Assembly: GCA_025456345.1 (NCBI GenBank)
Contig: JALOKU010000005.1
Coordinates: 1-64,000 of the forward strand
Source of the DNA: Vicinamibacterales bacterium
GTDB lineage: Bacteria > Acidobacteriota > Vicinamibacteria > Vicinamibacterales > JAKQTR01
Direction of reading: 5' to 3'
DNA: 64,000 nt
Shown: one piece after another, positions 1 to 64,000 of the stretch
Layout of the letters: every line of letters begins with the position of its first letter
Position numbering within the stretch: position 1 is the stretch's first letter
Notes under the pieces: model-generated
Database searches by the model: none
The model's input: the letters and a program-made list of their open reading frames with translations, nothing else
What the model was told of the DNA's origin: nothing
Translations under genes and position numbers: made by a program

Positions 1-1
1 G

Positions 2-376
2 CCGTTCGACCTGCCCGAGGCCGAGCAGGAGCTGGTGGCCGGCTTCCACACCGAGTACTCGGGCATGCGCTTCGCGTTCTTCTTCCTGGCCGAGTACGCC
101 AACATGATCGTCGTCTCGGCGGTGGCGACGACGCTGTTCCTGGGCGGGTGGCTGCAGCCGTTCCCGAACGTGCCGGCGCTGTCGTTCCTGGGCCTGGTCC
201 CCGGCTGGGCGTGGTTCATGCTGAAGACGTTCGGCTTCCTGTACCTGTTCCTGTGGGTGCGGGCGACGTTTCCGCGTTACCGCTACGACCAGCTGATGCG
301 CCTGGGCTGGAAGTGGCTGATCCCGCTGGCCATCCTCAATGTGGTGGTGACCGGCCTGCTGAAGGTGCTGGTGTAA
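2..376 (+). CDS. nuoH: NADH-quinone oxidoreductase subunit H (C-terminal part)
   Basis: This is the C-terminal part of the complex I membrane subunit that forms the quinone chamber. The reading frame is open from the left edge, so the true start lies outside the window. The first visible residues, [20 protein letters not shown], are the family signature loop, with the acidic residues expected near the quinone channel. They are followed by FFLAEYANM and two or three membrane helices, and the protein ends normally at a TAA. nuoJ starts 26 nt downstream, so nuoI, which usually lies between H and J, is absent at this place. Identification is certain; only the length is unknown. Confidence 0.95.
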
Positions 377-402
377 GGGGGCGTCGCCCGTAGCGGAGAA
401 CC

Positions 403-903
403 ATGGCCGAAGCAGCTGCCTTCTACATCCTCGCGACGCTCATCCTCGGGTTCGGGGCGCTGGTCATCACGGCGAAGAGCACCGTGCACAGCGTCCTGTT
501 CCTGGTGGCCGACTTCCTGTGCGTCGCCGCGCTCTACGTGACGCTTCAGGCGCCGTTCCTGGCGGTCATCCAGGTGATGGTCTACGCGGGCGGCATCGTC
601 GTCCTCTACCTGTTCGTCGTGATGCTGGTGAACCTGAAGCGCCCGCCCGAGGCGCACAGCGACCCGCGCCGGCTCGGCCGCCTCGGCGTCGCGATGGCGG
701 CGGCGGTGCTGGCCCAGCTGGGCGCGATCTTCGCGGTCGGCTGGGTGAAGCCGGCGGCGGTGGAGGGGACGCTCAGCCCGCAGAACGTCGAGCAGATCGG
801 CCGGGCGCTCTACGCCGACTACCTGATTCCCTTCGAACTGGCGTCGTTCCTGCTGCTGGTCGCGATGATCGGCGCCATTATCCTGGCCAAGCGGGAGCTG
901 TAG
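403..903 (+). CDS. nuoJ: NADH-quinone oxidoreductase subunit J
   Basis: A 166-residue membrane subunit of the complex I proton-pumping arm, close to the usual length. Five hydrophobic segments are visible. The motif AVIQVMVYAGGIVVLYLFVVM around residues 52-72 is the conserved third helix of NuoJ (pi-bulge region). The ATG follows nuoH by 26 nt and nuoK begins 4 nt after the stop, so it sits in the nuo transcript. Nothing in this subunit looks damaged, unlike NuoK and NuoM next door. Confidence 0.95.
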   Translation: MAEAAAFYILATLILGFGALVITAKSTVHSVLFLVADFLCVAALYVTLQAPFLAVIQVMVYAGGIVVLYLFVVMLVNLKRPPEAHSDPRRLGRLGVAMAAAVLAQLGAIFAVGWVKPAAVEGTLSPQNVEQIGRALYADYLIPFELASFLLLVAMIGAIILAKREL

Positions 904-907
904 GCCG

Positions 908-1126
908 ATGATTACCACGACCCACTACATGGTGCTGCTGAACGCGGTGAACATCAACCTGGTGGCGTTCTCGCTCCAGCTGCAGAACGTGATCGGCCAG
1001 GTCTTCGCCGTCTTCATCGTCGTCGTCGCCGCGGCGGAAGCCGCCGTCGGCCTGGGCATCATTCTCGCGTTCTACCGCAACAAGGAAACCGTCAACATCG
1101 ACGAAATGAACCTGCTGCGGTGGTGA
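908..1126 (+). CDS. nuoK: NADH-quinone oxidoreductase subunit K, shortened
   Basis: A complex I antiporter-like small membrane subunit. It is 72 residues long where the family is about 100. The N-terminus (MITTTHYMVL) matches the normal NuoK start, but it runs straight into LNAVNINLVAFS, which normally begins near residue 38. About 28 residues are therefore missing in frame: most of helix 1 and the start of helix 2, including the conserved membrane Glu (E36 in E. coli). The second conserved Glu (E72 in E. coli), here in AAAEAAVG, is present. The last 7 nt overlap the nuoL start. It may be a real deletion or an assembly collapse; as written it is unlikely to work normally. Confidence 0.9.
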   Translation: MITTTHYMVLLNAVNINLVAFSLQLQNVIGQVFAVFIVVVAAAEAAVGLGIILAFYRNKETVNIDEMNLLRW

Positions 1127-3366
1127 GTGGTATGGACCTGATCTGGCTGATTCCCCTTCTGCCCGGCCTCGGCGCCCTCGTCAACGGCGTGGTCGGCATC
1201 CGCTACTTCAGCAGGCGGACCGCCGGCCTGGTGGCGAACACGACGATGGCGGCGGCGCTGCTGCTGTCGCTGTACGCCTTCTGGCAGCTGCTCGGCCTGC
1301 CCGCCGGAGACCGTGAGCACACCGTCCGCGTGATGTCGTGGATCTCGGGGATTCCCCTCGCGCTGTCGAACGGCACCATCGGGACGTTCTCCATCCCGTG
1401 GGGGTTCCGCCTGGACCCGCTCTCCGGGATGATGATCCTCGTCGTCACCGGCGTCGGGTTCCTCATCCACGTGTACTCGGTCGGCTACATGCACGGGGAG
1501 CCGAGAGGGTCGTACGCGCGGTACTTCTCGTACCTCAACCTCTTCGTCTTCTTCATGCTGATGCTCGTCCTCGGCGACAACTTCCTCGTGATGTTCGTCG
1601 GGTGGGAGGGCGTCGGCCTGTGCTCGTACCTGCTCATCGGCTACTGGTACGAGAAGAAGAGCGCGTCGGACGCGGGCAAGAAGGCCTTCATCGTCAACCG
1701 CATCGGCGACTGGGGCTTCATCATCGGGATGTTCCTCATCTTCTCGACGTTCGGGACCCTCGACTTCCGCGCCGTCGCGAACGCGGCCGGCGCGATGCCC
1801 GTCGAGGGCGCCGCGTTCGGCACCCTGTCCTTGATCACGCTCCTGCTGTTTCTCGGCGCCACGGGCAAGTCGGCGCAGATCCCGCTGTATGTCTGGCTGC
1901 CGGACGCCATGGAGGGCCCGACCCCGGTTTCGGCCCTGATCCACGCGGCCACGATGGTCACCGCCGGCGTGTACATGGTGGGCCGCAATGCGGTGCTCTT
2001 CGGCCACTCGCCGATGACGATGGAGATCGTGGCGGTGGTCGGGGTGGCCACGGCGTTCGTGGCGGCGACGATCGGCCTGGTGCAGAACGACATCAAGCGG
2101 GTGCTGGCGTACTCGACGGTGTCGCAGCTGGGCTTCATGTTCCTGGCGATGGGCGTGGGTGCCTATGCGGCCGGCGCATTCCACCTGATGACGCACGCGT
2201 TCTTCAAGGCCCTGCTCTTCCTCTGCTCCGGTTCCGTGATCCACGCGATGGCCGGCCAGCAGGACATGCGGCACATGGGCGGCTTGAAGAAGTACCTGCC
2301 CGTCACCTTCTGGACGATGCTCATCGGGACGCTGGCGATCGCGGGCATGCCGCCGCTCTCCGGATTCTTCAGCAAGGACGAGATCCTGTACAGGACCTTC
2401 CTCCAGAACAAGGCGATCTGGGGCGTGGCGGTCGTGACGGCGCTCATGACGGCCTTTTACATGTATCGCCTGATGTCGATGACGTTCTTCGGGAACTACC
2501 GCGGGCCCGCCTGGGAGCACGGACATGCTCAGGCGGGCGCGAGCCACGCGGGCGCCGGCCACGCCGTAGCCGGCGGCGGCCATGGAGTTGACGCCGCCGG
2601 CGGAGGCGGGCACGGCGAATGGCACGGCCCGCACGAGTCGCCGAAGTCGATGACCATCCCGCTCCAGATCCTGGCGGTTGGCGCGGCCCTCGCGGGCCTC
2701 GTCGGGATTCCCGCCGCCCTGGGCGGCGGCAACGCCATCGAACACTTTTTGGAACCGAGTTTTGTCGCCCGCACGGCCGCGTCGGAGCCTGCGGCCGTTC
2801 ACACGACGACCGAGGTTCCAAACCTCGCCGAAGCTGCCGGCGAGCACGCCGTGACGCCCTCGCCGAGCAGCGAAGGCGGGCATGCAGCGGAACACATTTC
2901 CTGGGCGGCCGAGATGGGTCTGATGGGCCTGTCCGTGCTGGTCGGGATCATCGGCATCCTGACCGCCTACCGCTTCTACGTGAGGTCCCCGGAGATTGCC
3001 GAGCACCTCGCGCGCCGGTGGTCGGGCGCCCACCGCGTGCTCTCGAACAAGTACTACGTGGACGAGTTCTACGGGGCGACGGTGGTCGACGGCACCATCG
3101 CCAGTGCCAGGGGGCTGTGGAGCTTCGACCGGATGGTGGTCGACGGCGCGGTGAACGGGTCGGGCTGGCTGACCGTGTTTTCGGCCTGGTTCTCGCACCT
3201 CATCGACAAGTACATCGTGGACGGCCTGGTGAACCTCGTGGGCGCGGTGCTGGAGGAGTCGAGCTTCCTCGTCCGCCGGTTCCAGACCGGCCTCATCCAG
3301 AACTACGCGCTGGTCATGCTGTTCGGCGTCTTCGCCTTCGTGAGCGTCTACCTGTTCGTGCGGTAG
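1120..3366 (+). CDS. nuoL: NADH-quinone oxidoreductase subunit L
   Basis: The largest antiporter-like subunit of complex I (748 residues; E. coli about 613). The family core is complete: FVGWEGVGLCSYLLIGYWY near residue 165, the Lys-bearing helices (GATGKSAQIPLYVWLPDAMEGPTPVSALIHAATM near 245-280), and LAYSTVSQLGFM near 330. The extra length comes from two low-complexity stretches. One is His/Gly/Ala-rich at about 465-510, and one is Ala/Glu/His-rich at about 555-600. Both lie on either side of a helix before the conserved C-terminal SNKYYVDEFY segment and the final amphipathic helix. It overlaps nuoK and is followed by nuoM after 43 nt. Confidence 0.95.
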   Translation: MVSGMDLIWLIPLLPGLGALVNGVVGIRYFSRRTAGLVANTTMAAALLLSLYAFWQLLGLPAGDREHTVRVMSWISGIPLALSNGTIGTFSIPWGFRLDPLSGMMILVVTGVGFLIHVYSVGYMHGEPRGSYARYFSYLNLFVFFMLMLVLGDNFLVMFVGWEGVGLCSYLLIGYWYEKKSASDAGKKAFIVNRIGDWGFIIGMFLIFSTFGTLDFRAVANAAGAMPVEGAAFGTLSLITLLLFLGATGKSAQIPLYVWLPDAMEGPTPVSALIHAATMVTAGVYMVGRNAVLFGHSPMTMEIVAVVGVATAFVAATIGLVQNDIKRVLAYSTVSQLGFMFLAMGVGAYAAGAFHLMTHAFFKALLFLCSGSVIHAMAGQQDMRHMGGLKKYLPVTFWTMLIGTLAIAGMPPLSGFFSKDEILYRTFLQNKAIWGVAVVTALMTAFYMYRLMSMTFFGNYRGPAWEHGHAQAGASHAGAGHAVAGGGHGVDAAGGGGHGEWHGPHESPKSMTIPLQILAVGAALAGLVGIPAALGGGNAIEHFLEPSFVARTAASEPAAVHTTTEVPNLAEAAGEHAVTPSPSSEGGHAAEHISWAAEMGLMGLSVLVGIIGILTAYRFYVRSPEIAEHLARRWSGAHRVLSNKYYVDEFYGATVVDGTIASARGLWSFDRMVVDGAVNGSGWLTVFSAWFSHLIDKYIVDGLVNLVGAVLEESSFLVRRFQTGLIQNYALVMLFGVFAFVSVYLFVR

Positions 3367-3409
3367 CCGGACTCCGAATCACCGTGACTTTAACCTCAGG
3401 ACTGCAGCA

Positions 3410-5010
3410 GTGAGCAACGCCGCCAACTTCCCGATCCTGTCACTCATCCTCTTCACGCCGCTCGCGGGGGCCGCGCTGCTCCTGTTCGTGAGCAAGAAGC
3501 AGGAGGACCTCATCCGGTGGATCGCGAACCTCGTCGCGTTCGCCGGGTTCGTGGTGTCGGTGCCGCTCTGGTTCTGGTACCAGCCCTCCGGGCCGCAGTT
3601 CCAGTTCGTGGAGCGCCACCCGTGGATCCCGTCCGTCGGCGCCGACTACTTCCTGGGCGTGGACGGGTTCAGCGTACTGCTGATCCTGCTGACGACGCTG
3701 ATGGGCACCATCGCGGTGCTCTCGTCGTGGACGGCGATCAAGGAGCGGGTCAAGGAGTACTACATCTTCCTGCTCGTGCTCCAGGGCGGCATGATCGGCG
3801 CCTTCATCTCCCTCGACTTCCTCCTGTTCTTCCTGTTCTGGGAGGTCATGCTGGTGCCGATGTACTTCCTGATCGGCATCTGGGGGAGCGACCGGCGCCT
3901 CTACTCGGCGATCAAGTTCTTCCTGTACACCCTGGTCGGCAGCGTCGTGATGCTGCTCGGCATCCTCGCCCTCTACTTCCACTACCACGGCCTCACGGGG
4001 ACCTACAGCTTCGACATCACGAAGTACCAGGCGATGAGCATCCCCTTCAACCTGCAATGGTGGGTGTTCCTGGCCTTCTTCCTCGGGTTCTCGATCAAGG
4101 TCCCGATGTTCCCGTTCCACACCTGGCTGCCCGACGCGCACACCGACGCGCCGACGGCCGGCTCGGTCATCCTGGCGTCGGCCTCTCCCTCATCGGCATC
4201 GTCTACGGCGCGCTGGTGGCGATGGCCCAGAAGGACTGGAAGCGGCTGGTCGCCTATTCGAGCGTGAGCCACATGGGCATGGTGATGCTGGGCATGTTCG
4301 CCCTGAACCCGGTGGGCCTCACGGGCAGCATCATCCAGCAGCTGAACCACGGCATCTCCACCGGCGCGCTCTTCCTCCTGGTCGGCGTGGTCTACGAGCG
4401 GCGGCACACCCGCGAGATCGCCGAGTACGGCGGCCTCTCGAAGGTGATGCCGGTCTACGCGGCGATCTTCATGGTGATGACCATGTCGTCGATCGGCCTG
4501 CCGACCCTGAACGGGTTCATCGGCGAGTTCCTGATCCTGCAGGGCGCCTTCATCGCCAACCTGTGGTGGGCCGTCATCGCCGGCAGCGGCGTGGTCCTGG
4601 GCGCGGCCTACATGCTCTGGCTCTATCAGCGCACGATGTTCGGGAAGGTGGAGAACCCGAAGAACGAGAACCTGCCCGACATGAGCCTGCGCGAGATTGC
4701 GACGTTCGTGCCGCTCATCATCCTGGCCGTCTGGATCGGCATCTACCCGAAGCCGTTCCTCGACAGGCTGGCGCCGACGGTCAACGCCGTGGTGGCGCGC
4801 GTCAACCCGGCGTACCCGGCCGTGGCGGCCAAGGCCGCGGACTGTGACCAGAACACGCCCGCGAACCCGTTCGTCACGGCGCCCTGCGGCGACGCCGCCG
4901 CGCCTGTTGTCGCGCCGGCGGCGGCCGCGCCGGCCGCCAAGCCGGCCGAGGCGGGAGGCGTGCCGAAGTCTGAATCCGCCGGGCCGGCCCCCGCAGGAGG
5001 TCGGCACTGA
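3410..5010 (+). pseudogene. nuoM: NADH-quinone oxidoreductase subunit M, broken by internal deletion and frameshift
   Basis: A complex I antiporter-like subunit. The first part reads in one frame from the GTG at 3410 to about 4177, ending in LPDAHTDAPTAGSVILA. The rest reads in a different frame from about 4177 to the TGA at 5010, beginning GLSLIGIVYGALVAMAQ. In intact NuoM these two stretches are separated by about 31 residues that hold helix 8 with its conserved Lys (K265 in E. coli, in the VLLKxG motif). So roughly 90 nt, not a multiple of three, are missing at 4172-4180. The C-terminus carries an extra Ala/Pro-rich tail of about 50 residues. nuoN overlaps its stop (ATGA). It is either a mutation that kills the subunit or an assembly error. 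Confidence 0.85.
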
Positions 5011-6485
5011 TGCCCGGGTGGTTTTCGCTCAACGACCTGTACTACATCCTGCCCGAGCTCGTGCTCGCGGTGGGGGCCCTTGCGACGCTCGTCGCCACGG
5101 CGCTCACGCGGAGGTCCCGCCAGGCCTGGCTGTCGTGGCTCGGCATCGGGGTGCTTGCGGCCTCGGCCCTGGCGATGATCGCGGTTACGCCGGACGCGCC
5201 GGTCAACGTCGCGCGCGGGCTGCTCTCGATCGACGGGTTCAGCACCTTCTTCAAGGCCATCTTCCTGTTGTCCGCGGTCCTCACGCTGCTCCTGTCGATG
5301 CGCTACCTCGACATGGAGGGGGCCCGGCACGGCGAGTACGTGTTCCTGGTCCTGTGCGCCACCCTCGGCATGATGTTCATGGCGACGGGCACGGATCTCA
5401 TCACCATCTTCGTCGGCCTCGAGACGATGGCGATCGCGTTCTACATCCTGGCCGGGCTGCTCAAGCCCGACCGGCGGTCGAACGAAGCCGCGGTGAAGTA
5501 CTTCCTGCTCGGCACGTTCTCCCTCGGCATCCTGCTCTACGGGATCTCGATCCTCTACGGGATGTCGGGGACGACGAACCTGCGGGCCCTCGCCATCGCG
5601 GTCGCCGACCAGGGGCGAGACCCCTGGCTCATCCTCGCGCTCATCCTGGTCGTCGCCGGCATCGGCTTCAAGATCGCGGCCGTCCCGTTCCACATGTGGG
5701 CGCCCGACGTGTACGAGGGGGCGCCGACGCCGATTACCGCGTTCCTCTCGGTGGGATCGAAGGCGGCCTCCTTCGCGATGCTGCTGCGGATCTTCCTGGA
5801 GGGCCTGCCGTCGCTCTCGGCCGACTGGACGATCCTCTTCTACGTGCTCTCGGTCGTGACCATGACCGTGGGCAACATCGCCGCGCTGACGCAGAGCAAC
5901 ATCAAGCGCATGCTGGCGTACTCGTCGATCGCGCACGCAGGCTACCTGCTCATCGGCGTGATCGCCGGGACGAGCCGCGGCGTGGCCGCGATGCTCATCT
6001 ACCTGGCCATCTATGCGTTCATGCAGTTTGGCGCCTTCGCCGTGGTCATCCTGCTGCGGCGCGCCGACGCCATCGGCGACGAGCTCAAGGACCTGAGCGG
6101 GCTCTACGCCAGGCAGCCGTTCCCGGCCGTCGCCATGCTGATCTTCATGCTGTCGCTCGGCGGCATCCCGCCGACCGCCGGCTTCATGGGGAAGTTCTGG
6201 CTCTTCAGCGCGGCGATCGACGCCAACTACGTCTGGCTGGCCGTGCTGGGCGTCGTCAACAGCGCCATCTCCCTCTACTACTACCTGCGCGTGGTCGTCT
6301 TCATGTTCATGAAGAACGAGGCCGCCGGCTCGCAGCCCGTGCTGTCTCCCGGCCTGGCGGTGGCGCTGGTGGTCACGCTGGCGGGCACCCTGGTGCTCGG
6401 CGTCTACCCGCGGCCGCTCTTCGAGCTGGCCGAGTTCTCAGCCCGCGCCCTCGGCGTGGTGGGGGTGGCGGCGACGCCGTTCTGA
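5010..6485 (+). CDS. nuoN: NADH-quinone oxidoreductase subunit N
   Basis: The third antiporter-like subunit of complex I (491 residues, normal length). Diagnostic stretches are FVGLETMAIAFYILAG near 131-146, the Lys/His-containing GIGFKIAAVPFHMWAPDVYEGAPTPITAFLS near 219-249, and NIKRMLAYSSIAHAGYLL near 297-314. About 13-14 membrane helices are visible. The start codon overlaps the nuoM stop, implying translational coupling. The gene ends the operon: a purine-rich repeat element begins directly after its stop codon and the next gene is on the other strand. Confidence 0.95.
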   Translation: MPGWFSLNDLYYILPELVLAVGALATLVATALTRRSRQAWLSWLGIGVLAASALAMIAVTPDAPVNVARGLLSIDGFSTFFKAIFLLSAVLTLLLSMRYLDMEGARHGEYVFLVLCATLGMMFMATGTDLITIFVGLETMAIAFYILAGLLKPDRRSNEAAVKYFLLGTFSLGILLYGISILYGMSGTTNLRALAIAVADQGRDPWLILALILVVAGIGFKIAAVPFHMWAPDVYEGAPTPITAFLSVGSKAASFAMLLRIFLEGLPSLSADWTILFYVLSVVTMTVGNIAALTQSNIKRMLAYSSIAHAGYLLIGVIAGTSRGVAAMLIYLAIYAFMQFGAFAVVILLRRADAIGDELKDLSGLYARQPFPAVAMLIFMLSLGGIPPTAGFMGKFWLFSAAIDANYVWLAVLGVVNSAISLYYYLRVVVFMFMKNEAAGSQPVLSPGLAVALVVTLAGTLVLGVYPRPLFELAEFSARALGVVGVAATPF

Positions 6486-6610
6486 AGAAGAAGCAAGAAG
6501 TTAGAAGCAAGAAGCAAGAAGCAAGAAGCAAGAAGCAAGAAGAAGACTCCCAGCTGCAGCTCGTCGTCTTCTGGATTCTGACAATCGTCAGTGGGCCCTT
6601 CTGGCTTCTT
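6486..6610. repeat. Dispersed GAAGCAA / CTGAC-GTCAG repeat element, copy 1
   Basis: It begins immediately after the nuoN stop codon. About 55 nt (6487-6543) are a degenerate run of the 7-mer GAAGCAA. After a 30-nt linker come pyrimidine-rich arms (complementary in type to the first run) that flank a small hairpin, CTGAC-AATC-GTCAG, inside TTCTGACAATCGTCAGTGGG at 6576-6595. The same core and arms recur at 29152-29287, 23 kb away, in the other orientation and again directly after a stop codon. The arms can pair, so the transcript would fold into a long hairpin. It could be a REP/MITE-like element or a terminator substitute; no protein is encoded. Confidence 0.7.
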
Positions 6611-6645
6611 GATTCTGATGTCGGGCCGCGCCCAGGCGGCGGCCC

Positions 6646-8052
6646 CTACTCCCCGAACAGCCCCCTGCCCCCGCCGAACACGCGGCGGCGGCAGTTGCGG
6701 CTGCCGCAGGTGCAGTCAAAGGGCGTCATGTGGCGGTCGTAGAACGTCGCGTAATCGACCGTCAGCTCCTCGCCGCTGCGGATGTCGCGCCGCGCCACGA
6801 GGTTGAGGCCCACAAACTCGGTGTTGGGGTCGCAGGAGTGGTTCTGCGGCGCCCAGCCCGTCGGTTCCGTGTCCCAGAGGACGAACACGTCCGGGCTGAT
6901 GGGATAGGCGTAGCGGTAGAAGACCTCGCGGTCCTCCGCGGACCACGTCCGCTCGACGTGGGAGCGCGTGACGATGCGCTGTGGCTTCCCTTCACCTTCG
7001 AACGCAACCGAGCCGCAGGGGAGATCGCGGGCGGCGAACATGGCGAAGCCGTCGCGGCTGGGCTTGACCGCGTACGGCAGCTGCCGCCGCGCGTGGCGCG
7101 CCAGGCCTTCGTCGATGATGGCGCGGAGGAAGCCGGCCTGGCCGATTCCGTCGAACGCGAGGATGTAGTCCGCGGACCCTTGGTACCCCTGCGGGTAGAA
7201 CACCGAGCAGGTGAAGTTGGCTTCCAGGAAGAAGATCCGTCCTGCGGCGTCCACGCGGAAGTCCATCCTGGCGTAGCCCTCGCCGGTGAAGCCGGTGAAC
7301 ACCTGGATGGCCGCCGCCTTCAGGCGGTCGGCGAGGCCGGGCTCCGTGCACGGCACGTTGCACTCCGGGTGGAATTGGGTGACCTTGAGATCATAGGTCT
7401 TGAAGTGCGGGCCGGGCGGGAAGATGAACTCGATCGGGGTGAGGGCCGCCGGAGGCAGCGCGGGATCCGGGTTCGCCATCACGAGGACGGTGAACTCGCG
7501 TCCGTCCACGTACTCCTCGACCAGCAGGCGTCCGAACTCCGGCAGTTTGGCCGCGACCTGCTGCTGCAGCTCTACGGGCGTCGCCACCAGCGAGTGCTCG
7601 TCGATGCCCATGCTGTCGCCGTAAGCGGACGGCTTGACGAAAAGCGGTAACCGCAACGCGTTCGCTGCCGCCAGGACATCGTCGCCCGGGTCGACCACTT
7701 CCCAGGCCGGCACGACGACGCCCGACGAGATGGCCACCAGCTTCATCAGGTCCTTGGGCGGGTCGTACAGGCGGCTGGATGGTCCCGTGAAGGGCAGGTT
7801 CAGGTCCTCGAGGGCGTGGATCACGTCAATCGACGGCACGTCGGAGTCGCGGTACCCCTCGCAGAGGTTGACGTAGACGTCGAAGCCCTGCCGCTGCCGC
7901 GCCTTGATCTGGCTGAACGCCGAGATCTTGTCCAGAAACTCGTGGTGGAACTCGTGCTCGGGCAGCAGGTGCGAGAGATCGCGGCGCTGATCGTAGTGCT
8001 GGTAGTCGCACGACGATCCCGCGTACGACGGCTGGAGGACGCAGATCCGCAT
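6646..8052 (-). CDS. ATP-grasp ligase (Ddl-like) fused to a SET-domain methyltransferase
   Basis: A 468-residue two-domain protein. Residues 1 to about 320 form an ATP-grasp fold of the D-Ala-D-Ala ligase type: ATP Lys in FVKPSAYGDSMGI (139-150), the VEEYVDGREFTVL strand (178-190), and the Mg ligands in ARMDFRVDAAGRIFFLEANF (D264, E277, N279). Residues about 325-455 are a SET protein-lysine methyltransferase domain with the knot motifs NHSCDPN (404-410) and GEELTVDYATF (427-437), plus a post-SET Cys cluster (CTCGSRNC, 447-454). The ligase should make a peptide-type bond and the SET domain should methylate a lysine with AdoMet. The substrate is unknown. It lies 3 nt downstream of another ATP-grasp gene, so the two are surely co-transcribed. 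Confidence 0.85.
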   Translation of the reverse strand: MRICVLQPSYAGSSCDYQHYDQRRDLSHLLPEHEFHHEFLDKISAFSQIKARQRQGFDVYVNLCEGYRDSDVPSIDVIHALEDLNLPFTGPSSRLYDPPKDLMKLVAISSGVVVPAWEVVDPGDDVLAAANALRLPLFVKPSAYGDSMGIDEHSLVATPVELQQQVAAKLPEFGRLLVEEYVDGREFTVLVMANPDPALPPAALTPIEFIFPPGPHFKTYDLKVTQFHPECNVPCTEPGLADRLKAAAIQVFTGFTGEGYARMDFRVDAAGRIFFLEANFTCSVFYPQGYQGSADYILAFDGIGQAGFLRAIIDEGLARHARRQLPYAVKPSRDGFAMFAARDLPCGSVAFEGEGKPQRIVTRSHVERTWSAEDREVFYRYAYPISPDVFVLWDTEPTGWAPQNHSCDPNTEFVGLNLVARRDIRSGEELTVDYATFYDRHMTPFDCTCGSRNCRRRVFGGGRGLFGE

Positions 8053-8055
8053 GGG

Positions 8056-9171
8056 TCAGGCCAGCCGCCGGTGACCGTTGGCGGCGTGGCGGTCGTACGC
8101 GTCGCGCAGGATCTCGGACACCAGGCTGGTGGCCGGGATCTCCGACTGCAGCAGGATCTCGCCGACGGAGGTTTCCTTGTCGCCGGAGATGCCGCAGTTC
8201 GCGTTCACCTCCAGGACGAACAACTCGTCGGTCCGCTCCTCGAGGCGGATATCGACGCGCCCGTACCCCTGCCCGCCGACCGCCGCGAACGCCTCGACGG
8301 CCAGCTCCGCGAGGCGGCCGCGCAACTGCGCGGGCGCCTGGCCGAACCGGTAGAACGGCTCGCCCTCGGGCAGCCGCGACTCTACCTTGTACTCGGACCA
8401 GTAGCGGTCGTAGCTCAGGAACCGCTCGTGGCGCGGCAGGGCCGAGTGGAAGAGCCGCTGGGCGGGCGGATACGCCCGGGCGCCCAGGGGCGCTGCGGCG
8501 TCGGCGACGACGAGCACCGTGAACTCGGGCCCGTCGATGAACCGCTCGGCGAAGATGCCGGATTTTCGGTAGAACTCACCGTCTTCGCTCGCGAGCAGCG
8601 CCGTCACGCGGGCCATCACCTCACCGGCGTCGTGCGCGCGGGACTTCAACCCGATCCCGCCGCTGCCGGCCGAGACCTCGGGCTTCACGAACGCAGGGTA
8701 GCCGACCTCGGCCTCCACTCTCGCGACGTCCGCAGGCAGATCGCGCAGGGCGACGAAGGGCGCCGTCGGCACGCCGTGCTCACGAAGCGCGGTCTTGAGC
8801 GCGACCTTGTACGTCGTGATGTCGTAGAAGAACTCGGAGCCTCCCGTGTAGGGGAGTCCGGAGTCCTCGAGGGCGCGCACGACCGACACCCCGGGCGACC
8901 CGTCCACCTCGTTGCCGTCGCACAGGTTCATGACGAGGCACCGATGGGCCAGACGCGCAGGCTCGAGCGCGTCGATGGTCGATCGCAGGTTGTTGACGGT
9001 GACCGGAACCCAGCGCCACTCATAGCCGAGCGCGGCGAACCAGCCGTGCAGCTCGTCGCGAAAATCGGGAAGGTCGTACTCGGGGCTCTCGAGCTTGCCG
9101 CCCTTGTCGTAGTACGGGATGAACACCGAGACCGTGGGACGCCAGACTTCGAACGGTTCAAGTACTCCCAT
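8056..9171 (-). CDS. ATP-grasp ligase, D-alanine-D-alanine ligase-like
   Basis: A 371-residue ATP-grasp protein. Visible motifs are the ATP-binding Lys region YPAFVKPEVSAGSGGIGLKS, the FIDGPEFTVLVVAD strand, and the metal-binding end YGRVDIRLEERTDELFVLEVNANCGIS. The N-terminal domain (VSVFIPYYDKGG, CLVMNLCDG) resembles the substrate domain of Ddl, but the protein is not in a cell-wall gene context. It is the first gene of a two-gene minus-strand operon, followed after 3 nt by the ATP-grasp-SET fusion. I chose the ATG at 9171; an upstream start at 9237 in the same frame is possible. It probably ligates an amino acid or peptide carboxylate in a pathway shared with its neighbour. Confidence 0.8.
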   Translation of the reverse strand: MGVLEPFEVWRPTVSVFIPYYDKGGKLESPEYDLPDFRDELHGWFAALGYEWRWVPVTVNNLRSTIDALEPARLAHRCLVMNLCDGNEVDGSPGVSVVRALEDSGLPYTGGSEFFYDITTYKVALKTALREHGVPTAPFVALRDLPADVARVEAEVGYPAFVKPEVSAGSGGIGLKSRAHDAGEVMARVTALLASEDGEFYRKSGIFAERFIDGPEFTVLVVADAAAPLGARAYPPAQRLFHSALPRHERFLSYDRYWSEYKVESRLPEGEPFYRFGQAPAQLRGRLAELAVEAFAAVGGQGYGRVDIRLEERTDELFVLEVNANCGISGDKETSVGEILLQSEIPATSLVSEILRDAYDRHAANGHRRLA

Positions 9172-9258
9172 TGCGACCGGACCTTGCCTCCTGACGGATC
9201 GCGCGCACCACGATGTTAACGATCGGCGTGATGGCATACAAGCATAGAATGCGGGGTC

Positions 9259-9287
9259 TTGTTGATTGAGCCGCGTTGGATGATACT
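9259..9287 (+). promoter_or_regulatory. Possible sigma70-type promoter for the atp genes
   Basis: TTGTTG (9259-9264) and GATACT (9282-9287) are separated by 17 nt and lie just upstream of the AtpZ-like gene. The match to the consensus is only partial, so this is a weak call. Transcription would begin a few bases before the start codon at 9303. Confidence 0.25.
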
Positions 9288-9302
9288 GGCGGCGGCATCA
9301 CG

Positions 9303-9641
9303 ATGGGGATGGACTTCTCGAAGGGCGCGGGCGAAGCGTTGCGGACCGCGGGCGCGTTGAGCACCGTCGGCCTGGCGTTCGTGCTCGCGCTGGTCATCGG
9401 ATTCTGGGTGGGCACCGTGCTCGACGGCTGGCTCGGCACCAAACCCGTCTTCACGATCCTGTTCTTCTTCTTCGGCCTGGCCGCCGGGATTCTCAACGTC
9501 TACCGGATCGTGTCGCAGGCGTACCCGAAACAGGCCGCGGGCCCTGGCGCGCCTCCCGCGCCGCCGCCTCAACCGGTGATCATGCCGAAGGCCGGCGACG
9601 GCCCCGACGACCGCGAGCTCGGTGATGACGGCGAGCGATGA
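9303..9641 (+). CDS. AtpZ/AtpI-family accessory protein of ATP synthase
   Basis: A small protein of 112 residues (from ATG 9303) with two membrane helices: LSTVGLAFVLALVIGFWVGTVL and a second in PVFTILFFFFGLAAGIL. The glycine pattern GFWVGxxLDxWLGTxP before helix 2 and the ending NVYRIV are typical of AtpZ (the Q/AtpI-like subunit found beside Fo genes). The tail is Pro/Ala-rich. An in-frame ATG at 9276 would add nine residues. It precedes an AtpI-type gene by 15 nt. The likely role is in ATP synthase c-ring assembly or cation supply. Confidence 0.8.
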   Translation: MGMDFSKGAGEALRTAGALSTVGLAFVLALVIGFWVGTVLDGWLGTKPVFTILFFFFGLAAGILNVYRIVSQAYPKQAAGPGAPPAPPPQPVIMPKAGDGPDDRELGDDGER

Positions 9642-9656
9642 GGCCCGGAGGGCCCG

Positions 9657-10094
9657 GTGATGCGGCCGGCGGGTGAGCGCGATCCATCGCTGCGGCGCAT
9701 TCAGCGCGACTCGGCCGTCATCGTCCTCGCCGCAGCCGCCGTGGCGCTCGCCGTTGAAGGCGGCCGGCCGGAAGGCGCCCTCGGCGTGCTCGCCGGCGCG
9801 GGCCTCATGGCATTCAGCTACGCCGCCATCAAGGGCGGCGTGACCGCCCTGCTGCAGCGGGCCGCGGCGGCCGGCCGCGCGGAACCGGGCGATCACCACC
9901 CGAAAGCCCGGGTGGCCTGGCTCCTCGCCCGGTTCATCGGGCGCTACCTGGTGGTCGGCGTCGTCGCCTGGGCTGTGCTGGTGCCCCTGAAAGCCCACCC
10001 GCTGGGTCTGTTCGCCGGGGTCACCGTGCCGGTCCTGGCCATCGGGATCGAGGCCGTCCGGCTGAACCGCCGGAGGCCAGCGCCTGGCCGCTGA
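9657..10094 (+). CDS. ATP synthase subunit I (AtpI-like) membrane protein
   Basis: A 145-residue protein with four hydrophobic segments (about 20-37, 43-60, 88-110, 115-132), the layout of the ATP-synt_I family that assists c-ring assembly. An N-terminal ERDPSLRRIQRDS stretch precedes helix 1, and a basic RLNRRR tail ends the protein. The sequence is weakly conserved, so the family call rests mostly on topology and on the place directly after the AtpZ-like gene and 1.6 kb before atpB. The GTG or ATG starts at 9657/9660 are both usable. Confidence 0.65.
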   Translation: MMRPAGERDPSLRRIQRDSAVIVLAAAAVALAVEGGRPEGALGVLAGAGLMAFSYAAIKGGVTALLQRAAAAGRAEPGDHHPKARVAWLLARFIGRYLVVGVVAWAVLVPLKAHPLGLFAGVTVPVLAIGIEAVRLNRRRPAPGR

Positions 10095-10127
10095 GTCTCA
10101 GAACCAGCCAACCGGCCTCAGCGCCCC

Positions 10128-11486
10128 TTACCCTGCGCGTGAATCGCCGGTTGGCGCGCCCCGCTCGGCCGCGCCTGGCCACGCAAACCCTTCCCTCGAG
10201 AGCCACGCCAGGCCGGTCACGAAGAGCACGAGCGCCGGAACGGGCTTCGTCAACTGGACCGCCATCCGCTCCAGGAACGTCCACGACTTCAGGTCCGCCC
10301 CGAGGAGGGCGAACGGCGTGGGCAGCGCCAGCACCACGAGACTCACGGCCGCCGTCCATGCGCAGATGCGATCGAATCGCTCCGGATGGCGCGCCCGCTG
10401 GCCCGTCGCGGCTGCCGGCCGTCCGAGATCCAGGAGCAAGAACGCTCCGGCCAGGATGGCCGCGCTCATGTGATGCTCCCATACCTGGAACGAGGCGAGG
10501 AACTGCGCGAGCAGAAGCACGCCGGTTTCGGCGTAGAGAGCCCGCCGCCGGGCCAGGACGACCACGAGCCCGGCCGAGCCGAGGCAGATCGCCAGCGCGA
10601 GTTGAACCACCAGGGGCCAGGTGGCGCGGGCCGGCGCGAACCCGAAGTGCTCGCTGGCCAGGTGGAGGACGTAGAGCGCGCCGAAATTGCCGGGATTGGG
10701 GGGCACCACCGCGTTGGCCGCCAGGAACTCCCGCCAGAGCTGCGGCCGGGCCAGGAAGGGCAGGGCCCCGCCGAAGACGACAAGCGTTGCGGCCACCGCA
10801 AGCGACAGCCACAGGCGCCTGCGGCGCACCCAGGCGAACAGGGCCACCGCGGGGTAGAGCTTGAGCAGCGCCGCCATTGCCGCAACGACGCCAGCGGCCA
10901 CGCGTGACCCCAGGCGGCGTCGCGGGGTCGACCCGAGCCGGCTCAACCACAGGGCCACGCCCAGCAGGGCTCCGGTCACGAAGGTGAACTGCCCCATGTG
11001 GAGTTCGAGGAAGAACGGCGTACTGAGGACGAGCGCAAGCCAGCCGACGAACCCTGCCGAATCCTGCCACAGTCCCCGCAGCACGACGAGCGCCACCAAC
11101 CAGAACAGCAACTCGGTGACGACGACCCAGGCGCGATAGGCCGCGAGCGGGGGCACGAGGCTCACCATCCGGCCCAGCGTGGACGCGACGGCCGGCAGAT
11201 AACGGAACTCGAAGAAGTACGGCGTGACGCCGCCGGATCGCTCGTAGGTGGAGTAGGGGGACACGCCGGACCGGTTGTTGACTCCGGCATGATAGACCGC
11301 GAAGAAATCGATCCCCGGCCCGTTGTAGTAGGTGCTGTCGAAGTGGAGCGGCCACGTCAGGAACCGCGGCGCCTCCGGATGCGCCCGGAGGTTCAGGGGC
11401 TGTCTGAGGACTGACGCGGTCACCGACAGGTGGAGCAGAACGGCGATGCCGGCAACGACGGCCTTGGTGGACATGCGACCCATCAT
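10128..11486 (-). CDS. GT-C membrane glycosyltransferase, GT87 (DUF2029)-like
   Basis: About 452 residues with roughly ten membrane helices. The first periplasmic loop holds FDSTYYNGPGIDFFAVYHAG, an Asp-containing site typical of polyprenyl-phosphate-dependent GT-C enzymes, and the mid-region ALLKLYPAVALFAWV matches the 'LKxxP' helix of GT87 mannosyltransferases. It would transfer a sugar from a lipid carrier on the outer face of the inner membrane. I use the ATG at 11486, preceded by a GGCGGGGG stretch; the longer frame upstream is Arg-rich and unlikely. The gene is inserted on the opposite strand between the two halves of the atp locus, ending 33 nt from atpI. Confidence 0.7.
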   Translation of the reverse strand: MMGRMSTKAVVAGIAVLLHLSVTASVLRQPLNLRAHPEAPRFLTWPLHFDSTYYNGPGIDFFAVYHAGVNNRSGVSPYSTYERSGGVTPYFFEFRYLPAVASTLGRMVSLVPPLAAYRAWVVVTELLFWLVALVVLRGLWQDSAGFVGWLALVLSTPFFLELHMGQFTFVTGALLGVALWLSRLGSTPRRRLGSRVAAGVVAAMAALLKLYPAVALFAWVRRRRLWLSLAVAATLVVFGGALPFLARPQLWREFLAANAVVPPNPGNFGALYVLHLASEHFGFAPARATWPLVVQLALAICLGSAGLVVVLARRRALYAETGVLLLAQFLASFQVWEHHMSAAILAGAFLLLDLGRPAAATGQRARHPERFDRICAWTAAVSLVVLALPTPFALLGADLKSWTFLERMAVQLTKPVPALVLFVTGLAWLSREGFAWPGAAERGAPTGDSRAG

Positions 11487-11594
11487 CCCCCGCCTGACTG
11501 GCCTCGCGCCGCCAGCATCCGTGGCCGCCCTCCGCGAGTTGCACGGATTGTACACGACGCAGGTCGGCGGCTGCCGCGCCATTGCACCGTGCGC

Positions 11595-11624
11595 TTTACC
11601 GGTGGGCCGCCCATGGGATATCCT
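11595..11624 (+). promoter_or_regulatory. Possible promoter upstream of atpB
   Basis: TTTACC at 11595-11600 and TATCCT at 11619-11624 are separated by 18 nt. Each matches four of six consensus bases. The position fits a transcript starting near 11631 for atpB-atpE, which are separated from the atpI genes by an opposite-strand gene and so need their own promoter. Confidence 0.35.
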
Positions 11625-11689
11625 AAAGCGTTTACATGGCCACCCGACGAGCGGCACGCGCGCTCGGCGAGGGGTGGAGTCGCGCAGGC

Positions 11690-12499
11690 ATGGAAAAACT
11701 CGAACACCCGCTCTGGATCGTCGACGCGGCCAACCGGATCTTCGGGCCCGCGGTGAACGCACTGCTCGGCCTCGTCGGCATGCAGGCTGCGGACCCGGCG
11801 AACCCGATCCCGAACTACCTGGTGATGGCCTACCTGGTCGTGTTCGCGCTGATCGCCCTGGCCTTCGTCCTGCGGTCGCGGCTGAGCGTCGAGAACCCGG
11901 GCAAGCTCCAGATCGTGTTCGAGGATCTGGTCGGCGGCCTGTCGGGCATGTTGTCGGACATCGTCGGACCGAAAGGCCCGGGCTACATATCGCTGGTCGG
12001 CACCATCGGCGCTTTCATCCTGGCCTGCAATCTGATCGGCATGGTCCCCGGCTTCATGTCGCCCACGAGCAGCATCAACGTCACGCTCGGCTGCGCCCTC
12101 ACGGTGTGGGTCTACTACCACTACCACGGCATGAAGGAGCAGGGCATCGGGCCGTACCTGAAGCACTTCGCGGCTCCTCCGGGTGCGCCGCTGTTTATCG
12201 CGCCCATCATGCTGCCCGTCGAGATCATCAGCCACTTCTCGCGGGTGCTCTCGTTGTCGCTGCGGCTGTTCGGGAACGTCTTCGGAGAAGAGCTGGTCAT
12301 CCTGATTCTGTTCAGCATCGTGCCATTCTTCGCGCCGCTGCCCATCATGTTCCTGGGCATGATCACGATGCCGCTCCAGGCGTTCATCTTCGTCATGCTG
12401 ACGATGATCTACCTGGGCGGCGCGGTGGCGGCGGAGCACGGGCACGAGGAATCTCATGGACACGGAGAGGCCGTCGGCGCGCATGGCGTCGCGGCCTAG
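11690..12499 (+). CDS. atpB: F-type ATP synthase subunit a
   Basis: The proton/ion channel subunit of Fo. The essential Arg helix reads SHFSRVLSLSLRLFGNVFGEELVILIL, with the catalytic Arg in SLRLFGN, and the last helix region ends FVMLTMIYLGGAVAAEHGHEE. Five to six membrane helices are visible in about 269 residues. I start at ATG 11690 (MEKLEHPLW); an in-frame ATG at 11636 would add an Arg/Ala-rich extension. atpE follows after 38 nt. The genes for b, delta, alpha, gamma, beta and epsilon are not nearby, so Fo and F1 genes are split in this genome. Confidence 0.93.
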   Translation: MEKLEHPLWIVDAANRIFGPAVNALLGLVGMQAADPANPIPNYLVMAYLVVFALIALAFVLRSRLSVENPGKLQIVFEDLVGGLSGMLSDIVGPKGPGYISLVGTIGAFILACNLIGMVPGFMSPTSSINVTLGCALTVWVYYHYHGMKEQGIGPYLKHFAAPPGAPLFIAPIMLPVEIISHFSRVLSLSLRLFGNVFGEELVILILFSIVPFFAPLPIMFLGMITMPLQAFIFVMLTMIYLGGAVAAEHGHEESHGHGEAVGAHGVAA

Positions 12500-12537
12500 C
12501 GCGGAGAACGTCGATTCCTACTGAGGAGGCTGAGGTC

Positions 12538-12885
12538 GTGAAGACGCGTTTTGCACTGCTGTTCACCTTCGTTGTGCTGGTCCTCGGGTTCGCCAGCCCC
12601 GCCTTCGCGCAGGAGACGGCCACGACAAGCGCCGCCGTGTCCGTGGAACTGGTGCGCTGGTCGATCATCACGGCCGGCTTCGCCCTGGCGATCGCGGCGG
12701 CCTTCGGCGCGCTCTCGCAGGCCAAGGGCCTCAGCGCGGCGGTCGAGGGCATCGCACGCAACCCCGCGGCGGCGAACGACATCCGCGGCAACCTGATCCT
12801 GGGCCTCGTCCTCATCGAGTCGCTCGTGATCTACGTCCTGCTCGTGTCGCTGATCCTCTTCTTCGTCAAGCCGTTCGGCGGCTAG
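12538..12885 (+). CDS. atpE: F-type ATP synthase subunit c, with N-terminal signal-like helix
   Basis: The c-ring subunit. It starts at a GTG with a strong GAGGAGG site at 12523-12529. Residues 1-24 look like a cleavable signal peptide (VLGFASPAFAQE), followed by the two c-subunit helices with the polar loop ARNP between them. The ion-binding Glu sits in helix 2 (LIESLVIY). Helix 1 carries Gln at the position of the Na+-ligand Gln32 of Ilyobacter (ALSQAKGLSAAVEGIARNP), and helix 2 has Ser and Tyr at the positions of S66 and Y70, but Leu instead of T67. Ion specificity is therefore uncertain. A GC-rich hairpin follows the gene. Confidence 0.93.
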   Translation: MKTRFALLFTFVVLVLGFASPAFAQETATTSAAVSVELVRWSIITAGFALAIAAAFGALSQAKGLSAAVEGIARNPAAANDIRGNLILGLVLIESLVIYVLLVSLILFFVKPFGG

Positions 12886-12912
12886 CCGGGCGCCCGATCC
12901 TCGCTGGCTGAG

Positions 12913-12943
12913 GGGCCGGGACGGGCTTGCCCCGCCCCGGCCC
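12913..12943 (+). terminator. GC-rich hairpin after atpE
   Basis: A 13-bp stem with one mismatch and one bulge (12913-12925 against 12930-12943, loop CTTG) lies 28 nt after the atpE stop. There is no T-run, so it may be a weak terminator or a transcript-stabilising hairpin. The next gene starts 52 nt further on. Confidence 0.45.
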
Positions 12944-12994
12944 TGGTCCGCTCCGGCCGGCGAGTCAGCCCGGCGGCCCGCGCGGAGGTGGCGT

Positions 12995-13906
12995 GTGCGC
13001 CGCTGGCTGACCCTCACTCCCTTCGACGGCCTGCTGCTCCTGATGGTCCTCATCTGGGGCGCGAACTACTCCGTCGTCAAGTCGGCCATCAGGGAAATCC
13101 CGCCCCAGGCGTTCAACGTCCTGAGGATGGGCGTGGCGTCGGCCGTGTTCGCGGCGGCGATTGCCGCCACGGGGCTGCCTCGCGTGGCGCGGGCCGACTG
13201 GCCGCGCCTGGCGTTGCTCGGCGCCATCGGCCACTTCGTGTACCAGGTCTGCTTCATGGCCGGCCTGGCGAGAACCACCGCGTCGAACAGCGCGCTCATC
13301 ATCGGCTGCTCGCCGGTGGCCGTCTCAATCGCCTCCGCCCTCGCCGGCCACGAGCGCGTGCCGCGCACGCAGTGGATCGGCGTCCTGCTGTCGGTCGGCG
13401 GTGTCTACCTCGTGGTCGGCTCGGGTGCGGAGTTCGGCGGGACCTCCCTCGCGGGCGACCTGTTCACGCTGGCGGCCGTCTGCTGCTGGGCGGTGTACAC
13501 GGTCGGATCGAGGCCCCTGCTGGCCCGTTACTCGCCCCTCACGGTGACCGCCCTCACGATGTTCGCCGGCACGGCGTTGTACGCCCCCGCATCGGCGGCG
13601 CAGATGGCGCAGGTCGACTGGGGGCGCGTGCCCGCGTGGGCGTGGGCGTCGATGGCGCTCTCGGCGGTGCTGGCGCTGAATGTCGCGTACCTGATCTGGT
13701 ACACCTCGGTGCAGCGCATCGGGAACATCCGCACCTCGGCGTACTCGAATCTGATTCCCATCGTCGCGATTGCGGTCGCCACGGTGGCGCTCGGAGAGGC
13801 GATCACCGCCAGGAAGCTGGCTGGCGCAGGCGCCATCCTCGTCGGGGTGGGCGTCACACGCCTGGCGGCAAGGACTCGGGACCCGGAGCCGCCTGCGGAA
13901 GAGTAG
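12995..13906 (+). CDS. EamA/DMT-family transporter
   Basis: A 303-residue inner-membrane carrier with ten helices in two EamA repeats. The first begins near residue 8 (FDGLLLLMVLIWGANYSVVKSA) and the second near 150 (LAGDLFTLAAVCCWAVYTVGSR). The end of each repeat has the family pattern, for example LGEAITARKLAGAGAILVGVGVTR near 270-293. The substrate of this drug/metabolite superfamily member cannot be told from sequence. It starts at a GTG. The next gene, a polysaccharide deacetylase, is 36 nt downstream on the same strand. Confidence 0.85.
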   Translation: MRRWLTLTPFDGLLLLMVLIWGANYSVVKSAIREIPPQAFNVLRMGVASAVFAAAIAATGLPRVARADWPRLALLGAIGHFVYQVCFMAGLARTTASNSALIIGCSPVAVSIASALAGHERVPRTQWIGVLLSVGGVYLVVGSGAEFGGTSLAGDLFTLAAVCCWAVYTVGSRPLLARYSPLTVTALTMFAGTALYAPASAAQMAQVDWGRVPAWAWASMALSAVLALNVAYLIWYTSVQRIGNIRTSAYSNLIPIVAIAVATVALGEAITARKLAGAGAILVGVGVTRLAARTRDPEPPAEE

Positions 13907-13942
13907 GACCGAGCCGGTCGAGCAGGGAGAACGGAGGCGAGG

Positions 13943-15007
13943 ATGGACGTGGGGCAGCCGGCAGGACCGTCGTACGAGGCATGGCTGATTCGCGCGCTTT
14001 TCCGGACGCACGCCTTTCGCGCGGCCAGGGCCCTGGCCCGCCGCCGGATCGTGATGGCGATGTATCACGGCTTCACGGCCGCCGATTCGCACGAGGGGAT
14101 CGAGAACCACGAGGGCAAGCACGTGCACGTCGGCCGGTTCCGGGAGCACCTGGCCTTTCTGAAGCGGCACCACAACGTCGTGCCGCTCGGCGACGTGGTC
14201 CAGGCGCTGAATGCCGGGACGCCCCTTCCCGAGCGGGCGGCGGTCATCACGATCGACGACGGGTACCGCTCCATCTACACGGTGGCGTACCCGGCCCTGC
14301 GCGAGTTCGGCCTCCCCGCATCGGTGTTCCTGACGACGGCATTCGTTGACAGCCGCCAGTACCTCTGGACCGATCGCGTGGAGTTCGCCGTCAATCGCGC
14401 CGCGGCGGGCGTGGTGGACCTGGCCTTCGGCGCGACAGCGCTCAGCCTGGACCTGAGGACCGTCGCCGGGAAACGGGCGGCCGAGAGCCGCCTCCGCGGG
14501 CTTCTGAAAGCCATGCCGCAGGAGTCACGGCTCGGCGCGGTCGAAGCGATCGAACGGGCCACCGGTTGCACGCTCCTCGACGCGGCCGGCGGGACCGAGC
14601 TCTACGAACCGCTCACGTGGAACGAGGCGGCGGAGATGGCGCGATCCGGCCTCGTCTCGATCGGCAGCCACACGCACACCCACGTCATCCTCGCGCGGTG
14701 CGACCCGGCTCGCGCCGCCGAAGAACTGCGCACGTCGAAGCGGATCATCGAAGGCCGGCTCGGCATGCCGTGCACGCTGTTCTGCTACCCGAACGGCCGC
14801 CACGGCGATTTCAACGCCGGCACCGGCGCGCAACTGCGGGCGGAAGGCTATGCCTGCGCGTTGACGACGGTTTACGGGGCGAACGGGCGCGGCGCGAATG
14901 TCTACGAACTGAAGCGGTACAACCTCGGCAAGCCGATGATCCCGGGCGAGCTGGAGGTTCGCCTGTCGGGGCTGTTCGACGTGAAGTCGCTCGCCAATCG
15001 CCGCTGA
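13943..15007 (+). CDS. Polysaccharide deacetylase (NodB/CE4 fold)
   Basis: A 354-residue CE4-type protein with no signal peptide. Motif 1 is VITIDDGYRS (D105, D106) and motif 2 is SHTHTH (242-247), giving the catalytic Asp and the metal-binding Asp-His-His set. A later FCYPNGRHGDFN segment matches motif 3. About 90 residues are inserted between motifs 1 and 2. Related proteins act on N-acetyl groups of polysaccharides or of lipid-linked intermediates. It opens the glycan region of 14-26 kb and ends 32 nt from a convergent methyltransferase gene. Confidence 0.82.
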   Translation: MDVGQPAGPSYEAWLIRALFRTHAFRAARALARRRIVMAMYHGFTAADSHEGIENHEGKHVHVGRFREHLAFLKRHHNVVPLGDVVQALNAGTPLPERAAVITIDDGYRSIYTVAYPALREFGLPASVFLTTAFVDSRQYLWTDRVEFAVNRAAAGVVDLAFGATALSLDLRTVAGKRAAESRLRGLLKAMPQESRLGAVEAIERATGCTLLDAAGGTELYEPLTWNEAAEMARSGLVSIGSHTHTHVILARCDPARAAEELRTSKRIIEGRLGMPCTLFCYPNGRHGDFNAGTGAQLRAEGYACALTTVYGANGRGANVYELKRYNLGKPMIPGELEVRLSGLFDVKSLANRR

Positions 15008-15039
15008 ATGACTGCGCGTGGCCGGCGCCGCGGCGCAGG

Positions 15040-15879
15040 TCAGCGCGCCGCCGCCATCACGAACTCGAGGTTGCCGATCACGATGTCCCGGGTGAGGGGG
15101 CTGTCGCGGAGCCAGGCGCCAGCCGCGCGCGGGAGGCGCCGGACGCTCCCGATCAGGTGCAACTGCTCGTGCTCGATCCGCAGGCCGGCGGCCTCGATGA
15201 GCGCGCGAAGCCGGCGCATCCTGACCTTCTCCAGCAGGTCGTCGTGCTTGGATACGCCCCGCTTCGCGTCGCGAATGAACGAGTTCTCGTGGGCCGGCTC
15301 GCGCAGCGTCCACGGAGCATGGCGGGCGAGCCACCGGAACGTGCGGAACGCCAGCGGTCTGCCGATCATCAGGTGGAGCGGTACCGGCACGAGCAGATGG
15401 GGCAGGTGGGCCCCGGCCGGCGAGAGGTACGGCGCCGTCGACAGATAGACGCGGCCCTCCGGCTTCATCACGCGCCGGCACTCGCGCAGGTACAGCCCGG
15501 CGTCGGCGACGTGCTCGATGACGGAGTGCGAGAGCACGAGATCGAAGGTGCCCGACGGGAAGGGCAGCGCCATCCCGTCCGCCCGGGCGAAGAGGACGTT
15601 CGGCCGGTTCCACTCGCGCGCGATGACGGCGCCGGCCTGGCTGAACCGATCCATGGGGTCGATGCCCACGACGTAGTCGGCGTGCTCGGCGAAGGAGAGC
15701 GGCATGCCGCCGCCCCCGCATCCGACGTCGATGACGCGCCCGCCAATCGGGACGCGGTGGCGGTCGAGGAAGGCGATGAGCTTCGCGCTCCGGTAGTACT
15801 CGAACAGGGCGTAGTCGTGCTCGGATCGGAAACGCCGTGTCGCGTGGTCCTTGATGAGGTCGTCCCTGATGTCGCGCAT
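15040..15879 (-). CDS. Class I SAM-dependent methyltransferase
   Basis: A 279-residue AdoMet methyltransferase. Motif I is GGRVIDVGCGGGGMPLSFAE (about 46-65), the acidic post-I residue follows in VVGIDPMDR, and LVLSHSVIEHVADAG is the methyltransf-11 type signature. The start ATG at 15879 lies 5 nt after the stop of the upstream GNAT gene, so the two form an operon. The substrate is probably a sugar or lipid-linked glycan, judged from the neighbours. The same frame is open far upstream, but that region belongs to the GNAT gene in another frame. Confidence 0.82.
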   Translation of the reverse strand: MRDIRDDLIKDHATRRFRSEHDYALFEYYRSAKLIAFLDRHRVPIGGRVIDVGCGGGGMPLSFAEHADYVVGIDPMDRFSQAGAVIAREWNRPNVLFARADGMALPFPSGTFDLVLSHSVIEHVADAGLYLRECRRVMKPEGRVYLSTAPYLSPAGAHLPHLLVPVPLHLMIGRPLAFRTFRWLARHAPWTLREPAHENSFIRDAKRGVSKHDDLLEKVRMRRLRALIEAAGLRIEHEQLHLIGSVRRLPRAAGAWLRDSPLTRDIVIGNLEFVMAAAR

Positions 15880-15884
15880 ATCGT

Positions 15885-16922
15885 TTACGGCCGGTGCCAG
15901 ACGTGATCGAGGTCGCAGTCGCCGAGCGTCAGGTGCCATGACGCGGGATCGGCGGGCAGCGATCCCGCCGCCGCCGTGAAGGTGAGCCACTTCGTGTTGC
16001 CCCGGAGGCGGCGGCCGAGCACCGGCGTCGACGGCGACAGGAAGCCGTGCCTGGCGAGCACCCGCCGGCACGCGGGAACGGTGGACAGGCAGTAGATCCG
16101 GCGCACGCCGGCGTCGAGCAGGAGCGACACCGCCTCGCGAAGCAGCGCCTGGAACACGGCCGGCTCGCCGGGAGGCACGAGATAGTCCACAATCAGGCCG
16201 TCCCGCGGCGGCGCGCCGTCCGACATCGGCTGCACGGGCCGCACCACCATGTACCCGGTGCAGGAGCGCGGCGTGTGGCAGCGGAGCAACTGGTAGCGCC
16301 GCGCGCCCTGCGACGCGTACCGCGCGAGGATATCCGCCCCGGTGCGCTGTGCCATCACGGGGTACGAGCCCTGGAGGCGCGACCAGAGGTTGTCGAGAGC
16401 CGCCGCCGCGCCGCCGGCGGATTCGACGTCCGACGTCTCGACGCGGTACTCGCCGGCCGGCGCGCGGATCATCCACCGTTGCGGAAGGGGGTGCATGTAG
16501 ATCGTCACGGGCATCCGTTCGTGCCACTCGAGCTTCCGGAAGACGCGATAGGCCATCTCCGTCTGCGACAGCGAGGCGGTGACGGCGAATCGGTCCTGCA
16601 CCGCCCGGGTGAGGCGGCTCCCGATGCCCCGGCCCTGGCAGCCGGGCAGGACGAAGAAGTCGACGAACCACGCCGCGGAATGCGCCGTTCCGCGGGAGAC
16701 CAGGGTGAACGGCATGTACGCGCACAGGCCGACGAGGCGGCGCGGCTCGCGCTGCTCGGCGACCACGAGCGGCGGGCCCGCGTGCCGCCACCACCAGCGG
16801 TCCTCGACGTGGGCCGCGACGTCCCGCTTGTGCGGCCACACCTCGCGCAGCAGCTCCAGGAGCGGGGCCCTGTCGGCGTGCGTATAGGGCCGCACGAGCA
16901 TGTCGGTGTCGGCAGGCGTCAT
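15885..16922 (-). CDS. GNAT-family N-acetyltransferase (polysaccharide-associated)
   Basis: A 345-residue protein. The N-terminal third is a GNAT domain with acetyl-CoA loop VLPGCQGRGIGSRLTRAV near residues 91-108. The rest is a second, more divergent half that also holds a GNAT-like stretch (LLREAVSLLLDAGVRRIYCLST). It ends SWHLTLGDCDLDHVWHRP. A paralogue at 37776-38819 has the same two-part build and ends WHVTLGDSDQDR. Both lie beside a deacetylase and glycosyltransferases, so amino-sugar acylation is the likely job. It forms an operon with the downstream methyltransferase. Confidence 0.75.
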   Translation of the reverse strand: MTPADTDMLVRPYTHADRAPLLELLREVWPHKRDVAAHVEDRWWWRHAGPPLVVAEQREPRRLVGLCAYMPFTLVSRGTAHSAAWFVDFFVLPGCQGRGIGSRLTRAVQDRFAVTASLSQTEMAYRVFRKLEWHERMPVTIYMHPLPQRWMIRAPAGEYRVETSDVESAGGAAAALDNLWSRLQGSYPVMAQRTGADILARYASQGARRYQLLRCHTPRSCTGYMVVRPVQPMSDGAPPRDGLIVDYLVPPGEPAVFQALLREAVSLLLDAGVRRIYCLSTVPACRRVLARHGFLSPSTPVLGRRLRGNTKWLTFTAAAGSLPADPASWHLTLGDCDLDHVWHRP

Positions 16923-17015
16923 AGTCTGGCGCGGACGTATGGAAGCAGTACTCCTGGCCTCCAGGCAGGGATTCCTGCGTCGAATGGGATGTCGAATTAT
17001 TCTAGTCGGTCTGCT

Positions 17016-18548
17016 TCACGCTCCGCCAGTGTGCCAGAGGGCTGGCGCGCGCCCGCGCAGGACGGCCCACAGCAGCAGGCCGGCCGACAGCAGCAGACCG
17101 GCGGCGAATCCCAGTGCCGTGGGCGCCGTAAGCCTCCCGAGATGGAAAAGATAAAGCCACCACAGATCGAGGCTGAAGGCCAGCCTGCCGGAGAGTTCGC
17201 CGGCAGTCGCCGCGGCTTCGCCAGGCACGGGCCGCGAACCAGGCGGCCGATCCGTCCCAGCCAGGTCGCGGGCGTTGGCCGGCACGGCCGTCATGAGTGC
17301 GGCGCTGTTGCGGACCAGGGGTGACGACCGCCACGCGAAGGGCTCCCGGTTGGGTGAAGGCAGACCGTCTGTCTCGCCGACCGTCGCGAAGTTCACGAGC
17401 ACGCCTGGCACCTGCACCACGACGCTGAGCACCGCTACGGCGAATACCAGCCGCGTTGCCCAGGTCCGCCATCCCAGCGCGGGCACGATCGCCAGCGGGG
17501 CGTAGACCAGCGCCAGCAGCGGCACGAGATACCGCGGTCCGTACGAACGCGTGCCCATCCAGTCTTCCAGAAGCGCATAGAACATGAAGAGTACGGCCAG
17601 CACGGGCCCGGCCAGGCGCGCATAGGAATGGCCGTCTCGCCACAGCCGCATCAGCACGATGAGGCCGACGCCGGCCAGCGGCGCGTACAGGAAGACAGAA
17701 GCCGCCGGCGACAGCGTCAGCCCCAGCAGGCCCACGCCTCCGAGTCCCGGGTGGTGCCCGGTCTCCAGCGGCCCGCCGAAGCGTACCGTGTTGTACCAAA
17801 CCCAGCCGAGAACGGCGAGCCCGAGCACGCCGATCAGGCAGCCGACCTGCCGGCGCCGGCACTGCGGGCGCGCGGCCGAGGCCGTCCACAGGACGCAGAC
17901 GATGCCGGCGAGGAGCATCTCGTGGCGCGTGAGAAAGGCGAAGGCGAGGGCCGCGCCGCCCCAGGCCACCGGCGCCACGCGCTCGAGCTTCACGCCCGAC
18001 CAGACTCCGTACATCCCTCCCGCCAGCATGACTGCCGTGGGCATGGCGTTGAACCCGAACTTCGAGTACGTCCAGGCCAGCGATCCGACGGCATACAGGA
18101 CCGCCGCCGCCACGCTGTGCCGTTCACGGCCCGTCAGGCGCCACGAGAACATGAAGACCAGGCTCGCGCACAAGGCGCCGGCGACCGCGTTGCCCAGCAG
18201 GACGCTGGCCTTCAGGACCGTGTCGTCCGAGTTCCCGATTCGGACGCCGGTGAGCCGGATCGCCAGCTTCCCCGCCAGGTAGAAGGGGATGTTATAGAGC
18301 GCCTGGCCGATGCCGAACGGCAGATGATATCGGCCGTCGACGCCTCGCCAGGCTGGCCCGGAGATCTCCGGAGGCACGTCCGCCGTGCCGCGCTCGACCA
18401 GTGACCGGGTCTGCGCATAGACCGCGGATGCGTCCTGCGTCGCCAGGCTTCCTCCCGCGGTGGCGGCGTAAAGCGACAACACCGCAAGGAACACCAGCGC
18501 GGCACTGCGGCGCGCCGGCGGCCTGGCGCAGAAGTCGTACCCCAGCAT
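17016..18548 (-). CDS. GT-C membrane glycosyltransferase-like protein
   Basis: A 510-residue protein with an N-terminal anchor helix and about 10-12 further helices. The segment GGSLATQDASAVYAQTRSLVERG in the first outer loop has an acidic residue at the place used by GT-C (PMT/ArnT-type) enzymes. It is clearly paralogous to the protein at 20024-21592, which has GGSLATTDAVATYEVTRQML at the same position and the same later motifs (GxRSYGPRYLVPLL). The sugar and acceptor are unknown. It is followed on the minus strand by the GNAT gene after 93 nt. Confidence 0.65.
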   Translation of the reverse strand: MLGYDFCARPPARRSAALVFLAVLSLYAATAGGSLATQDASAVYAQTRSLVERGTADVPPEISGPAWRGVDGRYHLPFGIGQALYNIPFYLAGKLAIRLTGVRIGNSDDTVLKASVLLGNAVAGALCASLVFMFSWRLTGRERHSVAAAVLYAVGSLAWTYSKFGFNAMPTAVMLAGGMYGVWSGVKLERVAPVAWGGAALAFAFLTRHEMLLAGIVCVLWTASAARPQCRRRQVGCLIGVLGLAVLGWVWYNTVRFGGPLETGHHPGLGGVGLLGLTLSPAASVFLYAPLAGVGLIVLMRLWRDGHSYARLAGPVLAVLFMFYALLEDWMGTRSYGPRYLVPLLALVYAPLAIVPALGWRTWATRLVFAVAVLSVVVQVPGVLVNFATVGETDGLPSPNREPFAWRSSPLVRNSAALMTAVPANARDLAGTDRPPGSRPVPGEAAATAGELSGRLAFSLDLWWLYLFHLGRLTAPTALGFAAGLLLSAGLLLWAVLRGRAPALWHTGGA

Positions 18549-18560
18549 CCCGATGGGCCC

Positions 18561-19949
18561 TCAGCGAAGAGCTCCGGCGATCAGCCGGAACGGCAGCACG
18601 AACCGCTCCACCCACAGCGCGTACCAGTTGTCCGGGTACGACGCGAGGGACGTGTGCCCCAGCATGAACACCTCATAGTGAAAGAGCAGCAGCAGATTGC
18701 TGGCGGCCAGGACGGCGGTCAGGGCCGCGACCGCGCGGAAGCGCCAGCCGTCGAGGGCGGCCAGCGCCGTCAGGCCGACGGAGAACACGGGAAAGCAACT
18801 CATGAACCGGCGGGCGCCGAATGCCTCGCCCGCCCACCAGTCGGCGACCGAGGCGTTGACGTAGGTGCTGACGACGAAGAAGCCGCCGAGCACCCACAGC
18901 AGCCTGGGATCACGATCACGGAGGCGCGCCAGCCCCACCACGCCCACCAGTGCGAGCGGCGTCCAGGAGAACAGCCCGCGGAGCGGCGACAGGAGCACTG
19001 CGGCAATCTGGGGAGAGGCCCAACGCATGAAACCGCCGCCTTGCGGCACCGTCAAGAGCTGTCCGTAGAGAATCTGCCAGGCGATCATCTGCGGGGCGAA
19101 CACGATGAGCGCCGCCGCCGCGGCGGCGAGCACGCGGATCCCGACGAACCAAATGGTGCGGCGAGGCGGGAGGCCGGCGTGCCTGGCGTGCCAGAGCACG
19201 TCCGGCACCACCACGGCCAGCAGCACGCCGTCCTGCCACCGGACCAGCGCCGTCGCGCCGGCCAGGGCACCGAGCAGCGCGTATCGCCCGAGTGTGGTGC
19301 GGGACCGCGATCGCCACCAGTACAGGAAGAAACCAGACGCTGCCATCGCCGACACCGCGTGGGAGTACGACGGCGATATCAGGCCATAGTAAAGGAGGCT
19401 CGAACCGGCGAGCATGCCCAGCACCCCGAGCATCGCCGCCCGCGGCCCGAACAGGTCCCGGCAGAGCAGGAACGTGAACCACAGCGCCAGCGCGATGGCG
19501 GCGAGGCCCGTGACATCGGGGAGCACCTGAAACGCGAGGCCGAATCCGTCGACAGGGTACGGGCTCCCGGCCATCGCCGCGATCTTCAACGCGCCGGTCA
19601 CCGCGAGGAGGAGCGGAGCCCATGCCAGCGGCGTCCCGACGGCCATGTAATTGCGAACCAGGCCCGTTGGCGTGCGCGGAAAGTCCCAGGAGAATCCGGG
19701 GGGAGGGCCGGCCGGTTCGAAGTCCAGCCGATAGAGCCCCTTGTAGTCGTTCTCGAAGTCCAGATCGCCGTCGAACACGACGGAACGGGCGTAGACGTAG
19801 TAGTGGACCGCGTCGCCCCGCACCATGCGCGGGCGCACGCCCCGCACGAAGATGCCCGTGAAATGGACGACGGCCATCAGCAGTGCCACGACGACGATCG
19901 TCTTGCCGGGATGTTTCGTGAGCAGGCGCATCGATTCGCATTCGGCCAC
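18561..19949 (-). CDS. GT-C membrane glycosyltransferase-like protein
   Basis: A 462-residue multi-helix membrane protein. After the first helix the outer loop reads MVRGDAVHYYVYARSVVFDGDLDFENDYKG, with the Asp-rich layout of GT-C enzymes, and the mid-region has LVRWQDGVLLAVVVPDVLW. A conserved pocket-like stretch GEAFGARRFMSCFPVFSVGL lies near residue 385-404. It ends 12 nt before the next minus-strand gene, so these two are probably co-transcribed. It shares the AGEAFGxRRF/GRSYGPRYL type motif with its neighbours, which suggests a common family. Confidence 0.62.
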   Translation of the reverse strand: MAECESMRLLTKHPGKTIVVVALLMAVVHFTGIFVRGVRPRMVRGDAVHYYVYARSVVFDGDLDFENDYKGLYRLDFEPAGPPPGFSWDFPRTPTGLVRNYMAVGTPLAWAPLLLAVTGALKIAAMAGSPYPVDGFGLAFQVLPDVTGLAAIALALWFTFLLCRDLFGPRAAMLGVLGMLAGSSLLYYGLISPSYSHAVSAMAASGFFLYWWRSRSRTTLGRYALLGALAGATALVRWQDGVLLAVVVPDVLWHARHAGLPPRRTIWFVGIRVLAAAAAALIVFAPQMIAWQILYGQLLTVPQGGGFMRWASPQIAAVLLSPLRGLFSWTPLALVGVVGLARLRDRDPRLLWVLGGFFVVSTYVNASVADWWAGEAFGARRFMSCFPVFSVGLTALAALDGWRFRAVAALTAVLAASNLLLLFHYEVFMLGHTSLASYPDNWYALWVERFVLPFRLIAGALR

Positions 19950-20023
19950 GGGCCGCGTTCGGCTGCCGGGCCCTCGCCTCGCGCCGAGGTGTCGTGCCAG
20001 TGTAACATCAGCACACCGACTCC

Positions 20024-21592
20024 GTGTCTGACCAGCACGCGCCCCGCCGCCCCGCTCAACCCGCCGCCTGGCTCGTCCTGGTGTTCATCCTCGCCGCCTA
20101 CCTGACGACCGCCGGTGGCAGCCTGGCGACGACCGACGCGGTGGCCACCTATGAGGTCACGCGCCAGATGCTGGAACGCGGCACTGTGGCGTTGTCGTCG
20201 GATGTCGTGGGAAACGACGCGTACCGAGGCCCGGACGGCCGCCTGTACTCACCCTTCGGCCTGCTGCAGTCGCTCTGGAACGTTCCGTTCTATTACGCCG
20301 GCCGCCTGGCGTCGTCCCTGCCGCCGCTCGGCGGGGCCTCGCCCGTCATGGTGACGAAAGCCACGGTGGCGCTCGGCAACGCCGTCGCCGCCGCGTTGTG
20401 CGTGTGGGCCGTGTGGTGGCTGGCGTGGTCCGTCACCGGCGGGAGCGCGCGCACGGCCAGCCTGGCCGCGCTCCTGGCGGCGTTCGCCACGCCGCTGTGG
20501 CCGTACAGCAAGTTCGGCTTCAACGTGCCCATCGCTGCGGCCCTGGTGACCTGGAGTACGTACGCCTCGACGCAGGCCTCCGCGAGCCGTACGGCGCGAT
20601 GGGCGTGGGCCGCCGGCATGGCGAGCGGACTGGCCTTGCTGACGCGACACGAACTGGCGCTGGTCGCGATACCCTCGGTCGCCGTCCTGGTCTGGGGCTG
20701 GCCGCGCGGCTGGCTCAAGCAGGCGGCCTCGTGGGCGGCGGGTGCGGCCCCGCCTGCGGCGCTCTGGCTCTGGTACAACTACGTCCGGTTCGGATCGGCG
20801 TTCGACACCGGCTACCTGCGCGACGAAACCATCGGCATGGGAAGTTCGATGGCCGACGGACTGTGGGGCCTTCTGTTCTCGCCGGGCGCCTCGATCTTCC
20901 TTTACGCTCCGATCACGATCCTGGCTGTGATCGCTCTCGCCCGGATGCGCCACCGCTGCCCGGGAATGGTGTGGCAGATCGCCGCGCTGGCCGGCATGTT
21001 CACGCTGTTCTACGCGCAGATGGCCAGTTGGGCGGGCGGGCGCTCCTATGGCCCGCGCTACCTCGTTCCGTTCCTGCCGGTCATGTGTGTGCCCCTGGCG
21101 TGCTGGATTGACGGGCAATCCCCCCGCATGCGGCGATGGCTGCTCGCCTGGTGCGCCTTCAGCATGCTGGTGCAGATCCCCGGCGTCCTGGTCGACTTCG
21201 CCAAAGTCAGGGTGGCCTACGCACGCCAGTTTCAAGACGGGCCGTACGAAGATCGGATGCACACATGGCAGGGCTGCCCGCTGGTGCTGAACACCAGGGC
21301 CGCGACCGCCGCGGTGCCGGCCGCCCTGCGTCAACTGGCGGGACTCCAGCCGAGGCCGGCCATCGAAGGCGCGGCGGGCGAAGGCTCGCGCGGGTTCTCG
21401 CAGCAGTTCGCCTTCGGTGTCGATTTCTGGTGGGTGTCTCTCTTCTACCTCGGCATCATCTCCGGGCTGACTGCGGTGGCGATTGGCCTGGGTCTGGCGC
21501 TGGTGACGCTGGTGACAGGCTGGGCCCTGCGCGCCGTGCTCAGGCGGGACGGCGCCGGCGTGCGGGCGTTGCGTTGCTCGACTGTCCCGTGA
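20024..21592 (+). CDS. GT-C membrane glycosyltransferase-like protein
   Basis: A 522-residue integral membrane protein starting at a GTG, paralogous to the protein at 17016-18548 on the other strand. Shared features are the first outer loop GGSLATTDAVATYE, the helix WPYSKFGFNVPIAAALVTWSTY, and GGRSYGPRYLVPFLPVM. Eleven or so helices are visible. The gene is divergent from 18561-19949, with a 74-nt gap that must hold both promoters; TAACAT at 20003-20008 is a possible weak -10. Likely substrate: a polyprenyl-phosphate sugar. Confidence 0.65.
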   Translation: MSDQHAPRRPAQPAAWLVLVFILAAYLTTAGGSLATTDAVATYEVTRQMLERGTVALSSDVVGNDAYRGPDGRLYSPFGLLQSLWNVPFYYAGRLASSLPPLGGASPVMVTKATVALGNAVAAALCVWAVWWLAWSVTGGSARTASLAALLAAFATPLWPYSKFGFNVPIAAALVTWSTYASTQASASRTARWAWAAGMASGLALLTRHELALVAIPSVAVLVWGWPRGWLKQAASWAAGAAPPAALWLWYNYVRFGSAFDTGYLRDETIGMGSSMADGLWGLLFSPGASIFLYAPITILAVIALARMRHRCPGMVWQIAALAGMFTLFYAQMASWAGGRSYGPRYLVPFLPVMCVPLACWIDGQSPRMRRWLLAWCAFSMLVQIPGVLVDFAKVRVAYARQFQDGPYEDRMHTWQGCPLVLNTRAATAAVPAALRQLAGLQPRPAIEGAAGEGSRGFSQQFAFGVDFWWVSLFYLGIISGLTAVAIGLGLALVTLVTGWALRAVLRRDGAGVRALRCSTVP

Positions 21593-21665
21593 CAGCATTC
21601 GAACAGGCGGGGAACAACCCTGCTGGTCCCCGGCGACCCCGCGGGGCCGCCGAGGATCCCGTGTC

Positions 21666-23555
21666 GTGAACACACTGAAAATCCCGGGGCGAACCATCGT
21701 GACCAGCGTGGCGCTGGCGGCCGCGCTCTACGTGCTCCTGCGCACGGCGTGGTACTCCGATGACTCGTACATCACGTTCCGGGCCGTCGAGAACTTCGTC
21801 GCGGGATTCGGGCCGCGCTGGAACCCCGACGAGCGCGTGCAGGCGTTCACCCACGCCCTGTGGTTCTTCGTCGTGTCCGCCGTCCGCGCGGCGAGCGGTG
21901 AGCTCTACTATTCCGTCTACGGACTGTCGATCGGGCTGACGCTGGCGGCAATCGCCGTCCTGATTCATCGCGTGGCCGCGTCGGCCTGGCACGGCGTGTA
22001 CGCCGCCGCGGCCCTGTTGTCCTCGAGGGCCTTCATCGACTACTCCACGTCCGGGCTGGAAAACCCGCTGACGAATCTCCTGCTCGTGGTCTTTGTCCTC
22101 GTGTACCTCGCGCCCGGGCTGAACCGCGCGGCGCCGCGGCTGGCGTGGCTGAGCGGGCTGGCCGCGCTGCTGATGACCAACCGCCTCGACACCGGGCTGC
22201 TGGTGCTGCCGGTAGTGGCGGTCGAGGCGTGGCATATCGGCTGGCGCTCGTTCCCCTCGCTCTGCGTGGGCTTTCTTCCCCTCGTCGCCTGGGAGACCTT
22301 CTCGCTGATCTACTTCGGGTTCCCGGTGCCGAACACGGTCTATGCGAAGCTCCCGCCCAACCTGGCGTTCCGTGACTTCCTGCCGCAGGGCGTCTTGTAC
22401 TTCCGGGATTCGTTGACGAACGACCCGGTCACCCTCCCGGTCATGGCCGCGGCCATCGTCGGCCCCCTGCTGGCCGGCCCGCGCCGGCTCTGGCCGTTCT
22501 CGGTCGGCCTGGCGATCTCGCTCTTGTGGGTGCTGCGCGTGGGCGGCGACTTCATGAGCGGCCGCTTCTTCGCGTCACCCTTCGTGATAGCCGTCGCGGT
22601 ATCCTCCCGGGTCGGCAATCCCGGCCGCCGCCTCGTCCCGTTGCTGGCGGCCGTTGCCGTCTCGGCGCTGGGCTTCACGGCGCCGTACCCCCCGCTGCTC
22701 GCCAACGGTTCCTTCGACGGACGTGTTGAGCCTCCCTCCGGGATCACCGACGAGCGGCGGTGGTACTACCAGAACTCGGGACTGCTGCGCGACAAGAACC
22801 TGGACGCGCCGCTCTCGACGCGCCGGCAGGAACACGTCAGGCGGGCCCTCGCCCGCGGCCTGACGGTCACCACCACGACGGCCATCGGCTTCGCAGGCTA
22901 CTTTGCCGGCCGGCAATTGCACATCGTCGATCCTGTCGCGCTTGCGGATCCCCTCTTGTCGAGGCTGCCGACGGCGGTCCCCTGGCGTATCGGGCATTTC
23001 CAGCGGGAGGTTCCGGCAGGCTATATGGACACGCTCGGAACCGGCCGCAACGTCATCGCGGACCCCGGAGTGGCGAGGTTCTACGACGAACTGGCGCTCG
23101 TCACGAGGGGCCCGCTGTGGACCCGGGAGCGGTGGGCGGCCATCGTCCGCATGAACCTCGGCCGGTTGTCGTATCTGCTCGATGGCTACTCGCGACAGCT
23201 GCCCGGTGTGCGCGCCGTGGACCTGATCGGGCCGAGACCGCCCGGCTCGGACCCGGCGGGGGACGAAGGCGCGACGAGCTTTGCCGAGGGCCTCGTCCTC
23301 TACCTCGACAAGCCGCGGCGCCTGCGCCAGGTCGAGTTCAGCCTCGACGCCACGCACGACTACCGGACGGTGTACCTGTACAAGGGACAGGAGCGCTTCA
23401 CGCAACTCATCCCCGCGCGCTCGCCAGACGGTACGGGGTTCGCGCTCTACCAGCAGACACTGCCCGAGTCGGCGGGCGACGTCGACGAGATCCGGATCTT
23501 CCTGCGGCGAGGGCGTCCGCCTGGCCGGATCGCCTACTGGCGGGTGCTCGAGTAG
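21666..23555 (+). CDS. GT-C membrane glycosyltransferase, possibly AftB-like
   Basis: A 629-residue membrane protein. The first outer loop carries WYSDDSYITFRAVENFVAG followed by GPRWNPDERVQAFTHALW. This DD...FR...G..WNP.ERV...T..LW pattern is that of mycobacterial AftB-type (GT89) enzymes, so an arabinofuranosyl- or related pentofuranosyltransferase is a fair guess but not proven. Roughly ten helices lie in the first 340 residues and a soluble, periplasmic C-terminal part of about 280 residues follows. GTG start. Its last 22 nt overlap the convergent gene at 23534. Confidence 0.6.
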   Translation: MNTLKIPGRTIVTSVALAAALYVLLRTAWYSDDSYITFRAVENFVAGFGPRWNPDERVQAFTHALWFFVVSAVRAASGELYYSVYGLSIGLTLAAIAVLIHRVAASAWHGVYAAAALLSSRAFIDYSTSGLENPLTNLLLVVFVLVYLAPGLNRAAPRLAWLSGLAALLMTNRLDTGLLVLPVVAVEAWHIGWRSFPSLCVGFLPLVAWETFSLIYFGFPVPNTVYAKLPPNLAFRDFLPQGVLYFRDSLTNDPVTLPVMAAAIVGPLLAGPRRLWPFSVGLAISLLWVLRVGGDFMSGRFFASPFVIAVAVSSRVGNPGRRLVPLLAAVAVSALGFTAPYPPLLANGSFDGRVEPPSGITDERRWYYQNSGLLRDKNLDAPLSTRRQEHVRRALARGLTVTTTTAIGFAGYFAGRQLHIVDPVALADPLLSRLPTAVPWRIGHFQREVPAGYMDTLGTGRNVIADPGVARFYDELALVTRGPLWTRERWAAIVRMNLGRLSYLLDGYSRQLPGVRAVDLIGPRPPGSDPAGDEGATSFAEGLVLYLDKPRRLRQVEFSLDATHDYRTVYLYKGQERFTQLIPARSPDGTGFALYQQTLPESAGDVDEIRIFLRRGRPPGRIAYWRVLE

Positions 23556-24769
23556 GCGCCCTCCCGGCGGCGGAGCAACCTCCACATCCAGACGTAGAAC
23601 GCGACCGCGAGCACCGCGAGCGGCACCGTGACGTCGATGCCGATCACGCGGCTGTCTCCGGGCCCCTGGCCAGAGAACCCGTAGAAGAGGAGGAGGTTGA
23701 GGTTGGCGAACCCGCCGGTGATGAGCGCGGGCACGCGCCACGCGGCGTCGCGTGCGGCCAGCGTGACCGCCAGCAGGGCCGGGACGAACCAGTGGTTCTC
23801 GTGCACGCCGCTGTTGAAGATCAGGTAGGCGAGGCTGCCCATCAGCGCGTGCGCGAGGGTGCGATTGACATCCGCGGGCCGGCGGGCGTAGTGCCACAGC
23901 ACGAGGACGAACTGGCTCAGGAAGAGCGCCTTCGTGACCAGCCGCATCCATAACGGGGCGCGAGCCAGGTAGACGACGCGGTCAAAAAGCGCATCGCCGC
24001 CGAGTGTCGCGCCCTGCTGCAGCCAGGTGATCACCCACCCCAGGTTCAGGGCGTCGGCGCTCAGCGATCGGTGGCCCATGCTCCTGGCGAAGGCCCAGGC
24101 CATCGGCAGTGTCCCGAACGCCAGCACGACCACGCCGACAAGGGCGGCGGACGGCGCCAGCAGCCGGGCGACCCTGCGCGCATCCTCCCGTGTCGGACGG
24201 CGAGCCGTCCCGATGACGTGCAGCAGGAGAAACGGCCCGATCAACCCCGGCTGCCACTTGACCAGGCTGGCCACGCTGAACCACGTGAGCGCCCAGCCGT
24301 GCCTGGTTTCGGACAGCGCCTTCACGCTCAACACCAGGAACGGGGCGGTGTAGATGTCCAGATAGCCGAGCGCCACGCTGTTGAGTAGCACCGTGGCCCA
24401 CAAGCCGAATGTGGCCGCACCGCGTCTGGTCCAGGCGAGGAACGCGACCAGCGTGGCGCCGAGGAAGCCGGCCAGCGAGAGCTTGATGGCGGCGGCGGGC
24501 GCCCATCCCAGGGCCGTGCCCGCCAGGCCGGCAATCCAGAGCACCACGGATGCGCCGGGAGGATAGTCGGCGGCGTTCTCGGCAAACCCGGCCAGCACCC
24601 CAAGGCGCGAGGCGTTCGAGATCCACCGCTCCCAGATCTCCATGTCGCCCGTCCCGGGGAGACGGGTGGCGAGAACGGTCAGGAGCGCAAGGGCGACGAG
24701 CGTCCCGCCGCGCCCGATCCGGCCCATGGCGGGTGACCATCGCAGAGTCATCGGCACTCCGCGGCGCAT
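23534..24769 (-). CDS. GT-C membrane glycosyltransferase-like protein (GT87 type)
   Basis: A 411-residue membrane protein with about ten helices. The first outer loop holds GTGDMEIWERWISNA, and a helix reads VASLVKWQPGLIGPFLLLHV, the 'KWQP' helix found in GT87/DUF2029-like mannosyltransferases. Starts at 24769 or at an inner ATG at 24751 are both possible. It overlaps the convergent gene tail-to-tail by 22 nt, and the upstream minus-strand gene ends 33 nt away. Confidence 0.62.
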   Translation of the reverse strand: MRRGVPMTLRWSPAMGRIGRGGTLVALALLTVLATRLPGTGDMEIWERWISNASRLGVLAGFAENAADYPPGASVVLWIAGLAGTALGWAPAAAIKLSLAGFLGATLVAFLAWTRRGAATFGLWATVLLNSVALGYLDIYTAPFLVLSVKALSETRHGWALTWFSVASLVKWQPGLIGPFLLLHVIGTARRPTREDARRVARLLAPSAALVGVVVLAFGTLPMAWAFARSMGHRSLSADALNLGWVITWLQQGATLGGDALFDRVVYLARAPLWMRLVTKALFLSQFVLVLWHYARRPADVNRTLAHALMGSLAYLIFNSGVHENHWFVPALLAVTLAARDAAWRVPALITGGFANLNLLLFYGFSGQGPGDSRVIGIDVTVPLAVLAVAFYVWMWRLLRRREGAYSSTRQ

Positions 24770-24802
24770 GCGTTGCCGTCCGTCATGGCTCTCTCCGTCT
24801 GG

Positions 24803-26518
24803 CTACCGCGCCCACCGCTGCACGATCCAGCGGCCGAACCGGCGTAGCTCGCCTGCATCGAACCCGGGAAACGCGGGCACGAGATCCGCGCGGTCGTCGC
24901 GCCGTACGAACAGGAACTGCCGGATTCTCGCGGCCGTCAGCCGCATCCCAATGTCATCCGCGTCCGCCTGTGACGCTGCCAGCATGATCGTCCGGCTTGA
25001 ATAGACCGCGACGACCGGGTCGATCGCAAACGGGCTTCCGAGGATGATGACCTCTTCAGGCGCCTGCGCGATGTACCGGGTCACCTCCAGACCGGTCACC
25101 TCAGCGTCCCGGTAGGCCGGCATGAGGAGGCCGGTATTGACGACAAGGCCGACGATCACCAGGGCCAGGCCGCCCGCGGCCAGGATCTTGTGCGAGGCCG
25201 CCCTGTTCCACGCGGAGAGGTGTCCGCGGATCACCTGCCAGGCGATGGCGGTCAGGATGGCCCAGACGGGCATCAGGAGCCTCGCCCCGGGGAGTTTGCC
25301 GCCGGTCGTGTTCGTGGTGAGCAGGGCGATGAGGACATACACGGCCGAGACCGCGAGCAGGGCGTGCCGTCGTGAAGTGCGCTCCTGGTCGGACGGCGCC
25401 GGCGGGAGCGCGGCAAAGACCACGAACGGCGCCAACCGCATCAACCCCGGCAGGCGCCGCGGCGACGCAAGCAGCGACTGCAGGTCCCGCCCGGCGTCGA
25501 CCAGCAGCAGGACGAGCACGGGCAGCGCGCCCCAGTAGGACCCGGTCCACCTCCGGACGGCAGCCGCGACGCCAACCAGGGCGGCCACCAGCGCGACATG
25601 CGCGCCGCTGCGCCCATCGAGCCAGTAGACAATCACCGTATCGAATCGCTCAGGCCATGTCAGTGTCTTCAGGACGGGCATCCCTCCAGCGGGCGCGTCC
25701 GGAAAGATCGACCCTCGAAGCACGTGCAGCAGATGCGCGCCAGCCGGGCGCCCGTACAGTCCTGCGTCCACCGCGCCCATGACGGCGAGCGGTACGACGG
25801 CGCCAATCAGCAACCTGGCCGGCGTTCCCAGGCTCCGCGAGCGCCAGGCGCAGACGAGCATCAGCCCCGGTGCGAGCGCCAGCGTCTCTTCCCTTATCGT
25901 CGCGGACAGGCCGAGGACAAGCCCCGCCGCAAGCGCGCGATCGCGATCCATGGCCAGGAAAACGGCCAGCATCGCCAGCGCCAGTGCTGCCGGGTGACTC
26001 GTCCCTGCGAGGGCATAGAACCAGAGCGGCGTGCCCAGCACCATGGCGACGGCGGCGAGGCCATCGCCGTCGATTCGCGCGATTGTCAGCGTGAGCGCCA
26101 CGGCCAGCAGCATGGCGCCGATCGACGCGAGGCGGATGGCGGCAAGGCCTCCCAGCCGCTCGAATGGCACATCGATCGCGGCCGCGACCGTTGGAAAGAT
26201 CGACTGCATCCCGGTCCGCGTCCGCAGGACGAACGGCTTCACGAACGGCAGGTACCATTGCTGGGGGTCGAGATAGCGGGCGCGGTAGGGCAGGCTCTGC
26301 CGGAGGAACGCGCTGTCGGCCAGCGCCAGCGCCTGCACCCGCTTGACGGCGGAATCGACCTCCCGCGGAGCCGGCTCGTACGGCGCGCGAAGGACAAAGC
26401 CCTCGACCAGCAGGACGGCGGCCACCAGCGCCAAGCCTGCCGCCCGGCCGGCATTCCAGCCTGCGCCTGGCGCGATGACCGGCAGGCGACCGAGACGGAA
26501 CGTGCCCAGGCTCGCCAT
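24803..26518 (-). CDS. GT-C membrane glycosyltransferase-like protein
   Basis: A 571-residue membrane protein with an N-terminal anchor near residues 25-45, a long outer loop with REVDSAVKRVQALALADSA, then about ten helices. The segment GLSATIREETLALAPGLMLV has the charged helix end typical of GT-C enzymes, and the last 110 residues form a soluble tail. I cannot name the sugar. It lies 18 nt downstream of the E1 dehydrogenase gene on the same strand, with no functional link that I can see. Confidence 0.58.
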   Translation of the reverse strand: MASLGTFRLGRLPVIAPGAGWNAGRAAGLALVAAVLLVEGFVLRAPYEPAPREVDSAVKRVQALALADSAFLRQSLPYRARYLDPQQWYLPFVKPFVLRTRTGMQSIFPTVAAAIDVPFERLGGLAAIRLASIGAMLLAVALTLTIARIDGDGLAAVAMVLGTPLWFYALAGTSHPAALALAMLAVFLAMDRDRALAAGLVLGLSATIREETLALAPGLMLVCAWRSRSLGTPARLLIGAVVPLAVMGAVDAGLYGRPAGAHLLHVLRGSIFPDAPAGGMPVLKTLTWPERFDTVIVYWLDGRSGAHVALVAALVGVAAAVRRWTGSYWGALPVLVLLLVDAGRDLQSLLASPRRLPGLMRLAPFVVFAALPPAPSDQERTSRRHALLAVSAVYVLIALLTTNTTGGKLPGARLLMPVWAILTAIAWQVIRGHLSAWNRAASHKILAAGGLALVIVGLVVNTGLLMPAYRDAEVTGLEVTRYIAQAPEEVIILGSPFAIDPVVAVYSSRTIMLAASQADADDIGMRLTAARIRQFLFVRRDDRADLVPAFPGFDAGELRRFGRWIVQRWAR

Positions 26519-26536
26519 GGCGTCAACTCCCCGGGG

Positions 26537-28669
26537 CTAGTACCGCGCCGTCTGGCGGATGGCTTCCAGGATGTTCGACGCGTTCGGCAGGATCACCTCT
26601 TCGAGGTCCGGGCAATACGCCACCGGCGCGTCGAGCGACGCGATCCGCCGGACCGGGGCATCGAGGTGATGGAAGTGGTCCTGGGCGATGCGCGCCGCGA
26701 TTTCGGCGCCGAACCCGCAGGTGAGCTGGTCCTCGTGGGCGATGATCACACGGCTCGTGCGGGTGACCCACTCGCCGATGGCATCCCAGTCGCACGGCAC
26801 GAGCGTCCGCAGGTCCAGCACCGCGACGCTGATGCCGTCGTTCTCGGCCTGCTGCGCCGCCAGCAATGACCGCTGCACGAGCGCGCCCCAGGTCAGGATC
26901 ACCACCCGGGTGCCCTCGCGGCGCACGGCGGCCCGCCCGAACGGCACCATGTAGCGGGGTCCCGGGTACGCGCTCTTGTTGTACGTCTGCCGGTACAGGT
27001 GCTTGTGCTCCAGGAACATCACCGGATCGTCGCACCGGATGGCCGTCCGCAGCAGTCCGGCAGCGTCCTCGGCGTTTGACGGGAAGACCAGGCGGATGCC
27101 CGGCGAATGGGCGAAGATGCTCACTCCTGACTGGCTGTGGTACGGCGCGCCGCCGCGGAGGTAGCCCCCGATCGGCACGCGCACCACCATCGGGCACGAC
27201 CAGTGGTTCCCCGACCGGTAGCGCATCATCGCCATCTCGTCCCGCAACTGCTGCATCGCGGGCCAGATGTAGTCGAAGAACTGGATCTCCACGACCGGCT
27301 TGAGCCCACGCACCGCCATGCCGACCGCGCGGCCGATGATATTGGCCTCGGCCAGCGGCGAGTTGAACACCCGGTCGCTGCCGAACTGCCGCTGCAGCCC
27401 GTGCGTCACCTTGAACACGCCGCCCTTGCCCTGCACCTCGTCGAGGCTGGCCTCGCGGCTGCAATCGGCCACGTCCTGGCCGAAGACGATGATGCGCGGG
27501 TCGCGGGCGAGTTCGTCCTTGAGCGTCCGGTTGATGGCCGCGACCATGGTGTCGGGCTTGCCCTCCGGCTCGGCCGGCGTCCTGAACGCGTCCGATGCCG
27601 GGTCGACGTCGGGCGAGAACACCCACAGCGCAGCCGTATCGCGCGCGGGCTTCGGCGCGACCAGCGCGCGCGCGGCCGCTTCGTTGATCTCGCGCTCGAC
27701 CTCCGCGTGCATGGTGTCGAGGGCCTTCTCGGTGGCGATGCCGCTCGTCACGAGGGCACGCGCCATCTTCCGGACCGGGTCGCGACGCCCCTCGGCTTCC
27801 CGCTCATCCGGAGTCTTGTAGAGCCGCTCATCGTCCGAGAGCGAGTGCGAATACGGGCGGACGACGCTGGCGTGCACGAGCGCCGGGCCGCGTCTCTCTC
27901 TTGTGTAGGCGACCGCCTCCTGCATGGCCCGGTAGCTGTCAACGAAGTCGGTGCCGTCGGCCTTGACGATCAGCAGATGGGGGAACGACCGGAGCAGGTC
28001 CGAGATGCTCCCGCCAGGCGTCTGCACCTCGACCGGCACCGAAATCGCCCAGCCGTTGTCTTCGACCAGATAGACGACGGGCAGCTTGCTGATGCATGCC
28101 GTGTTGAGCGACTCCCAGAACTCGCCTTCACTGGTCGAGCCGTCGCCGAGCGACACATAGGCGATTTCGTCGGCTTTGAAGTGCGCGTCGCGCCCGTCGA
28201 TGTCCGGCAACGCCCCGTACAGCAGCCCGGCCTCAGCGCACCCCACGGCCTGGAGGCACTGCGACGCGGTGGGGCTTCCCTGCGACACGATGTTGTAGCG
28301 CCGGTGCCCCCAGTGCGACGGCATCTGCCGACCGCCCGACGCCGGGTCGTCGGCGGCGCCCACGGCCTGCAGGAACATCTCGTACGGCGTCACGCCGAGG
28401 GCCAGGCAGAGGGCGCGGTCGCGGTAGTAGGGGAAGAACCAGTCGTACGCGGGCCGCAGGCACAGGCCCGCGGCAGTCAGAATGGCCTCGTGGCCGGCCC
28501 CGCTGATCTGGAAGAAGATCTGGCTCTGGTTCTTGAGCTGGATCTCCTTGTCGTCAATCTTCCGGGACTGGTACATGATGCGGTAGGCGCGAAGGAGCAG
28601 GTCCGCGGGGAGACCGGCGGGTCGGTCTGTAGCGCCGGGCGTCGCATCGGCCGAGGTCGTATTGTGCAT
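26537..28669 (-). CDS. 2-oxoacid dehydrogenase E1, alpha and beta subunits fused (branched-chain type)
   Basis: A 710-residue thiamine-diphosphate enzyme that decarboxylates a 2-oxoacid and passes the acyl group to a lipoyl E2. Residues about 25-340 are the alpha part, with the ThDP motif [17 protein letters not shown] ... VEDNGWAIS. Residues about 380-705 are the beta part, with [22 protein letters not shown] and the terminal [10 protein letters not shown]. Separate alpha and beta genes are usual for branched-chain enzymes; here they are one chain. No E2 or E3 gene is nearby. The ATG at 28669 lies 17 nt after a TATAAT box. Confidence 0.88.
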
Positions 28670-28685
28670 AAGGACAGGAAAGCCA

Positions 28686-28715
28686 ATTATATCATCGGGT
28701 TCCGGGTGTTATAAT
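28686..28715. promoter_or_regulatory. Two divergent -10 boxes between E1 and the cupin gene
   Basis: A perfect TATAAT is present on the plus strand at 28710-28715, about 70 nt before the cupin ATG, and another on the minus strand at 28691-28686, 17 nt before the E1 ATG. No convincing -35 element is seen for either. The AT-rich patch in an otherwise 70% GC region supports a divergent promoter. Confidence 0.45.
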
Positions 28716-28785
28716 CGCGCCTCCCGCGGCCCGGCATCGCCTCCGCGGCCGTCGTCCGGACCCCCTCTCGCAGGAGCACTCGAAC

Positions 28786-29151
28786 ATGTCTTCCCCCGTC
28801 GTCCGCCAGTACCGCTGGGACGAAATCGCCCCCGAGAAGGTCACCGACATGATCTCGCGCAAGATCGTGACCGGCGAACGCGAGATGATGGCCCAGATCT
28901 GGCTCAAGAAGGGCGCCATCGTGCCCATGCACGACCACGTGAGCGAGCAGCTCACGTACATCTTCCAGGGAGCCTTGAGGTTCACGATAGGCGGCGAGGA
29001 GTTCATCGTCCGCGAGGGCGAGGTGCTGCACATCCCTTCGTCTGTGCCGCACCAGGCCGAAGCGCTGGACGACGTGTTCGAACTGGACGTGTTCAGCCCG
29101 ATCCGGCAGGATTGGCTGGACAGGACGGATGATTATTTTCACAAGAAGTAG
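28786..29151 (+). CDS. Cupin-domain protein
   Basis: A 121-residue single-domain cupin. Motif 1 is MHDHVSEQLTYIFQGALRFTIGG (about 46-68), with the His-x-His...Glu metal set, and motif 2 is LHIPSSVPHQAEALDD (about 84-99), with the third His. This small-molecule-binding fold often has a metal centre, and the reaction cannot be told. An AGGAG site precedes the ATG. The gene is directly followed by a repeat element that begins at its stop codon, then by an SDR gene 171 nt further. Confidence 0.85.
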   Translation: MSSPVVRQYRWDEIAPEKVTDMISRKIVTGEREMMAQIWLKKGAIVPMHDHVSEQLTYIFQGALRFTIGGEEFIVREGEVLHIPSSVPHQAEALDDVFELDVFSPIRQDWLDRTDDYFHKK

Positions 29152-29287
29152 GAAGCAAGAAGCGCCCACTGACGATTGTCAGAAGCCAGAAGACCGAAGC
29201 GTCCACTGACGAGTGTCAGAAGTCCGAAGCCGGAAGCCAGCGTGACCGGCCTTTCTTCTTGCTTCTGGATTCTTGCTTCTTGCTTCT
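29152..29287. repeat. Dispersed GAAGCAA / CTGAC-GTCAG repeat element, copy 2
   Basis: It starts at the cupin stop codon with GAAGCAAGAAGC. Two copies of the core follow: GCCCACTGACGATTGTCAG at 29164-29182 and GTCCACTGACGAGTGTCAG at 29201-29219. A pyrimidine arm, the reverse complement of the GAAGCAA run, closes the element (about 29251-29287). The first core is identical, in reverse orientation, to 6578-6596. The arms would pair into a long hairpin. Its position between two same-strand genes suggests a transcribed, possibly terminating or mRNA-stabilising, REP/MITE-like element. Confidence 0.72.
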
Positions 29288-29322
29288 ACCGATCGGTGGA
29301 CACAGCGGAGCAGAGAGCAGCC

Positions 29323-30114
29323 ATGGACACAGGACTCGCGGGCAAGGTGGCGCTGGTGTGTGCGGCGAGCAGGGGGCTTGGCAAGGCCGCCGCGTTAGGG
29401 CTGGCGGCGGAGGGAGCGAAAGTGGCGATGTGCGCCAGGCACATGCCCACGCTCGAGGCCGCCGCGGCTGAGATCCAGGCGGAGACCGGAGCCGACGTGC
29501 TGGCCATCGGCGCAGACGTCTCCCGGCGGTCCGACATCACGAGGCTCGTCGATCAGACGGCGCGGCACTTCGGCCGCCTCGACATCCTCGTCACCAACTC
29601 CGGCGGGCCGAAGCCGGGCCTGTTCGGCGCGACGACCGAATCGGACTGGCGCGACGCCATCGACCTGGTGCTGTTGAGCACGGTGCTCCTGTGCATGGAG
29701 GCGGTTCCGCACATGCGGCGCCAGGGCGGCGGCCGCATCATCAACATCACCTCAATCTCGGCGAAGCAGCCGATTGCCGGCCTGATGCTCTCGAACGCCC
29801 TGCGGCCGGCCGTCACGGGGTTTTCGAAAACGCTGGCGAACGAGCTGGCCCGCGACGGCATTCTCGTGAACTGCGTGGCGCCCGGCTACACGCGCACCGA
29901 ACGTGTCATCGAACTGGCCGAGGCGACGGCTGCGCGGGAAGGGGTCACGACAGACGTCGTCGAGCGGCGCACCGTTCAGAACATCCCGCTCGGCCGGATG
30001 GCCGAGCCGTCGGAGCTGGCCGACCTCATCGTGTTCCTGGCATCGGACCGGGGCCGGTACGTCACCGGGACGACGATCCCCGTGGATGGGGGATACCTGC
30101 GCGGGCTGATGTAG
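29323..30114 (+). CDS. Short-chain dehydrogenase/reductase with altered catalytic motif
   Basis: A 263-residue Rossmann-fold protein of the FabG-like SDR type. The cofactor loop is modified (VCAASRGLGKAAALGLA instead of TGxxxGxG with T), NSGG stands for NNAG, and the Ser of the triad is present in NITSISAKQ. At the YxxxK position the sequence reads S-N-A-L-R, so the catalytic Tyr is Ser and the Lys is Arg. The C-terminal PVDGGYLRGLM is typical. I chose the ATG at 29323; the frame open upstream is the repeat element. It may be a non-canonical reductase or a binding protein. Confidence 0.82.
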   Translation: MDTGLAGKVALVCAASRGLGKAAALGLAAEGAKVAMCARHMPTLEAAAAEIQAETGADVLAIGADVSRRSDITRLVDQTARHFGRLDILVTNSGGPKPGLFGATTESDWRDAIDLVLLSTVLLCMEAVPHMRRQGGGRIINITSISAKQPIAGLMLSNALRPAVTGFSKTLANELARDGILVNCVAPGYTRTERVIELAEATAAREGVTTDVVERRTVQNIPLGRMAEPSELADLIVFLASDRGRYVTGTTIPVDGGYLRGLM

Positions 30115-30146
30115 GGGCCGAACCGCCGCCCACCCCGAGCCCGGCC

Positions 30147-30890
30147 TCAGTGCACCCGGGGACCGCCGCCTCCCTTGCGTCCGCCTTCGTGGACGTCGAA
30201 GCGCTTGCGCATACGCGCCAGGCGCCAGCGGAGCCACTGCGACCGCACGGTAGACAGGGTGTGCCCGCGCAGTCCGGCAAGGTACAGATAACCGGCCACG
30301 AGGCCGCCGAGATGGGCGGCGTGGGCCACGCCCCCGCGCGTTTCGGAGATGGACGACAGGAAGGAGATCGCGCCGATGATGAGCACGAAGACCCTTGCCG
30401 GGACTGGGAACAGCATATAGAGGTAGATCGGCCGGTGCGGGTACATCATCGCGAAGGCGACGAGCAGGCCGTAGATGGCTCCGGACGCCCCCACGGTGAC
30501 CGACCCATACAACGGCGCCGCGAACCCGAACGGCAGCAGCGACACCAGCAACGTCGTCACTGCCGCGCCGATGCCCGCGACGAAGTAGAAGCGCACGAAG
30601 AACCGCGTGCCCCACCGGCGCTCGAGGTCGACCCCGAACATCCAGAGCGCGAGCATGTTGAAGAGCAAGTGGAACAGTTCGCCGTGCACGAACATGTACG
30701 TGACGGGCTGCCAGACCCAGAAGCGCTCGAACACGAACGCTGGCAGCAGGCCCAGCCACTCGATGAGGGGCGGCGCGGCCCATGCGAGCAGGAACACCGC
30801 GACGTTGGCGGCAATCAGCGCGCGAACCGCCGGCGTGAGCGGCCCGGGGCCGAAGCTGTAAGAGACAGAGCCCGGATACGTCTGGCGCAT
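30147..30890 (-). CDS. Rhomboid-family intramembrane serine protease
   Basis: A 247-residue protein with six to seven helices. The L1 loop region shows FVHGELFHLLFNMLALWMFG (HxxxxHxxxN), the nucleophile is Ser in VGASGAIYG, and the catalytic His is in VAHAAHLGGLVAGYL. The full Ser-His dyad is present, so activity is likely. The C-terminal tail is basic (RWRLARMRKRF). The ATG at 30890 lies 14 nt after the murJ stop, giving a murJ-rhomboid operon on the minus strand. Convergent with the SDR gene, 32 nt apart. Confidence 0.9.
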   Translation of the reverse strand: MRQTYPGSVSYSFGPGPLTPAVRALIAANVAVFLLAWAAPPLIEWLGLLPAFVFERFWVWQPVTYMFVHGELFHLLFNMLALWMFGVDLERRWGTRFFVRFYFVAGIGAAVTTLLVSLLPFGFAAPLYGSVTVGASGAIYGLLVAFAMMYPHRPIYLYMLFPVPARVFVLIIGAISFLSSISETRGGVAHAAHLGGLVAGYLYLAGLRGHTLSTVRSQWLRWRLARMRKRFDVHEGGRKGGGGPRVH

Positions 30891-30904
30891 GATTCCACGT
30901 TCCC

Positions 30905-32548
30905 CTATGCCCGCCTCGCCGGCCATCGCACGCGCGCCAGCACCATCGCCCGGGCTTCGTTGAATTCCCTCGCCTGAAACAGCCGCGCGGCCTGATCGAG
31001 GACGACGAGGGCGACGGTGATGCTCGAGACGACGCGCAGGGCCATGACCGGGATGGTGCGGGCGGGCAGCCACGAGGCAATGGCGGCGTCGGCGGCCCAG
31101 GCCGCCAGGCCCATCACAAGCGACGCGGCGCCGATCCGGGCGAACGAGTCCCGCACGCGGCGTTGGTCGAGCCCTCCCAGCCGGGGCCGGAGCAGCCAGA
31201 GCAGGACGCCTGCATTGACGAGCGCGCTGGCCGAGGTGCCGAGCGCCAGGCCCTGGAACCCCATCAGCCTGACCAGTGCCAGGTTCAGCCCGACATTCAC
31301 AAGCACCGTGGCCACCGACACGAGCACGGGCGTACGGCTGTCCCGCAGGGAATAGAACGCTGGCACGGCAATCTTGACGGCCGAGTACCCGATCAGGCCG
31401 GGTGCGTAGCAGACCAGCGCCGCCGCCGTCGCCGCCGTGTCGGCCGCCGTGAACCGTCCGTGTTCGAAGATCAGCGCGACGATCGGCGTGGCCAGGACCA
31501 TCAGCCCCACCGTCGCCGGCACGTTGAGCATGAGCATCAGGCGCAGGCCGCTCGACACCGTGTCGCGCATCCCGGCGATGTCGCTCCTCGCCGCGTGACG
31601 GCTGAGCGTCGGCACCACCGCCGTCGCGATGGAGACGCCGAAGATCCCGATGGGCATGTACATCAGCCGGAACGCAAAGCTGAGCGCCGAGACCGCCCCC
31701 GTGCCTTCACCCATCGCGAGGATGCTGTTCACCACCAGATTGACCTGCACCGCGGCCAGTCCGACGATGCCAGGCCCCATCAGCGTGAGCACCTGCCGGA
31801 GCCCGGGATCCGAGAAATCGAACACCCGTTCGTAGCGGAACCCCTCGCGGCGCAGGGCCGGCCACTGCAGCGCCATCTGCCCGAAACCGCCGACCAGCAC
31901 GCCGATCGCCGGGGCCATGATGACCGGCCAGCCGAGCAGCGGCATCACCGGCGCGAGGCCAACGGTGCAGAGAATCGAGCCGACGTTGAACATGGCCGGC
32001 GACACGGCCGGGATGAAGAAGCGGTGCAGCGAGTTCAACATGCCCATCAGCGCGGCCGCGACGGCGACGAACATGAGGAAGGGGAACATGACCCGCGTCA
32101 GCATCACCGTCAGGTGCAGCTTGCCGGGGACCGCGGCGAATGACCCGGAGAAATCCAGGAGCGTCGTGATCGGCCACGCGAACACCATGCCGGCAACCAC
32201 GAGAACGCCCGTGGCCAGCAACAGGGTGTTCACCACCAGGCTCCCGAGCCGCCAGGCACGCTCGCGCCCCTCATTGGCGAGGGTCCGCGTGAATGTCGGC
32301 ACGAAGGCCGCGCTCATCGCACCTTCGGCGAACAGGTCCCGCACGAGATTCGGGATCCGGAACGCGATGTTGTAGGCGTCCATCTGGTCGCCGGCGCCGA
32401 ACAGGAAGGCGAGCACCTGGTCGCGGACGAGCCCCAGCACCCGGCTGGTCATCGTCGCGGCACCGATGATGCCGGCGGACCTGGCTAGCTGTGGCGAGGC
32501 CGCCGGGGGCGCGGGGCCGCCACCCGGCATGGACGGCTGGTCGGGCAT
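30905..32548 (-). CDS. murJ: Lipid II flippase MurJ
   Basis: A 547-residue MATE/MOP-fold membrane protein that flips lipid II for peptidoglycan synthesis. The N-terminal signature SAGIIGAATMTSRVLGLVRDQVLAFLFGAGDQMDAYNIAFRIPN and LVRDLFAEGAMSAAFVPTFT are diagnostic, with the conserved Arg residues of the central cavity. Fourteen helices are visible and the length is normal. It is the first gene of a minus-strand pair with the rhomboid protease. The ATG at 32548 is preceded by a 372-nt region without an ordinary gene. Confidence 0.95.
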   Translation of the reverse strand: MPDQPSMPGGGPAPPAASPQLARSAGIIGAATMTSRVLGLVRDQVLAFLFGAGDQMDAYNIAFRIPNLVRDLFAEGAMSAAFVPTFTRTLANEGRERAWRLGSLVVNTLLLATGVLVVAGMVFAWPITTLLDFSGSFAAVPGKLHLTVMLTRVMFPFLMFVAVAAALMGMLNSLHRFFIPAVSPAMFNVGSILCTVGLAPVMPLLGWPVIMAPAIGVLVGGFGQMALQWPALRREGFRYERVFDFSDPGLRQVLTLMGPGIVGLAAVQVNLVVNSILAMGEGTGAVSALSFAFRLMYMPIGIFGVSIATAVVPTLSRHAARSDIAGMRDTVSSGLRLMLMLNVPATVGLMVLATPIVALIFEHGRFTAADTAATAAALVCYAPGLIGYSAVKIAVPAFYSLRDSRTPVLVSVATVLVNVGLNLALVRLMGFQGLALGTSASALVNAGVLLWLLRPRLGGLDQRRVRDSFARIGAASLVMGLAAWAADAAIASWLPARTIPVMALRVVSSITVALVVLDQAARLFQAREFNEARAMVLARVRWPARRA

Positions 32549-32920
32549 CTAGAACCGTCAGGGTAGCACAAACGCCAGGCTGCGGAGGGAGACGGCCGGG
32601 ATCCCGGGGCCCCCAAAGAGGTCGGGCACCCGCCAGTCGGGATGGCGGGTGCCCTGGAGGAGGAGAGATGGCTAACTAACGCCTTCAAGAAGATTAGACG
32701 ACTGCTCCGCCGGAAAAGTTTGGAGGTTGAACGCCCGCTGATGCTCGTAAATAGAACACAAATTCACGTAACGAACAATCGTTTTTACGCATATCGGAGT
32801 GGAGGGTCTTGGACTTGTGAGATGAGGTGCGGCACCAGGGACCGTACGGCGACGCCAAATTACGCCACCGATCCCTGTGTCGCACTATGACGCTTGCCAG
32901 CCTGTATCAGGAGGGGCACA
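32549..32920. other. 372-nt region without a clear gene; AT-richer centre, two stem-loops
   Basis: The left part (32549-32623) is GC-rich upstream sequence of murJ. A strong hairpin with a Shine-Dalgarno-like site follows (see 32624-32679). From about 32690 to 32830 the GC content drops well below that of the neighbours, with no ORF showing the high-GC3 codon bias seen elsewhere. A frame from 32642 to 32890 stays open (82 codons, basic FKKIRRLLRRKS start) but its codon use is unlike the genome. An imperfect 18-nt inverted repeat occurs at 32825-32843 and 32866-32884. It may be a structured leader, an RNA gene, or a remnant of acquired DNA. Confidence 0.5.
32624..32679 (+). promoter_or_regulatory. 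Hairpin, strong ribosome-binding site and a three-codon ORF
   Basis: GGGCACCCGCCA (32624-32635) and TGGCGGGTGCCC (32643-32654) form a perfect 12-bp stem with a 7-nt loop. Directly after it comes GGAGGAGGAG (32656-32665) and an ATG at 32668 that reads Met-Ala-Asn-stop (TAACTAAC context). If one TAAC were removed, the frame would run on for about 70 codons. The layout resembles a translational attenuator or a small leader peptide, but the downstream target is not obvious. Confidence 0.4.
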
Positions 32921-33181
32921 GTGCATCTGAAGTTCTCGACAGATGGGGTTCTGCGAATGCTGGCCGGAACGAACGGATCGAAGCCCAACGGCAAGATGAA
33001 TCTGATGGACGCCGCCCTCCTGGTCGAGCGGCTCCAGTCCAGGGCGGCCCACGCCGGGGAAGTCGAGGCGCTCAGGATTGCCCGAGACGCCCTGCTGACG
33101 ATCGTGGGCGAGGGGTACACCACGCTGGCCGACCGTCTGGGCAGGGGGCCCAATGGAACGGGACGGACCGAAGCGGGCTAG
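32921..33181 (+). CDS. Small protein of unknown function
   Basis: An 86-residue protein starting at a GTG preceded by AGGAGG (32909-32914). It has no membrane segment or signal peptide. A region about 28-70 (MDAALLVERLQSRAAHAGEVEALRIARDALLTI) is predicted to be helical, and the C-terminus is Gly-rich. I recognise no family. Codon use fits the genome, unlike the leader region in front. It converges with yqeY, and the two stop codons overlap in a shared CTAG (33178-33181). Confidence 0.55.
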   Translation: MHLKFSTDGVLRMLAGTNGSKPNGKMNLMDAALLVERLQSRAAHAGEVEALRIARDALLTIVGEGYTTLADRLGRGPNGTGRTEAG

Positions 33182-33627
33182 CCGGCGAGCTTCCGCCTGA
33201 CCGCCTCGTTGACGGCCTTCCCGTCCACGGGCTGGCCCGCCAGAGCGGCCATCGCCGCCTTCATGACGCGGCCCATGTCTTTGGGGGACGTGGCGCCGGT
33301 TTCCGCTACGGCCTTCGCCACCGCCTCCTCGATCTTTGCCGCACCGATCGGCGGGGGCATCATGCCTTCGAGCAGCGTCACCTCGAACTGCTCCTTCTCG
33401 GCGAGGTCGAGGCGGCCGCCCTTCTGAAACTGATCGACCGAGTCGCGCCGCTGCTTGATGAGCGCGGCCACCACCTGCAGTTCTTCCGCAGGCTCGAGCG
33501 CCCGGCCCTTCTCCACTTCCTTGTTCGTGAGCGCCGTCTTCAGCATCCGCAGGGCGGAGAGCGTGGGCGCATCGTGGGCCTTCATGGCCCGCGTGATGCT
33601 GAGGCTGACATCGGCCAGGATGGACAT
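33178..33627 (-). CDS. yqeY: GatB/YqeY-domain protein
   Basis: A 149-residue protein of the YqeY family (related to the tail domain of the GatB amidotransferase). Typical stretches are LKTALTNKEVEKGRALEPAEELQVVAALIKQRRDSVDQFQKGGR, LLEGMMPP and GRVMKAAMAALAGQPVDGKAVNEAVRRKL, which give the helical tRNA-binding-like domain. The role in vivo is unclear, but it is often found beside rpsU and dnaG, which are not seen here. I take ATG 33627; a TTG at 33633 adds two residues. It lies 23 nt downstream of a GT-C gene on the same strand. Confidence 0.88.
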   Translation of the reverse strand: MSILADVSLSITRAMKAHDAPTLSALRMLKTALTNKEVEKGRALEPAEELQVVAALIKQRRDSVDQFQKGGRLDLAEKEQFEVTLLEGMMPPPIGAAKIEEAVAKAVAETGATSPKDMGRVMKAAMAALAGQPVDGKAVNEAVRRKLAG

Positions 33628-33650
33628 GGGCAATCACCGTCCTGCGGGAA

Positions 33651-35597
33651 TCACAGCAGCCACGCGTACCACCCTCGCGCACCGAGGGCGATCACGGCGC
33701 CCGCCACGACCGCCGCGATCAACCTGCCCGCAGGGCGCTGCATCGACCAGGAGAGCGCGGCCGCGGCGAGCGCCGCCAGGGCCGGCGCAACGGCAAGATG
33801 ATAGCGCATCTCCAGCGGGGTCAGCACCGCCAGACCGCTGAACATGCCGAGCGTGGCCAGCCACGCCCAGAGCGTGAGGCTGAGGCGATCCCGCCGTTTC
33901 CATCGGGCGATCAACACCGCGCCGGCGAGCGCCAGGCTGCCGAACACCAGGCCGAATGCGCTGCGCGTCCGGCGGAGCATCGTCTCGAAACGCCGGCCGG
34001 CCGAGGGTCGTGCCTTTCGAGCCGTCGGCGGCGGCGTGGGAGCCACCTCGTCTGGAGGGGTTGCGTGTGCGCCGGCGGCCACAATCGCCCGAACCTCAGC
34101 CGCGAGGCGCTGCGCCTGCGATCGGTAGGTGCCCCAGAAGTGGCCGTAAAAGGCGGCGAACGAGAGCGCCAGCGCCAATCCCAGCGCGGCGATCACCCGT
34201 ACGGCCATGCGCCGGACAGGCGCGTCGCCGAACCAGCGCCAAATCACGCCGATGGCGGCCATTGTCGACGCGAGGACGACCAGCGTACTGAAGTGGGCCA
34301 CGAATGCCACGGCCGCCAGCACGGCGGGCAGCACCAGCCAGAGCCAGACGGGCCCGGTCACGGGCAGCAGGACAAGGGAGGCCACCGCGAGGACCGCCGC
34401 CGACTCGCCAAACGCGTTTGTCAGATTGCCGGTGCCGATTACGCCTTGCGCGATCGGCGTGGCGTGGAACAGCGCCAGGGCGAGGAGCGCCGCCCGGCGA
34501 TCGTTCCAGGCCCGCGCGATCATCGCGAACAGGGCGAACCCGGCCGCGCACTCGGCGGCAAGCACGACGAGCCGCACCAGCGCCACATGGTCGTGCACCA
34601 GCCTCGCGAGCGGCGCCGCGGCCAGATACAGCGAGATGCCATACGGGAAGTGATACCCGTCGGGTGTGAGCGAGGTGAAATAGTACCGCCCATCGAGCAC
34701 CCACTCCAGGCGGTGCGCCTGGAAGAGGGCATCCATGATCGGCATGGAGGGATGGAGCAGAATCAAGGCCTTCAGATAGACCGCCACCGCCGTGATCGCC
34801 GCCGCGGCGCGCCACGCGGCGGGCACCGGTTCGCGCCGGAACCGGTCCATCAGCGCCAGCGTGAGGACCAGGGCGAGCGCGAGGCCTGCCGCGAATGGAA
34901 CAGCGGGCACGGCCCTGGCATGGTAGGTGGCCATGCCCGCCACGAGCGGCCAGGCCTGGAGAAGCGCGGCGGCTGAGGCAAGGCCCGTTGCGGCGAGCGC
35001 CGGAAGTCCGGCCAGGCCGAGCGCCGCCCCGAGGATCGCAGCGGCCGCAGCGGCGCGGACCATCGAGGCGCCGGGAGGCAGCACGGCGCCGCCGCCTGCC
35101 GGCTCGCACGCGAGGCGATCGAAGGCGATGCCAAGATCGCGCGGGTCGTGCGGGCCAGGCCTGAAGGTGCTCGACACGCCGATTCCGAGCACGACACCCG
35201 GCCGGGTGGGGTTCGCCGGAATCTCGAACGGGATGAGGTCCGGAATCGTGCGCACCGGCCACGACCGAATCTCCAGCCCGTCGGCCGAGAAGCTCAGCGT
35301 CGGCAGAGGAAGGCCCGCGGGCGGCCCGCCGACGATGGCTGCGGTACACGACCACGCCACACGCCGATCGAGGCCCGGGAAGCGAAGTTCAGCCGACGCG
35401 CCGACCCACGCGAAGGTCAGGTGACGATCGCGCTCGCCGGGAAAGAACCCGGATGTCCCCAACAGTTGGTCACGGTCCATCTCGATCCGGATGGCCGGCG
35501 CCCGGCCGTACAGCACCGCCACGGCCGCAGCGGCCACCAGGGCGGCAGCCAGCGCGGCAAGGCACGCGGTGAAGAGGGATGGGCGCGTATCCATCAC
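33651..35597 (-). CDS. GT-C membrane glycosyltransferase-like protein with periplasmic N-terminal domain
   Basis: A 648-residue protein. One helix (about 10-30) is followed by a 150-residue soluble, strand-rich part (GFFPGERDRHLTFAWVGASAELRFPGLD..., IPFEIPANPT), then about ten helices. A HPSMPIMDALFQAHRLEWVLDG loop in the middle and the FPYGISLYLAAAPLARLVHD helix fit the GT-C type. The soluble part resembles a carbohydrate-binding sandwich, but that is a guess. It is the last of a run of minus-strand genes 33.6-38.8 kb, 3 nt after the glycosyltransferase gene upstream. Confidence 0.6.
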   Translation of the reverse strand: MMDTRPSLFTACLAALAAALVAAAAVAVLYGRAPAIRIEMDRDQLLGTSGFFPGERDRHLTFAWVGASAELRFPGLDRRVAWSCTAAIVGGPPAGLPLPTLSFSADGLEIRSWPVRTIPDLIPFEIPANPTRPGVVLGIGVSSTFRPGPHDPRDLGIAFDRLACEPAGGGAVLPPGASMVRAAAAAAILGAALGLAGLPALAATGLASAAALLQAWPLVAGMATYHARAVPAVPFAAGLALALVLTLALMDRFRREPVPAAWRAAAAITAVAVYLKALILLHPSMPIMDALFQAHRLEWVLDGRYYFTSLTPDGYHFPYGISLYLAAAPLARLVHDHVALVRLVVLAAECAAGFALFAMIARAWNDRRAALLALALFHATPIAQGVIGTGNLTNAFGESAAVLAVASLVLLPVTGPVWLWLVLPAVLAAVAFVAHFSTLVVLASTMAAIGVIWRWFGDAPVRRMAVRVIAALGLALALSFAAFYGHFWGTYRSQAQRLAAEVRAIVAAGAHATPPDEVAPTPPPTARKARPSAGRRFETMLRRTRSAFGLVFGSLALAGAVLIARWKRRDRLSLTLWAWLATLGMFSGLAVLTPLEMRYHLAVAPALAALAAAALSWSMQRPAGRLIAAVVAGAVIALGARGWYAWLL

Positions 35598-35600
35598 CGT

Positions 35601-36782
35601 TCAGGACCTCGACGCCGCGAGGATCTCGCGGTAGATGCCGTGGAAGCGCGCGGCGACGGCCCGCGGCCTGAAGTGGTCCGACAGCACCCCGTCGGTGCTC
35701 GCGGCGGTCCTGAACTTGCGTGAGAGAAACCCGGTGACTGCCGCGGCGAGCGCCGGAGCGTTGCCTCTCGGCACGACCTGCACGTCGTCGCCGAACAGGA
35801 GGCCGAGCTCCACGCCGCCGGGATTGTCGGTGGAGACCACCGGCGTGCCGGACGCCAGCGCCTCGAGGGCAACCGTGGGGCAGGCTTCCAGCTCCGACGG
35901 CAGCACGAAGAGGTCTGCCGCCTCCTGGTAGCGCGCGATCGTCCGATTGTCGACCAGGCCCGCGAAAGTCACCGACGAGCCGATGCCGAGCGAGGCGGCG
36001 CGCGCGGTCAACTCGTCGCGCAGCAGACCCGTGCCGCAGATCACCAGCCTGGTGTCGGGATGGGCGCCCAGGATTGCCGGCATCGCGTCGAGGAGATGGC
36101 GCTGGCCGGCCAGCGGGTGGAGCCGCTTGACGTTGAGCAGCACGTTCCGCTCGCGCAGTCCAAGCAACGCCCGGGCCTGCTGCCTGGCCGGCTCGTCCAC
36201 CCGGCTGAAGTACTCGGCCACGGGCGGGTACACCACGGTCATGTGGTCCCGCGACAGGCCGAGCTCGAGGGCGCGGTCCATCAGGCCGCGACTGTAGAAG
36301 GTGACGTGCGATGCCGAGCCGTAGGCCCGCGTGAACAGGTCCACACCGAGGCGTCTCGGCGTGTAGTGCCAGATCTCGGTGCCGTAGAGCGTCAGCAGAA
36401 CGGGCTTGCGAAGGCGATGCGCGAGGAGTCCCGACGCCTCCGGAAGGAGGCCGTTGCTGTGGAGATGCACGACATCGGCCTTGCGCAGGCCGGCCGCGGC
36501 CGCCCGCCTGATGCGGAGCAGTTCGATGAGCGATGACGCCTGCAGAATCCCCGGAATCCTGAGGGCTTTCGGACGGGCCTCGACCCACGTCACCGGGCCT
36601 GGCAGCTCCTGCTCGACCTGCTGAAGGGCTGATGGTTCACGCCCGGCCATCGCTCTCGGAGGATGCGCGATATAGCACGGTTCGTCGCCGGCCTCACGCG
36701 CCCACCACCCAAGGTGCACCGGCAGCAGCGCGTTGGCGGCCTGGTCGGGCGGCAGATGGCAGGTGACGTGACAGATGCGCAT
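35601..36782 (-). CDS. Glycosyltransferase family 4 (GT-B fold)
   Basis: A 393-residue cytoplasmic enzyme that transfers a sugar from a nucleotide donor. The N-terminal half has the acceptor-site motif VHLHSNGLLPEASGLLAHRL and LLTLYGTEIWHYTPRR. The C-terminal half has the donor-site motifs NVLLNVKRLHPLAGQRHLLDAM and EACPTVALEALASGTPVVSTDNPGGVEL, with the E-x7-E pair. The start ATG at 36782 (MRICHVTCHLPP) is chosen because the upstream frame is covered by the neighbouring deacetylase gene. It is packed with the GT-C gene downstream and the deacetylase upstream. Confidence 0.88.
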   Translation of the reverse strand: MRICHVTCHLPPDQAANALLPVHLGWWAREAGDEPCYIAHPPRAMAGREPSALQQVEQELPGPVTWVEARPKALRIPGILQASSLIELLRIRRAAAAGLRKADVVHLHSNGLLPEASGLLAHRLRKPVLLTLYGTEIWHYTPRRLGVDLFTRAYGSASHVTFYSRGLMDRALELGLSRDHMTVVYPPVAEYFSRVDEPARQQARALLGLRERNVLLNVKRLHPLAGQRHLLDAMPAILGAHPDTRLVICGTGLLRDELTARAASLGIGSSVTFAGLVDNRTIARYQEAADLFVLPSELEACPTVALEALASGTPVVSTDNPGGVELGLLFGDDVQVVPRGNAPALAAAVTGFLSRKFRTAASTDGVLSDHFRPRAVAARFHGIYREILAASRS

Positions 36783-36796
36783 GCGTGGGCCCGCAG

Positions 36797-37774
36797 TCAG
36801 GCGCCGGGATCGCGCTGCGCCCCGCAGTAGAGCGCCCGGAACTCGGAAAACGTCACCGGGATTGCGCCCAGATCCGAGACGATGTACGCGAGCGCCTCTT
36901 CGAGCCGCGCGACGAACTGCTCGAGCTCCTGCGCGGTCCTGTTGTACGGGCTGCCGCCCACGATGGCCTCGCTCGAGTGGAAGATGAGGTTCAGCAGCGG
37001 AACCCCGTCGGCCTTCATGCGGCGGGCCAGGGCGCACATGTCCTCGACCGACGAGTAGGACGGGCGGAGCCACTGGACGCGGGCCACGCCGAGCTTCTTG
37101 AGGATCCGCTTGGTCGTGTACGGCCGGGGCGCCCGCGCGTACAACCGCTCGACAAACGCCGGCACGCGGCGGTTGAGCGCCGCCGAGACGGGCAGCTCCA
37201 GCAGGTTGCTGCTGCCCGGCACCGTGGGATTGTCGTACGAAAGGAAGTACGGCGTGGGCGGCGCGCCGGCGAAGTCGGGCCCGCCTTTGTGGCCCTCGTA
37301 GAAGAGGGGCGCGACGCTCGACTCGAGCGTGTAGCCCGCGCGTTCAAGGTCGGACACGTGTGAGGCCGAGAACCCGAATCTGCCCGAGCGGTACGAGAGC
37401 GGACGCTCGCCGACCGCGTCCGCGATCGCGCCGGTCAGCGAGGCGACCTGCGCGGCAAACTGCGCGGCCGGCAACTGCAGGGCGTACGGATGACGCCTGA
37501 TGTCCTGCTCGGTGCACGGCGGCGTTTCCCACGCGTGGTGATGGGCCCCGATCTCGCAGTCCCTCCCCGAGCGCAGTTCCCTGAGCACCGCGGCGGACCG
37601 CGGGTCTTTCGCTACCGGCCACGTGATCAGGTACGTCGGCCGGATGCGGTGCTGCTGGAAGATCGCGTGGAGCCTGGGCAGGGCGTAGATGTTCTCGAAC
37701 CGCTGGTGGAGCCGGGCCTCGGCCGACCACTGGTTGTCGCCCTCGGTATCGATGCCTACCAGCAGCGACAGCAT
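36797..37774 (-). CDS. Polysaccharide deacetylase-like protein (WalW type)
   Basis: A 325-residue protein with the deacetylase (NodB-like) barrel. VGIDTEGDNQW near residue 6 gives the first acidic site, and CEIGAHHHAWETPP (about 99-112) gives the His-x-x-x-His-like metal site, but the classical TFDDG motif is not present. Similar proteins (WalW) occur in lipopolysaccharide clusters. The start ATG lies 1 nt after the stop of the GNAT gene upstream and the gene ends 14 nt before GT4, so all four genes probably form one operon. Confidence 0.7.
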   Translation of the reverse strand: MLSLLVGIDTEGDNQWSAEARLHQRFENIYALPRLHAIFQQHRIRPTYLITWPVAKDPRSAAVLRELRSGRDCEIGAHHHAWETPPCTEQDIRRHPYALQLPAAQFAAQVASLTGAIADAVGERPLSYRSGRFGFSASHVSDLERAGYTLESSVAPLFYEGHKGGPDFAGAPPTPYFLSYDNPTVPGSSNLLELPVSAALNRRVPAFVERLYARAPRPYTTKRILKKLGVARVQWLRPSYSSVEDMCALARRMKADGVPLLNLIFHSSEAIVGGSPYNRTAQELEQFVARLEEALAYIVSDLGAIPVTFSEFRALYCGAQRDPGA

Positions 37775-37775
37775 A

Positions 37776-38819
37776 CTAGCGATCCTGGTCGGAGTCGCCG
37801 AGCGTGACGTGCCACCCGGACGTGTCCTGGTAGAACGACGCCGGCACCTCGACGGCATTGATCTTCGCCGTGAACTCCATGGTCGACTTCACCTGGAAGT
37901 AGCCGGCGTGCTTCAGCGCCCGGCCGAAGGCGCCGTGCAGGCAGAAGGCCCTGATCTTGTCCGAATCGGCGGCCTTCGCTTCGCGGTCCACCCAGCCGAG
38001 AAGGGTCTCGACGCCAGCCTCGTCGCCAGGGTCGGCCAGCAGGTCGACCAGCAGGGTGACTCGCCCGCGGGCCTCCTGGAGGTGCCTGTAGACCGCGTAG
38101 CCCTGCACCTGGTCGCCGCGCTTCAGGGCGACGGCGTTGTAGCGCACGTGCGGCGCGTCGCAGAACTTCCAGTTGAGATACCGGGCATCGCGCCGCACGG
38201 CGAGTGTGAACGCGGGCGCCAGCCGCTGCCAGAGGGCCGTGAACTCCTCGCCGAAGCGGGCAATCGGCTCGATACCGGCCTTCAGCGGGCGGGCGCGCGC
38301 CACGATGCGCACAAGCGGCAGCGTGACGGCTGACACGAACCGGTTGATCGGCATCGGCCAGTTGGGCCGGCGCAACGCGCGGCGCGTCAGCGGCTTCACG
38401 AAGCAGGGCACCGGGCCCACGTTCGGCCAGCGGAGTTTCTGGAAGAGCCGGTACGACGACTCCGACAGGCCCAGCCCGAGCGCGGCCCCGACGTGCTGTT
38501 CCCAGGTCCGGAACAGCATCTCGCCGAGGCCCTGCCGCTGCCGCTCGGGGGCGACCATGACATCCATGCCCCACGACCCGCCGATTTCCTGGCCGAGCAC
38601 CGACACGCGGACGGGCATCGCCGCGTACTGGCCGATGATCGTCGGGCCCTCGCGCGCCACCCAGATCTGGGGGCCTTCGAGCGGACGGCTGGGGTTGCGC
38701 GTGTACTGCCACTCCCATCGCAGCCGGTTGCCCTCGGCGGCATCGGCGCCGAACACGCGCCGGTACATGGCGGTGATCTGACGCTCGTCTTCGGGGCGGA
38801 ACGTGTCGATGGTGGCCAT
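37776..38819 (-). CDS. GNAT-family N-acetyltransferase (polysaccharide-associated)
   Basis: A 347-residue paralogue of the protein at 15885-16922. The N-terminal GNAT domain has MVAPERQRQGLGEMLFRTWEQHV near residues 87-109, with the acetyl-CoA loop RQRQGLGE. The second half has the KAADSDKIRAFCLHGAFGRALKHAGY stretch and the end WHVTLGDSDQDR. It begins the minus-strand block that continues with the deacetylase, GT4 and GT-C genes. A possible -10 (TAGAAT, minus strand, 38938-38933) lies 114 nt upstream, overlapping the stop of the previous gene. Confidence 0.75.
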   Translation of the reverse strand: MATIDTFRPEDERQITAMYRRVFGADAAEGNRLRWEWQYTRNPSRPLEGPQIWVAREGPTIIGQYAAMPVRVSVLGQEIGGSWGMDVMVAPERQRQGLGEMLFRTWEQHVGAALGLGLSESSYRLFQKLRWPNVGPVPCFVKPLTRRALRRPNWPMPINRFVSAVTLPLVRIVARARPLKAGIEPIARFGEEFTALWQRLAPAFTLAVRRDARYLNWKFCDAPHVRYNAVALKRGDQVQGYAVYRHLQEARGRVTLLVDLLADPGDEAGVETLLGWVDREAKAADSDKIRAFCLHGAFGRALKHAGYFQVKSTMEFTAKINAVEVPASFYQDTSGWHVTLGDSDQDR

Positions 38820-38935
38820 GGCGCGCGCAGCGGTCCTTCGGGGTCAATCTGCAGCCGGACAAACGCGTGAAGCAGCCGGGACGCGCGCATCGGCCTGCTC
38901 GATCGGCTCGGCGTCTTCGGAACCCTTCAGAGATT

Positions 38936-40744
38936 CTAGCGCAGCCGCCCGCCGGCCGCGACAGCAGAGGCGGAATCCGTCGGCCGCGGCAGCCACCTCA
39001 TGCCGCCGCGGCCGAAGACGAACCAGGCTTCCTCACCCGTCTCGAGCGCGCTCTGAACCGCGATCCGGACGTCGAGGCCTCCGGTGCGCGGGCGGGCCTC
39101 GATCGTGCCCCGCGGGGTTGCGAGCAGCGCGGGCTTTGCCGCGTCGAGGGTGACGTCGAAGGTCCGCAGGTCGCGCGACGCGACGAACCCCCCCCGGTAG
39201 GGGCTGACGCGCAGCGCGAGCGTGTTCGGACCGGTCCAGGCCGCCTCCACGTACGGGTCGTCGTGGCCTGCTCTGATGAGGGTGTCGATGCGCTCGGGGG
39301 AACAGGCCCGCAGCCGCCGCAGGCTCTCGATGTTGATGTTGGCGTAGACGCCGCGCGGCCTCGTCGGCGCCGTCGCCAGGACGACGTCGCGCCCGTCGCA
39401 GCGCGCGCCCAGGCCGGCGTTGATCGTCGCCGCCGCCGCCTCGGTCATCTCCGAAGCCCACCGCCAATCCGCGCCCCGGGCGCGAAGATCCCAGCCGCCC
39501 ACGGCGATTGCCGCTACCACCACCGCGGTGAGCACCGGGGCCCAGCGCCTGGGGACCCGCGCGACGGCGAGCCCGGCCAGAAGCGCCGCCGGCATGCTGG
39601 CAAGATACAGATAACGCGTGCCCTCCGTCATGCTCGACACGGGCACGAGGGCGGCGGCCAGGAAGAGTACCAGGAACAGCAGTTCGGGCCGGCCCGCCAG
39701 CATCGGCCAGCCCGCCGCGGCCAGCACGGCCACGCCTCCGAGCGCAACCAGGCCGGCCACCCAGAACCAGCCGGGCAGACTGCCGACGAGTGCGTCGAGC
39801 CCCACTGGCGAGAGAAGATGTGCCGCCGCGAAACCGGTGGAGGTCAGCGCAAGCCTGAACGGGGCCCCGACGCTGTCCGAGATGGCGAGGATGCCGGCGA
39901 GGGCCACGGCCACGAGGAGCCCGGCGGACGCCTGCGCGCGGCGGGACCGCAACTGCGCCGCAACGCGGGGCCAGCCCCTGTGCGCCGTGAATGCCGCGAA
40001 GGCCACCAGCGCGCCCATCACCGCCAGTTTGGGCACTCGCGCCGCGCCTCCGGCTGCGGCGAGGCCGGCGGCCTGGCGCATCCACACATACAGTCCGCCG
40101 GCGGCGGCGAACCACAGCAGCAGCCGACACACGCGGGCGGGACGCGCCTGCTGGACGAACACGGCGAATCCGATCGCCACGACCGGAAACGCGATGGCCG
40201 ACTCCTTCGAGAGGATCGCCGCCAGGAACGCGCCGGACACGGCGAGGTCGCCGCCGAGACCCGGGAGGCGAAGGGCGAGCAGGCCGGCGAGGACGCACGC
40301 GGCCGCCAGCAGGTCAAACCTCGCCGACACCCAGTACACGGCTTCGTGGTGCGAAGGGTGCACGGCGAAGAGGGCCGCGGCGGCCAGCGCCGGCCACACG
40401 CCCATCATCCTCCTGGCCAGCGCGAGCACGAGGAGGGCGTTCAGCGCGTGCAGCGCGAGCGACGTCAGGTGGTACCCGGCCGCGCGATCCGCCCAGAGCT
40501 CCCAATCCAGGGCGAGTGAGAGGAACGCGACGGGACGGTAGTAGTCGAAGTGGCGCAGGCCGAAGTAGGCCAGCGGGTGGCGGAGGCCCTCCAGCCCTTC
40601 CAGCCGCGCGAGGATCAGGAAGTCGTCGGACACGAAGCCCGCCCGCAACGCCGGCCAGCACACGGCGAGCACCAGCGCCGCCACGCTCAGCGCGGCCAGC
40701 AGGGCGGGCGCGCGATGCGAGGGGGCGCCTGGGCCCGCGCTCAC
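38936..40744 (-). CDS. GT-C membrane glycosyltransferase-like protein (TMTC-like)
   Basis: A 602-residue membrane protein. The start is the GTG at 40744, whose bases overlap the TGA of the upstream gene. The first outer loop carries WPALRAGFVSDDFLILARLEGL and, further on, FAVHPSHHEAVYWVSARFDLLAAACVLAGL. This DD plus HP..HEAV.W...R.D pattern occurs in bacterial TMTC-type GT-C proteins. Eleven helices are followed by a soluble C-terminal part of about 150 residues. It is coupled to the next GT-C gene upstream, so the pair probably acts in the same glycan pathway. Confidence 0.65.
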   Translation of the reverse strand: MSAGPGAPSHRAPALLAALSVAALVLAVCWPALRAGFVSDDFLILARLEGLEGLRHPLAYFGLRHFDYYRPVAFLSLALDWELWADRAAGYHLTSLALHALNALLVLALARRMMGVWPALAAAALFAVHPSHHEAVYWVSARFDLLAAACVLAGLLALRLPGLGGDLAVSGAFLAAILSKESAIAFPVVAIGFAVFVQQARPARVCRLLLWFAAAGGLYVWMRQAAGLAAAGGAARVPKLAVMGALVAFAAFTAHRGWPRVAAQLRSRRAQASAGLLVAVALAGILAISDSVGAPFRLALTSTGFAAAHLLSPVGLDALVGSLPGWFWVAGLVALGGVAVLAAAGWPMLAGRPELLFLVLFLAAALVPVSSMTEGTRYLYLASMPAALLAGLAVARVPRRWAPVLTAVVVAAIAVGGWDLRARGADWRWASEMTEAAAATINAGLGARCDGRDVVLATAPTRPRGVYANINIESLRRLRACSPERIDTLIRAGHDDPYVEAAWTGPNTLALRVSPYRGGFVASRDLRTFDVTLDAAKPALLATPRGTIEARPRTGGLDVRIAVQSALETGEEAWFVFGRGGMRWLPRPTDSASAVAAGGRLR

Positions 40745-42480
40745 CGGCCGGCTCCTGCCGCGCCGCACAAGCCCGGTGTCCGCCAGACCTCGATGACCGG
40801 GCCGGGCCTTGTGACACGCAGCGACGGCGTGACGTCGGTGTCGGGAAGCCAACCGTCGGCGGGCAGGCCGGCCTCGACAAACGGGGTCTCGCGATGGACG
40901 AGCGTGCCAGACCGTGCCACGAAGGGAGCGAGCGGATTGGGACCGGCCGGCGCGGCGCTCTTGAGGACCGCCCACTCCACGCACGCCTCGGGCTCGCGCG
41001 AGCCGGGCTCCTCGCGCGAGAACCACGCCGGTGGCAGGTAGATCTTGTCCTCGTCCATGCCGCGCTCACCGATGTAGAACAGCCGGTACGACGGCGAGGG
41101 GTACGGCGTGCGCGCAAGCAGCGACGCCGACCGCCGGCCGGCCTGATCGGGCCGCAGACCGGCATTCGCGAGGGCCTCGACCAGGCGCTCGCGCGTGGGC
41201 CGGAGCTGCACCGAGTAGGGCTCGACCGCAACCGACGCGCCGGCCGGAACATGCGCGTGGATCCACTCCCGGGCGAGTGTCCGCGTGTCGGTCTGGCGCA
41301 GCAGGTACACCGATCTCACCGACAATGCGAGCGGTTGGATCACTGCGGCCACGGCGAGGATGGCGAGGACCGCGGGCGCATGCCGTCCTGTCCGGCGAGC
41401 CAGCGCCGCGATGCCGTACGCGCCGAGGATCCCGAGAAACGGGTAGAGCGGGTTCGCCGTGCGTCCGAACGGCCACGTGTTCGAGATGAACAGGAAGAAC
41501 ACGAGCGGGAAGGACGCCGTCCACACCAGAAGCGGGACCGACGCGCGCCCGAGGGCGATGGCGCCGGCCGCCGCGGCCGGGATCCACAGGGTCGCCTGCG
41601 ACAGCAGGTAGCCCAGTTGCGGAACGGCCGAGCCGAAAGGGCCGTACACGTGCTGCGCGCGATCGACGATGATGAGCCGGTTGGCCTGGATGTCGCGCAG
41701 CGCCGTCGTGTGATCCAGCAACACATAGGGCGATCCCGCCGCGAACGCGAGGAACATGGCCGCTACTGCCAGAAAGACGCGCGGCGCGATCCATGCGCCT
41801 GGCGCCATGCCGGCCCTGAGCGCGTGTGCCGTCACGAGCGGCACCAGCGCGTAGACGCCGTAGTAGTGGAACGACGCGGCCACACCGGCCGACAGGCCGG
41901 CGAGCAGATAGTCGAGCACCCGGCCCCGCTTCCACACCCGCCAACTCGCCAGAACGGCCACCAGGATGAGCAATGTCGCCGGCACGTCGTGCTTGACGAC
42001 GTGCGCGTCCCGGACGGGAACGTAGGCGACCGCCATGAACGCTGCCGCGACGCGCGCCACGCGTTGTCCGCCCACCCGCTGCGCCAGCGCATAGGTCGCG
42101 GGGACCGTCAGCGCGCCCGCCACCGCGACCAGCAGCCGCGCCGCCAGGTACACCGGCGTCGGATCCTGCCAGAACCGGGCCTCGAACGCGGCAAGCGAGG
42201 AGACCTGGCCGATCGCCCATTGAATCCCGGCGAGAACGCCCGTTGCCGCTGCCAGTACGTAGAAGAACAGGCTGGGATAGAGGAAATTGCGGGGATTCAG
42301 ATCGCCGGAGCCCAGCCCGAGCGCCCGCGACAGGATGCTCACCTCGTCGGGGTTGTAGACGTGCGGCAGCCCGTGGGTCAGGCCGACGAGGCGCAGGCCG
42401 AGTCCGGCGGCGAACACCGCCACGAGCACCGGGTCGCGCCACGCACGCTCATCGGGCCGGCGATGCGTCTGTTCGGACAT
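40741..42480 (-). CDS. GT-C membrane glycosyltransferase, PMT/GT39-like
   Basis: A 579-residue protein with about 11-12 helices. The first loop, GLPHVYNPDEVSILSRALGL, has the PDE acidic motif of the PMT/ArnT superfamily, and the second has VYVPVRDAHVVKHDVPATLLILVAV-like residues (RDAH.VKHD). The last 170 residues are soluble. It should use a polyprenyl-phosphate sugar on the periplasmic side. The stop overlaps the start of the following GT-C gene, and it starts 18 nt after the radical SAM gene stop. Confidence 0.72.
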   Translation of the reverse strand: MSEQTHRRPDERAWRDPVLVAVFAAGLGLRLVGLTHGLPHVYNPDEVSILSRALGLGSGDLNPRNFLYPSLFFYVLAAATGVLAGIQWAIGQVSSLAAFEARFWQDPTPVYLAARLLVAVAGALTVPATYALAQRVGGQRVARVAAAFMAVAYVPVRDAHVVKHDVPATLLILVAVLASWRVWKRGRVLDYLLAGLSAGVAASFHYYGVYALVPLVTAHALRAGMAPGAWIAPRVFLAVAAMFLAFAAGSPYVLLDHTTALRDIQANRLIIVDRAQHVYGPFGSAVPQLGYLLSQATLWIPAAAAGAIALGRASVPLLVWTASFPLVFFLFISNTWPFGRTANPLYPFLGILGAYGIAALARRTGRHAPAVLAILAVAAVIQPLALSVRSVYLLRQTDTRTLAREWIHAHVPAGASVAVEPYSVQLRPTRERLVEALANAGLRPDQAGRRSASLLARTPYPSPSYRLFYIGERGMDEDKIYLPPAWFSREEPGSREPEACVEWAVLKSAAPAGPNPLAPFVARSGTLVHRETPFVEAGLPADGWLPDTDVTPSLRVTRPGPVIEVWRTPGLCGAAGAGR

Positions 42481-42498
42481 GCGGATGACCGCTTCCGC

Positions 42499-43671
42499 CT
42501 ACCCGGCCGGTCGGGCGAGCTCGACCTTGCAGCACCGGCGACAGACGGGGAAGAGGCGGTGCTCCAGCAGCCGGCGCCGCAGCGCGACGTAGCGCTCAGA
42601 GTTCCACGCCTCGGCCAGGGTCTGGGTGCCCAGGTCGCCGACCTCGATGCGAATGAAGGGGCAGAAGTACACTTTGCCGCTGAAACCCACCCTCGCATGA
42701 TTGAAGGGGTAGAGGCACCGGCCGTCGAGCGTCGATCCTGGCGTGTAGTAGGCGTCGGTGATCCCCGGCCACACCTTGGGCCGGACGTCGAACTTGATCC
42801 CGCGGGCGCGGCACTTCTGCTGCAGCGCGCCAACCTGAGCCCGCACCTGCGCCGGCGTCACGCCCGGGTTCGGCGTGACGTAGGTGGCAATCACCGATCG
42901 GTCGGCGGCCCCGGTGAGCCGCACCGTCTCGTCGACCTCTTCGGGCGTGCTGTACATGAGATGGTTCAGCCCGATGGCGTCGATGCCGAGGTCCCCGGCC
43001 ACGTCGACCATGCGGTCGAGCGCCTCGATGCTGTCCTTCGCCACGGTCGTGTTGATGCTGACGCGAAGCGGGGCGCCGGTCCGTCTGGCGGCGTCCTGCA
43101 GCCGCTTGAGTCCCTGGGCCGTGCGCTGGAACGTGCCTGCCGCGCCGCGCGCGCGGTCGTGCACCTCCGGCGGGCCGTCAATCGACACGCTGATGTGTTT
43201 CAGGAAGCCCGTCGTCGCCAGCTGCGCCAGCGCGGCTGCGCGCTCGTCCGTGATGGCGGTGCCGTTGGTCGTCAGGTACCCGCAGACGTAGCCCTTGCCG
43301 CGGAAGAGCTCGAGCGTCTCCAGGATGTCCTTCCGGACGAAAATCTCGCCTCCGGTCAGGCTGATCTGGAGGCCGGCCTTCTCCGGGAACGCCCGCTGCA
43401 GCATGTCGAGGGGCAGTTCCTCGCGCCACTCGCCTTCGATGTTCAGCAGGGCGCCGACATAGCAGAACTCGCAGTGCAGATTGCACCGCATGGTCGACTC
43501 GTACACGATTCCGGCAGGCAGCGCATCGGCCCGGCCGTCGCCCCTGGCGAGAATGCGGCGCGCCCGGCGCTCGAGCCGCCAGGTCCGGTAGCGCGCCCAC
43601 ATGCGGCCCGCCAGGGGGGAGGCGCGCAAGCGGCGGGCGACAGGGTCAACGAGGACGCGGAGCGGGGCCAT
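42499..43671 (-). CDS. Radical SAM/SPASM protein
   Basis: A 390-residue iron-sulfur enzyme. The radical SAM cluster motif is CNLHCEFC (near residues 63-70), GGEIF is the AdoMet-binding segment, and SVSIDGPPEVHD is the typical beta-4 motif. The last 100 residues contain a SPASM-type set of cysteines (GRCLYPFNH, VYFCPFIRIE, VCRRCC) that would bind one or two auxiliary clusters. No precursor peptide gene is seen nearby; the neighbours are glycan genes, as for some SPASM proteins in lipopolysaccharide clusters. A TAGAAT box 8 nt before the ATG suggests a leaderless transcript. Confidence 0.85.
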   Translation of the reverse strand: MAPLRVLVDPVARRLRASPLAGRMWARYRTWRLERRARRILARGDGRADALPAGIVYESTMRCNLHCEFCYVGALLNIEGEWREELPLDMLQRAFPEKAGLQISLTGGEIFVRKDILETLELFRGKGYVCGYLTTNGTAITDERAAALAQLATTGFLKHISVSIDGPPEVHDRARGAAGTFQRTAQGLKRLQDAARRTGAPLRVSINTTVAKDSIEALDRMVDVAGDLGIDAIGLNHLMYSTPEEVDETVRLTGAADRSVIATYVTPNPGVTPAQVRAQVGALQQKCRARGIKFDVRPKVWPGITDAYYTPGSTLDGRCLYPFNHARVGFSGKVYFCPFIRIEVGDLGTQTLAEAWNSERYVALRRRLLEHRLFPVCRRCCKVELARPAG

Positions 43672-43679
43672 GTCCCATC

Positions 43680-43685
43680 ATTCTA
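43680..43685 (-). promoter_or_regulatory. -10 box just before the radical SAM start codon
   Basis: TAGAAT on the minus strand, 8 nt from the ATG at 43671 and overlapping the stop codon of the upstream methyltransferase gene. With transcription starting about 7 nt after the -10 box, the mRNA would begin at or very near the start codon. Confidence 0.35.
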
Positions 43686-44396
43686 GCTTGGCTTGCCAAG
43701 GCGGATGAGATTGAGCAGGCACCAGCCGGGCACCGGCAGCGCGCGCGTGAGCAGGGTGTGGAGCCACTCGAGGTCCGTCGGATGGCGCCGCACGAGGGCG
43801 GCAAGGATCGGCACCGTCGGGAAGATGCCACGGCGCGCGAGCGTGCGGAACCCGGCGTTCGAGGCCATCTGCAGGAACTCGCCCACCGGGCGATCGCCGG
43901 GGTGCTTGGCCACGTTCGCCGTTCGGATGAGGCGGCCTCTCAGGAGGAAGTGCAGGCGGGACTGGAGGTGCGCGAGGTTCGGCACCGAGAGCAGCAGTTC
44001 GCCCCCGGGCACGAGCACGCGGTGCAATTCGCGCAGCGCCGGCAACTGGTCGCCGAACGCGAGGTGCTCGAGCACGTCGAGGCACAGCGCGCGGTCGAAG
44101 GAGGCCTCGTCGAAGGGCAGCGACGTCAGCGACCCGCTCCGCACGCGCGGCGACGCGTAGTTCGCGTCCACGCCCTCGATGCTCAGTCGCGAGGCGTATT
44201 CGTCGACGAGCACGCCCTCGCCGCAGCCGGCGTCGAGCACCCGCGTGCCGGCCGGCAGCGCATCGAGGTACCGCCTCACGGCCGCCAGCTTGGCGAGATA
44301 GGTCGGCCGGTAGTTCCAGTCGTGATCCAGCCGAACGTGGTAGTCGCCGCGTTCCGCGTATTCGCCTTGCCGCACAGACAGCGGGGGTTCGGCCAT
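43683..44396 (-). CDS. Class I SAM-dependent methyltransferase
   Basis: A 237-residue AdoMet-dependent methyltransferase. Motif I is TRVLDAGCGEGVLVDEYA, the acidic loop is in IEGVDANYAS, and ALCLDVLEHLAFGDQLPALRELHRVLVPGGELLLSVPN is the methyltransf-11 pattern. The C-terminal part (GEFLQMASNAGFRTLARRG) fits glycan-modifying members. I take ATG 44396; a TTG at 44405 would add three residues. TACAAT lies 9 nt before the ATG. The gene is divergent from the next methyltransferase, and its stop overlaps the promoter of the radical SAM gene. Confidence 0.82.
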   Translation of the reverse strand: MAEPPLSVRQGEYAERGDYHVRLDHDWNYRPTYLAKLAAVRRYLDALPAGTRVLDAGCGEGVLVDEYASRLSIEGVDANYASPRVRSGSLTSLPFDEASFDRALCLDVLEHLAFGDQLPALRELHRVLVPGGELLLSVPNLAHLQSRLHFLLRGRLIRTANVAKHPGDRPVGEFLQMASNAGFRTLARRGIFPTVPILAALVRRHPTDLEWLHTLLTRALPVPGWCLLNLIRLGKPS

Positions 44397-44404
44397 CACC
44401 AGCA

Positions 44405-44430
44405 ATTGTAGCCTGACGGCACACTATAAT
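44405..44430. promoter_or_regulatory. Divergent -10 boxes between two methyltransferase genes
   Basis: A perfect TATAAT on the plus strand (44425-44430) stands 3 nt before the GTG at 44434 and 6 nt before the next in-frame GTG. On the minus strand TACAAT (44410-44405) stands 8 nt before the ATG at 44396. Only 37 nt separate the two start codons, so both transcripts would be leaderless or nearly so. No clear -35 elements are visible. Confidence 0.5.
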
Positions 44431-44433
44431 GCC

Positions 44434-45390
44434 GTGGTGCCTGCCGGACGCGCTGCCCCCAATTCGCCTCACTACCGCGTGGTTCATGCGCCTGCCGACG
44501 AAGGGCCGGCGTTTCTCGACACGCTGGAGTCCATCGCGGACTTCTACACGAAGGACATGGGCGGCCGCGTCAGGAACGATGGGCCCGGCGTCAGGCTGAA
44601 GTGGTCGCGCGACTGGGAGTACCCGTGGGTGTTCACCCGCGCCGCGGCGGCCGCCGGCGAGGCGGTGCTCGATTGCGGCGCGGGCAATTCGCCGATGCCG
44701 TACCTGATGGCCCGACAGGGCGCCTCCGTCATTGCCCTCGACCGGGACGCGGTTGTGGCGTCCCGCTGGCGCTACGGACTCGGTCTCGCGTCCGGCTGGC
44801 TGCGTGCACTGGCGGCGCTCCCTGCGGAGGCCCGGCGCGCGGCGGAGTTGACGCCTGCTCCCGAGACGGCGCGGTCGGGCACGCCGGGCGAACTCGCCGC
44901 GCCGCGCGACCAGCCTGCGCCGGCCGGCGCGGTGCCGCGTCGGCCCCTGCCGGTTCGCGCCTGGCGGTTCGCCAGGCATCGCCTGGTTGCCCGGCACAAG
45001 GTGGCGTGGGCGCGCGTCGTCAAGCCGGACGTGTGGGGGCCCGTGTCGCCGTCGCTGCTCGCCCGCTACGGCGTCACGTACCTCTTCGGCGATCTCACGG
45101 CGCTGCCGTTCCGGCCGTCCTCGTTCGACGTCGTCACCTGCGTCAGCGTGCTGGAGCACATGCCGCCCGACTCGCGCGCCATGGGGGTCAGGGACATGGC
45201 CAGGGTCGTGAAGCCGGGCGGGCGGTTGATCCTGACCTACGACCGCCACGAGCACGACCTCACGCGGGACCTCCTCGAGGCCAGCGGGCTGGACGCGGTC
45301 GAGCTGGTCTGTTTCTGCGCGGCCGCGCCGTCGCAGGCCGCGCGGCCCAGGCCCGATGTGATCGGCCTGCACCTTGTGAAGCCCCGGTAG
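44434..45390 (+). CDS. Class I SAM-dependent methyltransferase
   Basis: A 318-residue protein. The AdoMet motif is EAVLDCGAGNSPMPYLMARQG near 72-92, and the second conserved part, FDVVTCVSVLEHMPPDSRAMGVRDMARVVKPGGRLILTYD, lies near 230-270. Between them is an 80-residue Ala/Pro/Arg-rich insert. It starts at a GTG directly after a TATAAT. The flippase gene follows after 15 nt on the same strand, suggesting modification of a glycan on its way to export. Confidence 0.78.
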   Translation: MVPAGRAAPNSPHYRVVHAPADEGPAFLDTLESIADFYTKDMGGRVRNDGPGVRLKWSRDWEYPWVFTRAAAAAGEAVLDCGAGNSPMPYLMARQGASVIALDRDAVVASRWRYGLGLASGWLRALAALPAEARRAAELTPAPETARSGTPGELAAPRDQPAPAGAVPRRPLPVRAWRFARHRLVARHKVAWARVVKPDVWGPVSPSLLARYGVTYLFGDLTALPFRPSSFDVVTCVSVLEHMPPDSRAMGVRDMARVVKPGGRLILTYDRHEHDLTRDLLEASGLDAVELVCFCAAAPSQAARPRPDVIGLHLVKPR

Positions 45391-45405
45391 GCGAGGCCAC
45401 GACGC

Positions 45406-46989
45406 GTGTTCAAGCGGATCCAGCAGCTGCTCCGTCATCTCGCGATCTACGGTCTTGGTGACGCGGCTCCGGCCCTGGTCAGCTTCCTGCTGCTCCGCGT
45501 CTACACGAACTACCTGACCACCGCCGACTATGGGGTCATCGGGCTCCTGCTGACCGTCGAAGCGGTGACCCGCGTCCTCTTCCGATGGGGCACCGACGGC
45601 GCGTTCATGCGGCTGTTCTACGACTGCCGCGACGACGGGGAGCGCCAGCGGCTGACCAGTACGCTGCTGCTGTTCCTGACCGCCACCAACGGCGCGCTGC
45701 TGGTGCTGGGGTTCGCGGCGACGCCGCGCATCGGCCGCTACCTGTTCGAGGGGCACGCCTACGACGGGCTGATCCGCCTCGTCATCTTCAATACGTTCCT
45801 GACGACCTTTCACTTCTTTCCGAACAGCCTGCTGCGCATCCGCGAACAGTCGGGCACGTTCGCCCTGCTCACCTCGGCCAAGTCGATTGCCACCATCGTG
45901 GTCCGCCTGCTGCTCGTCGTCCCGCTGCGATGGGGCGTGGCGGGCGTGGTCCTGGCGGACACGTTCGTCACGGTGGCCTTCACGATCATCATGGCATTCT
46001 GGGTCCTGCCGCTCCTGCGGCCGGTGTTTTCGCGAAGGGTGCTGCGAGAGGCGCTGAGGTTCGGGCTTCCGCGCGTGCCGCACGCCCTCGCCCACCAGGT
46101 GATTGCCGTGAGCGACCGCTACCTGATGGCGGCATTCCTGACGCTCGGGGAAATCGGGCTGTACGGCGTCGGGAGCAGCTTCGGCCAGGCGCTGAAGATG
46201 TTCCTGAACGGGTTCGAGTTCGCGTGGGCGCCGTTCTACTACGGCGCCATGGACCGGTCCGACGCCAAGTTGCTCTACAGCCGCCTGGGCACCTACCTGT
46301 TCGCGGCCGTGGTGCTGCTGGCGGCGGGCCTGTCAGCCGTCGCGACGGACCTGGTCCGGCTGATGACCGCGCCCGAGTTCCACCGGGCGGCGATTGTCAT
46401 CCCCTGGACCGCGATGGGCGTGGTCGCCCAGGCGTGTTACCAGGTGGCGGCGCTCGGGTTGAACGTGACGAAACGTACGAAGTACTTCCCCATCTCCACC
46501 GGCGCGGCCGCGGCGTTCAGCATCGGGGCGAATCTCCTGCTCATCCCGAGGTACGGGCTGCTCGGCGCGGCCTGGGCCAACGCCGCGTCGTACACGGTGC
46601 TCACGCTGACCATCGGGTGGTTCTCCTACCGCGAGTACCCCATTCGGTACGAATGGCGGCGGCTGGGCCTGGTGGCGGCGGCGGGCCTCGCCTCCTACGC
46701 TGCCGCCAGGTGGCTCGTGCCGACGTGGCCAAGCCCGCTCCTGGGCCTGCTCGTGCGCGGCGGCATGGTCGCCGTGATGTTCCCGGCCCTGCTCTGGGTG
46801 ACGGGGTTCGTGGAACCCGCGGAATGGCGCCGCCTCGCCGCGCTGAAGCAATCCCTGCGCGGGACCATCAGGCTCCGCTCGGAGGCGAATGAGTCGGTTG
46901 AAATGGGCGGCGAGATCGTGGCGGATCTGTCAGGGCGGCTGGATCCGGACGGCCAGCGCAATACGCCGGCGGGGCAGCCGCGAGAGTGA
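45406..46989 (+). CDS. Oligosaccharide flippase family protein (Wzx-like)
   Basis: A 527-residue membrane protein of the MOP superfamily. The N-terminal YGLGDAAPALVSFLLLRVYTNYLTTADYGVIGLLLTVEAVTRVLFRWGTDGA and the later GLPRVPHALAHQVIAVSDRYLMAAFLTLGEIGLYGVG are typical of polysaccharide export flippases. Twelve to fourteen helices are present, then a soluble acidic C-terminal tail of about 50 residues. It would flip an undecaprenyl-linked oligosaccharide to the periplasm. GTG start. A perfect hairpin follows the stop codon. Confidence 0.87.
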   Translation: MFKRIQQLLRHLAIYGLGDAAPALVSFLLLRVYTNYLTTADYGVIGLLLTVEAVTRVLFRWGTDGAFMRLFYDCRDDGERQRLTSTLLLFLTATNGALLVLGFAATPRIGRYLFEGHAYDGLIRLVIFNTFLTTFHFFPNSLLRIREQSGTFALLTSAKSIATIVVRLLLVVPLRWGVAGVVLADTFVTVAFTIIMAFWVLPLLRPVFSRRVLREALRFGLPRVPHALAHQVIAVSDRYLMAAFLTLGEIGLYGVGSSFGQALKMFLNGFEFAWAPFYYGAMDRSDAKLLYSRLGTYLFAAVVLLAAGLSAVATDLVRLMTAPEFHRAAIVIPWTAMGVVAQACYQVAALGLNVTKRTKYFPISTGAAAAFSIGANLLLIPRYGLLGAAWANAASYTVLTLTIGWFSYREYPIRYEWRRLGLVAAAGLASYAAARWLVPTWPSPLLGLLVRGGMVAVMFPALLWVTGFVEPAEWRRLAALKQSLRGTIRLRSEANESVEMGGEIVADLSGRLDPDGQRNTPAGQPRE

Positions 46990-47016
46990 GGCCGCCCGCA
47001 CGGGTGGCGGGCGGCC
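46990..47016. terminator. Bidirectional hairpin between two convergent genes
   Basis: GGCCGCCCGC (46990-46999) and GCGGGCGGCC (47007-47016) form a perfect 10-bp stem with the 7-nt loop ACGGGTG. It begins at the flippase stop codon and lies 8 nt before the end of the secreted-repeat gene, so it can end transcripts from both sides. There is no T-run, as is common in very high GC genomes. Confidence 0.6.
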
Positions 47017-47023
47017 CAGGGGC

Positions 47024-49264
47024 CTACCGAGTAAACGGCACCGCGTTCACGGTGGAATAGTTGTAGTTGTAGAAGACGAGGACCTTCGCCCCTCCGGTCA
47101 CAACCACTACTGGCGATGGCGAATTCGACCGCAGTCCGTCAACTTCAACGAGGCCGGAGCCATCAGCCCGACCATCAGCAGTGGCCACCATCGAAAGCAC
47201 CACGGCCTTGCCGTCGCCGCCGGGAGGGTCCTGACCACGGAATGCCAGCAGGTAGTCGTTTCCCGCCGGATCGTACGCCAGGCTGACCTGCGAGAAGGCG
47301 TCGTCTGAAATGGAAGCATTCGTGCGATCGGGGGCCTGGACGACATAGGGTTCCGAATCGAGAGGCGTACCGCTCAGTGAGTAGCGCATCCCGAAGATCT
47401 GTCCGCCGCTCGTATGGTTGACCCAGACCACCTGATAAACCTGTTCGACGGGGTTGAACACGACGTTCGCGTAGCGGCTCCACTGCCCGTACAGAATATT
47501 CTCCGTGGGGGCGATAGGTATGCCGTTCCCGTCGATCAAGGTGCGGTAGATCCCGCACTTGCCCGCCCACTCAAGCCCGGTGCAGTCGCGGTAGCCGACC
47601 ACCATCACGTTGCCGTCCGAACCGACCGCAAGCGCCGGATACGTCAGCGGGCTGACCTCCGTTGAGGCCGGACGCGTGATCTGATAGGCGGTGGCGAGCA
47701 CGCCGTCCCATGTTACCGGCATGGCCCATGCTTCTTGTTCGTAGGGGGGCGCGGCGGCGTATTTGGTCCAGGTCACCATGAAGCGCTGCGTCTGCGGCAA
47801 CCAGACGACATCGCCTCTGTGACGGCTGGTGTTACCGTTCACCTTGACCGGCGCGCCCACGAGCACGCCCCCGTCGTACTCGACCGCTTGAACGAACCGC
47901 GAGAAGCCGGAGTCAATGCCCGCATAACTCACGAGGAAGCGGCCGTCGCCACTGGCGGCAACGCGAGGGGCATAGCCGAGATATTCGTAGCCGGAGCCCT
48001 TCGAGACGAGAAACGGCTGGCTGTGCAGCTTGACACCAGCCTCATCGTAGAACTGGCCCCAGATGAAGTCCTTGCCGTTGTAGCTCGCTTGGAACGCCAG
48101 CAGGTATGTGCGGGTCCCGGCGTCGTAGACGGCGTGGTGCTCCATCCAACCACCGGTCGGGCCGATAATACCTGGCGGAACCACTGGCGGGACGACCGGG
48201 GGAGCGACCGGAGGAACGACCGGGGGAACGCCGGTGGTCGAGCCAGACGTCTGTATCAGCAATCCGCCGGGACCGACGAGGTACGTGCTGCCGAGAATCG
48301 TGACACTGGCCCCCGACATTGGATACGTGCAGCCGCCGTAGGTCACGTTCGTGCCGGCGACGGTCACAAAGGACCGATCCGCAGGAGGCGTCGTCGGGCA
48401 CGTCGGTGGCGGGGGAGTCGACAGGATGAGCAGTCCGCCTGGGCCCACGACGTAGGTGTTGCCGAGAATCGTGACGTTGGTCCCGGACATCGGGTACGTG
48501 CAGCCGCCGTAGGTCACGTTCGTGCCGCTGACGGTCACATAAGACCGATCCGCAGGCGGCGTCGTCGGGCATGTCGGCGTGGAGGCGGCTGAGACCGAGC
48601 CCGACGTCCGGATCAGCAGTCCGCCGGGACCGACGATGTAGGTGTTGCCGAGAATCGTGACGTAACTCCCGAACATCGCGTACGTGCAGCCGCCGTAGAT
48701 CGCGTTGGTGCCGCTGACGGTCACGTACGACCGATCCGCAGGCGGCGTAGTCGGACACGTCGTCGTGCCGCCTGTCGTTCCGCCCGTGGTACCGCCCGTG
48801 GTGCCGCCGGCCGGGGCGGTTGAACTCAGGATCAAGACGCCGCCCGGGCCCACGAGGTAAGTGTTTCCGAGGATCGTCACGCTGGCCCCGGACATCGGGT
48901 ACGTGCAGCCGCCGTAAACGGCGTTGGTGCCGCTCACAGTCACGTACGACCGATCCGCAGGCGGCGTAGTCGGGCACGTCGTCGTGCCGCCGGTGGTTCC
49001 GCCGACTGCCGCCGGCGTGCACGTGTCGCACCAGATCAGGATGCCTCCGGTGCGGACCCAGTACACCCTGGCGTTGATCGTGACCTTGTTGTCGACGATG
49101 GGGTAGGTCGCGCCGCCGTACTCGATGGTGGAACCGTTTTGGACCGCCACGAGAACTGCCTGGGCTGACGCGGTCGGCGCCATCGCTCCAACGAAGGCAA
49201 GCGCGAGGATGACAACGGCGGCGCTCATGAAAGTGATTCGTCTGTTCACGGCCTGTTTCCTCAT
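47024..49264 (-). CDS. Secreted protein with tandem Cys-containing modules and a C-terminal domain
   Basis: A 746-residue exported protein. The signal peptide ends near residue 34 (PTASA/QA). A divergent module (35-82) is followed by four near-identical 50-residue modules at 97-146, 170-219, 232-281 and 289-338. Each begins CPTTPPADRSYVTV, has a second Cys 23 residues later in YGGCTYPM, and ends VTILGNTYxVGPGG. Spacers are Gly/Thr-rich, then a PPVVPP linker (347-364) leads to a 380-residue domain with repeated strands (ITY.L.F...NG.., DGRFLVSYAG), which suggests a beta-propeller. No enzyme motif is seen. It may be a surface or adhesion protein. An AGGGA site lies 9 nt before the ATG. Confidence 0.8.
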   Translation of the reverse strand: MRKQAVNRRITFMSAAVVILALAFVGAMAPTASAQAVLVAVQNGSTIEYGGATYPIVDNKVTINARVYWVRTGGILIWCDTCTPAAVGGTTGGTTTCPTTPPADRSYVTVSGTNAVYGGCTYPMSGASVTILGNTYLVGPGGVLILSSTAPAGGTTGGTTGGTTGGTTTCPTTPPADRSYVTVSGTNAIYGGCTYAMFGSYVTILGNTYIVGPGGLLIRTSGSVSAASTPTCPTTPPADRSYVTVSGTNVTYGGCTYPMSGTNVTILGNTYVVGPGGLLILSTPPPPTCPTTPPADRSFVTVAGTNVTYGGCTYPMSGASVTILGSTYLVGPGGLLIQTSGSTTGVPPVVPPVAPPVVPPVVPPGIIGPTGGWMEHHAVYDAGTRTYLLAFQASYNGKDFIWGQFYDEAGVKLHSQPFLVSKGSGYEYLGYAPRVAASGDGRFLVSYAGIDSGFSRFVQAVEYDGGVLVGAPVKVNGNTSRHRGDVVWLPQTQRFMVTWTKYAAAPPYEQEAWAMPVTWDGVLATAYQITRPASTEVSPLTYPALAVGSDGNVMVVGYRDCTGLEWAGKCGIYRTLIDGNGIPIAPTENILYGQWSRYANVVFNPVEQVYQVVWVNHTSGGQIFGMRYSLSGTPLDSEPYVVQAPDRTNASISDDAFSQVSLAYDPAGNDYLLAFRGQDPPGGDGKAVVLSMVATADGRADGSGLVEVDGLRSNSPSPVVVVTGGAKVLVFYNYNYSTVNAVPFTR
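48251..48976 (-). repeat. Four in-frame 150-nt repeats inside the secreted-protein gene
   Basis: The units lie at 48827-48976, 48608-48757, 48422-48571 and 48251-48400. The DNA is strongly conserved between them, with long identical runs and spacers of variable length (36, 60 and 21 nt, apparently by loss or gain of GGTACC-type Gly-Thr codons). The similarity points to recent duplication or gene conversion, and the copy number may vary between strains. Confidence 0.85.
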
Positions 49265-49466
49265 CGCAAATCCCTAGGGACAGAGTGCTGGCAGACGATG
49301 TATCGGGTCGAGACGACCTACGGAACAGTCCTGCCGAAAATAATAGCGCCTAGCACATTAGCAAAAGTCGTGCCGAAGCGCAATAAGTTCGGATGACACC
49401 AATCCAGGCGAAGGCGAGGGGGCGGGAAACCGGCGTCTCACCGCGAGGACTTCACGGTGCCGGGGC
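49265..49466 (-). promoter_or_regulatory. Upstream region of the secreted-repeat gene, possible promoter
   Basis: This 202-nt gap lies between the epimerase gene stop and the secreted-repeat gene start, both on the minus strand. It is AT-richer near 49335-49370. TATTAT on the minus strand (49345-49340) is a possible -10, giving a leader of about 70 nt; the upstream GACTTT is a poor -35. The rest (49380-49466) shows nothing that I can recognise. Confidence 0.3.
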
Positions 49467-50441
49467 TCAGGCGGCTGGCCGCCGCTCGCGCATGAACTCG
49501 ATGACCTCGGCGATGATCTCGTCGAGCGAGAGCCGCGGCTCGTAGCCGATGACCCGGCGGATCTTGGACAGGTCGGGCACGCGCCGGGCCATGTCCTCAA
49601 ACCCCGCTTCGTAGGCCACGTCGTAGGGAACCGTGACGATCTCCGATGCGCTCCCGGTCATGGCCTTCACCTTGCTCGCCAGCGCCCCGATGGTGATCTC
49701 CTGGTCGTTCCCGATGTTGAACACCTCGCCGACCGCGGCGGGTTCCCGCACGAGCCTCGCGAGCGCCCCGACGATGTCGCCAACATAACCGAAGCACCGG
49801 CTCTGCGTGCCGTCGCCGTGGACGGTCATCGGCTGACCCGCCAGCGCCTGGCGCACGAACGTCGGCAGCACCATCCCGTAGCGGCTGGTCTGCCGCGGGC
49901 CGACCGTGTTGAAAAGCCGCACGATGATGACCGGCAGCTTGCGTTCCTTCCAGTACGCCAGCGCGAGGAACTCGTCGATCGCCTTGCTGCAGGCGTAGGC
50001 CCAGCGGTGCCTGGTGGTGGCGCCCAGCTGCAGGTCGCCATCCTCGGAGAAGGGGACCTGCACGCTCTTGCCGTACACCTCGGAGGTCGACGCGACCAGC
50101 ACCAGCTTCTTCTTCTTGTTGGCGTGCTTGAGCACGACTTCGGTGCCGTGCACGTTGGTCTCGATCGTGCGGACCGGCTCCTCGACGATCAGGCGGACGC
50201 CGACCGCGGCGGCCAGGTGGAACACGACGTCGCAACCGTCGATGAGCTCGGCCAGCAGGGGTTCGTTCGCGATGGTGTCGATGGTGTACTGGAAGCCCGG
50301 GCGGCCCTTCAGGTGCGCGATGTTGTCGATCGAGCCGGTTGAGAGATTGTCGATGATCGACACCTCGTCGCCCTGCTGGAGCAGGAGTTCGGCCAGATGC
50401 GATCCGATGAAGCCGGCGCCGCCGGTGATCAATGCGCGCAC
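49467..50441 (-). CDS. NAD-dependent epimerase/dehydratase of nucleotide sugars (extended SDR)
   Basis: A 324-residue extended SDR. The NAD motif is TGGAGFIGSHLAE (residues 6-18), the active site is YACSK (YxxxK) with the Ser/Thr in VASTSEVYG, and NTVGPRQ and GDGTQSRCFGYVGDIV are typical substrate-domain motifs. Such enzymes act as UDP-sugar 4-epimerases, dehydratases or decarboxylases; the sequence alone does not decide. GTG start with GGAGGA in front. It is the last gene of the minus-strand cluster that contains the two CMP-synthetase-like genes. Confidence 0.85.
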   Translation of the reverse strand: MRALITGGAGFIGSHLAELLLQQGDEVSIIDNLSTGSIDNIAHLKGRPGFQYTIDTIANEPLLAELIDGCDVVFHLAAAVGVRLIVEEPVRTIETNVHGTEVVLKHANKKKKLVLVASTSEVYGKSVQVPFSEDGDLQLGATTRHRWAYACSKAIDEFLALAYWKERKLPVIIVRLFNTVGPRQTSRYGMVLPTFVRQALAGQPMTVHGDGTQSRCFGYVGDIVGALARLVREPAAVGEVFNIGNDQEITIGALASKVKAMTGSASEIVTVPYDVAYEAGFEDMARRVPDLSKIRRVIGYEPRLSLDEIIAEVIEFMRERRPAA

Positions 50442-50462
50442 AACTATCCTCCGTGGCGGGAT

Positions 50463-51203
50463 CTAGCGAGGGATCCCGACGAACTGCTCGCCGGCCGGGA
50501 CGGCGCCCTCCGCCATGGCCGAGAGCAGGGTCTCGGCCACCAGCAGGCCAAACGGGTCCTGGGTGTCGATGAGGCCGAACCAGGATCGGACAGGCACCAG
50601 GCCGACGTTGCGGCCCGGGCCGAGCCCCTCGAACACCACGCTCGTGCGGCTCGCGCAGGCGAGCCCCGCCGCCTCGCGGAACAGGGGCAGGCGCCCGTCG
50701 CGCGTCGCGTCTCCGGCAGCTCCGACCTGCTGGATCTCGCCGCTCGGCGTCTGCAGCCAGAACGCGTGCCGCTCTTCCTGGGCCGTGAGCACGCTGTCGC
50801 AATCGCTCGATCGCAGCGCCTCCACCACGCGGTCCACCAGGCCTACCGGCCGCACCGGGTGGCTGGTTTCGAGCAGCACGACCGTGTCGAACCGATCGCC
50901 CTCCTGCTCGGCCAGCCACTGCACGCAGTGGCGGAGGACCTGCCAGATGGTCACCCCGGGCCGGGCCAGCTCCGCGGGCCGGAGGAACGGGACGTCGGCG
51001 CCAAGCGCGCGGGCCAGGTCCGCGGCGCCCCGGCCTTCGGTGCTGACCACCACACGGTCGACCAGCGCCGCGTCGAGGCCGGCCCGCACGGTGTAGGCGA
51101 GCAGCGGCTGTCCTCCGAGCATGCGAGGCTGGCCATCCACGAGGATGTCCGCTTCGCGCACCGGAATGATGCCGACGGCCCTGCCGGCGCTCCTGTTGGT
51201 CAC
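50463..51203 (-). CDS. Cytidylyltransferase-like protein with degenerate nucleotide loop
   Basis: A 246-residue protein of the CMP-sialate synthetase (NeuA) fold. The beta-strand AVGIIPVREADILVDGQPRM stands where NeuA has the PARGGSKGxPxKN nucleotide loop, so the conserved Arg-Gly-Gly-Ser-Lys signature is lost. The rest keeps the family layout (GGQPLLAYTVRAGLDAALVDRVVVSTE, VVLLETSHPVRPVGLVDRVVEAL). It may bind another nucleotide, act as a partner of the canonical NeuA at 53732, or be non-catalytic. The GTG start overlaps the GT2 stop... the upstream GT2 gene ends at 51200, giving a 4-nt overlap. Confidence 0.7.
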   Translation of the reverse strand: MTNRSAGRAVGIIPVREADILVDGQPRMLGGQPLLAYTVRAGLDAALVDRVVVSTEGRGAADLARALGADVPFLRPAELARPGVTIWQVLRHCVQWLAEQEGDRFDTVVLLETSHPVRPVGLVDRVVEALRSSDCDSVLTAQEERHAFWLQTPSGEIQQVGAAGDATRDGRLPLFREAAGLACASRTSVVFEGLGPGRNVGLVPVRSWFGLIDTQDPFGLLVAETLLSAMAEGAVPAGEQFVGIPR

Positions 51204-51886
51204 GACCCTTCTCCCGTCGCACCGTTCTGGATGAGCTCGATAATCCGGGCGACGCGCGCGGCCCGGTCCTCGTCGCGTCCCTGGTGGATGCCGTGGAAGT
51301 GGTAGACGCTCGCCTGGGGCTCGTACGCGATCTGCCAGCCCAGTTCCTGCGCCCGCCTCGCCCAGTCGCGATCCTCGACGCCGGGCAGGGCCTCATTGAA
51401 GGGCACCTCGGTCCAGACCGAGCGACGGATCATCGAGTTCGCGTTGTGGAAGAAGTGATCGCGGCGCTGGATGCGGCGGTCCCGGCCGAACGTCGTCCAG
51501 AGGTCCCGCTTGTCGAACGCCGTGCTGTCGGGGAACGGCTCCTGGCGCCCGTAGACGCCCGCGATCGCGGGCACGGTGAAGTTGGCCGCGAGGCGAAGCA
51601 GCCACCGCCCGTTGGCAGGCACGCAGTGGCCCGACAGGATGGCGACCAGATCGGCCGTCGTGGCCCGGATGCCGAGGTTCAGGGCCCGCCCGTGCGTGTA
51701 CTCGTGGTCCGGGATGCCGATCACCCGGCACCGGTAGCGCCGCGCGATCTCCACGGTGGCGTCGGTGGAGTCGTTGTCCACGACAACGATGTCCGCGTCT
51801 GCGTCCAGCTGGCGCGTGAGGGCGTCGAGGACGCGGGCGATCCACGCCTCTTCGTTCTTGGTCCTGATGAGGACGGCGGCCTTCAT
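51200..51886 (-). CDS. Glycosyltransferase family 2
   Basis: A 228-residue cytoplasmic GT-A enzyme. It begins MKAAVLIRTKNEEAWIARVL, has VVDNDSTDATVEIARRY (residues about 35-51) and the acceptor-side EDRDWARRAQELGWQIAYEP, the GT2 end motif with ED. The DXD-like position reads in the HCVPANGRW region. It is short and has no membrane segment. The ATG overlaps the stop of the NeuB-like gene by 4 nt and its own stop overlaps the start of the degenerate NeuA-like gene. It may transfer the CMP-activated sugar made by these neighbours, but GT2 enzymes rarely use CMP donors, so this is open. Confidence 0.85.
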   Translation of the reverse strand: MKAAVLIRTKNEEAWIARVLDALTRQLDADADIVVVDNDSTDATVEIARRYRCRVIGIPDHEYTHGRALNLGIRATTADLVAILSGHCVPANGRWLLRLAANFTVPAIAGVYGRQEPFPDSTAFDKRDLWTTFGRDRRIQRRDHFFHNANSMIRRSVWTEVPFNEALPGVEDRDWARRAQELGWQIAYEPQASVYHFHGIHQGRDEDRAARVARIIELIQNGATGEGS

Positions 51887-52875
51887 CGCACCAACCCGAA
51901 GGTGATGGGGTCGTCGGGCCTGAGGTCGAAGCGCGCCTGGCGTCCGACGACGACGGGCAGGTGCTCGACCGACAGGCCGCTGGCCGGGGCCTTGAACGCG
52001 ATCATGTCGCGGGTCAGCGTCGTGCCGGCAGCGACGGCGCGGGCGGCGACCAGGCCCGGGCGCATGTCGTCGACCCGGTCCAGTTCGTCGGGGTTGTAGC
52101 CGAGCAGCGCGCGCCGGCTCGCCTCGGCCAGCGCCCGGACGTTGCGGATCCGCGCACCCAGCCGGACGGCGGCGGCGTCGGCCTCGACATCGCCGGTACT
52201 GGCCGGAATCTGCATGACCGACGCCCCGACGGCGAGCGCCAGCGTCGCATGGCTCCGCGTCGGCCTGGCCTCGCTCCAGCCGACGCGGTGCCCGAGTGTG
52301 CACAGGTGGGCGATCATGGCGCAGTCGCGGAGCAGCGCCGAAGGCGGGGCGCTGCGCACCCGGTGCAGAAAGACCAGCTCGGTCCCGTGCAGGATCCCGC
52401 GCGCGGTGTCGATCTCTCGCGGCGTCGAGCCCCACGTGCAGAAATACACCCGCGTCGCCACTCCGGCGAGCGTCTCGAGCAGCGGGATGTTGGCGGCCAT
52501 CGCCTCGTCGACCTGCCACGCGTCGACGGCGGCGCCGTCCAGATCCAGGCACGACTGAATGTCGTAGGGTGCCACGACGATCCGCAGGCCGCCGAGGAGA
52601 GGCCGGAGGCTCTCGAGCAGCGCGGGCGTCAGCAGCGGCGCCGCATCGGTGGCGGCGGCCGCCTGGGGGTCCGGCCGGGACACCATGTGCGTGGTCCGCA
52701 CCGGGCGGACCGAGTAGTCGCCCGGGCGGCAGGCGATGAGTTTCACCGCGTCGGCGCCCGATCCCGCGAGGCGGGTCAGCAGCCCGCGGGCGGTCACCAT
52801 CCCGCCCCTGCGGAGCTCGTCGGCCGCCACCAGGACCTCGAGGGGCACGTCGCTGGCCCGGTCGCCGGCGCTCAT
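51883..52875 (-). CDS. NeuB-like protein with SAF domain, metal site lost
   Basis: A 330-residue protein built like N-acetylneuraminate synthase: a barrel (about 12-255) and a C-terminal SAF domain (about 272-328, RPGLVAARAVAAGTTLTRDMI...). The alignment landmarks are SGADAVKL (39-46), NIPLLETLAGVATRVYFCTWGST (129-151) and ALAVGASVMQIPAST. However, GYSDH reads GWSEA (199-203) and EKHFT reads MQIPA (221-225), so both Mn-binding His residues of NeuB (H215 and H236 in N. meningitidis) are missing. It is probably not an ordinary sialate synthase. It overlaps the DAHPS-like gene and the GT2 gene by 4 nt each. Confidence 0.72.
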   Translation of the reverse strand: MSAGDRASDVPLEVLVAADELRRGGMVTARGLLTRLAGSGADAVKLIACRPGDYSVRPVRTTHMVSRPDPQAAAATDAAPLLTPALLESLRPLLGGLRIVVAPYDIQSCLDLDGAAVDAWQVDEAMAANIPLLETLAGVATRVYFCTWGSTPREIDTARGILHGTELVFLHRVRSAPPSALLRDCAMIAHLCTLGHRVGWSEARPTRSHATLALAVGASVMQIPASTGDVEADAAAVRLGARIRNVRALAEASRRALLGYNPDELDRVDDMRPGLVAARAVAAGTTLTRDMIAFKAPASGLSVEHLPVVVGRQARFDLRPDDPITFGLVR

Positions 52876-53735
52876 GCGGTCCGCCCGACCACGGCGGCGA
52901 TGGCCCGCATCTCGCCCATCAGCGCGCCGAAGGCCTCGTAGTCCAACGCCTGCAGGGGATCGACGGCCGCCTTCTCGGGTTCGCGATGGACGTCGATGAT
53001 GATGCCGTCGGCGCCGACGGCGATGGCGCCGCGGGCGATGGGCGCGACGTACTTGCGTTTGAAGGTGGAGTGGCTCGGGTCGACAATCACCGGCAGGTGG
53101 GAATACTCGCGGACCGCGGGGACCACCTGCAGGTCGACGATGAAGCGCGAGGTGACCTCGTGCGTGTGGGGCGCGACCACGCCGCGCTCGCAGAGCACGA
53201 CCTGGGTGTTGCCGTGGTAGTAGAGGTACTCCGCCGCGCCCAGCCAGTCGCGCAGGCTGGCGCCGAAGTGGCGCTTCAGCAGGATCGGCTTGCCCGCCTT
53301 CGCCACCTCGATGAGCAGCGGGAAGTTCGACATGTTGCGGGCGCCGATCTGAAGCATGTCCGCGTGCTCGGCCACCGCCCCGACGGCGCGCACGTCCATC
53401 ACCTCGGTGACCACGGGCAGCCCGGTTTCCTTGCCGGCCTGCTGCAGCAGCGCCAGGCCCGGCATGCCCAGCTCCATCATGCTGCCGCGCCTGTACGGGA
53501 ACGTCAACGGCTTGAAGGCGCCCCCGCGAAGCATGTGCGCGCCGGCCCGCTTCACGGCGCGTGCGATGTCGAGCATCAGCTCTTCGTTCTCGACGGCGCA
53601 GGGGCCCGCGATCACGACGATGCCCGAGCCCCCGAACTCGGCCGGGCCCACCCGGACCGTGGTGGCGTGGCCCTCGTGGCGGCGCGCGACGAGCGGAATG
53701 TTGTTCTCGAGGTCGGCGGCGGAAATGTCCTTCAT
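52872..53735 (-). CDS. DAHP synthase-like (type I-beta) aldolase with altered substrate motif
   Basis: A 287-residue TIM-barrel enzyme of the DAHPS/KDO8PS superfamily, which condenses PEP with a phosphorylated aldose. The metal Cys is in AGPCAVE (C46), and the His is in VDPSH (H222); PEP-site motifs QIGARN (130-134), LLKR (152-155) and CERG (182-185) are kept. The sugar-site motif KPRTSPY reads KPLTFPY (75-81) and RNTLD reads SRFIVD. The Arg that binds erythrose 4-phosphate is thus lost, which suggests a different aldose. It overlaps its neighbours by 4 nt on both sides, in a sugar-nucleotide operon and not an aromatic operon. Confidence 0.8.
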   Translation of the reverse strand: MKDISAADLENNIPLVARRHEGHATTVRVGPAEFGGSGIVVIAGPCAVENEELMLDIARAVKRAGAHMLRGGAFKPLTFPYRRGSMMELGMPGLALLQQAGKETGLPVVTEVMDVRAVGAVAEHADMLQIGARNMSNFPLLIEVAKAGKPILLKRHFGASLRDWLGAAEYLYYHGNTQVVLCERGVVAPHTHEVTSRFIVDLQVVPAVREYSHLPVIVDPSHSTFKRKYVAPIARGAIAVGADGIIIDVHREPEKAAVDPLQALDYEAFGALMGEMRAIAAVVGRTA

Positions 53736-54469
53736 CGGTCGGATCCCTGCGCGGTGCCCTGGTGTGCCGGCCACTCGACCAGGACCTTTTCGGCGAGCCA
53801 CAGATCGAAGTCCGAGTGCACGTCCAGCATCACGCGGTCGTCGTCGGTGGCGATGATGTCGACGTTCGGGCCGACCCGGCGGCCGGCCCGGACCAGGTCG
53901 GCGCGCGTGGCGCAAGCGGTCGGCGTTTCCTCGCGATACAGCGGCTCGCGGTGCTGCCTGGATCCATACGGGATGTCGGCCGCGAGGCGGACGTAGCGCC
54001 CGTCGACCGCCCGCCAGTAGTTCTTGTGCGTGCGGAGGCCGACAAACACGGTGTCGAGGGCCGGGTCGGCGAGCAATCGCGAGACGGCCTCGTCGATCCA
54101 CGCCGGCTGCCGGAAGACGGCAGTGCAGGTCAGGAACACGACGATCTCGGCGCGGTAGCCCTCCTGATCGTCGAGCCACCGCACGGCGTGCTGGAGCGCG
54201 GCCTCGGTCGTGGCCTGGTCGTCGGCAAGCGTCGCCGGGCGCAGGAAGGGGGCTTCCGCCCCCAGCGCGCGCGCCGCGGCGGCGATGTCCTCGGCGTCGG
54301 TGGTGACAATCACCCGGTCGACCAGCGAGGAGGCAAGGGCCGGCTCGACCGCGTACGCGAGCAGCGACTTGCCCGCGAGCAGGCGGAGATGCTTGCCCGG
54401 GAGGCCCTTCGAACCGCCCCGGGCCGGGATGATGGCGACCACGCGCCTCGTGGACACGACGACAGGCAC
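53732..54469 (-). CDS. CMP-sialate-synthetase-like cytidylyltransferase (NeuA family)
   Basis: A 245-residue enzyme expected to make a CMP-sugar acid from CTP. The nucleotide loop is IIPARGGSKGLPGKHLRLLAGK (about 13-34), with the terminal Asn of the family replaced by His. The region VIVTTDAEDIAAAARALGAEAPFLRP and VVFLTCTAVFRQPAWIDEAV follow the NeuA/KdsB-like layout, and VMLDVHSDFDLWLAEK near the end gives the metal-binding Asp pair. GTG start. Its TGA overlaps the ATG of the DAHPS-like gene, so synthesis of an ulosonic acid and its CMP activation are translationally coupled. Confidence 0.85.
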   Translation of the reverse strand: MPVVVSTRRVVAIIPARGGSKGLPGKHLRLLAGKSLLAYAVEPALASSLVDRVIVTTDAEDIAAAARALGAEAPFLRPATLADDQATTEAALQHAVRWLDDQEGYRAEIVVFLTCTAVFRQPAWIDEAVSRLLADPALDTVFVGLRTHKNYWRAVDGRYVRLAADIPYGSRQHREPLYREETPTACATRADLVRAGRRVGPNVDIIATDDDRVMLDVHSDFDLWLAEKVLVEWPAHQGTAQGSDR

Positions 54470-54483
54470 CTTGCTTCGACCCC

Positions 54484-56673
54484 CTACCAGACGTCGCGCA
54501 TCGCGTCGTACACCGCGCGGCGCACCGTTTCGTCAGCGAGCCCGCGCGCTTCGAAGTGGCGGCGGAGCACCACGTCGAACATCGCCGTGACGGCCTGCTG
54601 GATGTTCATCGGCTTGCCGTTCAGCACCGGGTGGCCGCTCAGACGGGCCTGGCGCAGGAGCACCGTCTCGAGCGGCGCGTAGACGATGTCGAAGACGCGC
54701 AGTGCGGGCGGCGCCGCGAGCAGCCGCGCGAGCGACTCGCGGTTGTTCCGCTCGACTTCGCCTGCCCCCGCTGCCAGACAGGCGCGGAGTGTCTCCGCGT
54801 CGGACTGGCCGCGCGGCGCCGGCACCGGCGCCGCGGGAGCCAGCGGCGAATACGGCTCGAGCGTGAACGCCCGCCCGCCGGCGTCGGCGCGGACACCCGC
54901 CTGGCCGCAGGACGTGCAGTTGATGAGCAGGTCCGCCGACCCCAGCAGCCGATCGAGATCCTCCAGCGGAGCGGCCGTGACCCGCGGGTTCACGTCCCGC
55001 GCCAGGGCCGCCACCGCGACGGCGTGATCGGCGGCCCGGCTGGCGATGGTGAGCGACCCCGGCCCGATGGCCCCGGCAAGCGCCACCGACACGGCGCGGC
55101 CTGCGCCGCCGGCGCCGACAAGCAGGACCCGCATCCCGTCAAGGCTCGGGATGAAGGGCGCCTCCCGGTCGCCGGGCCTGGTGAGTGCGGCGACCGCTCC
55201 GGCGGCGTCCGTGTTGTCGCCGACCAGCCCTCCGTCGGCGCGCCTGAAGATCGTGTTGACGGCGCCGATCGCGCTCGCCGCCGGCGTCAGGCCGTCCAGG
55301 TGCGGGACGATGTCGACTTTGTAGGGAACCGTGACGCTGCCGCCGACGTACCCCGGCCAGGCTCGGAGCGCCTTCACCAGGTCGCCGAGGCGATTGGCTG
55401 CGGTGTCGAAGGCGACAAACCGCGCGTCGATCGCCAGCCGGCGCAGCGCGTGGTTCCAGATCGACGGGCTCTTGGCTGTTTTCGAGGGCAGTTCGCCGAT
55501 GATGCCCGCCACGAGCCCCGAATCTTCGTCCAGCCCGTCCACCGTGTTGGTGAGGCAGGCGGCCACCGCGCGAACGTCACGGCGATCGTCTGCGGACGCA
55601 CGCACCGTGACGGGCGGGAGCCCCAGCTTCCGCGACGCCGGGTGGTCCTGCATGCGCACGCGCGTCTCCCGCTCGTGGCTGGCGTAAATCGCGTGCAGCA
55701 ACCGTATCGAGCGCAGGCCCTCGTCGCCGGGGATCTCGACCGGGCCGCCGTCCCGGATCGACGCGACGACGCGCTGGTAAAGCGTGTCGTGGCCGAAACC
55801 GTACGCGTTCGGCACGAACTCGAAGAAGTCCGTCTTCACCGTGGCGTCGTAGCTGCGCCGGTCGGCGAAGTCCCAGTGCTCGATCCGGTTCATCGCCAGG
55901 CCGCCCAGCACGATGACGCCGCCCTCGCCCAGCACGGACAACGACGCCTCGATGTCGCTCGGGCGCGTGGCGGTGGTCGCCTCGATGATGCCGAGGGCCC
56001 CGCTGCGGAAGCGCAGCGTGGCCACGCACAGGTCCTCGCACTCCATCTTCACCAGCCGCGTGGCGCAGGACGCGTCCACGTGCTCGATGTCCCCCATGCA
56101 CCACAGCAGCGCATCCAGATGATGGATGGCCTGCTGCGAGGTGACGCCGCCATCCATGAGCCACGTGCCATGCCAGTCGTCGAAGTCGTAATACGACTGG
56201 TCGCGGCACCAGCGCACGCGGACCGTCCCGCTGACCGGCCTGCCGAGGCGGCCCGAGGCGATCTCCCGGTGCGCGCGCGCGAGCGCCCGGTTGTAGCGGT
56301 TCTGGTGGGCCACCCACAGGTGCAGGCCCCGGCGCGCCGCCTCGCCGATCATCTCCTCGGCGTGCTCCGGGCGGAGGGCGACGGGTTTCTCGACGACCAC
56401 GTGCTTCCCGTGGCGGAGGGCCTCCATGGCGCGCGCGTAGTGGTCGCCGCTGGGCGTGGCGATGTCGACCACGTCAATCTCGGCCTCGCGGTACATCGCG
56501 GCCGCCGACGAGAACGCCGGAATGCCCAACTGCGCGGCGTATCGTTGCGCCCGCTCGGGCACGATGTCGCACACCGCCGAGAGCCGCGCCCCGGGCACGT
56601 GCCGGACCAGCGCGTCCACATGGCGCGTCGACACGCGGCCGCACCCTACGAGCCCGAATCGAACGTCGTTCAT
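54484..56673 (-). CDS. Gfo/Idh/MocA sugar dehydrogenase fused to shikimate dehydrogenase (AroE)
   Basis: A 729-residue two-domain protein. Residues about 5-345 are an NAD(P)-dependent Gfo/Idh/MocA oxidoreductase: GLVGCGRVSTRH (8-19), EKP (96-98) and the catalytic region DGGVTSQQAIHHLDALLW (175-192), resembling WbpB-type UDP-sugar dehydrogenases. Residues about 390-729 are AroE-like: GIIGELPSKTAKSPS (first binding Ser is Ala, second is kept), catalytic Lys in VTVPYKVD (K453), Asn in GAVNT (N474), Asp in GDNTD (D490), a second Rossmann loop VGAGGAGRA (520-528) and the Gln of MNIQQA. (Numbers count from a GTG one codon earlier.) It precedes the CMP-synthetase gene by 14 nt. Confidence 0.85.
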   Translation of the reverse strand: MNDVRFGLVGCGRVSTRHVDALVRHVPGARLSAVCDIVPERAQRYAAQLGIPAFSSAAAMYREAEIDVVDIATPSGDHYARAMEALRHGKHVVVEKPVALRPEHAEEMIGEAARRGLHLWVAHQNRYNRALARAHREIASGRLGRPVSGTVRVRWCRDQSYYDFDDWHGTWLMDGGVTSQQAIHHLDALLWCMGDIEHVDASCATRLVKMECEDLCVATLRFRSGALGIIEATTATRPSDIEASLSVLGEGGVIVLGGLAMNRIEHWDFADRRSYDATVKTDFFEFVPNAYGFGHDTLYQRVVASIRDGGPVEIPGDEGLRSIRLLHAIYASHERETRVRMQDHPASRKLGLPPVTVRASADDRRDVRAVAACLTNTVDGLDEDSGLVAGIIGELPSKTAKSPSIWNHALRRLAIDARFVAFDTAANRLGDLVKALRAWPGYVGGSVTVPYKVDIVPHLDGLTPAASAIGAVNTIFRRADGGLVGDNTDAAGAVAALTRPGDREAPFIPSLDGMRVLLVGAGGAGRAVSVALAGAIGPGSLTIASRAADHAVAVAALARDVNPRVTAAPLEDLDRLLGSADLLINCTSCGQAGVRADAGGRAFTLEPYSPLAPAAPVPAPRGQSDAETLRACLAAGAGEVERNNRESLARLLAAPPALRVFDIVYAPLETVLLRQARLSGHPVLNGKPMNIQQAVTAMFDVVLRRHFEARGLADETVRRAVYDAMRDVW

Positions 56674-56688
56674 CACCTGCGTTGATGC

Positions 56689-58539
56689 CTATTGCGGACC
56701 GCCGGACGCCCGCGCGAGATCGAGGATTGCGCCGACCGCCCGGTCTGCCGCCTGACCCGTTGGCAGCAGCTCGTATTCTGCCATGAATGCCTGCTGCCGC
56801 ATACGGAAGGCGGCCCGCGCGTCGTCGTCCGCAAGGAAGCGGTGCAGCACCGGCGCGACGTCGGCCGGCGACGCGCATCCGAGCATCACGCCCGCCTCGA
56901 CGAACGGGCTGAGGTAGTTGGGGAGATTGAGGGCGAGCGCCGGCACGCCGAGCGCCATCGCCTCGAGGGCGACCGTCGAGTTGACCGTGACCACGAGATC
57001 GGCAACGGCCAGCGTGGCGGCAAGATCGATGTCCGCCGGCGCCACCGTGATGTTCGGGGCCGCTCCGGCGAGCTTCACGTACGCGCCGGGCGTTTCTGCC
57101 GGGTGGCAGCGAACGGTGAGATGGACGCCCGGCGCCGAGCGCACGGCGTCGAACAGTGCCGCGAGCGAGTCGCGCGCGCGTTCGCGGTACTTGGTCGCCA
57201 GAATCAGGAGGCGCGCGTCTCCTGCCGCGCCGAAACGCCGGCGCGTCTCCCGGCGCGCGTCCTCGTCCTGCCGGCCCGCGGCCGACGCCAGCGCGTCGAG
57301 GCGCGGATTGCCCGTCACGATCAGGGCAGCCGCCGGCAGCGAGCCGGCCTCTTCCAGATGGCGCGCGGCGAACCGGTCGAACACCAGCGTGGCCGTCGGG
57401 CGCGGGAAGCCGAGATCCCCGGCGTTGCGCGCCGAAGGCGCGACCTCGTCCGCCAGGTGCCGGTAGTTGAGCCAGTGGCGGTGGATGAAGCCATGCTGCA
57501 GGCCGCACGTCGGGATTCCGCGCCGCCGGGCCTCGAGCACGAGCGCCCGGCCCCAGCCGCCGGCTTCGGCATAGGTCACGGCCACGGCGGGCCGTATCCG
57601 ATCGAGCGCCGCGGCGGCTTCGTCCATCGCCCGCGCCGACCAGGGCAGCTGAAGGTACGCGGCGCCGGTCAGTTCCCGGCGGATGAACCGCCAGAGATCG
57701 TATCCGCCGAAGACCGCGGCCTCGCGCAGATCCCGGCTGCGGCAGAGCAGGCGATCGATGCGCCCGCATCCCAGCATGTAGCCGAGCGACCCGGTGATGG
57801 CCCGCCATGGCGCGTAGGCTTCGACCGACTGCACGTCGGGCAGCGTCCCCTGCCATTCCTGAAGCCGTTTCGCGAGCGTCCGGGCGCGGAACGCCGTTGT
57901 CGGGCCCAGGCCCACGAAGATCACGTCCTCGGGCCGCACCTGCGCCACCAGCTGCCGGAGTATCGGCCCGACGTACGCCTCCCGTTCGGCGGTGTCACGC
58001 CAGAAGGCGGAGTGGACGAACACGGCGACCGGCCTGCGATCCGACGCGGCGGCAGCGCGCCGATGCCGGAGGCGCGACCCGACGGCCCTCAGGGCGAACT
58101 GGGCCGAGGCCGCCAGCGTGCCGGCGAACGTCAGCGCATCGCGCCACGGCCTCGGGCGGCTGCCGCGGTAGACGGCGCCGTGGCGCCTGGCGCCGATGGC
58201 CAGCACCTCGCGCGCGATCTCGTCGCCGCGGACCACCGCGACGGCCCGCGGCCGCAGCGCCGCAAAGAGATTCTCCGAGGCCGTCACGGCGCGGATGAGC
58301 GTTTCGATGACCCGCATGCGGTGGAGGTACACCTCGACGAACCACCACAGCGAGTCCCCGCGGTAGACGAGCCGGTCGCGCAGCGGGAGCCCGTCGAGGT
58401 CCGCGTGCCGCACGGCCTTGATCCACGCGATGGCCTCGCGGTCGGCCCTTTCGATCTCGGCGGGCGAGAGGAAGTCACCCAGGCGGACGCGCCGGCGGCC
58501 GGAGTCGCTCTCGACGACGACGACGGCATCTTCGATCAC
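56689..58539 (-). CDS. GT-B-type surface polysaccharide glycosyltransferase-like protein
   Basis: A 616-residue soluble protein. The C-terminal half looks like a GT-B glycosyltransferase of the capsule/CDP-glycerol-phosphotransferase type: GIPTCGLQHGFIHRHWLNYRH (about 370-390), VTGNPRLDAL, ILATKYRERARDSLAALFDAV, HLTVRCHPAETPG and VADLVVTVNSTVALEAMALGVPALALN near the end. The N-terminal 250 residues are a separate domain that I do not recognise. The start is the GTG at 58539, just after the upstream gene stop. It may attach the CMP-activated acid made by the genes downstream. Confidence 0.68.
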   Translation of the reverse strand: MIEDAVVVVESDSGRRRVRLGDFLSPAEIERADREAIAWIKAVRHADLDGLPLRDRLVYRGDSLWWFVEVYLHRMRVIETLIRAVTASENLFAALRPRAVAVVRGDEIAREVLAIGARRHGAVYRGSRPRPWRDALTFAGTLAASAQFALRAVGSRLRHRRAAAASDRRPVAVFVHSAFWRDTAEREAYVGPILRQLVAQVRPEDVIFVGLGPTTAFRARTLAKRLQEWQGTLPDVQSVEAYAPWRAITGSLGYMLGCGRIDRLLCRSRDLREAAVFGGYDLWRFIRRELTGAAYLQLPWSARAMDEAAAALDRIRPAVAVTYAEAGGWGRALVLEARRRGIPTCGLQHGFIHRHWLNYRHLADEVAPSARNAGDLGFPRPTATLVFDRFAARHLEEAGSLPAAALIVTGNPRLDALASAAGRQDEDARRETRRRFGAAGDARLLILATKYRERARDSLAALFDAVRSAPGVHLTVRCHPAETPGAYVKLAGAAPNITVAPADIDLAATLAVADLVVTVNSTVALEAMALGVPALALNLPNYLSPFVEAGVMLGCASPADVAPVLHRFLADDDARAAFRMRQQAFMAEYELLPTGQAADRAVGAILDLARASGGPQ

Positions 58540-58544
58540 GACGC

Positions 58545-59795
58545 TCAGCTTACCGTGTTCGAGGCCGCGGGGACGAGGCGCCGGGTGTCGGCGAGCAGCT
58601 CGCGCGCCGCGCGCAGCACCGCGTCGGTGCTCACCGCCTCCAGGCAATCCGGCGTGTGCCCGACGCACCGCGCGGGCGGCATGCGGATCCGGTTGCACGG
58701 GCTGCACGGCAGGTCGGTGCGCACGATGCGGCAGCGCGCGGCCAGCGGGCCCCAGCGATCGGGCGACGAGGGACCGAAGACGGCGACCAGCGGGACGCCC
58801 AGCACGGCGGCCAGGTGCATGGGGCCCGTGTCGGGCGTGATGAGCAGCGCCAGCCGCGTGAACACCGCCGCGAGGGCCACGATGTCGGCCCGCCCGACCA
58901 GATCGACGCACGGCACCTGCGGCGGCAGCGCGGCCCGAAGCGCGTCCGCGGCGGCCCGGTCTTCTGCGGCACCCGTCAGCACGATCGTGACGCCCTCGTC
59001 GGCGGCAAGGTGCGCGGCGACGGCGGCGAGGCGCGACACAGGCCACTCTTTCACCGCCCGGCCGGCCCCGATGTGAATGCCGACCAGCCGCCGGCCCGTC
59101 CGCGACGGCGCGGCGAGCGCCGAGTCCAGCCACTGGTCCGCCTGCGCCAGCGAGGACGGCGGCACCTCGATGGCGGCGCGAGGCAGCGCCGTCGCGGCCA
59201 GGCGGCCCTCGCCCGTCGGGAATGATCGGCCAACATCGTCTCCGAGCGCGGCACCGGCGAGGCGCCAGCCGTTGACGGCCGTGTGCGACGTCGGGTCGAA
59301 CGGCACGACGAGGTCCAGCAGCGGCCCGCCGCCAGCCATCCCGAAGCCGGCCTGGTACCGCGCGCCGGCAAGGCTCATGAGCAGGTGGCTCCGGATGTCG
59401 CCCTCGAGGTTGATCGCCAGGTCGTACGGCCGCTCGCGCCAGCCGCGCGCCTGGCGGGCCATCGCGGCCCATCCCGCGCCCGTCGACCCGCGCGCCAGCC
59501 ACGGCGCGTCCATCGTCTCGATGCGGCTGATCCCGGGGATGAGGCCGGCGAGGGACCGGTTCCAGCTGCCGACCACGAGATCGACCTCGGCGCGCGGCGC
59601 GCGCGAGCGGAGCAGATGGAGAGCCGGGAGCGACATGAGCAGATCGCCGATGCGTTCGATGCGCAGGACGAGGATGCGGCGGATGTCATCCGCGGCGGGT
59701 GGCCTGCGCCGCGGCCGGAACAAGGCGGCCACGCGCAGCCCGGCGTCGGCGGCGGCGACGGCCAGGCGCTCGCGGCGATCGGGGATGTGCAGCAC
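58545..59795 (-). CDS. Glycosyltransferase family 9 (heptosyltransferase-like)
   Basis: A 416-residue GT-B enzyme of the ADP-heptose:LPS heptosyltransferase family. Signatures are ILVLRIERIGDLLMSLPALHLLRSRAP (about 42-68), HIGAGRAVKEWPVSRLAAVAAHLA (about 240-263), and LITPDTGPMHLAAVLGVPLVAVFGPSSPDRWGP (about 310-340). The family transfers heptose or related sugars to the LPS core. A C-terminal Cys-rich part (LPCSPCNRIRMPPARCVGH) is common to family members. GTG start, with 4-5 nt gaps to both neighbours. Confidence 0.88.
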   Translation of the reverse strand: MLHIPDRRERLAVAAADAGLRVAALFRPRRRPPAADDIRRILVLRIERIGDLLMSLPALHLLRSRAPRAEVDLVVGSWNRSLAGLIPGISRIETMDAPWLARGSTGAGWAAMARQARGWRERPYDLAINLEGDIRSHLLMSLAGARYQAGFGMAGGGPLLDLVVPFDPTSHTAVNGWRLAGAALGDDVGRSFPTGEGRLAATALPRAAIEVPPSSLAQADQWLDSALAAPSRTGRRLVGIHIGAGRAVKEWPVSRLAAVAAHLAADEGVTIVLTGAAEDRAAADALRAALPPQVPCVDLVGRADIVALAAVFTRLALLITPDTGPMHLAAVLGVPLVAVFGPSSPDRWGPLAARCRIVRTDLPCSPCNRIRMPPARCVGHTPDCLEAVSTDAVLRAARELLADTRRLVPAASNTVS

Positions 59796-59799
59796 GCGC

Positions 59800-62325
59800 C
59801 TACTCCAGCCAGATGCGATCGAGCATGATGCCGAGCGCGCGATCGTCGCTTCCGCCCAGCAGGTCCTTCGGGACCCAGGTCGTGCAGACGAGCCGCACGA
59901 CGGAGGGGGCGGATCTCGCCGACGCGTCAGCCGCGGCCCCGGGCGGCAGCGCCAGCCTGTAGTCGGAGAACCCGCCCCGGACGGTGACGGTCCCGACGGC
60001 CCGATCGTTCAGGAACACCTGCACCTCGGCAGGCCCGGCGGCCTCGGGCCGGCCGCCGTCGGCGGCGCGAATCACCATGGCCTGCGCGGTCGCTGGAATA
60101 CCGAGGAACGTGACGTAGGACAGGTTCCGGACCCACCGGTAGGTCGCGCCGTCCTGGTCCTGGCGCGCGAACATCCGCAGCAGCCACGGGTCGTCGAACC
60201 CTCCGACATCGATGTCGAGCACCGGCCTGGCGGGCGCGGCCGGCTCGAGCTGATACACGTTCAGGTTGAACTTCTTTTGCCGGATCTCGCGGGGATACGC
60301 GTTGCGGGCCGATTCGTACTCGGGAATCGAGAAGCGCTCGTTCCGCACCGCCGTGATGCCGACCAACGGCGACGCCAGGTCGAAACCGCCGTCTGCGATG
60401 AGAAACACGCGGTCGAACGCGCGGTCCGCCCAGGCGAGAAACTGCCCGACCTCGGCGCGTCCCGGCCGCGGTGATGAGAATACGAGGACGTTTCTGGCGT
60501 AGATGTAGGCCAGGGGCGTCGCCAGGACGTGGGCGTCGGACGAGTACCGGGGCTCGACCAGCACCAGATCCCGTTCCCCGAATTGCCCGGCGAGCCGTTC
60601 GAGGGCCGCGATGAGGCCGGCGTACTCCACGTGGTTGAGGATCGGCCGCGTGGCTGCCACAGACGTCCACGCAACCAGCGCGAGGGCGCCAGCACAAGGC
60701 ACGAAGCAGAGCAGCCCGGCGCGCATCCTGGCGCCTCGTGTCCCGGAGGATGATGCCAGTCCGACGCGGTGCCGGTAAGCGGCGAATCCGCCCGCCGCCA
60801 TCATCAGGCAGGCAAACGGCAGGATGAGAGCCAGGTAACGCCGGGCCTGCCAGAAGTGCTCGGGGACGATGCGGATCTTGTAGAAGAAGAACGCGGAAAC
60901 GAGCGCGCCCGTGGTGAGCAGCACGGGATCTCTCCAGAACCGCGTCCAGACCACGGCAACAAGTCCCGCGATGGCGGCCAGCAGGCCAATGGGGCCGACG
61001 TACCACGCGAACACGCGGAGCGCGTACGCATCCTGGATCGCCAGGCGGCCGGCGGGTTCGCGGAGAAAGTAGGCGTAGAAGGCCGCGGCCGCGATGGCGG
61101 CGGCGAACACGCGCGGCACCCATCGCTGCATCGCCTCGATCCGCGCCGGCCAGACGCCGCGGGCGCGGCGAATCACGGCCGCCGCGAGCACCAACGCCCC
61201 GAGCGCGGCCGCCGGTCCCGCGGCGCCCCGCATCTGCCCGACGGGAATGGCGGCGTACGCCCGCAAGGGCCCGGCGAAATACCCCGCGGCCGCCGCGAGG
61301 AGCGCAGCCAGGGGAGCCAGGAAGGCCAGGCCCAGTCTCTTCCCGTCGGCGACGACAAGCAGGAGCGCCGCGCCGACAACGCCCAGGATGATCAGCGAAT
61401 CCAGGCGCACGAACATGAGCGATCCGAGCAGGACCGCCGCGACGGGAGCGAAGAACCGGTCGTCGTCTCGATAGGCGCGGGCAAGCGCCAGCAGCGCGGC
61501 AAACAGCAGGGCCTGCTGCATCACTTCGGAGTTCGGATACCGGGCGTACCAGACGACGGCGACGTTGATGCCGAGCAGCAGCGCGCCGATGAAGGCAGGC
61601 ACGCGCCCGGCCAGGCGGGCCCCGGCGAAGTAGACGGCGAGGAGTCCGAGAATCGCCCACGCGCCGACTGCCCGTCTGGCGCCGGTCAACCCGTCCAGCC
61701 CATATCCGACGGCAATCCAGACGGGAAAACCATGGGGAAACTGGCCCATGACCTCGCCGCGCGACCGGTTCGTGACGAAGAACCCCATGAACCGCACGCC
61801 CTGGTGAAGACCCTCGTCGATCTCGGCAGGGTCTCCCGCCAGGAACATGCCGCGGAACTCCTCCGGCACGGCCGCAAGGGTCGCGTCGTGGATGGTGAGC
61901 GACCCCTGCTGGCCAAGACGGATCCCCTGGTTGATGTAGGTGCCGGGATCCTTGCCGCCCATGATGTATTCGGAAGGCGGGAAGAACAGGTACAGCCCGG
62001 CGGCGGCCAGCGCCGCCGGCAGCAGGAGCGTCCAGGACAGGGGCGCCGCGGTCGATCCGTACCCGAGCCGTCCGCGCACGGTCACGAGCAGGACCGCGGC
62101 CAGCGCGATGTTGGCGGTCAGCAGACGCGGGAACGTGTATGCGCCGGCTGCCGCCAGGGCAAGGGCGGCGAGCGTCGTGATCGTGCAGCTGAGAATCACC
62201 GCCCAGAAGGCGCGCTCGTCGGCCGGGAGCGCCGCGCGGCGCGGCCGGTCCGCGATCGGGAGGCGATACAGCACGGCACCCGGCAGGTAGGCGAGGGCGG
62301 TGAGGTGGGCCAGCGCCAGGAGCAT
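59800..62325 (-). CDS. GT-C membrane glycosyltransferase-like protein, large
   Basis: An 841-residue protein, the longest GT-C-like one in the window. About 14 helices fill residues 1-620, then a 220-residue soluble domain follows (GFDDPWLLRMFARQDQDGATYRW..., FLNDRAVGTVTVRGGFSDY), which looks like a beta-sandwich. The outer loop IMGGKDPGTYINQGIRLGQ carries the acidic site and YARYPNSEVMQQALLFAALLALARAY is a GT-C-like helix. It lies 3 nt after the aminotransferase gene and 4 nt before GT9, so it belongs to the same operon. Confidence 0.65.
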   Translation of the reverse strand: MLLALAHLTALAYLPGAVLYRLPIADRPRRAALPADERAFWAVILSCTITTLAALALAAAGAYTFPRLLTANIALAAVLLVTVRGRLGYGSTAAPLSWTLLLPAALAAAGLYLFFPPSEYIMGGKDPGTYINQGIRLGQQGSLTIHDATLAAVPEEFRGMFLAGDPAEIDEGLHQGVRFMGFFVTNRSRGEVMGQFPHGFPVWIAVGYGLDGLTGARRAVGAWAILGLLAVYFAGARLAGRVPAFIGALLLGINVAVVWYARYPNSEVMQQALLFAALLALARAYRDDDRFFAPVAAVLLGSLMFVRLDSLIILGVVGAALLLVVADGKRLGLAFLAPLAALLAAAAGYFAGPLRAYAAIPVGQMRGAAGPAAALGALVLAAAVIRRARGVWPARIEAMQRWVPRVFAAAIAAAAFYAYFLREPAGRLAIQDAYALRVFAWYVGPIGLLAAIAGLVAVVWTRFWRDPVLLTTGALVSAFFFYKIRIVPEHFWQARRYLALILPFACLMMAAGGFAAYRHRVGLASSSGTRGARMRAGLLCFVPCAGALALVAWTSVAATRPILNHVEYAGLIAALERLAGQFGERDLVLVEPRYSSDAHVLATPLAYIYARNVLVFSSPRPGRAEVGQFLAWADRAFDRVFLIADGGFDLASPLVGITAVRNERFSIPEYESARNAYPREIRQKKFNLNVYQLEPAAPARPVLDIDVGGFDDPWLLRMFARQDQDGATYRWVRNLSYVTFLGIPATAQAMVIRAADGGRPEAAGPAEVQVFLNDRAVGTVTVRGGFSDYRLALPPGAAADASARSAPSVVRLVCTTWVPKDLLGGSDDRALGIMLDRIWLE

Positions 62326-62328
62326 CGG

Positions 62329-63423
62329 CTACGCCGTCAGGCGCCGGATGGCGCCGGCGACCGCCCGCAGGTCAGCCTCGGACATTCCCGGGTACAACGG
62401 CAGCGACAAGACCTGCGCGCAGACGCGATCCGCCTCCGGGCACACGGCTGGCGATAGGGCCTCGAGCGCCGGCTGCCGCGGGATCGGAACCGGGTAGTGA
62501 ATGAGCGTCTCGATCCCGTCCGCCCGCAGCGCCGCCTGCAACTGGTCGCGGCGCGGCGAGAGGATCGGAAACAGGTGGTAGACGTGCCCGGCGTCGCACT
62601 CGGGCGGGACTTCGAGGCCGGTCGCGGCGAGCAGCTGCCTGTACGTGGCGGCGCGGGCCCTGCGCGCCGCGGTCCAGCCCGCCAGCAGCGGCAGGCGCGC
62701 GGAGAGGATGGCCGCCTGCATCTCGTCGAGGCGGCTGTTCACGCCCATCTCGCCGTGGTGGTACCGGTCCGTCTGGCCGCCGTTGCGGATCCGCTTCATC
62801 CGCTCGGCAAGGCCGGCGTCGTTGGTCGTGATCGCACCGCCGTCGCCGAGGGCGCCCAGGTTCTTCGTGGGATAGAAACTGTAGGCGGCCGCCACGCCGG
62901 ACGACCCGACGGGCCGGCCTTCGCACGTCGCCAGGTGGGACTGGCAGCAGTCCTCGATCACCGCGAGGCCGCGCGCCCTCGCGATGGCCATGATGGCGCG
63001 CATGTCGGCCGGCTGGCCGTAGAGGTGCACCGGGAGAATCGCGGCGGTGCGCGGCGTGATGGCGGCTTCGATGGCCGATGGACTAATCGTCAGGCGGCGA
63101 GGATCGATGTCCGCGAACACCGGCGTCGCGCCGGCCATCATGCATGCCAGCGCGGTGTATGCCGCCGATACCGGCGTCGTGATCACCTCGTCGCCGGGAC
63201 CGAGGCCCAGCCCGCGGAGGATGATCGCAATCGCGTCGGTCCCGGTGCCGACGCCGACGGCGTGCGCCGCCCCGCACGCGGCGGCGAAGCTGCGTTCGAA
63301 CGCTTCGACTTCAGGCCCGAGCACGTACCATCCGCGCTCGACGACGCGCCGGATGGCGGCGTCGATGGCCGGACGATCCTCTCCCGGTACAAGGCGCATG
63401 AAGGGGACGCGGAATGTGGTCAT
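62329..63423 (-). CDS. DegT/DnrJ/EryC1/StrS-family sugar aminotransferase
   Basis: A 364-residue PLP enzyme that adds an amino group to a keto nucleotide sugar. PLP Lys is K187 in SFYPTKNLGALGDGG, the PLP-ring Asp is D158 in AVIEDCCQSH, and GTDAIAI and NSRLDEMQAAIL are family motifs. It begins RVPFMRLVPGEDRPAIDAAI as usual. The ATG overlaps the stop of the epimerase gene by 4 nt, a pairing consistent with amino-sugar synthesis (4-keto intermediate, then transamination) for the glycan. Confidence 0.92.
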   Translation of the reverse strand: MTTFRVPFMRLVPGEDRPAIDAAIRRVVERGWYVLGPEVEAFERSFAAACGAAHAVGVGTGTDAIAIILRGLGLGPGDEVITTPVSAAYTALACMMAGATPVFADIDPRRLTISPSAIEAAITPRTAAILPVHLYGQPADMRAIMAIARARGLAVIEDCCQSHLATCEGRPVGSSGVAAAYSFYPTKNLGALGDGGAITTNDAGLAERMKRIRNGGQTDRYHHGEMGVNSRLDEMQAAILSARLPLLAGWTAARRARAATYRQLLAATGLEVPPECDAGHVYHLFPILSPRRDQLQAALRADGIETLIHYPVPIPRQPALEALSPAVCPEADRVCAQVLSLPLYPGMSEADLRAVAGAIRRLTA

Positions 63424-64000
63424 GATGCGGGCGCCGCCCCGGGGTCTCCGGGCTCCAGGTAATGGGGCAGGTGCTCCCGGTAGTAGGCCACGGTCCGGGC
63501 CAGCCCCTCGCGAAGCCCGACGCGCGGCTGCCAGCCGGTGGCGGCCCTGAATTTCGCGGAGTCGGCGTAGAAGCTGCCGATGTCGATCGCCTTCTTCTCA
63601 GCCGGCCATTCCACGCAGCGCGCACTTCCGGTGCCCGCCACCTCGAGGAGGAGCTGCACGAGATCGCGATGGCTGACAGGCTCGCTGCCGCCGACGTTGA
63701 ACACCTCGCCGTTGCAGGCGTCGGAGGCGCCCGCCCTCAAGAACGCGTCGGCCGCATCGTCGACGAACACGAAGTCGCGCAGTTGCGAACCGTCGCCGTA
63801 AATCTGCAGCTCGCGGCCCTCGACCGCCAGCCGGATGAACCAGCCGATGAACCCCTGCCGGTTGTGCTTCACGAGCTGGCGGGGACCGTAGATGTTGGTG
63901 AGGCGCAGCGAGCAGGCGCGCACGTTGAACACGTGATTGTAGACGAGGTGGTAGTACTCGCCGGCGACCTTGTTGATGCCGTTGACGTCGGTCGGCCGGA
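63420..64000 (-). CDS. NAD-dependent epimerase/dehydratase (C-terminal part, cut by window edge)
   Basis: The frame is open to the right edge, so the N-terminus with the NAD motif lies outside. The visible part has the second half of an extended SDR: ACSLRLTNIYGPRQ, GDGSQLRDFVFVDDAADAFLRAG and GEVFNVGGSEPVSHRDLVQLLLEVAG. At the active-site place the sequence reads DVNGINKVAGEYY, so YxxxK has Asn instead of Tyr. It starts the visible operon and overlaps the aminotransferase gene by 4 nt. Substrate is probably an NDP-sugar. Confidence 0.85.
   Translation of the reverse strand, partial: RPTDVNGINKVAGEYYHLVYNHVFNVRACSLRLTNIYGPRQLVKHNRQGFIGWFIRLAVEGRELQIYGDGSQLRDFVFVDDAADAFLRAGASDACNGEVFNVGGSEPVSHRDLVQLLLEVAGTGSARCVEWPAEKKAIDIGSFYADSAKFRAATGWQPRVGLREGLARTVAYYREHLPHYLEPGDPGAAPAS

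Follow-up and report, generated by a model that had tools for sequence, protein, structure and literature searches.

In a Vicinamibacterales bacterium, two adjacent genes may well be the central part of a biosynthetic cassette that has spread horizontally and directs the synthesis of a small methylated peptide by a non-ribosomal route. They are located in the 64,000-nucleotide stretch of DNA analysed here, referred to as the window. The first gene of the pair, G1 (8056..9171, minus strand), encodes a stand-alone Ddl-like ATP-grasp ligase of 371 aa. The second, G2-SET (6646-8052, minus strand), encodes a 468-aa protein, in which another ATP-grasp ligase is fused to a complete SET domain. The proposed role is based on the paired intact ligases, the fused intact methyltransferase, their co-inheritance, the transporters located beside the cassette in other genomes, and the BurB-like SET protein encoded in fuller cassettes.

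The ATP-grasp half of G2-SET, termed G2, comprises residues 1-325 (7078..8052, minus strand) and was recognized by both Pfam (PF07478) and Foldseek. The SET domain comprises residues 326-460 (6673..7077, minus strand) and is supported by Pfam (PF00856), the SET tree, and dN/dS ratios. It contains the NHSCDPN motif of the SAM-binding core (residues 404-410; 6823..6843, minus strand), which is conserved in the fusions; the GEELTVDYA motif (residues 427-435; 6748..6774, minus strand), which holds the catalytic-site Tyr434 and is supported by conservation and by alignment with BurB; and the post-SET cysteines C447, C449, and C454 (CxCx4C; 6691..6714, minus strand), which are conserved in 31 fusions. 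The longest open reading frame of G1 begins at 9237, but alignment with relatives favours the start at 9171. The two genes are separated by 3 nt (8053..8055, minus strand), which is consistent with a single transcript; a sigma-70 promoter scan gave no result. Both flanking genes lie on the opposite strand and encode NADH-dehydrogenase subunit N (Proton_antipo_M; nuoN) and the ATPase_gene1 protein of the atp operon. The initial annotation of this region, which had listed tandem ATP-grasp ligases, a SET domain with these three motifs on the second of them, the 3-nt spacing, and flanks belonging to complex I and ATP synthase, was thus accurate in its description of the genes. Part of the DNA separating nuoN from the fusion gene consists of tandem repeats of the 7-mer GAAGCAA (9.3 copies, 6484-6546).

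The Pfam domain Dala_Dala_lig_C (PF07478) was detected above its curated cut-off in G1 (E=2.5e-12) and in the ligase half of G2-SET (E=2.3e-18, residues 122-279). The SET domain (PF00856) was identified at residues 335-434 with E=6.3e-9 and a score of 36.6 bits against a cut-off of 22.4; along with this score, G2-SET possesses the NHSC motif, the catalytic tyrosine, and the post-SET cysteines that define a SET domain. AlphaFold2 models were obtained with mean pLDDT values of 88.0 (G1; pTM 0.89) and 88.8 (G2-SET; pTM 0.86). In Foldseek searches, the best matches of G1 were all Ddl, and Ddl was also the best match of G2.

The catalytic residues K122, K163, E209, E216, R305, D307, E321, and N323 are invariant among 24 G1 proteins. 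Similarly, K104, E179, E180, E186, R262, D264, E277, and N279 of G2 are invariant in 31 fusions, while K140 is retained in 30 of them. In the SET domain, H405, C407, C447, C449, and C454 are invariant in the same set; N404 is present in 29 and Tyr434, which aligns with Tyr124 of BurB, in 30 of the 31 proteins. C407 and the three post-SET cysteines are expected to serve as zinc ligands. This near-complete conservation of the catalytic residues suggests that the two ligases and the methyltransferase are active. The dN/dS ratios within the genus, which are 0.18-0.24 for G1, 0.18-0.32 for the ligase half of G2-SET, and 0.13-0.21 for the SET domain, indicate that the pair is under purifying selection and represents neither chance nor decay.

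D-alanine-D-alanine ligases share with both proteins the ATP-grasp fold, the PF07478 domain, and the catalytic Lys, Glu, Arg-x-Asp, and Glu-x-Asn. G1 and G2-SET, however, miss the curated Ddl cut-offs by approximately 170 bits or more: the two proteins score 74.5 and 69.5 bits against NF002378 (cut-off 243) and 71.3 and 57.7 bits against TIGR01205 (cut-off 245.65). No specific NCBIfam model was found for either of them. A canonical Ddl (338 bits) is encoded elsewhere in the genome from which the window derives, which makes it unlikely that the pair serves as the ligase of the cell wall. The Ddl-type ligases could also serve envelope chemistry by making an altered peptide stem, an altered cross-bridge, or a side chain of the capsule or teichuronopeptide type, which the SET domain would methylate. 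Such a role would fit the cassette of Brasilonema (L053:5942-12363), which carries a gene of the FemAB/GNAT type between its SET gene and G1. This gene, however, occurs in one locus only and no Mur-type genes were present among the scanned cassette neighbours; given also the separate canonical Ddl and the low scores against the Ddl models, we consider an envelope function improbable. Another tandem pair of Ddl-like ATP-grasp ligases, without a SET domain, was observed in a distant family of the window's phylum (L033:6138-8277).

A scan of 84,980 genomes revealed approximately 35 further fusion loci in about ten phyla. The majority belong to the Bacteroidota; other carriers are members of the Acidobacteriota, Deltaproteobacteria, Verrucomicrobiota, Gemmatimonadota, Cyanobacteriota (Brasilonema), Chloroflexota (Caldilineaceae), Planctomycetota, and Chlorobiota, the latter being represented by a cultured strain, Chlorobium ferrooxidans DSM 13031. 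Most of these loci are from metagenome-assembled genomes, and their neighbour genes were called by simple ORF rules. Within the phylum of the window, one other fused relative (G130) was found among 396 genomes. All three genomes of the window's genus contain the pair. The window and G002 have it between nuoN and the atpI-side genes; the short contig of the third genome includes only the nuoN side. No match at E <= 1e-20 was obtained outside this genus in the other genomes among 60 relatives, and in the sister genus (G004) the interval between nuoN and the atpI-side genes is occupied by an unrelated 675-aa ORF. The pair was thus gained in the window's genus. The surroundings of the cassette also differ between carriers, with def/fmt in L036 and nuoN/atp genes in the window; together with the sporadic spread, this suggests transfer of the cassette as a unit. 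The fusion was not found in phages and plasmids, in which the only matches were generic Ddl-like ones and one to a plasmid-borne stand-alone SET gene; of five distant ligase matches in viral contigs, none covered the SET domain. One contig binned as Sphingomonadales (L055) may be misbinned, because both ligase trees place its cassette within the Chitinophagaceae and its mnmG/ybeY synteny resembles theirs.

The two genes had been described as standing alone, which holds for the window's genus only; elsewhere, further cassette genes are located alongside. In the window's clade, G1 accompanies G2-SET at every one of the 29 loci that could be assessed, with two intervening genes in Brasilonema. 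The fuller cassette often consists of a stand-alone SET gene, G1, G2-SET, and a membrane transporter. The extra SET gene, encoding approximately 165 aa, is present in 18 loci; the genomes of the window's genus lack it entirely and possess the pair only. The window genome encodes further SET proteins (C17, C188), which were rejected as cassette components because they are separate SETs and none of their neighbours matched a ligase. The types of transporter vary, and many loci, including the window, have none. A PF13748 ABC membrane protein is encoded just downstream in 10 loci (Bacteroidota, Gemmatimonadota), an EntS-like MFS protein beside the cassette in a Gemmatimonadetes locus, and an amino-acid permease just upstream in Emticicia. 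The cassette of Chlorobium ferrooxidans (L064:7776-12066) includes a complete ABC exporter and three SET domains, i.e., one stand-alone, one fused, and one in a 120-aa protein. A sensor kinase/response regulator pair upstream of the Brasilonema cassette hints at regulated expression. A second clade (L023, L061, L062, L064, and L065) has no G1 anywhere in its genomes.

In the Bacteroidota loci L048, L050-L052, L058, and L059, the region upstream of the pair repeatedly includes genes for an Ntn hydrolase of the penicillin-acylase type and a xylose-isomerase-like protein (e.g., L050:2696-5922), possibly as lineage synteny. Among other neighbours, the genes mnmG, ybeY, ssb, priA, def, and fmt as well as a helicase gene were dismissed as housekeeping synteny rather than components of the cassette, and MacB/HlyD/GH4 genes upstream of SET-less ligases in Anaerolineae, located 300 bp away, were excluded. 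An anti-phage defence system was rejected for lack of any match to PADLOC families for G1, G2-SET, the stand-alone SET protein, the transporter, or the FemAB-like protein.

ATP-grasp ligases are also producers of graspetides (PMC8939145). The cassette could by analogy cross-link a ribosomal precursor that is then methylated by the SET domain. The survey of 24 cassettes and their flanks revealed no conserved precursor peptide or small ORF, and the ligase domains are of the Ddl type, which makes this alternative very improbable. The few small ORFs that are shared were rejected as precursors; they are very short and, in the Bacteroidota loci concerned, occupy flanking DNA beyond the cassette or at its margin.

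The initial annotation had named consistent separation of the SET part as an independent gene in relatives as an observation that would speak against its reading. Instead, the SET domain is fused to the ligase in approximately 35 further loci, and the SET domains of all fusions fall into a single clade that excludes the stand-alone SET proteins (98% SH-aLRT). These were quick trees, with support expressed as SH-aLRT and without bootstrap. In the ligase tree, G1 proteins form one clade (99%) and window-type fusions another (98%), while the remaining five fusions, with twelve SET-less ligases nested among them, make up a further set supported at 98%. Because the fused SET domains share a single origin, the SET-less ligases are best explained by losses of this domain, and their position among fused relatives makes methylation look like a tailoring step. 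The distances between G1 proteins correlate with those between G2 proteins (0.89, p=0.0002; 24 loci), and the stand-alone SET proteins show a correlation of 0.68 with G2 (p=0.002). Unlinked Ddl-like ligases are common in the genomes examined, and one could imagine two ordinary paralogues of this kind, one accidentally fused to a SET domain, with no joint function. We give this explanation hardly any weight, given a fusion with a single SET clade conserved across about ten phyla, the pairing with G1 in 29 of 29 loci, the correlated distances, and purifying selection on the SET domain.

A cassette producing a small methylated peptide would operate as follows. Each ATP-grasp domain would activate a carboxylate as an acyl-phosphate and couple it to an amine. 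With one bond formed by G1 and one by G2, the ligation product would be a di- or tripeptide; G2 alone would suffice in the second clade, which lacks G1. The fused SET domain would methylate a side chain, either on the G2 substrate or on what G2 makes from it, and the finished compound would be moved across the membrane. The methylation would be a tailoring reaction, which several lineages would have lost while keeping the ligase. The earlier proposal of ligation followed by lysine methylation is retained here with regard to ligases acting together and a covalently linked methyl transfer, but not with regard to lysine as the acceptor.

The nature of the acceptor was addressed by comparison with BurB, a SET-domain methionine S-methyltransferase of the malleicyprol/DMSP pathway (PDB 9l4t), which converts free methionine to S-methylmethionine (PMC12542666, PMC7496086). 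The profile of the stand-alone SET proteins, which are found in fuller cassettes and absent in the window, matched BurB over the whole domain at 1.1e-22, versus 4.1e-12 for the best lysine methyltransferase, and BurB was its best PDB match. For the fused SET domain, BurB was narrowly the best solved structure (7.6e-15 versus 5.4e-14 for KMT2A); with values so nearly equal, the sequence score does not discriminate its methyl acceptor. The claim of a lysine acceptor therefore found no support, either in the partner SET protein or in the fused one. In the SET tree, BurB and the stand-alone SET proteins are joined by a weak 83% SH-aLRT, and the deep placement of BurB is weak.

The cassette SET domains retain the equivalents of Tyr124 and His93 of BurB and the post-SET cysteines, and BurB illustrates the use of a free amino acid by a SET enzyme. 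BurB, however, is a stand-alone 172-aa protein, and the fused SET domain has an invariant Trp400 at the position of Ser88, a residue located between SAM and the substrate according to the BurB paper. Since BurB functions in a different type of pathway (NRPS-PKS, DMSP), similarity to it does not fix the substrate. KMT2-type histone lysine methyltransferases share the SET and post-SET motifs with the fused domain. The latter differs in a shorter segment after NHSC, an aliphatic residue two positions before the catalytic tyrosine (29 of 31 fusions), and its linkage to a ligase in a bacterial cassette with transporters. Lysine methyltransferases commonly carry Phe or Tyr two residues before the catalytic Tyr. 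The short segment, the aliphatic residue, and Trp400 separate the fused SET domain from typical lysine enzymes in a way that is suggestive only. The side chain of an amino acid or small peptide, i.e., the sulfur of methionine or an amine, is the more likely acceptor than a protein lysine. The specific formation of an S-methylmethionine sulfonium appears doubtful.

Alternatively, a protein might be the target: the ligases would attach one or two amino acids to it, and the SET domain would methylate a lysine of this protein or of the added residue. Tubulin-tyrosine-ligase-type ATP-grasp enzymes do add amino acids to proteins, and the fused SET domain has canonical NHSC/ELTxDY/post-SET motifs and scores close to KMT2A. 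Among published proteins, only the eukaryotic TTLL12 was found to combine SET-like and ATP-grasp-like parts (PMC3520985). Its order is reversed, however, the SET-like domain being N-terminal and the ligase, of the TTL type, coming after it; several catalytic residues are lost, and methyltransferase activity, including that of the human protein on histones in vitro, was not detected (PMC3520985). Neither G1 nor G2-SET has a TTL match in Pfam. Protein modification is also disfavoured by the absence of a conserved target gene or precursor beside the cassette, the recurrence of transporters, and the BurB-like partner, while the sporadic horizontal spread of a self-contained cassette better suits a metabolite. 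We regard protein modification as unlikely, and a small methylated peptide is most likely the product.

SET enzymes are known almost exclusively as protein methyltransferases. According to the BurB authors, methyltransferases of natural products were previously found only in classes other than SET (PMC7496086). No paper joining an ATP-grasp ligase to a bacterial SET domain was found among the 5.39 million open-access papers searched, in which a description of the cassette appears to be absent; this agrees with the earlier statement that no named system of this architecture was known. A 2009 review by Iyer et al. treats the neighbourhoods of ATP-grasp amidoligases and may already mention the pair. 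We see a somewhat less than even chance that the cassettes represent an undescribed, widely transferred class of small-peptide pathways, in which SET enzymes tailor ATP-grasp-made peptides, ligation and methylation are combined in one polypeptide, and the product is possibly a sulfonium or methylamine dipeptide. If so, bacterial SET enzymes would be a recurring kind of small-molecule enzyme, fused to a ligase in about ten phyla with a BurB-like SET protein alongside, and genes likely auto-annotated as lysine methyltransferases or D-Ala ligases would be assigned a function. Chlorobium ferrooxidans DSM 13031 offers a cultured entry point toward the product.

The window also contains, in antisense orientation within the atp operon, a GT87-type glycosyltransferase gene (10128-11762, minus strand) that separates the atpI-side genes from atpB. 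The corresponding interval in G002, a member of the same genus, is only approximately 160 bp long.

Follow-up and report, generated by a model that had tools for sequence, protein, structure and literature searches.

What would a bacterium gain by encoding a Gfo/Idh/MocA-type oxidoreductase and a relative of shikimate dehydrogenase (AroE) as a single polypeptide? Such a gene lies in the first 64,000 nucleotides of contig JALOKU010000005.1 (referred to as the window) from a member of the Vicinamibacterales within the phylum Acidobacteriota. The initial annotation, made from the sequence alone, described one reading frame with two complete domains, and the open reading frame, the Pfam matches, the AlphaFold2 model and full-length homologues bear this out. 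The frame runs uninterrupted on the minus strand from an ATG at 56673 to a stop codon at 54484-54486 and encodes 729 amino acids; an alternative GTG start one codon upstream would give 730, and the residue numbers of the initial annotation are higher by one because they were counted from that GTG. In Pfam, residues 4-340 match GFO_IDH_MocA (E=3e-30) together with the C-terminal domain of that family (E=1e-25), while residues 397-591 match both Shikimate_dh_N (E=8e-19) and Shikimate_DH (E=8e-9). The catalytic residues are present as claimed, Lys96 of the EKP motif and His184 in the Gfo half and Lys452, Asn473 and Asp489 in the AroE-like half. AlphaFold2 models the whole fusion with a mean pLDDT of 92.9, the sole low spot being the linker at residues ~351-360; outside this stretch the junction corresponds to a helix at the N-terminus of AroE-like relatives that are not fused. 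A structure search with the whole fusion listed matches to the Gfo half only, so the AroE half was folded (pLDDT 95.0) and searched by itself. Antisense to the gene, on the plus strand, there is a 709-aa open frame (54556-56685) that looks like a shadow frame of high-GC DNA rather than a gene. Table 1 lists the parts of the fused gene and its neighbours.

Table 1. The fused gene, its domains and the surrounding polysaccharide cluster in the window.
Feature	Coordinates	Strand	Remarks
SDR sugar epimerase/dehydratase, weakly LegB-like	49467..50441	-	
Second CMP-transferase-like protein, degenerate	50463..51203	-	RGGSK replaced
GT2 glycosyltransferase of the conserved module	51200..51892	-	
NeuB-like protein with SAF domain	51883..52875	-	without the NeuB N-terminal part
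DAHP-synthase-like (DAHPS-like) protein	52872..53735	-	KPLT for KPRT; PHTH loop
CMP-sugar transferase, PseF/acylneuraminate type	53732..54469	-	intact RGGSK; below PseF equivalog cut-off
Fused oxidoreductase gene	54484..56673	-	729 aa; ORF, Pfam, AlphaFold2, full-length homologues
AroE-fold domain, residues 387-729	54484..55515	-	Ala400, Ser402, Lys452, Asn473, Asp489, Arg546
Junction, residues 346-386	55516..55638	-	flexible stretch about 351-360
WlbA-type Gfo/Idh/MocA domain, residues 1-345	55639..56673	-	Asp36, Lys96, His184; 3q2k match
Glycosyltransferase-like protein upstream of the fusion	56689..58500	-	start provisional; frame open to 59502
GT9 heptosyltransferase-family protein	58545..59795	-	
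DegT/DnrJ/EryC1 aminotransferase, same polysaccharide cluster	62329..63423	-	

A frame of this kind could be an artefact in which a missed stop codon or an assembly error unites two neighbouring genes, and at two other loci (L067, L073) a separate Gfo gene does stand immediately before an AroE-like gene, in the order of the fusion and with ends overlapping by 4 bases. Full-length fusions in two further genomes, however, exclude a lost stop codon or sequencing error at the junction. A genome of another genus of the same family (G003, locus L042) encodes the fusion with 73% identity in an identical gene order, a Bacteriovoracaceae genome (L060) encodes it with 727 aa (46%), and the junctions align among these three genomes of two phyla. 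Coding bias also carries on through the junction: third-position GC is 0.80 in a 25-codon window there, compared with 0.94 for the Gfo half and 0.90 for the AroE half. The chance of an artefact appears negligible.

A search of 162 genomes from the order and 396 from the phylum gave AroE-like homologues at E 1e-30 in the window, G003 and an unfused case (G005) only, and of 290 genomes sampled on the Bdellovibrionota side L060 was the only one with the fused version. Outside the fused carriers, the Gfo and AroE-like parts are separate genes, often adjacent; in G005 (L043) and G102 (L045) these separate genes belong to a cluster of the same kind. As the three fused Gfo domains form a single clade in the Gfo tree (100/98), the most economical explanation would be one fusion event followed by transfer. 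A single event is neither backed nor contradicted by the AroE tree, and neither tree singles out an unfused lineage as the source. A phage or plasmid origin was considered and set aside: coverage of the fusion reached 80% in none of the plasmid or phage records, and viral scans yielded just a distant Gfo. A role in anti-phage defence was also discarded, with no PADLOC match.

The second domain had been labelled a shikimate dehydrogenase. It has the AroE fold, as the half modelled alone aligns with 2egg_A over 272 residues (Z 32.9, rmsd 1.8), and it shares with AroE the catalytic Lys, Asp, Asn, Gln and Tyr and the NADP-type Arg. Since Lys65, Asn86, Asp102, Tyr215 and Gln244 (E. coli AroE numbering) are kept, as is Arg150, in all 52 AroE-like sequences compared, catalysis in this family is probably intact. 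The carboxylate of shikimate is bound in AroE by Ser14 and Ser16 (PMC2789096). One of these two had been reported as Ala in the window protein, correctly so: Ser14 corresponds to Ala400, while Ser16 is kept as Ser402. The position of Ser14 is Ala, and Ser16 is kept, in 52/52 AroE-like sequences, an invariance that is partly built in, since this Ala formed part of one of the scan patterns. The window domain further differs from AroE in a WN following the SP motif, in an additional segment ahead of the last strands and in having no aro genes nearby; its lineage, separate from AroE, carries the motif PSxxA[KR]SPxxWN. All NCBIfam AroE equivalogs are missed, TIGR00507 with 146.2 bits against a cut-off of 200.2 and NF001319 with 157.2 against 252. 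A simple housekeeping AroE was ruled out as well, the genome having an ordinary AroD-AroE (L166, with SLSP) and two DAHP synthases that keep KPR, all on other contigs. The scores below the equivalog cut-offs, the loss of one carboxylate serine, the separate lineage and the AroD-AroE elsewhere speak against the original label, and as judged from its sequence the AroE-like half is very probably not a shikimate dehydrogenase.

Among the best structure matches of this half, 5-ketofructose reductase (7col_A, Z 31.9, rmsd 2.4 over 273 aligned residues) is tied with AroE entries. It has the AroE fold but is a stand-alone protein and only ~30% identical. This NADPH-using keto-sugar enzyme is related to shikimate dehydrogenases (PMC7954740) and provides a precedent for the reduction of sugars by the AroE fold.

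For the Gfo half, the nearest known relative is WlbA (3q2k, E=1e-77), with UDP-GlcNAcA as its substrate. The two align across the whole domain (341 residues of 3q2k_A at Z 46.7, rmsd 1.5 and ~40% identity) and have in common the catalytic EKP Lys and His and the NAD-type Asp, but the window's Gfo domain is fused to an AroE-fold domain and set in a CMP-sugar module. Across 34 Gfo proteins of the module type described below, Lys96 is kept in 33, His184 in 34 and Asp36 in 32. With Asp36, which closes the second strand and usually marks NAD(H) binding, the Gfo half would be NAD-type, whereas Arg546 of the AroE-like half, equivalent to E. coli Arg150, is the usual mark of NADP(H). Both residues are nearly invariant across relatives. 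The proposal of the initial annotation that the two domains recycle NAD(P)H between them is not supported, such recycling being unlikely with one NAD(H) and one NADP(H) signature.

The next gene of the operon, 14 bp past the fusion, encodes the CMP-sugar transferase, and it is followed by the DAHPS-like gene. The product of the latter is similar over its full length to type I-beta DAHP synthases (E=4e-78 to 1vs1) but has KPL for KPR, and PHTH where DAHP synthases read RTFE. The arginine of KPR[TS] is replaced by leucine in 46/46 DAHPS-like copies of the module. In structures of DAHP synthase, the KPR[TS] loop contacts erythrose 4-phosphate, and because this loop is altered to KPL, the aldehyde partner of the DAHPS-like enzyme has probably changed. 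As in metal-independent KDO8P synthases, Asn replaces the metal-ligand Cys in 34/44 DAHPS-like relatives; the window copy keeps the Cys.

Other genes of the cluster show features of their own. The NeuB-like protein leaves the opening 68 positions of the NeuB profile unmatched, and a gene of its kind adjoins the DAHPS-like gene in few loci only. At 28 loci a relative of the degenerate second CMP-transferase-like protein is joined to the end of the GT2, and RGGSK is absent in 28/28. Its loss in these versions and in the window copy suggests a domain that is non-catalytic or repurposed. At 47024-49264, a predicted secreted protein has about five repeats of ~60 aa (CPTTPPADRSYVTVSGTN...GGCTYPM...VGPGG). 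A homologue of the C-terminal part occurs in G003 (L051, 34%).

The distribution of the gene set was followed in a genome-wide scan that yielded 80 loci, which were sorted by the AroE motif PSxxA[KR]SPxxW[ND] independently of their neighbours. The motif is present in 56 loci and absent from 24. DAHPS-like genes accompany it in 46 of the 56, GT2 genes in 44, CMP-transferases in 45 and Gfo genes in 38, whereas the 24 other AroE loci have three DAHPS-like genes and no Gfo, GT2 or CMP-transferase gene. Carriers of the motif include SAR116, Pelagibacteraceae, Thalassobaculaceae and Roseibium among the Pseudomonadota, as well as Cyanobacteriota (Prochlorococcus), Campylobacterota, Myxococcota, Thermodesulfobacteriota, Nitrospirota, Omnitrophota, Chloroflexota, Parcubacteria, Bdellovibrionota and Acidobacteriota, and the unfused partners occur with the DAHPS-like, CMP-transferase and GT2 genes in at least ten phyla. 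Thalassobaculum litoreum, Nisaea and Roseibium are examples of carriers that can be cultured. In three marine genomes (L118 at 5940-10867, L087, L125) five genes form a compact, mostly overlapping run in the order CMP-transferase, GT2 with a CMP-transferase-like tail, Gfo, DAHPS-like and AroE-like. This conserved cluster backs the earlier claim that two enzymes are truly fused, in a setting that is not aromatic, and since the unfused versions adjoin in it, the two partners very likely serve one pathway. They need not act on one molecule, however, because a Gfo gene within reach is absent in 18/56 motif loci (some of them truncated) and in three (L043, L062, L063) the Gfo is of a different subfamily.

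The L045 cluster has a protein with a lactate-racemase (LarA) N-terminal domain (13856-15184) between the CMP-transferase and DAHPS-like genes. On plasmid 1 of Paraburkholderia caribensis (L039, 10001-11856), a separate, overlapping Gfo and AroE-like pair, the latter reading AKSPELFN, adjoins genes that resemble those for electron-transfer flavoproteins and transporters, which suggests that this pairing arose independently. A search of the open-access literature gave no description of the gene set. The Acinetobacter ela/aci genes were weighed as a precedent and rejected; ElaA is termed a putative oxidoreductase there, and shikimate is unmentioned.

The same neighbourhood could be read as an aromatic one after all. 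In the Rif-type aminoshikimate route, a Gfo protein (RifL), a DegT protein (RifK), a DAHP synthase (RifH) and an AroE-like protein (RifI) act together. With a DAHPS-like neighbour, Gfo and DegT in one cluster, and an AroE fold complete with all its catalytic residues, the second domain might truly be a dehydrogenase of shikimate or quinate, and the product of the cluster might be a shikimate- or aminoshikimate-like decoration. Yet the DAHPS-like protein is without KPR, the CMP-transferases and GT2 point to a sugar, and the AroE-like half scores under every AroE equivalog cut-off. Moreover, among the neighbour clusters shared by at least four loci, which were read by eye, no 3-dehydroquinate synthase-type cyclase or dehydratase was recognised. 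An aromatic role of this kind appears quite improbable.

It is also conceivable that the two domains serve two sugars, the Gfo half being a WlbA-type UDP-sugar 3-dehydrogenase that feeds the nearby DegT and the AroE-like half serving the CMP-sugar, so that the fusion would couple expression only. The Gfo half resembles WlbA over its whole length, and the DegT gene, 6 kb off, would fit a separate amino-sugar role; at 46%, its product resembles DegT proteins that adjoin WlbA-type Gfo genes on an Azospirillum plasmid and in G064. WlbA/WbpB oxidises C3 of a sugar acid ahead of amination by DegT (PMC10622841). However, among the annotated cluster genes one partner of WbpB in that pathway was found, the DegT (WbpE type), but neither a UDP-GlcNAc 6-dehydrogenase (WbpA) nor an N-acetyltransferase (WbpD). 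The fused and module Gfo genes, in addition, adjoin DAHPS-like and AroE-like genes, mostly without a DegT. We consider a division of labour between two sugars unlikely.

The reading we favour, with a probability of roughly 60%, is that the fusion, as a bifunctional oxidoreductase, serves a pathway dedicated to one kind of surface-polysaccharide building block, an acidic sugar that is derived from PEP, activated with CMP and then attached; that it belongs to a CMP-sugar pathway is in itself highly probable. The DAHPS-like enzyme would condense PEP with a sugar aldehyde other than erythrose 4-phosphate to an ulosonic-acid-type sugar. The Gfo domain would oxidise one hydroxyl with NAD+ and the AroE-like domain would then, probably, reduce a keto group with NADPH. 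Together they would tune the stereochemistry or oxidation state of the acidic sugar, or of a precursor of it, at a stage preceding or following CMP activation. The split NAD/NADP pair may drive this net oxidation and reduction one way. Were both domains to act on the same carbon, the two cofactors would drive its inversion and the fusion would let the keto intermediate pass directly from one enzyme to the other, an idea that we put forward tentatively and with some doubt. Whether the module as a whole (Gfo, KPL-bearing DAHPS-like, AroE-like, GT2 and CMP-transferase) is a widespread, undescribed route to a new class of CMP-activated PEP-derived acidic sugars in bacteria as diverse as Pelagibacter, Prochlorococcus and Acidobacteriota, with the window fusion pairing its oxidation and reduction in one polypeptide, is close to an even question, leaning slightly to the negative.

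In many environmental bacteria, abundant marine lineages included, genes to which automatic annotation would give the names DAHP synthase and shikimate dehydrogenase thus belong to an apparent surface-sugar pathway. Such names would mislead reconstructions of aromatic synthesis and conceal an acidic sugar that may be new. The fusion suggests between which two enzymes substrate is passed. In its logic, a PEP-condensing synthase combined with a PseF-type CMP-transferase and a glycosyltransferase, the gene set agrees with the CMP-sugar pathways of legionaminic, pseudaminic and sialic acid. It departs from them in that the window has a DAHPS-like synthase and a NeuB/SAF remnant in place of a complete NeuB, and in that Gfo and AroE-like redox steps are added.
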